Source of the DNA: a virus
Strand: one strand, 5' to 3'
DNA length: 23,335 bases
IMG/VR virus record: IMGVR_UViG_3300013772_000045
Location: 1-23,335 of that record
Below, in pieces: positions 1 through 23,335 of the stretch (its first letter is position 1; each line of letters begins with the position of its first letter). The notes under the pieces are model-generated. The model worked only from the letters and a program-made list of their open reading frames with translations, had not been told where the DNA came from and ran no database searches. Both the position numbers and the translations under genes were made by a program.

Positions 1-2
1 CT

Positions 3-38
3 GAGGCTGTCGAGGCGCTGATCAGGGGCCATTCATAG
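3..38 (+). CDS. possible C-terminal end of an upstream gene (partial)
   Basis: One frame is open from the window edge to a TAG at 36-38 and would end a protein in EAVEALIRGHS. The other two frames stop within the first 25 bases. The piece is too short to identify. It may equally be non-coding leader DNA. Confidence 0.2.
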   Translation, partial: EAVEALIRGHS

Positions 39-248
39 CAGGAACATAGCAAGAACGGCGAAAGCGCTAGAATGAGGGCCAATCGTAGATACGAAAGGCG
101 ACCGTGAACCCGCACTCGGTGAAATCGTCTAAGTTTGCCCCACGCGCAGCGCTCGCGCCATCCACGTCTACGGTGGCGCACCCGGGCCGGTCCCCCACAC
201 TCGCACCGCGCCAGGTCAGCGATGGGCCGCATAGCAAAATTCATAGCA
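31..248 (+). repeat. four copies of CATAGCA upstream of terS
   Basis: CATAGCA occurs at 34-40, 45-51, 230-236 and 242-248, that is, as two pairs about 190 bases apart. The first and last copies share the longer word ATTCATAGCA (31-40 and 239-248). TCATAGC recurs at 18352-18358 in the tail-tube leader, with a variant TCATGGC in the capsid leader near 6246. Repeated short sites just upstream of a small-terminase gene could be part of a pac or cos recognition region or an operator. That is inference; the repeats themselves are seen directly. Confidence 0.45.
45..73 (+). promoter_or_regulatory. predicted late promoter P1 upstream of the packaging genes
   Basis: A -10-like TAGAAT lies at 68-73, with CATAGC 17 bases upstream at 45-50. 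The element is nearly duplicated at 18295-18324 upstream of the tail-tube block, where the -10 is a perfect TATAAT and the upstream hexamer is TATAGC. The two copies share AACGGCG, AAGCGCTA and AATG, with 24 of 30 positions identical. Conservation between two non-coding sites in front of structural blocks supports a phage promoter. The -35 hexamer is unlike TTGACA, so a phage activator or a dedicated sigma preference is possible. Confidence 0.55.
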
Positions 249-259
249 CGTTAGCCTGA
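104..259 (+). CDS. putative 51-residue leader protein, coupled to terS
   Basis: A GTG at 104 opens a 51-codon frame whose TGA (257-259) overlaps the terS ATG as TGATG. GAAAGG at 93-98 sits 5 bases before the GTG, within a leader word (GATACGAAAGG) resembling the one before the MuF gene (GATACAAAGGG). terS has no visible Shine-Dalgarno of its own, so translational coupling from this frame would explain its translation. Against it: the product is Ser/Pro/Ala/His-rich with no recognisable motif and could be a chance frame. Function unknown. Confidence 0.35.
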   Translation: MNPHSVKSSKFAPRAALAPSTSTVAHPGRSPTLAPRQVSDGPHSKIHSTLA

Positions 260-687
260 TGGCTGGCCGTCCTTCGAAGCTCACGCCCGACGTGCAAGGC
301 CGCGTCTTAGCCGCCATCAGCGCCGGCAACACGCGCGCGACTGCGGCTGCTTATGCCCGGGTTGGTCTGTCGACCTTGATGGCTTGGCTGGCCCGCGGTG
401 AGAAAGCAACCCGGGGCCAATATCGGGAATTTCTAGACGCTGTTAAAAACGCCGAGGCCGCCGCGGTCGTTACCTCCGTAGCCCTCGTCCGACAAGCCGC
501 TTCTGAGCATTGGCAGGCCGCTGCCTGGTGGCTGGAGCGACGCTATCCGGACGAGTGGGGGCGTAAGGACCGCGTGGCTATCGAGCACGTTTTGAGAGAG
601 AAAGCCGACCGGATCGCCGAAGATACCGGGCTGAATGCGGAGGACCTAGTCGCCGATGCCGAACGGATACTCGCCAGCTTCCATTGA
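259..687 (+). CDS. terS: terminase small subunit (TerS-like)
   Basis: A 142-residue protein, a usual length for small terminases, which bind packaging sites on phage DNA and regulate the large subunit. The N-terminus MAGRPSKLTPDVQGRVL, followed by a helix-turn-helix-like stretch (about residues 15-45, ending STLMAWLARG), is the standard opening of this family. A later segment (about 78-100) with WQAAAWWLERRYPDEWGRK is also typical. The gene lies directly before the large terminase and overlaps it by 32 bases. No Shine-Dalgarno precedes the ATG; translation may depend on the TGATG overlap with the small upstream frame. The assignment rests on motif recognition plus position. Confidence 0.85.
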   Translation: MAGRPSKLTPDVQGRVLAAISAGNTRATAAAYARVGLSTLMAWLARGEKATRGQYREFLDAVKNAEAAAVVTSVALVRQAASEHWQAAAWWLERRYPDEWGRKDRVAIEHVLREKADRIAEDTGLNAEDLVADAERILASFH

Positions 688-1993
688 TTCGGCTCTGGCC
701 CTTGCTGCGGCCAGACAGTTGGGCTTGCGCCGCCCGCGCATTCTTACTGAGGAGAATGCGCCACCTCTGCCGACCCTCCCTGTGCGTCACATCGGCCAAC
801 AAGCGGTCGTCGCCGAGTCCCGCCGCTTCAACGTCCTGGCCTGCGGCCGTCGCTGGGGCAAGACGATGTTGGGCGAGGACCGCATCGTTGGGCCCGCGCT
901 TGACGGCTATCCCTGCGGCTGGTTCTCGCCGACCTACAAGATGCTCTCCGAGGTCTGGCGCTCACTGGTGCTCCTGCTTCGCCCCGTGATCTCCCGCGTC
1001 AACGTCCAGGAGCACCGCCTCGAGCTGGTCACGGGCGGACTGATCGAGATGTGGTCGCTGGACAACCCGGACGTCGCCCGTGGCCGCAAGTACAAGGAGA
1101 TCGTGGTCGATGAGGCCGCGATGGTTCACAACCTCCAGGACGCCTGGCAGGCGGTGCTGCGCCCGACGCTGATCGACTTCGAAGGCGGCGCCTGGTTCCT
1201 TTCGACGCCAAAGGGTATGAACTTCTTCAAGGCGCTTTACGACCTCGGCCAAGACCCACAAATGACGGAATGGGCGAGCTGGCGACTGCCGACACGCGGC
1301 AACCCACATATCCCGGCATCTGAGGTTGACGCACTCAGGATCGGGTCGCCCGAGCGCACCTATCTGCAGGAAATCGAAGCCGAGTTCCTAGAGTTCGAAG
1401 GCGCCGTCTTCCGACGACTGGCAGAGGCTGCGACTGCCCAAGTACTAGATAAGGGATTGGAGCGGCGCACCTACGTCTATGGCGTGGACTGGGCTCAGTC
1501 CTATGACTTCACGGTTATTACGGTGCTGGACCCCACGACGCGCGCGATGGTGGCGATGGACCGTTTCAACGAGATCGACTACCCGTTCCAGAGCGAGCGG
1601 CTCAAGGCGATGTTCAAACGCTTCCCGCCGGCGCTGGTGGTCGCCGAGTCTAACGCTATGGGCCGGCCGATTATCCAGCGCCTGCAGCTCGAGGGTTATC
1701 CGATAGAGCCCTTCGACACGTCGCCGGCGTCGAAGCCAGTGCTGATTCAGACGCTCGCCCTGGCCTTCGAGCGCGGGTTGCTCAGTATCATCAACGACCC
1801 GGTGTTGCTGGCCGAGTTGCAGGCTTACGAGGCGGTGAAAATGCCATCCGGCCGTATCGCTTATTCTGCACCGGAAGGGCAACACGACGACTGCGTGATG
1901 TCGCTGGCTCTGGCCTGGATCGCGTTGGGTGACGAGACGCCCGACGACGGGCTAGTGGTCTTCGATGACCGCGTGAGCATCAGCCCCTTCTAG
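656..1993 (+). CDS. terL: terminase large subunit, ATPase-nuclease
   Basis: A 445-residue packaging motor that pumps DNA into the prohead and cuts it. The N-terminal ATPase shows Walker A CGRRWGKT (residues 63-70) and Walker B EIVVDEAA with D152 and E153. The C-terminal RNase H-like nuclease shows the expected acidic residues: D278 in YGVDWAQ, E331 in VVAESNAMG, and HDDCVMSLALA with D411 and D412. Length and motif order fit a complete, active enzyme. GCGGAGGA (637-644) lies 11 bases before the ATG, supporting this start even though it falls inside terS. Confidence 0.95.
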   Translation: MPNGYSPASIDSALALAAARQLGLRRPRILTEENAPPLPTLPVRHIGQQAVVAESRRFNVLACGRRWGKTMLGEDRIVGPALDGYPCGWFSPTYKMLSEVWRSLVLLLRPVISRVNVQEHRLELVTGGLIEMWSLDNPDVARGRKYKEIVVDEAAMVHNLQDAWQAVLRPTLIDFEGGAWFLSTPKGMNFFKALYDLGQDPQMTEWASWRLPTRGNPHIPASEVDALRIGSPERTYLQEIEAEFLEFEGAVFRRLAEAATAQVLDKGLERRTYVYGVDWAQSYDFTVITVLDPTTRAMVAMDRFNEIDYPFQSERLKAMFKRFPPALVVAESNAMGRPIIQRLQLEGYPIEPFDTSPASKPVLIQTLALAFERGLLSIINDPVLLAELQAYEAVKMPSGRIAYSAPEGQHDDCVMSLALAWIALGDETPDDGLVVFDDRVSISPF

Positions 1994-2002
1994 GAGACGA
2001 CG

Positions 2003-2425
2003 ATGAATCAACTGCCGCCTGAATATCTAAGACTTGTAACCGTTATGCCGCCAATTGAGCCAATGTGGGATGTGCGGGTGAATCGGCAAGGGAGCATTTT
2101 TTATCAGCCAATTAAGATGCTCTATTGCTATGCCAAGGTTTCTCCTCGGCCCGATCTGCTGCCCCAGGACTTGGAGGTGTGGGCCTACTCACTGCATTTC
2201 GAACCCGGAAACTTGCCATTGACCTGCTTTTTCAAGTGGGCCGAAGAGGAGCGTAGGGCGTATGACTCCAATTGTCTGGGGTATGCATGTGGTTCCATCG
2301 ATGAAGAGTTCTGGGCTGGCGAGTTGACCAAGTACAACCAACGAGAAAACAAGAAGGAAGCACAGAAGGCCAAGGCTCAAGACTATCAGCGAGCTTATAA
2401 GGCTAAGAAGGCGATGCCCGCATGA
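2003..2425 (+). CDS. hypothetical protein inserted between terL and portal
   Basis: A 140-residue protein with no family I recognise. The start has a good GGAG in the terL stop region (taggagacgacg), and the end overlaps the portal start as ATGA, so it is translated as part of the operon. The sequence is rich in aromatic residues and Cys (MLYCYAKVSPRPDLLPQDL; an FFKWAEEERR segment), with a highly charged lysine-rich C-terminal tail (about residues 112-140) of likely helix. GC content is clearly lower than that of its neighbours and AT-ending codons are frequent, which suggests a recently acquired accessory gene. No HNH, GIY-YIG or other endonuclease motif was seen. Confidence 0.8.
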   Translation: MNQLPPEYLRLVTVMPPIEPMWDVRVNRQGSIFYQPIKMLYCYAKVSPRPDLLPQDLEVWAYSLHFEPGNLPLTCFFKWAEEERRAYDSNCLGYACGSIDEEFWAGELTKYNQRENKKEAQKAKAQDYQRAYKAKKAMPA

Positions 2426-4485
2426 AACTAGGACCCATCACCATCGGCAACACACCCGCCGTCGACCCGGAAGCGCGAATGCGTGAGGCCGTCGCCACGG
2501 TCGAAGGCCAGTTCTCCGACGCCAACCTCTACCTCCGTGAGCGCCTGGCCGAGCTGGAGTTTGCGCTCGAGGACCAGGGCTGGCGCCAGATTGGCATGGG
2601 CGATGAGAACAACCGCGAGTTCAGCCGCCGCGCCCTGCGCCGCATCTGCGCCCTCTCGCGGTTGATGTTCCTCAAGAACCCTCTGATCAACCGCGCCGTC
2701 TCACTTACGGCGATCTACGTTTGGGGTCAGGGGGTCGACATCGAGGCTAAGGACGAGGACGTTAACACCATCGTCCAGGACTTTCTCGACGACCCGGCCA
2801 ACCAGGTCGAGTTGACCTCGCACCAGGCGAGGTTGCTCAAGGAGGTCGACCTCGAGGTGTTGGGCAACCTCTTCTTTGTCTTCTTCTCCGACCCCAAGGG
2901 CTCGGTCAAGGTCCGCACGATTACGGTGGACGAGATCGGCGAGATCATCTGCAACCCCGAAGACGCTAAGGAGCCGTGGTTCTACAAGCGCGCCTGGCTC
3001 AAGCAGACGTTTGACTACGACACCGGCGCGCGCGTCGGGGCACAGGAAGAGGCGTATTACCCGGACTGGCGCTACAACCCTGGCGTCAGGCCCGCGACGA
3101 TTGCCGGCAAGGCCGTTATGTGGGACACCCCGGTTTATCACGTCAAGGTTGGCGCGCTGAGCGACATGAAGTTCGGCATCCCGGAGACGTATGCGGCGCT
3201 GGACTGGGCGATGGCTTACAAGTCCTTCCTCGAGGACTGGAGCACCATCGTCAAGGCGCTCTCACGCTTCGCCTGGAACCTGACGACTGCGGGCGGCAAC
3301 AAGGGTGTCGCCGCGGCGAAAGCGAAGCTGCAGACCACGCTGGGTGCCGGCGCCAATCTCGGCTATGACACCAACCCGCCGCCGGTTGCCGGGGCGACCT
3401 TCGTCGGCACCGAGGGCACGAAGCTGGAGCCGGTACGCACGTCGGGCTCAACCGTCAACGTCGAGGACTCGCGGCGCTTGCTGCTCATGGTTTCGTCCGC
3501 GACCGGCCTGCCGGAGACGTTCTTCGGCGATGCCACGCGCGGCTCGATGGCGACGGCGAAGACGCTGGACCGTCCGACTGAACTGAAGTTCAAGGACCGA
3601 CAAACCCTCTGGCACGACATCTACATCGACATCCTGCAATACGTCGTCGCCAAGAAGATGGGCAACGGCGACATGATGACGATGGCGGAGCAGGCCGGGC
3701 AGATCACCGTCAGCTTCGCGAGCGTGCTGGAGCACGACCTGACGGAGAGCATTAACGCCATCGTCAGCGCGGCGACCCTGGCCGGCAACCCGGAGGCCGG
3801 CACGCTGCCGGTCGAGCTGCTGTCGAAGCTGCTCTTGCAGGCGCTGGGCGTGGACGACGTCGATGAGGTGCTCGCGGAGATGGACTTCTCGGTACAGGAT
3901 GCACCGACGCCGCCGCCGGTAGACCCGAACGCGCCACCGGCAGATCCCAACGCACCGCCGCCTCCACCCAGCGACCCGATGCGGCCCGTTAACGTTGCGG
4001 GCCACGCGCGGCGTCTGCCCCAGCGCAGCACGGCCGAGGCGATGATGGTCGAAGCGGTGCGGGAGTTGCGCCAGGCGATGCGGGGCGAGGCGAGGGAGGC
4101 ATGGAATCCCGACCAGCCGCGGGATCCTAACGGCGAATGGGCAGGAGGAGGGGGTGATCAAGGCGTAACGACAGCCGCAGATTTCAAACGCGAGCAAAAT
4201 CGTCAGGCCCGAGATTCAGGGCAGGGCGGTTACGGACAAACGAAGGGAGAGAAGGCATCAGAGAAAGCTAGTGGCGAGGCGAGGTTTGCCCAGCAGCGCG
4301 CCGATCGGGCGACGGGCATGAGTTGGTCTAAGGCTGAATTTGAGACAAATAGGGCCGCTTGGAATACCGCCGTGCAAGCTGCAAAGGTCGCGGGAGTGCG
4401 CTCTGTCGATATACCGGATTATGCGAGCAAGGCGACAGGGCTGAGCTTCGATTCGCTAGTAGCCGCCAAGACTCTGCACGGCTGA
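2422..4485 (+). CDS. portal protein with C-terminal extension
   Basis: A 687-residue protein forming the dodecameric DNA channel at the capsid vertex. The body (about residues 1-490) has portal hallmarks: LKNPLINRAVSLTAIYVWG near residue 80, a long mixed alpha/beta clip-wing region, and SSATGLPETFFGDATRGSMA followed by ATAKTLDRPTELKFKDRQ, the usual crown-side helix. A proline-rich linker (about 493-521) follows. After it comes a segment unusual for a portal: WNPDQPRDPNGEWAGGGG at 561-578, then a charged, Gln/Ala-rich domain to 687 with lower GC than the body. The start overlaps the upstream stop (ATGA). Confidence is high for the portal body and low for the role of the tail. Confidence 0.9.
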   Translation: MKLGPITIGNTPAVDPEARMREAVATVEGQFSDANLYLRERLAELEFALEDQGWRQIGMGDENNREFSRRALRRICALSRLMFLKNPLINRAVSLTAIYVWGQGVDIEAKDEDVNTIVQDFLDDPANQVELTSHQARLLKEVDLEVLGNLFFVFFSDPKGSVKVRTITVDEIGEIICNPEDAKEPWFYKRAWLKQTFDYDTGARVGAQEEAYYPDWRYNPGVRPATIAGKAVMWDTPVYHVKVGALSDMKFGIPETYAALDWAMAYKSFLEDWSTIVKALSRFAWNLTTAGGNKGVAAAKAKLQTTLGAGANLGYDTNPPPVAGATFVGTEGTKLEPVRTSGSTVNVEDSRRLLLMVSSATGLPETFFGDATRGSMATAKTLDRPTELKFKDRQTLWHDIYIDILQYVVAKKMGNGDMMTMAEQAGQITVSFASVLEHDLTESINAIVSAATLAGNPEAGTLPVELLSKLLLQALGVDDVDEVLAEMDFSVQDAPTPPPVDPNAPPADPNAPPPPPSDPMRPVNVAGHARRLPQRSTAEAMMVEAVRELRQAMRGEAREAWNPDQPRDPNGEWAGGGGDQGVTTAADFKREQNRQARDSGQGGYGQTKGEKASEKASGEARFAQQRADRATGMSWSKAEFETNRAAWNTAVQAAKVAGVRSVDIPDYASKATGLSFDSLVAAKTLHG

Positions 4486-4489
4486 TGCT

Positions 4490-4693
4490 CTACCCACTGA
4501 CCGTCTCCAACCCCAGCGCGATCAGCTCTGCCTGGAGCGCGTCGTCTCCGGCGTCGGCACGCGCTCGCACCATGTCGTGCAAGTCCGCGAGCTTGGCGAG
4601 GTACTGGGCCAGAGTGAGGCCGCGCATATCGGACCCGCGTTTGAGTTTGGCCGCAGCGGCGTCGTCGATGTTGCGGATATTGAGAGTCGTCAT
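4490..4693 (-). CDS. ribbon-helix-helix-like small protein (antitoxin/repressor type)
   Basis: A 67-residue protein opening MTTLNIRNIDDAAAAKLKR, the beta-strand plus first helix pattern of FitA/CopG-like ribbon-helix-helix DNA binders, then GLTLAQYLAKLADLHDMV as the second helix. The ATG at 4693 is preferred over an upstream in-frame ATG at 4729 because it overlaps the stop of the preceding minus-strand gene (ATGA). It is the last gene of a three-gene operon opposing the structural operon, ending 4 bases from the portal stop. No toxin such as a PIN-domain protein is adjacent, so a plain repressor or autoregulator is as likely as an antitoxin. Fold assignment is by pattern only. Confidence 0.65.
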   Translation of the reverse strand: MTTLNIRNIDDAAAAKLKRGSDMRGLTLAQYLAKLADLHDMVRARADAGDDALQAELIALGLETVSG

Positions 4694-4908
4694 ATCAGTC
4701 CTAACCTTTTCGCGCCACGCATGGCGCAACCTTCAGAGCAATAGCCCTCGTATTTTCCGCGTCCGTAGAGCAGATGGATGTGTGGCGTCTCGGGAGTCAG
4801 GACCTCAATTCCGCAGCCGGAACAGCGCGCCACGAGGCCGTGCTGTGTCCTCGTGTAGCAGGCTCGCTGGCTGGCCTTTGGGTCGTTGGAGTGCAGGACG
4901 ATTTGCAT
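4690..4908 (-). CDS. small zinc-finger-like protein
   Basis: A 72-residue protein with C29-x2-C32 (ARCSGCGIEV) and C57-x3-C61 (YCSEGCAM), spaced as in a zinc ribbon or treble clef, plus a His-rich link (TPETPHIHLL) between them. The start at 4908 is chosen because it overlaps the stop of the gene before it (TAATG); its own stop overlaps the next start (ATGA), so all three minus-strand genes are translationally coupled. The longer in-frame start at 4956 has no comparable support. Zinc binding is inferred; function unknown. Confidence 0.65.
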   Translation of the reverse strand: MQIVLHSNDPKASQRACYTRTQHGLVARCSGCGIEVLTPETPHIHLLYGRGKYEGYCSEGCAMRGAKRLGLI

Positions 4909-5147
4909 TAGTCCAGCCCGAGCACGATTGCTACGTGGTTGGCCTCGACCCCGCAACAGGTGTTAACCCGGACGGCGTCGAGGCTGTCAGTCACGTCGAT
5001 AAGGGCTCCGCAACTCTCGCGGCCGACTACGTGACAGCAGGCGGTGTAGTTACGGTCACCGATTCTGACGATGTTGGGGACGGCAGAGCCGGTCATGCGG
5101 TAGCTGGTGTGGTCCTGGCTGCAAATCGTTACGGTCTGGTTTGCCAT
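4908..5147 (-). CDS. Cys-rich hypothetical protein, first gene of the minus-strand cassette
   Basis: A 79-residue protein, MANQTVTICSQDHTSYRM onward, with six cysteines including two CC pairs (TACCHVVGRESC and VNTCCGVEANH). These may bind a metal or form disulfides. A strong leader AAGGAGATACAAAGAC precedes the ATG on the minus strand, the best ribosome site of the cassette. No family is recognised. The gene diverges from the MuF-type gene across a 53-base gap. Confidence 0.65.
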   Translation of the reverse strand: MANQTVTICSQDHTSYRMTGSAVPNIVRIGDRNYTACCHVVGRESCGALIDVTDSLDAVRVNTCCGVEANHVAIVLGLD

Positions 5148-5200
5148 GTCTTTGTATCTCCTTACGTCCTAAGAATACAACAGGATACAAAGGGAGTCAA
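5148..5200. promoter_or_regulatory. divergent regulatory gap with a 9-bp inverted repeat
   Basis: The only gap between the minus-strand cassette and the plus-strand MuF-type gene. It contains CTTTGTATC at 5150-5158 and its exact reverse complement GATACAAAG at 5184-5192, separated by 25 bases. Each arm lies beside the ribosome site of one of the divergent genes. The arrangement could be an operator, for example for the ribbon-helix-helix protein, or two similar ribosome-site leaders facing each other. AT-rich DNA between the arms (TAAGAATACAA) could hold a -10 for the cassette. No confident -35/-10 pair was found. Confidence 0.4.
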
Positions 5201-6013
5201 ATGACAACCGCCCTCCTGCCCGCGCTCGAAGCCTTCCTCGGCGCCGCCCGCGAGGCCGAACGTCAGCGCGTCCTGTTGCCCCTGGAGCGCAAGCTAGAAC
5301 GCTCGCTCGCGCGCGCCTTCGACGACCAGGGCCAGCGCTTCCTGCGTCAGTTCCGCCACGTTCGCGCGCACTTCCCCGAGCCGATGCTGCAAGAGACGTT
5401 GAGCCCTGACGACTGGGAGCCGTTGTTCACCGCGGCGGAGCTCGCCAGCCTACGCCTCTTCGAGCAGCCCCTCACCGCCATTCAGGCCGCGGCGCTGCGT
5501 GCCGGAGGTCGGGCCGCCATCGCAGACCTCGGCCTCGGGTTGTCGTTCGACCTCGCGCACCCCGAGGCGGTGGCGTGGCTGCAGCGCGTGCCGCTGGAGC
5601 GCATCGCCGGGATCAACGCGACGACCCGCGAGCAGATCCGCACCATCCTCGTTAACGCCGTCGAGCACGGCCAGGGCTACCAGGAGACGGCGCGGGAGAT
5701 CGCGGCGACGTTCAAGGGCTACGGCACACCGGACGTTACGAAGGCGATCAGGTCACGCGCGCACATGATCGCGGTCACGGAGACGGGCGACGCCTATTCC
5801 GAGGGTGCGCTGGTGGTGGGCCGCGACCTGAAGCGCGCTGGGCTGGAGATGGAAAAGGCGTGGCTCGCCGAAGCTGACGCCTGCCCGATCTGCTCGGGCA
5901 ACGCTGACGAGGATTGGATACCGCTGGACCAGCCGTTCAGCAGCGGCGACGACGCGCCTACTGCGCACCCGAGCTGTCGTTGTGCGATCGAGACTCGCGC
6001 GGTGGTCGGATGA
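5201..6013 (+). CDS. MuF-like phage head morphogenesis protein
   Basis: A 270-residue minor head protein of the Mu gpF/SPP1 gp7 type; such proteins enter the prohead with the portal and may affect DNA ejection. The C-terminal half carries the family signature: helical TREQIRTILVNAVEHGQGY, AHMIAVTETGDAYSEG, then C228-x2-C231 (ACPICSGN) and HPSCRC (256-261), a probable metal site. The start at 5201 has AAAGGGAG just upstream; the longer reading from 5141 would run back through the divergent regulatory gap. Its stop overlaps the next start as ATGA. No toxin domain follows the MuF domain. Confidence 0.88.
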   Translation: MTTALLPALEAFLGAAREAERQRVLLPLERKLERSLARAFDDQGQRFLRQFRHVRAHFPEPMLQETLSPDDWEPLFTAAELASLRLFEQPLTAIQAAALRAGGRAAIADLGLGLSFDLAHPEAVAWLQRVPLERIAGINATTREQIRTILVNAVEHGQGYQETAREIAATFKGYGTPDVTKAIRSRAHMIAVTETGDAYSEGALVVGRDLKRAGLEMEKAWLAEADACPICSGNADEDWIPLDQPFSSGDDAPTAHPSCRCAIETRAVVG

Positions 6014-6195
6014 CCCGCCCCACCGACGTCGTACTCGCCGATATGAAGCGGCAGCTAGACCAGCAGAAGGCCTACCTCTCGATCGCTCTGAACGAGGGCC
6101 ACGGCTTCACGGTGGTGCAGTACGTCTTGCCGGACGGCAAGCTGGGCGCGGCGAAATTCACCGCCGATACAAGAGGCGACCGACGCTCGAATTGA
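6010..6195 (+). CDS. small hypothetical protein
   Basis: A 61-residue protein starting MTRPTDVVLADMKRQLDQQ, coupled to the MuF-type gene by an ATGA overlap. An amphipathic helix (about 8-25) is followed by a short beta-rich part (GFTVVQYVLPDGKLGAAKF). No family recognised. It is the last gene before a promoter and hairpin leader, and its stop codon lies inside the predicted -35 element. Confidence 0.65.
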   Translation: MTRPTDVVLADMKRQLDQQKAYLSIALNEGHGFTVVQYVLPDGKLGAAKFTADTRGDRRSN

Positions 6196-6221
6196 CGCGC
6201 GCTCTAAATGCGACGTATCTT
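6192..6221 (+). promoter_or_regulatory. predicted promoter P2 upstream of the capsid block
   Basis: TTGACG at 6192-6197 and TATCTT at 6216-6221 with an 18-base spacer fit a sigma-70-type promoter (5/6 and 4/6 matches). Predicted transcription would begin near 6228, just before the CGAATAA that opens the conserved leader. A GCGCTCTAAATGCG stretch inside it loosely resembles the GCGCTATAATGCG of the tail-block promoter. Prediction from sequence only. Confidence 0.45.
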
Positions 6222-6230
6222 TAGCGCAAT

Positions 6231-6292
6231 CGAATAACTACAGGCTCATGGCATTGCGTGGGGCCGCCGTCTTCGGACGTGCGGCCCTTTTT
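6231..6292 (+). terminator. leader with terminator-like hairpin before the capsid block
   Basis: GGGCCGCCGTC (6261-6271), loop TTCG, then GACGTGCGGCCC (6276-6287) form an 11-bp stem with one bulged T, closed as C(UUCG)G, followed by TTTTT (6288-6292). This is a textbook intrinsic terminator. The gene start is only 20 bases further on, leaving no room for a promoter after it, so the capsid block must be read through it. The upstream part (CGAATAA, ACAGGCTCAT, TGGGGCCGC) is 31/38 identical to the leader at 18336-18373, which has a different loop. It may be an antiterminated terminator, an attenuator, or a 5' mRNA-stabilising hairpin. Confidence 0.75.
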
Positions 6293-6312
6293 GTTGTCCT
6301 CCGGGAGTAGGG

Positions 6313-7404
6313 ATGAAACTCAAGGTAACCCGACCAGACGGCACCGAAGAAGAGATCGAAGTCACCGCATGGGAATCTCTCGACGTAGAGCCGCAGGAGG
6401 CCGCACTCGACTTGGACTTCGTTTCCCTCTCTGAGAAGGCCCTCAAGAAGAACGGCGAGGCGCAGATCAAGATCATTCAGCCCGGGTGGGGCTCTTCCGG
6501 CTTTTACGGTGCCGACATGCTGGAGCGCGACGGTCCCAGAGTCTTCAAGAAAGACACCCGCATGTTCTGGGATCACCCGACCGCCACCGAAGAGGCAGAG
6601 CGCCCCGAGCGCTCCCTGCGCGACCTCGCAGCCCAGCTGACCGAAGACGCGCGCTGGTTGCCCAACGGCCCCCAGGGCGCCGGCCTCTACGCGCACGCCA
6701 AGGTCTTCGATGGCTATTCCGCAGCGGTCGAGAACCTGGCGCCGCACATTGGCGTCTCAATCCGCGCCACCGGCAAGGCCAAGACCGGCATGGCCGAAGG
6801 GCGTTCGGGTCCGATCATCGAGGGCCTGGTCGCGGCCAAGAGCATCGATTTCGTTACCCAGCCCGGCGCGGGCGGTCAAGTAGTCCAGCTATTCGAGTCA
6901 GCGAGGCCGCGCCCCGAGGGCGAGCCGAAGGAGATCCAAGTGGACGAGAAAGAAGCCACCCAGCTACGCGAGAGCATGACGACCCTGCAGACGCAGATGA
7001 CCGCGCTCCAGGAGTCGTTAAAGACGACCACCGACGAGCGCGACCGCCTGCGTGAGGGACAGACCCTCCAGGAAGCCAAGCGCCTCGTGAGCGCCCAGGT
7101 CGGCGCCGCGTCGCTGCCTGACGTGACCAAGACGCGCCTCGTGGAACGCCTGTCGGCCAACCCTCCGATCAAGGACGGCGCGCTCGACAAGGACGCGCTC
7201 AAGACGGCTGTTGAGGCCGCGGTCAAGGACGAAACGGAATACCTGACGAAGGTCACCGGCTCGCCGATTCGCGGCATGGGCGGTTCTCACGAGGAGGACG
7301 ACACCAAGGCCCGCGAGGCCGTAGCCAAGGACCTCGAAGGCACGTTCAGCCGTCTCGGGCTCAGTGAGGCGGGCGCCAAGGCCGCCGCCGCCGGCAGGAA
7401 CTAA
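6313..7404 (+). CDS. capsid maturation protease fused to scaffold
   Basis: A 363-residue protein. The N-terminal part (about 50-190) matches prohead proteases annotated in actinobacterial siphophages: KIIQPGWGSSGFYGADML, then MFWDHPTATEEAERP with candidate catalytic H88, and AAKSIDFVTQPGAGG with candidate S177. The remainder (about 210-345) is charged, Gln/Glu/Lys-rich and predicted coiled coil (TQLRESMTTLQTQMTALQE), as in scaffolds that are degraded after assembly. Protease and scaffold thus appear to be one gene product. GGGAG precedes the ATG by about 6 bases. Which residues are catalytic is inferred. Confidence 0.85.
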   Translation: MKLKVTRPDGTEEEIEVTAWESLDVEPQEAALDLDFVSLSEKALKKNGEAQIKIIQPGWGSSGFYGADMLERDGPRVFKKDTRMFWDHPTATEEAERPERSLRDLAAQLTEDARWLPNGPQGAGLYAHAKVFDGYSAAVENLAPHIGVSIRATGKAKTGMAEGRSGPIIEGLVAAKSIDFVTQPGAGGQVVQLFESARPRPEGEPKEIQVDEKEATQLRESMTTLQTQMTALQESLKTTTDERDRLREGQTLQEAKRLVSAQVGAASLPDVTKTRLVERLSANPPIKDGALDKDALKTAVEAAVKDETEYLTKVTGSPIRGMGGSHEEDDTKAREAVAKDLEGTFSRLGLSEAGAKAAAAGRN

Positions 7405-7445
7405 GTACCGCCTAGGCCGCGGTTGGAGAAAGGAAACACCCCAAT

Positions 7446-7766
7446 ATGGCCAAGAACCGTGCATTTGCAAACGCTCGCAAGAACTACTACCCGGTGGCGT
7501 CCGGCGTCCTCTCCGGCGACCCGACGTGCGTCGGGCAAATCCCCGGCGTGGCGTTGACCGACCGTGACGCGGCTGGCTATGCCAGCCTCGACACCGGGGG
7601 CGCTTACAGCCTCGAAGTAGAGGGTCAGCCGGCTGCGGGAGACATCCTCTACTGGCACAGCACGAAAACCATCAACGCCACGTCCAGTGGAGGGACCCGC
7701 TTCGGCTACGCCATGCAGACGATCGCGTCGGGCACGGCCACCATCCCCGTCAAGCTGGGCTACTAG
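7446..7766 (+). CDS. capsid cement/decoration protein (DUF2190-like)
   Basis: A 106-residue beta-rich protein. It begins with a basic helix (MAKNRAFANARKNYYPV), followed by strands with GDPTCVGQIPGVALTD, AAGDILYWHSTKTINATS and a closing TATIPVKLGY. This order matches the DUF2190 family, found beside major capsid genes and thought to stabilise the capsid surface. It sits in the usual place between protease and capsid. AGAAAGGA lies about 11 bases before the ATG. Confidence 0.8.
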   Translation: MAKNRAFANARKNYYPVASGVLSGDPTCVGQIPGVALTDRDAAGYASLDTGGAYSLEVEGQPAAGDILYWHSTKTINATSSGGTRFGYAMQTIASGTATIPVKLGY

Positions 7767-7805
7767 GCCCGGCACCAGAACCGCACAAAACTTAGGAGGC
7801 GCCAC

Positions 7806-8975
7806 GTGGCCGACTTTCTGGAGACAATCGAAACGATCAAGGCCGAAGACGCGTCGGCACAGCGCCTCTATCGCGGCGACGGACAGAGCATCCGCGGGAT
7901 GCGGCGACGCGACCCGCGATACCTGAGCCGTCTGGCCGAGGCCGGCGGCTTCCTGGCTGAGGTGATTGAGGGCAAGCGGCCCAGCTATCACCTCAAGGAG
8001 GCCATGACCACGTCGGACTTCCCGCTGCTCTTCGGCGACATCATCGACCGAACCCTGCTGGGCGGCTACCTCGAAGCGCCGTACTCGTGGAACATGGTCG
8101 CCCAGCGCCGCACCGTGAACGACTTCCGTCCGACCCGGATGTACTTCGTTAACGGCGGCGAACAGCCGCTCGACGTGGTGCCGGAACAGACCGAGTACCC
8201 CGAGAAGAAGATCGGCGAAGACTACTACACCACCCGTGTCGCCAAGTACGGCCGCCGCATGGCCTTCTCCTGGGAGGCCATGCTGAACGACGACTTGGGC
8301 GCCCTGCGGGACATCCCCGATCGGTTCGGGCGTGCCGCACGTCGCACCGAGGAAAAGGCCATCACGTCGATTTTCTTCGGCCTCACCGGCCCCGATGGGA
8401 CCTTCTTCGCCGCCGGCCACAACAACATCGTCACCGGCAACCCGACGTTGTCGATTGCCGGGCTTCAGACCGCGATGACCGTGCTCGGCTCGCAGCTCGA
8501 CCCGGGTGGCGACCCGATCATCACCGACATGGTTACGCTCTGGGTGCCCCCGGCGCTCGAGGTTACGGCGCGCAACCTGCTCAACGCGACTCAGCTCTGG
8601 CTACAGCCGGGGACCAACAACAACAACGACAACACGGTCGTAGCCCAGAACTGGATGACCAACCGGGTCAAGCTGGCCGTGGGCTACTACATCCCGCAGA
8701 TATCGTCCACGTCTCACGGCAACACGTCCTGGGTGCTTGTCGCCTCGCCGGAGCAGAACCGCCCCGCGGCGCGCCTGAGCTTCCTGCGCGGACACGAGAC
8801 GCCGGAGGTGTGGATCAAGGAGCCCAACGCCACGCAGGCCGGTGGCGGCGCCGAGGTCGGCGCAATGGAAGGCGACTTCGACACCGACACGCTTGAGTAC
8901 CGCGTGCGCCACGTTCTTGGCGCGACGTTGCTCGACTACCGCGCGGCGGTGGCGTCTAACGGCTCCGGTACTTAA
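7806..8975 (+). CDS. major capsid protein (HK97 fold expected)
   Basis: A 389-residue protein in the position of the major capsid gene. Recognisable parts are an N-terminal arm rich in basic and acidic residues, the middle KKIGEDYYTTRVAKYGRRMAF and FSWEAMLNDDLGALRDIP (E-loop and spine-helix region typical of this phage class), and a C-terminal beta part ending YRVRHVLGATLLDYRAAVAS. A perfect AGGAGG (7794-7799) lies 6 bases before a GTG start, giving the strongest ribosome site in the window, as expected for the most abundant protein. No ATG start gives a better fit. Confidence 0.88.
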   Translation: MADFLETIETIKAEDASAQRLYRGDGQSIRGMRRRDPRYLSRLAEAGGFLAEVIEGKRPSYHLKEAMTTSDFPLLFGDIIDRTLLGGYLEAPYSWNMVAQRRTVNDFRPTRMYFVNGGEQPLDVVPEQTEYPEKKIGEDYYTTRVAKYGRRMAFSWEAMLNDDLGALRDIPDRFGRAARRTEEKAITSIFFGLTGPDGTFFAAGHNNIVTGNPTLSIAGLQTAMTVLGSQLDPGGDPIITDMVTLWVPPALEVTARNLLNATQLWLQPGTNNNNDNTVVAQNWMTNRVKLAVGYYIPQISSTSHGNTSWVLVASPEQNRPAARLSFLRGHETPEVWIKEPNATQAGGGAEVGAMEGDFDTDTLEYRVRHVLGATLLDYRAAVASNGSGT

Positions 8976-9175
8976 TGGCGGAGCGCGAGCTGCCCCCGCC
9001 GAGTACGACCGTTGAGATGTACTTGGCGGCGATTCTGGACGAGATGAGGGCGCTAAACCGGCGCCCTCAATCGTTACCAGACGGCACCGTGGAACTAAAG
9101 GAACCTAAACGAGATGACGGCACCGGCACCAACCGCAGCCCTCGAAACAACGCTAGAGCTCCTGCGCGACGTTGA
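8975..9175 (+). CDS. small hypothetical protein after the capsid gene
   Basis: A 66-residue protein coupled to the capsid gene by TAATG. MAERELPPPSTTVEMYLAAILDEMRALNRRP gives a short helix flanked by Pro-rich and basic disordered segments; the tail ends NNARAPARR. Small proteins of this form commonly follow capsid genes, but no function is known to me. Its last 62 bases overlap the next gene in another frame. Confidence 0.6.
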   Translation: MAERELPPPSTTVEMYLAAILDEMRALNRRPQSLPDGTVELKEPKRDDGTGTNRSPRNNARAPARR

Positions 9176-9554
9176 GCGCTCCATGCGCTCGATCCTCGTC
9201 CAGGACTTCAGCGTGCCGGATAACGCCATCCGTTCCGGCATCCAGGAGACGCCGCCCGGGCTAAGCCTTCGCGTCGACCGCGACTGGCTGCCGGCTCACC
9301 TCAGCAAGACGCTGGACGACGTGATGGCGGAGCTCTGCAAGTCGGTGCGAAACGTGCTGGATGCGAAGCTGCCGAGCCTGTCGCACGGCCTGGGTATGCG
9401 CTACGTCCCGCAGGCCGGCCTCGTCGAGATCGGCGTAGGGCCCGACACCCAGCCGATCTATCCACGCATCATCACCGCGACCGTCAAAGAGTTACGCATA
9501 ACGAAGGCCGGCGAGCGGCACCTGCGCGAGCGCAACAAGCACGGCGCGCTCTAA
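9114..9554 (+). CDS. hypothetical virion-region protein
   Basis: A 146-residue protein with an AAAGGAA leader (9098-9104) before the ATG. An N-terminal helix (ALETTLELLRDVERSMRSI) leads into a mixed middle and a C-terminal strand-helix part (PRIITATVKELRITKAGE, then HLRERNKHGAL). No family recognised. Its position between capsid and tail-fibre-like genes suggests a head or connector role, but nothing in the sequence proves it. Codon use matches the neighbours. Confidence 0.7.
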   Translation: MTAPAPTAALETTLELLRDVERSMRSILVQDFSVPDNAIRSGIQETPPGLSLRVDRDWLPAHLSKTLDDVMAELCKSVRNVLDAKLPSLSHGLGMRYVPQAGLVEIGVGPDTQPIYPRIITATVKELRITKAGERHLRERNKHGAL

Positions 9555-9570
9555 AGAAAGGGACAAACCG

Positions 9571-9996
9571 ATGGCGATGAGCGACTACCTCGAGGGCCAG
9601 ATCAGGGCCGACCTGTTCAGGACCACCGCGCGTACACGGCCAACCGTCCAGGCGTCCTCGCTTGCGACGGCCTCAACCACCGACGCGCACACCGGCGCGA
9701 CCTTTACCGAGGTCACCAACGCCAACGCCTACGCGCGGCAGAACCTCGCGCCGCTGGACGCCAATTGGTCGGCGCCGGACGCCACCGGCGGGCTGACCGC
9801 CAACCTGTCGGCGATCACGTTCCCGACTTGCACGACCGCCACCTGGGGCACCGTTACGGACGTCGTACTGTGCGACTCGGCGACCTGGGGCGCGGGTAAC
9901 GCGCTGTTCCACGGCGCGCTCACGGCCTCGAAGACGGTTGGTGTAGGTGACGTGTTCCAGTTCGCTATCGCAGCGCTTTCGGTGACCTTCTCGTAG
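9571..9996 (+). CDS. phage tail-fibre/decoration-like protein
   Basis: A 141-residue protein of a family widely annotated as phage tail fibre protein in siphophages. Diagnostic parts are MSDYLEGQIRADLFRTTA at the start, YARQNLAPLDANWSAPD, TFPTCTTATWGTVTDVVLCD, and the closing NALFHGALTASKTVGVGD. The fold is expected to be a beta sandwich. AAAGAAAGGGA precedes the ATG by 8 bases. The true virion location is uncertain; such genes often lie next to capsid genes, so a head-surface role is possible. Confidence 0.7.
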   Translation: MAMSDYLEGQIRADLFRTTARTRPTVQASSLATASTTDAHTGATFTEVTNANAYARQNLAPLDANWSAPDATGGLTANLSAITFPTCTTATWGTVTDVVLCDSATWGAGNALFHGALTASKTVGVGDVFQFAIAALSVTFS

Positions 9997-10047
9997 CAGG
10001 CTGAACATCGACAAACTGGAATACGTCGCCAGTAAAAGGAGAATCCA

Positions 10048-10554
10048 ATGCCCCTGACGATAACCAACAAGCTCTCGACACCGGCCGCGGCCTTGACGAA
10101 GTACGGCTACGTCCTCGACGCCGCTACCGGCCTCTGGCGCAAGTCCCGCGGCGAGCACGGCTTCGACCTCTCGACCGAGCAGTGGCTACCCGTCGATGGC
10201 GGCTTCCTCTGCTTCATCGCACCACGCTCCGGCTTCGGCTCGATCCCGTTCGGCTGGCCGGTGGCGGCGCTGCTGATCGGCACCGTGGCGCAGATCATCA
10301 CCGGCGTCTCTGATGGCGCTGTCGTGCGCGCCGATGCACCGACGCCCGTCGTGGGCCTGGTGCAGGTGCCGCAGGGCCTTGCAGACGAATGGACCGGGAC
10401 CTCGGGGCTGCACCCGGCGTCGCACCCGCAGGCTTACCGCTGGGTGTGGACGGCCGACGAGGTCGCGTTCACGTACCAGTTCGCCGAAGAGGGATGGACG
10501 AAGACGCAGGACCCGGCAACTGGCGCCGTGACGATGCGGCGCGAGCACGATTAG
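10048..10554 (+). CDS. hypothetical virion-region protein
   Basis: A 168-residue protein with an AAGGAG ribosome site (10036-10041) 6 bases before the ATG. It is rich in Trp, Gly and beta-prone segments (GYVLDAATGLWRKSRGE, WTADEVAFTYQFAEEGWTK). A hydrophobic stretch near 70-90 (GWPVAALLIGTVAQIITGV) is too interrupted to be called a membrane helix with confidence. No family recognised. It lies in the accessory block between the fibre-like and repeat proteins. Confidence 0.7.
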   Translation: MPLTITNKLSTPAAALTKYGYVLDAATGLWRKSRGEHGFDLSTEQWLPVDGGFLCFIAPRSGFGSIPFGWPVAALLIGTVAQIITGVSDGAVVRADAPTPVVGLVQVPQGLADEWTGTSGLHPASHPQAYRWVWTADEVAFTYQFAEEGWTKTQDPATGAVTMRREHD

Positions 10555-10561
10555 TAAGTAA

Positions 10562-11023
10562 ATGCACCCAAAGATAGCAGCGGCCAAGCAGCAGCTAACC
10601 GGTGTGCGCAACCCGCGCGACAAAGGCATCTCCGACGCGCAGTGGGCCGAATGGCAGGGCACTGTAGACAAGATCGCTCAGGTCGGTCACGAGGCCCACC
10701 GGGAAGAGCCCGAAGCCGTGGATCAGATCGCTGGGCTTGTGCAGCGTGGCAACCAGGGGAAACTCGAAAAGCGCGAGTGGCTCCGACAGGTAACGGCCAG
10801 CGAGCCTGACTGTCACTGGTCCGACGTGACGGTCAATCAAGTTACGTTCTCCTGCGGTTGCTCACATTATCAGTGGTTCAGGGACTCCGAACCGGACGAC
10901 GGCAAGGTAATCCGCCACCACCAGGCGCTGAGTCTTTGCGATCGTCACAAGCATCTGAGCGAAAAGGCTGCATGGCAGGCGAGCCTGGACGAGTCCGATA
11001 AATTAGCCGCCGCGCAGGAATAG
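10562..11023 (+). CDS. hypothetical protein with a Cys/His cluster
   Basis: A 153-residue, mostly helical and highly charged protein. The C-terminal third has FSCGCSHYQWF followed by IRHHQALSLCDRHKHL; these Cys and His residues could form a metal site. The Shine-Dalgarno is poor, and the start is 8 bases after the upstream stop, so reinitiation is likely. The next gene starts 3 bases after its stop. No family recognised. Confidence 0.65.
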   Translation: MHPKIAAAKQQLTGVRNPRDKGISDAQWAEWQGTVDKIAQVGHEAHREEPEAVDQIAGLVQRGNQGKLEKREWLRQVTASEPDCHWSDVTVNQVTFSCGCSHYQWFRDSEPDDGKVIRHHQALSLCDRHKHLSEKAAWQASLDESDKLAAAQE

Positions 11024-11026
11024 CCA

Positions 11027-14000
11027 ATGGCTAGGATCTGGCCGACCTGGTTTCAGTGCGCGAATTATGCGAGCGCGACCTCGGCGCACTTTATATCGCC
11101 TCTTGGAGTTCCACTCTCCGCAGTTAATACTATAGAGACAAATGCAGCCGTTAAGGCCGTAGATGCCGTCACTCTAATTAATCTGCAGGTCTATTGTTCT
11201 ATCTATTCGGCAAACGTTGCAGTTACCTCACGAAACAATGGCGGCGCAGGTAATCAAACCGTTACAGTCAACGCTGTCTCTGCTCTATTTGAAGATGTAA
11301 CTAACAACGACGCTATCACTGCTGGCAATACTTGGGATGTTCAGTTAGCAGCGACTGCTGGAATTAGTATCGCACTAATAGGCATGCATCTCTCAATGGC
11401 TGGAAATACGCCGGTCATAGGTTTGACTCTTAATGGGTTGCAGGCCAAAACCACAACTGATATTTCCCCAATAGCGGGCAATACTATTGGCGTAACTGAG
11501 TCTGCACAACAAAATAAGGTACAACGTTCTATAACCTTCGGCTGCATGAGGGCGATCTGTACCACATATAGCGGTACATCTTCGACTCAACGTTTTCGGA
11601 AAAACACAGCAAATGGAAATCAGAATCTAGTTATCACGGCGACTGGTACGTATGAAGATACGACGAATACAGACGCCTGTGTAGCAAACGATCTAGTTGT
11701 CGTTGCGATGGTCAATTCATCATCTGCGGGCGGCACACACAACCAAGAACTGTCATTGTTCACACTTCGTGGCAATCAAGCATATGAATGGAATGCTATC
11801 GTAAATCAAACCACAGGCTTCTTTGGAGGCGGCTTCAACGGTGCGGGCGTAGATAATATTGTTCCAGTACGGGCGAGCCTCACCTTAAAGTTACTTATAG
11901 CCAATGTCATTGCTGCGGTTGCAGCAAGTACGTTAATAACTAGGAAGAATGGTGCAAATGGCAACCAGTCAGTTTCAACAGCTACTAACGCACAGGTGGT
12001 TGATGCTGTTAACTCTGATGCGCTCGTAACAGGCGATAAAATAGATACCAAGGCTACCAATTCAGGAACCTTCAACGCAGCGGGCGTCGACTTCGAGGTC
12101 GTCAGCGGCACGACTTGGCAAGGCGCTGCTGCACTAACCGCAAGCGCTACTCTCGCAGTCGATGCGGCCCTTATCTACGCGGCGGCTATCGCCTTGGCCG
12201 CCCCAACATCAATATCACCAGCACCCACTGCGAACTACGCCGCTGCCTCAGCGCTTGTAGCCTCAGCGGCGCTGGCAGCCCTCGGGGGCCTGCTCTCTGC
12301 CGGTGCGTCCGCCCTTGCAACAAGCGCCGTCCTCAGCGCCAACGGCACCGTCACCCACAACGCCACGGCTGCACTCACGGCGCCCACCAGCATCGCCCCA
12401 GCCGCGACCGTCACTTATGCGGCGGCGTCGGCCCTCGCAGCGTCTGCGGCTATTAGTCCCGCTGCAACTGAGACCTACACAGGAGCCTCCGCCCTGGCAG
12501 GGAGCGCCAGCATCAACCCCGTTCCGTTGCTCACGCTGGGCGCTGCGTCTGCCCTGGCATCGAGCGCAACCCTGGCCGCCGCTACGGTCGTCACACACAA
12601 CGCCCTCGCGGCGCTGACGGCCTCTGCTGCGATAACTCCCGGCGCTACGGCCACATACGCTGCGGCGAGCGCCCTAGTTGCCTCCAGCGCGGTCACATCC
12701 GGCGCCACGGTCAACTACACGGCGGCGAGCGCGTTGGCCGCATCAGCCGTCCTGATAGCAACCAGCAGCCTGCTCGTAGTCGCCACCTCAGCATTAGCAG
12801 GCAGCGCGACGATCTCTCCCGCAGGCGGATTGATTTTCTCGGCGGCTTCATCTCTTGCCTCAAGTGCGAGTCTTGCGGCGGGCGGTACGGAGACATACGC
12901 GGCGGGCACCGCGCTTGCGGCCTCAACGGCGCTCGCTGCCGTCGCCTTCCTGTCACTCCCCGGCGCGGCGTCTCTCAGCGGGTCCGCATCGCTCACGGCG
13001 GCCGGCAACGTCACGCACAACGCGACGGCCTCCCTGAGCGCAGCAACGGCGCTTGTGGCGGGCGCGACGCTGCTCTATGCGTCGGCGTCAGCGTTGGCCG
13101 CGTCCACGAGCCTGAGCGCCAACGGTACGGAGGCCTACAGCGCCGCTATCGCCCTAGCCTCAGCAGCCAGCCTCTCTGCCGCTGCGAAAATGAGCCTCGC
13201 GGCCGCGAGCCTTCTCACGGCCCCGGCCTCGCTGGCTGCTGACGGTGCCGTGGCCCATAATGCAACCGCCGCCCTGTCCGGCTCCGCCGCAATCGCTGTG
13301 GATGGGGCGGTCACTCACAACGCTGCGTCCGCCCTTGCCACAACGACCGTCCTTACGGCGCTGGCCCTTGCCACTCACAACGCTACGGCTGCTCTAGCCG
13401 GGAGCGCCTCGCTATCGGCTACGCCGTTGCTCACACTAAAGGCCCTGGCGGCGCTGGCGGCGTCTGCAGCCCTCGGCGCGGACGGGACGCTCGCAGGGCA
13501 GATCCACGCCAGCGCGGGCCTTAGCGCCAGCGCCTCACTCGCCGGTGCCGGCTCGCTGACGTTGGCGGCACTAGCAGCTTTAGCGGCCACGGCAACCCTC
13601 AACCCACCCTCAACTGTCACTCACAACGCCCTGGCGACGCTGGCCGCGAGTGCGGCGCTTTCTGCGGCGGCGCTGCTCACGGTAGGCGGCGCCGCTCTGC
13701 TGGCTAGTACGGCGACGATTACGCCGGCGGCGGGCGTCACGCTCCGCAACACTGCCTCGTTACTCACCACCGCGTCGTTGGTCGCGCTAGGCGGCTTAGT
13801 CCTCTCGACTGCTCAGGCGTCATTGGCAGCGACGACGACTCTCAATGCGCCGTCCACCGTCACATACAACGCCACGGCCGCAATGGCCGGAAACGCTGCA
13901 ATGGCGGCTGTTGCGTTGCTCACGGTCGGTGCTGCGGCCGCGCTGGCCGGCTCGGCACAGTTCACGGCCTCGGGTAGCGTGACGGTCGCGGCGGCTGCCG

Positions 14001-14437
14001 CGTTGGCCTCGATCACGGCGCTTAGCGCCCTAGCAGGCATCCGCCTGGCGACGGCGCAGGCGTCTCTGGCGGCGAGCGCTGCGATTGCGCCCGTGCCGCT
14101 CCTGACGCTGCGTGGAGCCGCGGCGCTGGCCTCAGTTGCGGCCATTGACGCTGAACCTAGTCTCATGCTCGGTGCCGGCGCAACCCTGATTAGTCCGGCC
14201 ACGCTCGCTACCTCGGCAATCTCAAGCGGTGCTAGTGCTCTGCTCAGCCTCACGGTGACGGCGAGCCTCTACGCCAACGCGCACCTCTACCTCCCCGGCG
14301 GCCCCTTCGTTACGCCGCTGGTGGACGTCGGCACGAAGCTGGTCGACGTCGGCTCGATCCGGCTGCGTACCGCGGGCGCGCCGTTGGTCGATGTTGGCTC
14401 GCAGCGCTTACAATCAGACAGGCGGTTACTGATATGA
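11027..14437 (+). CDS. large Ala/Ser/Thr-rich repeat virion protein
   Basis: A 1136-residue protein in three parts. Residues 1-365 hold three related modules of roughly 115 residues, each marked by an N-x3-GNQ motif and a following D-x2-N-x-D-A (about 68-103, 189-224, 302-339). A related GNQ/D-N-D-A pattern is familiar to me from phage surface proteins. Residues 366 to about 1090 are some 36 tandem 20-residue repeats, example VTHNATAALAGSASLSATPL. Residues 1091-1136 carry three LVDVG words. Residues 1-365 are encoded by DNA of much lower GC than the repeats, pointing to a mosaic join near 12100. A weak AGGAA precedes the ATG; the stop overlaps the next start (ATGA). It is probably a fibre or surface appendage. 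Confidence 0.8.
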   Translation: MARIWPTWFQCANYASATSAHFISPLGVPLSAVNTIETNAAVKAVDAVTLINLQVYCSIYSANVAVTSRNNGGAGNQTVTVNAVSALFEDVTNNDAITAGNTWDVQLAATAGISIALIGMHLSMAGNTPVIGLTLNGLQAKTTTDISPIAGNTIGVTESAQQNKVQRSITFGCMRAICTTYSGTSSTQRFRKNTANGNQNLVITATGTYEDTTNTDACVANDLVVVAMVNSSSAGGTHNQELSLFTLRGNQAYEWNAIVNQTTGFFGGGFNGAGVDNIVPVRASLTLKLLIANVIAAVAASTLITRKNGANGNQSVSTATNAQVVDAVNSDALVTGDKIDTKATNSGTFNAAGVDFEVVSGTTWQGAAALTASATLAVDAALIYAAAIALAAPTSISPAPTANYAAASALVASAALAALGGLLSAGASALATSAVLSANGTVTHNATAALTAPTSIAPAATVTYAAASALAASAAISPAATETYTGASALAGSASINPVPLLTLGAASALASSATLAAATVVTHNALAALTASAAITPGATATYAAASALVASSAVTSGATVNYTAASALAASAVLIATSSLLVVATSALAGSATISPAGGLIFSAASSLASSASLAAGGTETYAAGTALAASTALAAVAFLSLPGAASLSGSASLTAAGNVTHNATASLSAATALVAGATLLYASASALAASTSLSANGTEAYSAAIALASAASLSAAAKMSLAAASLLTAPASLAADGAVAHNATAALSGSAAIAVDGAVTHNAASALATTTVLTALALATHNATAALAGSASLSATPLLTLKALAALAASAALGADGTLAGQIHASAGLSASASLAGAGSLTLAALAALAATATLNPPSTVTHNALATLAASAALSAAALLTVGGAALLASTATITPAAGVTLRNTASLLTTASLVALGGLVLSTAQASLAATTTLNAPSTVTYNATAAMAGNAAMAAVALLTVGAAAALAGSAQFTASGSVTVAAAAALASITALSALAGIRLATAQASLAASAAIAPVPLLTLRGAAALASVAAIDAEPSLMLGAGATLISPATLATSAISSGASALLSLTVTASLYANAHLYLPGGPFVTPLVDVGTKLVDVGSIRLRTAGAPLVDVGSQRLQSDRRLLI
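12122..14290 (+). repeat. tandem 60-bp repeats coding for 20-residue units
   Basis: About 36 in-frame units of 60 bases. A typical unit reads V-T-x-N-A-x-A-A-L-A-A-S-A-x-L-x-A-x-x-x. The period is almost perfect; three units are one or two residues longer (for example those containing STAQASLAATTTL or ATAQASLAASAAI, and one with QIHASAGLSASASL). Units are diverged at DNA level, with varied synonymous codons, so they are kept by protein selection rather than being recent copies. CACAACGCC recurs near 12355, 12595, 13315, 13375 and 13625. Alternating small and large hydrophobic residues suggest short beta strands in a solenoid. Confidence 0.85.
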
Positions 14438-14994
14438 CGATTGCACAAGTCCGCGTCCTGACCTCAGACCTCCCGATGTACGAGCGCTCGGTAGCGACCG
14501 GCGACGGCGCGACTCTGGAGTATCAGGTCGAGCAGTACCCGGTCCTCACCGACACCGCCAAGGTCTACATCGACGGCACGCTGCAGGACCCGGCGACGGA
14601 TTACGACCTCGATACCGAAGTTGGCCTCGTGACCTTCGCAACCGCCCCGGCAGCCGCCGGCGCCATCGTAGTCACCTACCGCCATGCGATCCTCTCAGAC
14701 GACCAGATAAACACGCTGCTCGGCCTCGAGTCCGACGTTCGCCTGGCCGCGGCGCTGGCCCTGGACACGATCGCCTCAAACGAGGCGCTGGTGCAGAAGA
14801 AGATCCGGCTACTCGACATTCAGACGGACGGCCCCGCCGTTGCGCTCGCCTTGCGCGCGCACGCGACCGCGCTTCGTGAGCAGGTCGCCTCGGGCGTTGA
14901 AGACGGTGCCGGCTTCGACATCGCCGAGTGGGTCTTCGAACCCTTTGGGCGACGCGAGCGCATCTACAAGCAGTTCGAGCGAGGCGTCCTCTAG
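14434..14994 (+). CDS. head-tail adaptor-like protein with N-terminal beta module
   Basis: A 186-residue protein. Residues about 15-88 form a small beta module (VYIDGTLQDPATDYDLD, GLVTFATAPAAAGAIVVTY), a pattern shared by many phage and adhesin proteins. Residues about 88-160 are helical (LSDDQINTLLGLESDVRLAA, IRLLDIQTDGPAVALALRA), like head-tail connector subunits that dock under the portal. It is the first of five tightly overlapping joining genes. It overlaps the repeat-protein stop (ATGA), with AGGCGG about 10 bases upstream. The adaptor assignment is moderate; the beta module could instead bind the repeat protein. Confidence 0.65.
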   Translation: MTIAQVRVLTSDLPMYERSVATGDGATLEYQVEQYPVLTDTAKVYIDGTLQDPATDYDLDTEVGLVTFATAPAAAGAIVVTYRHAILSDDQINTLLGLESDVRLAAALALDTIASNEALVQKKIRLLDIQTDGPAVALALRAHATALREQVASGVEDGAGFDIAEWVFEPFGRRERIYKQFERGVL

Positions 14995-15365
14995 TGAGCA
15001 AACGCGCCCTGACTCACCCACGCTTCCTGGCCAAGTTGCCCGACATCTACCCCTTCAAGGCCGCGATCCAGCAGGCGACGGCGAGCGGGACGAGCTTCGG
15101 TACGTTGGTAGAGACGTGGGCCACGGTTAGCGGCCTCGGTCTCATAGACTGCCGCGTCGCGCCGGTGCTGGCCCAGGAGATGCGCGGCCCGCAGTTTACG
15201 CAGCTGGTCACGACGCACCAGATCGCCTTGCGCGGCTACTACCCGCAGATCGTCGAGACGATGCGCGCCGTGGTCGACGATGTCGGTTGGGACATACAGG
15301 GCGTCGAGTACGACGGGAACAAGATCACGACGCGGCTGCACGTGCTGGCGGTGACGCTCGCATGA
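14994..15365 (+). CDS. head closure/head-tail joining-like protein
   Basis: A 123-residue protein. The GTG at 14994 is chosen because it overlaps the upstream stop (TAGTG) and gives the expected size; a longer reading from 14928 would lie inside the previous gene. Features are SKRALTHPRFLAKLPDIYP and a C-terminal strand-rich half (VVDDVGWDIQGVEYDGN, KITTRLHVLAVTLA) as in small stopper proteins. The family is not certain from sequence; position between adaptor and gp10-like genes supports a joining role. Confidence 0.65.
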   Translation: MSKRALTHPRFLAKLPDIYPFKAAIQQATASGTSFGTLVETWATVSGLGLIDCRVAPVLAQEMRGPQFTQLVTTHQIALRGYYPQIVETMRAVVDDVGWDIQGVEYDGNKITTRLHVLAVTLA

Positions 15366-15559
15366 AGACGCTGACTGAGTTCACAGCTAACGCTCGCTCG
15401 TGCCCTGAATGCTGGGATGGCTGGACGTGCGAAAAACACCCCGGCTTCCCGTGGCCGCACCCGGACGAGAATGATCCACGCGGCGAATGCGCTGGACCCG
15501 ACGCGCCTTGTCCTAATGGTTGTCTCGGCATTGACCGCGAGATGAAGGCGCTGACATGA
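15362..15559 (+). CDS. Cys-rich small protein within the joining genes
   Basis: A 65-residue protein with six cysteines in three pairs: SCPECWDGWTCEKHPG, GECAGPDAPC and CPNGC, plus His and Pro residues. I recall similar Cys-rich small proteins with a PWPH word from phage genomes. Metal binding is likely. It overlaps both neighbours by ATGA, so it is co-translated with virion genes although it has no obvious structural role. The start follows the upstream overlap; the longer reading from 15287 is antigenically unlike any protein I know and lies inside the preceding gene. Confidence 0.7.
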   Translation: MKTLTEFTANARSCPECWDGWTCEKHPGFPWPHPDENDPRGECAGPDAPCPNGCLGIDREMKALT

Positions 15560-15948
15560 GCGGGCCGATTGTTAGCATGACGGTATCGGGCGGCCCCGAA
15601 CTCGCGGCAAAGTTGGCTCGATTGGGCGAGGCGGTATCTTCGCAGGTGATGGCCAACGCCTTGCTCGCCGGCGCGCTGGTTATCGAGGCTTCGGCGAAAG
15701 AGAAGGCGCCGGTCCTCACAGGCAACCTGCGTCGCTCCATCGGCGTGGCAGTCGCGCAAACACTGGACACCGGTTCTTTGTACGCCGACATCGGCACCGA
15801 CGTCGAGTACGCGCCCTATCAGGAATTCGGGACCCGCTTCATGGCCGCGCAGCCCTACCTGCGCCCCGCCTTCGACGAGAAGAAGGGCGAGGCGCAGAAC
15901 ACTATCCGTGACGCGCTCAAACAACTGATCGAAGCGGCGGCGCGCTGA
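15556..15948 (+). CDS. HK97 gp10-like tail completion protein
   Basis: A 130-residue protein matching the HK97 gp10 family. Matching parts are LAAKLARLGEAVSSQVMANAL, AKEKAPVLTGNLRRSI (the family hallmark KAPVDTGxLR), YAPYQEFGTRFMAAQPYLRP and a C-terminal helix. These proteins take part in head-tail joining or tail completion. GAAGGCG lies about 6 bases upstream; its end overlaps the next gene by TGATG. Confidence 0.9.
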   Translation: MSGPIVSMTVSGGPELAAKLARLGEAVSSQVMANALLAGALVIEASAKEKAPVLTGNLRRSIGVAVAQTLDTGSLYADIGTDVEYAPYQEFGTRFMAAQPYLRPAFDEKKGEAQNTIRDALKQLIEAAAR

Positions 15949-16331
15949 TGGCCCTGATCGAAGAGGCCATCCGTTCCCTGGTCCTCAGCGCCGCCAGCGG
16001 CCGCGCCTACCCCTACAAGCTGCCCCAGGGCGTAACGCTGCCGGCCTGCACCTACTACAAGGTCTCAGCCCCGCGCGACCACACGCAGCAGGGGCCGTCC
16101 GGCCTCGTCTCTGCGCGTATCCAGGTCTCGAGCTGGGGCACGACCTACGACGCGGCCAAGACGCTCTCCGACGCGGTGAGGCAGGCCCTAGACGGCTACA
16201 TGGGCACCACGGACGGCGTTTATATCGGCGGCGTCCAGCTGGTTAATGAGACGGACCTTAGCGAGCCGGAGCCGGAGATCTTCCAGACGGCGATGGATTT
16301 CCGCGTTATGCACGGCGAGCAGATCGCATGA
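15948..16331 (+). CDS. tail terminator protein (DUF3168-like)
   Basis: A 127-residue protein. LIEEAIRSLVLSAASGRAYP, LPACTYYKVSAPRDH, ARIQVSSWGTTYDAAKTL and a final FQTAMDFRVMH follow the DUF3168/minor tail U pattern. Such a protein caps the tail tube and ends its growth. It would normally lie directly before the tail-tube gene; here two modification enzymes are placed between them. The stop overlaps the methyltransferase start (ATGATGA). Confidence 0.85.
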   Translation: MALIEEAIRSLVLSAASGRAYPYKLPQGVTLPACTYYKVSAPRDHTQQGPSGLVSARIQVSSWGTTYDAAKTLSDAVRQALDGYMGTTDGVYIGGVQLVNETDLSEPEPEIFQTAMDFRVMHGEQIA

Positions 16332-17110
16332 TGGATCGCGCCGCCTTCGAAGCCATGTGCGCCCGGGCCGCAACTCGCGAGCCCGCCGAAGGCTCCATCA
16401 TCAAGGCCACGGTCTACGGCGAGTGGCCGATCTTCGTCGACGAACGCGATAAGAGCCTCGCGCATTGGCTGGTGACAACAGGCTACTGGGAGTCGTGGAT
16501 CACCCTGGCGATCATGAATCGCATCCAGCCGGACTGGAATTGCGTCGACATCGGTGCGAACTTTGGTTACTACTCCGTGCTCATGGCGCACAAGGGCGAG
16601 CGCGTGTTGGCCGTCGATCCGAGTCCGCTTATGGTCGACCTGCTAGGCCGCACCCTTGAAGCTACCGGCCGGAACTGGGGCGTTAGCCGGGTGGCGGCAT
16701 GGAACACGGATGACGAACTATTGTCTCTCGTCACCCCGGAGGATTTCTTCGGTAGTGCGACTGTTATGGACGGCCGGCCCACATCAGGAACCCCCTGCGC
16801 CAGCATGAAAATCGACACGATGGTCGCGAGCTGGGACCGCGTGGACCTGATCAAGATCGACGCGGAGGGAGCGGAGCCGGAGATCTGGGAAGGTATGCAG
16901 CAGACGCTACGGCATAACCCGATCGTGGTGCTGGAGTACAGCCCGAGCCGCTACAAGGACGCGGCTGGCTTCGCGCGGACTATCGAGGCCGCCGGCTACC
17001 CGCTCGCGGTAATCGACCCTGCCTCGCGCATCGTGCCGTCCAGTGTCGACGCGCTTGCAAACATGAGCGAGGACCTGGCGATGCTCTGGCTGGAACGGCC
17101 TCGTGGCTAA
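16328..17110 (+). CDS. FkbM-family methyltransferase
   Basis: A 260-residue S-adenosylmethionine-dependent methyltransferase. Motif I is CVDIGANFGYYSVLMA (VDIGANFGYYS at 73-83), the next acidic strand is VLAVDPSP, and DLIKIDAEGAEPEIWEG (from residue 173) is the FkbM hallmark. Known members often O-methylate sugars. It overlaps the tail terminator and the glycosyltransferase, so the pair is co-expressed with tail genes. A substrate on a phage glycan is inferred, not shown. Length and motifs suggest an intact enzyme. Confidence 0.9.
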   Translation: MMDRAAFEAMCARAATREPAEGSIIKATVYGEWPIFVDERDKSLAHWLVTTGYWESWITLAIMNRIQPDWNCVDIGANFGYYSVLMAHKGERVLAVDPSPLMVDLLGRTLEATGRNWGVSRVAAWNTDDELLSLVTPEDFFGSATVMDGRPTSGTPCASMKIDTMVASWDRVDLIKIDAEGAEPEIWEGMQQTLRHNPIVVLEYSPSRYKDAAGFARTIEAAGYPLAVIDPASRIVPSSVDALANMSEDLAMLWLERPRG

Positions 17111-18299
17111 GCCGCGCTTGTTATGGGCTGGCGACTCGCCCACGGCACCGACCGGCTTCGCGCGTGTGACCGAGAACGTGCTCGCGCGCCTGCGACCCGA
17201 CTGGGCGGTCGGCGTTATCGGAATCAACTACTCCGGCGACCCTCACAAGCTGCCATATCCGATCTACCCCGCTAGCCTCGGCGGCGACATGTACGGCCTC
17301 GGGCGCTTCGAGGAGATCGTCGCAGGGGTTTCGCCCGACGTGGTGCTGATTCTTAACGACCCCTGGATCGTCGCCGGCTTCATGCAGTTCAAGACGGACG
17401 TTCCGCTCGTCGCGTACATGCCGGTCGATGCGCCTAACCAGCCGCTCGAGGCGATGGCCGTGCTCAACAAGTTGACGAAGGCCGTCTTCTACACGCAGTT
17501 CGGCCTGGACGAGGCGCGCAAGGCCGGATACACGGGGCCGGCTGAGATCGTGCCTCACGGCGTCGATGCGCAGATGTACCGCCCACTCGAGCGCGGCGAA
17601 GCGCTGGCGGCCCTGGGGCTAGACGAGAAGCTGCCAGACGACGTGTTCATCGTCGGCAACGTCAACCGCAACCAGCAGCGCAAGCGCCTCGACCTGACGA
17701 TGATGCTCTTCGCGCGCTGGGTGGAGCAGCACGAGATCCCCGCAAATGTGCGCCTGCTCCTGCACTGTGCCCGTAGAGACATCGGCTGGGACCTCGTCTC
17801 GCTGGCGCGCTACCTGGGCATCAAAGAGCGGTTGATTTTCTCCAACCCAGCCGAGACCAGCATGAGCGGGCTGCCAGAGGACGTAATGCCTTACGTCTAC
17901 AACGCGATCGACGTTCAGGTGTCGACGACGATGGGCGAGGGTTGGGGCCTGACGACTCACGAGGGCATGGCCTGCGGCGTGCCGCAGTTGGTGCCGGACT
18001 GGGCGGCGCTGGGCGAGTGGCCCCGCGGCGCGGTGCGCTATGCGCCGGTAGGAGCGCGGCAGGCACACGAGAATATGCTGACGACCATCGGCGGCATTGT
18101 GGACCAGGACGCCTTCATCGGCGAGATGGACGCGCTCTATCGCGATGCAGACCTGCGTCGGGAGTACGGGCGCCTGGCGCTGGCGCGTGCGACAGAACCC
18201 CGCTTCTCATGGGATAGCGTCGCGGCGCGCTTCGATACGTTGCTCCGGGAGGTCGCCGCGCAGGCGCCGGTGCAGGAGCGCGAGGCCGTCGCCGTATAG
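17103..18299 (+). CDS. GT-B (GT4-like) glycosyltransferase
   Basis: A 398-residue enzyme with the two Rossmann halves of a GT-B fold. The N-terminal part has WAGDSPTAPTGFARVTEN and VAYMPVDAPNQPL. The donor-binding half has VGNVNRNQQRKRLDL, the EX7E pair E279 and E287 in EGWGLTTHEGMACGVP, and a closing FSWDSVAARFDTLLRE. It likely transfers a nucleotide-activated sugar. The GTG start overlaps the methyltransferase by 8 bases. The last bases hold the -35-like element of promoter P3. The acceptor is unknown; tail tube, capsid or the Ser/Thr-rich repeat protein are candidates. Confidence 0.9.
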   Translation: MAKPRLLWAGDSPTAPTGFARVTENVLARLRPDWAVGVIGINYSGDPHKLPYPIYPASLGGDMYGLGRFEEIVAGVSPDVVLILNDPWIVAGFMQFKTDVPLVAYMPVDAPNQPLEAMAVLNKLTKAVFYTQFGLDEARKAGYTGPAEIVPHGVDAQMYRPLERGEALAALGLDEKLPDDVFIVGNVNRNQQRKRLDLTMMLFARWVEQHEIPANVRLLLHCARRDIGWDLVSLARYLGIKERLIFSNPAETSMSGLPEDVMPYVYNAIDVQVSTTMGEGWGLTTHEGMACGVPQLVPDWAALGEWPRGAVRYAPVGARQAHENMLTTIGGIVDQDAFIGEMDALYRDADLRREYGRLALARATEPRFSWDSVAARFDTLLREVAAQAPVQEREAVAV

Positions 18300-18323
18300 C
18301 CGCAACGGCGGAAGCGCTATAAT
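18295..18323 (+). promoter_or_regulatory. predicted promoter P3 upstream of the tail-tube block
   Basis: A perfect TATAAT (18318-18323) with TATAGC at 18295-18300, 17 bases upstream. The core AACGGCGGAAGCGCTA repeats the element at 54-69 with one change. Predicted start of transcription is near 18330, just before the CGAATAA that opens the hairpin leader. Confidence 0.65.
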
Positions 18324-18335
18324 GCGCGCAACAAC

Positions 18336-18398
18336 CGAATAATCAACAGGCTCATAGCTAAGCATGGGGCCGCTTCCCGAAAGGGGGCGGCCTTTTTT
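18336..18398 (+). terminator. leader with terminator-like hairpin before the tail-tube block
   Basis: GGCCGC (18368-18373) pairs with GCGGCC (18387-18392), and CCC with GGG around a GAAA loop (18379-18382), followed by TTTTTT (18393-18398). The 5' part repeats the capsid-block leader (31/38 positions), including ACAGGCTCAT and TGGGGCCGC, while the inner stem and loop differ. The tail-tube ATG is 22 bases after the T-run, so transcripts must pass the hairpin to express it. It may also terminate part of the transcription arriving from the glycosyltransferase gene. Confidence 0.75.
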
Positions 18399-18420
18399 CT
18401 TTGCCCGAGGGAGACCACCG

Positions 18421-18876
18421 ATGACTAGCCCCGCAATCTTCGCCCAGGGCACCTTCGTCAAGATCGGCAATGGCGGCACGCCTACCGAGACTTTCACGAC
18501 GATCGCGCAGCTCAAGTCGATCGCTGGCCCAACCTTCACAACCGACGACATCGACGTCACGACTCACGACGGCTCTCAGGGCTTCCACGAATATATCCCC
18601 GGCCTCAAGAATGGTGGAGATGTCACCTTCGACATCAACTTCGTGCCGACCAACGCGAGCCATTCGGCCGCCTCCGGTGTCCTCAGTCGCTACATGGAAG
18701 ACGGCTCGGCGAAGAATCACAACTTCCAGATCACCTTCCCTGACGACTCAACCGCATCCGGTATCGCCTGGACCTTCCCCGGCTACGTCAAGAGCTTCGA
18801 CATCGGCGCGCCGGTGGACAACGTGCTCAGCGCCAAGGTCGCGATCAAGGTGGCCGGTCGCCCGACATTAGCTTAG
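18421..18876 (+). CDS. major tail tube protein
   Basis: A 151-residue protein with the sequence pattern of siphophage tail-tube subunits: TFTTIAQLKSIAGPTFTTDD, DVTTHDGSQGFHEYIPG, GGDVTFDINFVPTNASH and ITFPDDSTASGIAWTFPGY. The subunits stack as hexameric rings. GAGGGAG precedes the ATG; the upstream reading from 18364 would begin inside the hairpin and is rejected. It follows promoter P3 and precedes the chaperone genes, the standard order. Confidence 0.88.
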   Translation: MTSPAIFAQGTFVKIGNGGTPTETFTTIAQLKSIAGPTFTTDDIDVTTHDGSQGFHEYIPGLKNGGDVTFDINFVPTNASHSAASGVLSRYMEDGSAKNHNFQITFPDDSTASGIAWTFPGYVKSFDIGAPVDNVLSAKVAIKVAGRPTLA

Positions 18877-18880
18877 CGCG

Positions 18881-19294
18881 ATGAACCGCGAGGCTCGCCG
18901 CAAGCTCGCCAAGAAAGGGACTCCGATGTCAACCACGCCCCTAATCCCGACCGCCAAGGTGATGCTCGACAAAGAGCGCACCCTGCGCATGGACCTCAAC
19001 GCATTGATCGCCTTCGAGAACATGACCGGGCAGTCGATCCTCCGAGACGGCATCGACCTGAAGAAACTCTCCTCTGCCCACTTCCTGACCTTGCTCTGGA
19101 CCTGCCTCGTGCATGAGGACGAGAGCCTGTTGGAGCGTGAAGTCGGCGCGATGATCGGGGCAAGCAACCTGATCCCGCTGACATTGGCCCTTATCGAACT
19201 GTTCAAATTTTCGATGCCGGAGGCCAAAGAAGACGAATCCCCTTTGGCCGAAGCGGCTCCCGCAGTGCCACAGCCGAAGAACTCTGGGATATAG
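18881..19294 (+). CDS. tail assembly chaperone, short form (gpG-like)
   Basis: A 137-residue protein. The core TAKVMLDKERTLRMDLNALIAFENMTGQSIL (about residues 23-53) and the helical remainder are typical of chaperones that hold the tape measure during tube assembly. Two starts are possible: ATG 18881, with a phage-like MNREARRKLAKKG opening and coupling to the tail-tube stop 4 bases away but no Shine-Dalgarno; or ATG 18926, with AAAGGGA 6 bases upstream, giving 122 residues. The last 16 codons follow the slip site used to make the longer form. Confidence 0.85.
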   Translation: MNREARRKLAKKGTPMSTTPLIPTAKVMLDKERTLRMDLNALIAFENMTGQSILRDGIDLKKLSSAHFLTLLWTCLVHEDESLLEREVGAMIGASNLIPLTLALIELFKFSMPEAKEDESPLAEAAPAVPQPKNSGI

Positions 19295-19614
19295 CAGTCC
19301 AGCGGCTACATCTCGGCATGGTGGAGGCCGGCCGCCTGACGCCGCGGCGAGTCCACCGGCTGCTGATGGTCTGGGTTGAGGACCAACTGATGCTCGAAGA
19401 GAACGAAGACTTGAGGTCGGGCATCGTGGCATCGGTTATCGCTAACGTCAACCGCGACCCCAAACAGCGCAGCGAGCCCTACTCGCCGCAGGACTTCATG
19501 CCGCGCCGGCGCCCCGAGATCCCGCCCGAGCCGATGAGCGTCGATCAGACCGTTTCGTTCGTGGCGATGCTCAACGTGGCCCTTGGCGGCGTTGACCTGC
19601 GACCGACACGATGA
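18881..19614 (+). CDS. tail assembly chaperone, frameshifted long form (gpG-T-like)
   Basis: A -1 slip at CCCTTTG (19240-19246) joins the short chaperone to a frame open from 19117 to the TGA at 19612-19614. After the slip the sequence continues GRSGSRSATAEELWDIAVQ, then GMVEAGRLTPRRVHRLLM and QDFMPRRRPEIPP, as in T domains. The product would be about 244 residues (229 from the inner start). An in-frame ATG at 19318 exists, but the EELWDIAVQRL segment that belongs to the T domain lies before it, so a stand-alone gene from 19318 is unlikely. The end overlaps the tape-measure start (ATGA). Confidence 0.85.
19240..19246 (+). other. -1 ribosomal frameshift site CCCTTTG
   Basis: In the zero frame the codons read TCC CCT TTG, so the heptamer C-CCT-TTG has the exact X-XXY-YYZ form. 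Slipping back one base re-pairs CCC and TTT. It lies in the overlap between the two chaperone frames (19117-19294). Other runs there, such as the AAATTTT near 19206, do not fit the phase. Confidence 0.8.
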
Positions 19615-21935
19615 ACGAAGAACTAGCGGCCCTATTCGTCCGGCTCAGCCTCGACGCTTCGGAACTCAAGGCCGGCTTTGCCGAGGCGCTGGCCGCCGCC
19701 AACACCGCCTCAAGCGGCCTGCAGAGCGCCCTTGGTGGCGTAGAAGGCAGCGCCGGCAAGGCCGCCACGGGCCTCAAGGGCGTCGGTGGTGGCGCCTCCG
19801 AAGCACAGGGCCTGCTCAGCGCCCTCTCCGGCACGCTAGGCCAGGTCGACGGTGGCCTGGGCAACCTCGGCCACACGGCAACAAGCCTTATCGGTTCCTC
19901 CGGCGGCGAGATGGGGTTGCTGGGCATCGCCGGCGCCGCGGCCATTGCCGCCGGCGCGCTTGTGGAACTCGGCATGGCCGGCGGGCGGCTTGAGACCGAA
20001 ATCATGCAGCTCTCTGCGGTCACAGGACTCAGCACCGAGCGCGTTGACTTCTGGTCGAAGGCCCTCGGCGACGTAGGCGGTAGTGCTGGCTCGTTGACTA
20101 TGGTTTCGCGCCTGCTCAGCACCGAGATCGTCAGCATCAACACGTCAATCGAGGCGGGCAACCCGCTCGTCGGTAAGTCCGCCGCCGTCTATGACCTTCT
20201 CGGCGGCTCGATTAAGGACGCCAGCGGCAACCTGCTGACCGGCGGCGCGGCGATGGAAGACATCATTCCAAAGCTCGTCGCGATGACCGACGAAGCCAAG
20301 CGCACGCAGCTCGGTCAGGAGGTCTTCGGCCGTTCGTGGGCCAGCATCGCGCCGCTGGTGGCGAATTACGCCCAGGTTGCCGAGAAGGCGACAGCGCAGT
20401 CACAGCGTCTGGCCGATGCGTTGGGGACGGACGTTACCGGCGCAGCCATCGCCTACAACGAGAAGATGACCGACATCAAGACCTCGATGGAGATTCTTGA
20501 GGTCAAGGCGCTGCCTCCGGTGCTGTCGTTGCTGACTGATCTTGAAAGTGCGCTGGAATTCATCGCCCACGTGGGCACGGTTGACATCAACTTTGCCGTC
20601 CACGGACTGGAGGGCCTAGGGAACCTCATACCGGACTGGCTCAAAGGTCCTTTCGGCGGTGGCGGCAGCGGCTTCGAGGGCACGCAGGTGTCGGCAGCCG
20701 AGTTAAATAACGCTAGTGAAAGGGCCAATCAGGATCGTATAAATCGAGAGGGGGGTTCGCCTCTCTCTCTCTCTCCAGGAGAGGCCGCTTCCGCCTCTGC
20801 GGCCCTCAACGCGAAGCTCAAGGCTGACGCGCTGGCCGAAGAGGCGCGTAAGAAGGCTGAGTCTGAAGCCGAGAAGGCGCGGACCAAGGCCGAAGCGGAC
20901 GCCAAACGCGCTGCCGCTGCCGCCGTAGCCGAAGCCGAAGCACACCTGCAGGCAGTTCAAGCGGCCCTCAAGGACGGGACGATTAGCTATGCCGAGGCCA
21001 TCGACCTAAAGCTGACGCCGGCCTATGCCGCGCACCTTGAGGTCCTGGCCTCGGTACGCACTCACGCCGACGCCGCGGCGGACGCCTACTTCCAGCAGCA
21101 AAAGGCCGTCGATGGCATGGTCGAGTCGCTCAAGATGGGGCAGTCCGCCTTCGTCGACTTTAGCGAGAAGCTCACCACAGAGGCGCTCAAGCTAACACAG
21201 ACGGCGCTAGGCAGCGTCCTGGGCCAGAACACGCAGCAGATGGCCGCGCTCAACCTCCAGCAGGCGCAGCAGCAGGCGCGCGTTGATACCACCACCGGCA
21301 CGGCGCACGCCGCCGCACAGCGCCAACTCGACGCCATCAACGCGAGCATCAAGGCCGAGTTAGACCACGTCGGCATCCTCAAGGCGTCGGGCGAGGTCGC
21401 TAACAAGCTGCTGCTCACCGACAAGGAGCGCGATAAGGTAGCGGGCCAACTGATCAAAGACGAGCTGAACCAGTCGACGGCACTGCTGAAGATGGATTCG
21501 AGCATCAAGTTGTCGGTTATCCCCGGCTTCACGGCGGCGCACGACGCGAGCATGGCACTAGCCGCAGGCCTCAACGCCGCGACTAAGGCCCTAGGCGCGC
21601 CAACGCCGGCAGCGCCGAAGCCAGCAGCCCGCGCCTCCGGTGGACCCATCGCGTCCGGCGTGCCCTACATCGTCGGTGAACGCGGCCCGGAGCTCGTCAT
21701 CCCCAGCCTGCCCGGCTACGTCCTGCCCAGTTACCTATCGCAGCGGCCAGCGAGCATCAGCGGGGCCGGCAGCAGCGGCGTAGGCGGCGGGAGTGGCTCG
21801 GGAGGCCTCTCTATCGGTGTCAGCGGCCCTCTGACCATCGTCAACAACAACCGCCAGCAGGACGTAAACAGCGCCCTCGGCGACCTCGCCTTCGGTGTCG
21901 CCGGCCAGCTACGCCGCCGCGGGGTCTACCAGTGA
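19611..21935 (+). CDS. tail tape measure protein
   Basis: A 774-residue protein that sets tail length; at about 1.5 angstrom per residue this predicts a tail near 115 nm. The N-terminal part (LFVRLSLDASELKAGFAEAL) and glycine/alanine-rich helices are typical. A hydrophobic segment lies near residues 100-130 (LLGIAGAAAIAAGALVELG). A long Ala/Lys/Glu coiled coil spans about 403-455. The C-terminus has SGVPYIVGERGPELVIPS, the usual tape-measure ending. A lower-GC stretch with (CT)7 lies at 20701-20776, codons about 364-389. The ATG overlaps the T-domain stop; the stop overlaps the next GTG. Confidence 0.92.
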   Translation: MNEELAALFVRLSLDASELKAGFAEALAAANTASSGLQSALGGVEGSAGKAATGLKGVGGGASEAQGLLSALSGTLGQVDGGLGNLGHTATSLIGSSGGEMGLLGIAGAAAIAAGALVELGMAGGRLETEIMQLSAVTGLSTERVDFWSKALGDVGGSAGSLTMVSRLLSTEIVSINTSIEAGNPLVGKSAAVYDLLGGSIKDASGNLLTGGAAMEDIIPKLVAMTDEAKRTQLGQEVFGRSWASIAPLVANYAQVAEKATAQSQRLADALGTDVTGAAIAYNEKMTDIKTSMEILEVKALPPVLSLLTDLESALEFIAHVGTVDINFAVHGLEGLGNLIPDWLKGPFGGGGSGFEGTQVSAAELNNASERANQDRINREGGSPLSLSPGEAASASAALNAKLKADALAEEARKKAESEAEKARTKAEADAKRAAAAAVAEAEAHLQAVQAALKDGTISYAEAIDLKLTPAYAAHLEVLASVRTHADAAADAYFQQQKAVDGMVESLKMGQSAFVDFSEKLTTEALKLTQTALGSVLGQNTQQMAALNLQQAQQQARVDTTTGTAHAAAQRQLDAINASIKAELDHVGILKASGEVANKLLLTDKERDKVAGQLIKDELNQSTALLKMDSSIKLSVIPGFTAAHDASMALAAGLNAATKALGAPTPAAPKPAARASGGPIASGVPYIVGERGPELVIPSLPGYVLPSYLSQRPASISGAGSSGVGGGSGSGGLSIGVSGPLTIVNNNRQQDVNSALGDLAFGVAGQLRRRGVYQ

Positions 21936-22780
21936 CCTCCGCAGTCCTGCGTTACCTCTTCATGTTCGATAACGGCAAGATGACGCCCGCGTCGGGCATC
22001 GTTGCCACCGCATCCGGCGTCTTCCCCACCCACCGCTACGAATACCAACAGGAACAGCCGCTCCTGTACTCCATGGTGCCGCTGACGGGCGCGAACTACG
22101 GGTTCGACCAGATGGGTGGGGGCGCTGCGATCAAGGCCAACGGCGTCGAGGTGGTGCGCTTCCTGGATGTTGGCGCAGCCAGTGGGATCAACGCCGACGT
22201 CGACCGCTTTAAGGCGATGCAGACCTACGGCCGCGGGCGCATCTGGACCCAGGTAGCGCCCGCTTCTGGCCTGCGTTGGGCCTGGGCGCGCCTCGCCGCG
22301 ATGCCGTCGCTCTCGTTCACGGTTGAGGACGCGTCGGTGGTGCAGCCGGTATTCGTCACGTTTGAGCGCTTCTCCGACTGGTATGGCGACCCGATCGGCG
22401 CGGCCGGCGAGTTTACGCTAGGGAGCAACCCTCAGACGATCACCGTCACTAACCCCGGCTCGACGCCGGTCAAGAACGCCATCATCACGGTTAAGAACAC
22501 CTTCAACGGCCTTGTGATCACCAACACGACCACCGGCTATGTCCTCGCCTCGTCGCGCGTCGGTGCTGCCTCGAGCGACTGGCTGCGCTTCGATGCCGGC
22601 CGCAATACGGTGCAGTTCTCTAGTAATAGCGGTGCAACCTGGGCGGACGGCTCGGCTAACTTCATTCGCGCCGCCGACCAGGTTGGCCTGATGGTTATGG
22701 CCCCCGGGCCCAACAGCGTCACGATTGCCGGCGCTAACGGGGCGGCAATCGTCTTCGACTTCGCCGAGGCTTGGGATTAG
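21932..22780 (+). CDS. distal tail protein (Dit-like)
   Basis: A 282-residue protein following the tape measure, where siphophages encode the distal tail hub. The first part has LRYLFMFDNGKMTPASGI, HRYEYQQEQPLLYSMVPL and GRGRIWTQVAPASGLRWAW. The second half is a beta sandwich (FTLGSNPQTITVTNPGST, PVKNAIITVKN, DAGRNTVQFSSNSGATW), as in the galectin-like part of Dit proteins. The GTG start overlaps the tape-measure stop (GTGA). Family assignment is by position and pattern. Confidence 0.75.
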   Translation: MTSAVLRYLFMFDNGKMTPASGIVATASGVFPTHRYEYQQEQPLLYSMVPLTGANYGFDQMGGGAAIKANGVEVVRFLDVGAASGINADVDRFKAMQTYGRGRIWTQVAPASGLRWAWARLAAMPSLSFTVEDASVVQPVFVTFERFSDWYGDPIGAAGEFTLGSNPQTITVTNPGSTPVKNAIITVKNTFNGLVITNTTTGYVLASSRVGAASSDWLRFDAGRNTVQFSSNSGATWADGSANFIRAADQVGLMVMAPGPNSVTIAGANGAAIVFDFAEAWD

Positions 22781-23170
22781 ATGCCCCGAGCACAGATCAT
22801 CATCGAGACGCCGGCGCTAGCCGAGGTCGAGTTGCCCATCGTCGCCCTGGCTGATTATGAGATCAACCGCGAGCTAAACGCCGCCGGCTCGTGGGCCGTA
22901 TCGTTCCCGGCGCCGGAGCCGCTCGCGAAGCAAATCAAATCCCGCTGGCGTGTCTCGATCATGGAAGAGGGTCGCGCCGGCTACCTGCTGCGCCGAGGCA
23001 TCGTCCTGGATCACACCTACCGTGTCGCAGCGGACGGGACGGCAGTCGTCGCGCTAACGGGCATGAGCCGCCTCTACGACCTCGCACGGCAGTCTACTCA
23101 CCAGGGCCTCGCCTTCACCGGCGCGGACATCGGCTCGATCGCTAACACGCTGACGGGCGAGGGGGTGACG
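22781..23170 (+). CDS. tail hub/minor tail protein, N-terminal part only
   Basis: The frame opens directly after the distal tail stop (TAGATG) and codes for about 130 residues of a beta-rich protein: ETPALAEVELPIVALADY, NAAGSWAVSFPAPEPLAKQ, YLLRRGIVLDHTYRVAADG, TGMSRLYDLARQSTHQGL. Siphophage proteins of this kind (Tal or Gp37-like) are normally several hundred residues long. The sequence up to about GEGVT reads as phage; the frame then continues without a stop into recombinase-like sequence. The gene is therefore truncated or fused. No clear Shine-Dalgarno beyond a GAGG 13 bases upstream. Confidence 0.7.
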
Positions 23171-23335
23171 GGCCCCGCCGGCGCGGCCATGACCCCAGCC
23201 CACGCGAGAAAGAACGGAAAGCTCTACCGCTATTACATTTCAACGGACGTCATCAGGAATGGGGCCTCTGCCTGCCCAACCCGCCGAGTGCCGGCGGCAC
23301 AGATCGAAGCGGTCGTGATCGCGCAGATCAAAACC
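23171..23335 (+). pseudogene. serine recombinase C-terminal zinc-ribbon fragment fused in frame
   Basis: The last 55 codons read GPAGAAMTPAHARKNGKLYR, then YYISTDVIRNGASACPTRR and VPAAQIEAVVIAQI. This is the pattern of the zinc beta-ribbon and following helix of large serine recombinases (AMTPxHxRKxGxxYRYY, then CPxRRVPAxxIE). The catalytic N-terminal domain is absent, and it is in frame with the tail protein upstream. The join falls in GC-rich, repetitive DNA (about 23168-23188). It runs off the window. A chimeric assembly at a contig end is the simplest explanation; a real insertion or recombination cannot be excluded. Confidence 0.7.

Follow-up and report, generated by a model that had tools for sequence, protein, structure and literature searches.

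A duplicated leader with an intrinsic terminator precedes two late gene blocks of a phage and may act as an attenuator

Duplicated leaders in the phage late region

Two copies of a short leader, each made of a conserved box that runs into an intrinsic terminator, lie directly upstream of the capsid block and of the tail-tube gene of a phage. In our preferred reading, which we hold with about as much doubt as belief, they are promoter-proximal attenuator leaders that would gate late modules by antitermination. The window, i.e., the whole stretch of DNA analysed, is the 23,335-base record IMGVR_UViG_3300013772_000045, which holds only part of a phage genome. Its gene set is of the siphovirus type (small and large terminase, portal, Mu F-like protein, head protease, decoration, capsid, tail tube and tape measure). 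The coordinates of the features are collected in Table 1.

The sequence-only reading that this analysis followed up had described near-duplicate leaders, about 12 kb apart, at the heads of the capsid and tail-tube blocks. The duplication and the distance (12.1 kb) are borne out, with 31 of 38 aligned columns identical and one column a gap. The second copy indeed stands directly before the tail-tube gene; the position of the first needs refinement, as it directly precedes the gene for the head maturation protease, which is followed by those for the decoration protein and the major capsid protein. The whole repeat is longer than the box (18336-18399 matches 6231-6293), and similarity extends farther 5', to GCGCT..ATAATGCG. 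When the capsid leader was compared with the window by BLASTN, 18265-18413 was matched at E = 1.7e-7, whereas all other non-self matches had E values of at least 0.067; the duplication of the box is well above chance. Both copies share the anatomy CGAATAA-(1-2 nt)-nACAGGCTCAT-r-GC-nnn-GC-r-TGGGGCCGC, after which come an inner stem-loop, the GCGGCC arm that closes the stem, and a T-run. Within the terminators, only 2 of 13 positions of the inner segment are identical, against 31 of 38 in the box, thus indicating constraint on the box and the outer stem; judging from this alignment, these alone are conserved between the copies.

Other parts of the window carry features of separate interest. Genes for an FkbM methyltransferase and a glycosyltransferase (16328-18299, plus strand) lie directly 5' of the tail leader and possibly serve modification of virion or host surface glycans. 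An Ala/Ser-rich protein of 1136 amino acids with no Pfam match is encoded at 11027-14437 (plus strand), with degenerate repeats at multiples of about 60 nt. Between the portal and Mu F-like genes is a patch of small minus-strand ORFs (4490-5147), the first of which has a weak match to FitA-type ribbon-helix-helix proteins (E 0.0017, below the cut-off) and by its sequence is a possible regulator.

Table 1. Positions of the leader elements and neighbouring genes in the window, and of the box copies in phage G001
Feature	Position	Strand	Basis
Candidate -10 TATAAT, tail copy, 25 nt 5' of hairpin	18318-18323	+	Exact hexamer, expected so placed at 0.0008 of random positions in the window
Candidate promoter TTGACG-18-TATCTT, capsid copy, 21 nt 5' of hairpin	6192-6221	+	9/12 consensus; weak
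Possible 6-codon leader ORF, tail copy, MRATTE-stop (ATG CGC GCA ACA ACC GAA TAA), GGCGGAAG upstream	18322-18342	+	Sequence; overlaps -10; weak
Possible 9-codon leader ORF, capsid copy, MRRIFSAIE-stop, ATGCG start, GAA TAA end as in tail copy	6208-6237	+	Sequence; without Shine-Dalgarno; weak
Conserved box, tail leader, CGAATAATCAACAGGCTCATAGCTAAGCATGGGGCCGC	18336-18373	+	31/38 columns shared with 6231-6267; E 1.7e-7
Conserved box, capsid leader, CGAATAACTACAGGCTCATGGCATTGCGTGGGGCCGC	6231-6267	+	Alignment with tail copy
Possible antiterminator hairpin, tail leader, GGCUCAU-A-GC-UAA-GC-AUGGGGCC	18349-18371	+	-7.1 kcal/mol; 3' arm 18366-18371 equals terminator 5' arm; predicted
Possible antiterminator hairpin, capsid leader, GGCUCAU-G-GC-AUU-GC-GUGGGGCC	6243-6265	+	-8.4 kcal/mol; predicted
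Intrinsic terminator, tail leader, GGGGCCGC..GAAA..GCGGCC stem and T-run 18393-18398	18366-18398	+	-21.2 kcal/mol, z = -2.5
Intrinsic terminator, capsid leader, GGGGCCGCCGUC-UUCG-GACG-U-GCGGCCC and T-run 6288-6292	6260-6292	+	-23.6 kcal/mol, z = -4.75
Head maturation protease, first gene of capsid block	6313-7404	+	phrog_15531, phrog_122, phrog_133, PF25209 (block-wide basis)
Decoration protein	7446-7766	+	Capsid block, after protease
Major capsid protein	7806-8975	+	Capsid block, after decoration protein
Tail tube (major tail) protein	18421-18876	+	phrog_158 E 6.9e-24; PF16461/PF16460
G001 box copies (L186-L190)	13852, 20285, 21034, 26799, 37284	forward	Box match

Terminators and the requirement for readthrough

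As first read from the letters, both copies finish in a GGGGCCGC-based hairpin with a T-run about 20 nt 5' of the start codon (6292 to 6313 and 18398 to 18421), and the loops (UUCG and GAAA) and inner stems are unrelated yet paired in both. Both terminators are strong (Table 1), and that of the tail leader ranks best among the terminator-like sites of 4000-23335. The further suggestion that this reflects selection on structure stands in part: pairing is kept despite the differing inner stems, but two copies in one phage are weak evidence and no relative keeps the element. In both copies the intrinsic terminator lies between leader and gene, as expected of an attenuator. The gap between T-run and start codon is too short for a promoter plus a ribosome site at both the protease (6313) and the tail tube (18421), and therefore mRNA of these genes must cross the terminator. 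This requirement for readthrough follows from the layout and is independent of any model of regulation.

Alternative hairpin and the attenuator reading

The box can also fold as a hairpin (GGCUCAU..GC...GC.UGGGGCC); in both copies the terminator uses the 3' arm of this hairpin as its own 5' arm, so that the two predicted folds are mutually exclusive. When partial transcripts of either copy are folded, the box hairpin is predicted until the terminator is nearly complete, and then the terminator wins. Each copy can form all nine pairs, and of the five substitutions that separate the copies, four lie on unpaired bases, the fifth exchanging a U-A pair for U-G. Nine pairs survive five random substitutions in 1.4% of trials, a figure that is flattering because the structure was picked after the sequence had been viewed. 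In energy, the box hairpin is equalled or bettered by 6-9% of shuffles of the 17 nt upstream of the shared arm (p 0.06-0.09) and matched by 17-29% of the window's 17-mers set beside that arm. At -7 to -8 kcal/mol it is also much less stable than the terminator at -21 to -24 kcal/mol. Since this energy is ordinary, we hold an antiterminator hairpin in the box to be plausible only, as a predicted fold.

What is observed is the duplication of the box, the terminators and where they stand, and that no space is left after them for another promoter. The attenuator reading adds a leader promoter, the alternative hairpin, a factor and regulated readthrough, all of which we infer. For the promoter, the tail copy offers an exact TATAAT with no recognisable -35 nearby, which speaks for the reading; against it, the -10 candidates of the two copies are out of register with each other, and sites like the capsid candidate are not in excess in a scan of the window (3 against 2.9 expected from shuffles). 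RNA polymerase would start at or 5' of the leader and transcribe the conserved box, and by default it would halt at the terminator directly before the late block. An antitermination event, most likely the binding of a phage factor to the nascent box RNA, would hold the GGCUCAU...GGGGCC hairpin. The held hairpin would use up the terminator 5' arm, leading to readthrough and hence to expression of the capsid or tail block.

Search for further copies

Searches of 2.9 million viral contigs and about 85,000 genomes, of Rfam and of the relatives examined, by patterns, a covariance model and protein guidance, brought up no third copy of the leader. An exact pattern of 22 fixed bases had no match in the viral contigs, nor did the full-box pattern in the genome contigs. 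A pattern with relaxed spacing gave 21 matches, which were rejected as they did not combine box and terminator; 15 viral and 26 genome matches to the 5' half of the box were likewise rejected, being without a terminator and, in several cases, recurring in one coding context. The covariance search that the sequence-only reading had proposed was carried out (model R1) and scored only the two window copies, with no relatives keeping the element. Searches of 34 full records gave nothing, and one match (L061, E 0.054) was set aside as chance because it is a lone terminator-like hairpin. At the Rfam gathering cut-offs there was no match in the window or in the second phage described below (G001), with weak matches lying far below the cut-offs. 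Within the open-licence literature no description of the element was found.

The protein-guided sets comprised 28 capsid loci (best 49% identity), 80 terminase loci that were kept (one at 92%), 14 portal loci and none for the tail tube. In the capsid relatives (34-49% identity) the leader is absent 5' of the protease and of the tail tube. The near relative with the terminase at 92% (L052) diverges exactly at the capsid-leader site, and since its contig ends within 400 bases, the presence of a leader farther along cannot be judged. At this site L052 carries instead an ORF that by eye resembles Cro/CI-type helix-turn-helix proteins (4068-4343, minus strand). Absence from other phages is unprovable, because many records are fragments.

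A parallel in a second phage

A within-record comparison of sequences upstream of terminators, designed after the first case was known, brought up the distant phage G001 (IMGVR_UViG_3300031520_000047, locus L111). Its record is 40 kb long, and its terminase and that of the window are 37% identical. A broader screen took in 696 terminator-like sites from 35 records, looking for pairs with a common upstream box, and only the window (score 24) and G001 (17 and 15) stood out with genes downstream; a higher-scoring pair in G016 was rejected as a coding-sequence repeat at both contig ends. The box of G001, GGCUAUNCAGCC, is private to it, differs from the window box and is present in five copies on a single strand (GGCTATNCAGCC: 5 forward, 0 reverse, and 0 in the reversed control). 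The copies head the blocks of the small terminase, scaffold, coat, tape-measure and endolysin genes. Four of the five lead straight into terminators in which the 5' arm doubles as the 3' arm of a GGCU/AGCC hairpin, and the inner stems of these terminators (-19.6 to -33.6 kcal/mol) are again unrelated yet paired; at the coat gene the hairpin has no terminator and adjoins the ribosome site. A TATAAT-like -10 hexamer (at least 5/6) is found 23-29 nt upstream in 4 of the 5 copies, as compared to 2.1% of random G001 sites. Among the other viral contigs, the G001 box with a matching terminator is absent.

G001 is a stronger case of the box/terminator layout than the window itself. The two boxes share this layout; descent from a common box is not demonstrable. 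The sequence-only reading had seen a duplicated regulatory device that it could not name. The duplicate does head both late blocks, and its combination of box and terminator is in keeping with a regulatory leader; the name can now be narrowed to an antiterminator/terminator (attenuator) layout, because the layout matches and because G001 shows it independently at five late-module heads.

G001 also contains a promoter-like repeat, AGTTTCCC..CCCTGCCTATAAT, at L111 15198-15234 and 15385-15421, 5' of two terminator-ended leaders. It has no TTGACA-like -35 and is perhaps an activator-dependent late promoter.

Alternative explanations

Weighing against the attenuator reading are the two copies only, in one phage, the ordinary energy of the hairpin and its weakness beside the terminator, the weak capsid promoter, the homology to the G001 box that is not demonstrable, and the coat copy of G001 with its hairpin but no terminator. 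The main rival is that the terminators are partial and unregulated and set transcript ratios or insulate late modules; the box would then serve as a promoter, or as DNA bound by a late activator, and its overlap with the arm would be incidental. We regard this as unlikely, although the ordinary energy of the alternative hairpin agrees with it, as does the cultured Stenotrophomonas phage Suzuki. This phage has an annotated terminator (MZ326855.1, 34992-35027; L299 899-934) after its major tail gene and about 20 nt 5' of the start of the tape-measure chaperone gene; the hairpin shows 91% identity to the one in the tail leader. But Suzuki's terminator comes after the abundant gene, whereas the window's comes before it, and the conserved part of the leader lies downstream of the candidate -10, outside the promoter, and abuts the terminator arm. 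A DNA site fits poorly with the G001 box, as its loop (AUNC) is non-palindromic and its copies are strand-biased 5:0, unlike a site for a dimer. We also gave little weight to a palindromic DNA site for a repressor dimer, given this loop and the bulges that break the dyad in the window.

The next alternative is processive antitermination of the Q/AlpA type, in which a phage protein would load on polymerase during a pause at the leader promoter so that the terminator is ignored, the box being a loading or pause element and the hairpin irrelevant. Promoter, short leader, terminator and first gene are the exact layout of Q and AlpA, and AlpA acts at more than one promoter of this kind (PMC7969949). 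In addition, AATAAY, which comes shortly after the probable start, looks like a -10-like pause element. We nevertheless consider this alternative improbable, as the site of AlpA and lambda Q lies between -35 and -10, a region that is unconserved between the copies, unlike the sequence up to the terminator arm.

Attenuation by a leader peptide, in which ribosomes on MRATTE or MRRIFSAIE would end at the conserved GAATAA, cover GGCUCAU and decide the hairpin, seems quite improbable to us. The stretch from ATGCG to GAATAA is open in frame in both copies despite a length difference of 9 nt, but an in-frame ATG within 10 codons is expected by chance at 10% of sites for each copy, a ribosome site is present in the tail copy only (the capsid copy has no Shine-Dalgarno), the ATG of the tail copy overlaps TATAAT, and no comparable ORF was seen in the G001 leaders. 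Least probable of all is that the copies are two paralogous phage small-RNA genes (promoter, RNA of 65-70 nt, terminator) that precede the blocks by coincidence: the anatomy and the conserved 5' part fit, but both copies run in the late-gene direction about 20 nt 5' of a start codon with no other promoter left, and Rfam has no match at its cut-offs.

If the attenuator reading is right, some phages would switch on their late genes per module, each terminator needing antitermination at the RNA level, instead of relying on a single late promoter and a Q-like protein. The leader element is short and portable, and G001, with five copies at five late modules, would be a second independent test system. 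A wider proposal, which we put forward as doubtful, is that a phage-coded RNA-binding antiterminator acts on a phage-private hairpin before every late module, the 3' arm of which is shared with the module's terminator. One protein would thus open all late operons, and its recognition sequence would vary by phage, with the window and G001 as two independent cases.

Comparison with known systems

In lambda N/nut and HK022 put, a leader RNA hairpin lets polymerase pass terminators. Unlike lambda N/nut, the window leader has no boxA-boxB recognisable by eye, and unlike HK022 put it lacks a two-hairpin structure, its predicted hairpin overlapping the terminator itself. With lambda Q and AlpA the leaders share the promoter-terminator-gene arrangement, and AlpA, which acts at two loci, likewise has a terminator between the promoter and the first gene of a late/lysis operon (PMC7969949). 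But these proteins use a DNA site between -35 and -10, whereas in the window the conserved box begins 3' of the -10 candidates and would be transcribed.

ANTAR leaders (EutV/NasR/AmiR) occur in several copies per locus, with a short common sequence that overlaps the 5' part of the terminator (PMC3369931), and the two window copies likewise share a short sequence overlapping the terminator 5' arm. ANTAR leaders, however, need two small hairpins with hexaloops that have A at position 1 and G at position 4 (PMC3369931), while the window leader has a single predicted hairpin with an unpaired upstream part and loops that differ (GCAUUG in the capsid copy, with G1 and U4, and UAA in the tail copy). 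In the RAT leaders of BglG/SacY/LicT, a hairpin shares its 3' part with the 5' arm of an intrinsic terminator near the gene, and the two structures are mutually exclusive (PMC9981650). The window leader is similar in its short motif and predicted hairpin overlapping the terminator 5' arm, and differs in standing in phage late modules with copies private to one phage. In the best reading, the leaders would work like RAT and ANTAR leaders, by analogy of layout and apart from the ANTAR hairpin features, in which they differ.
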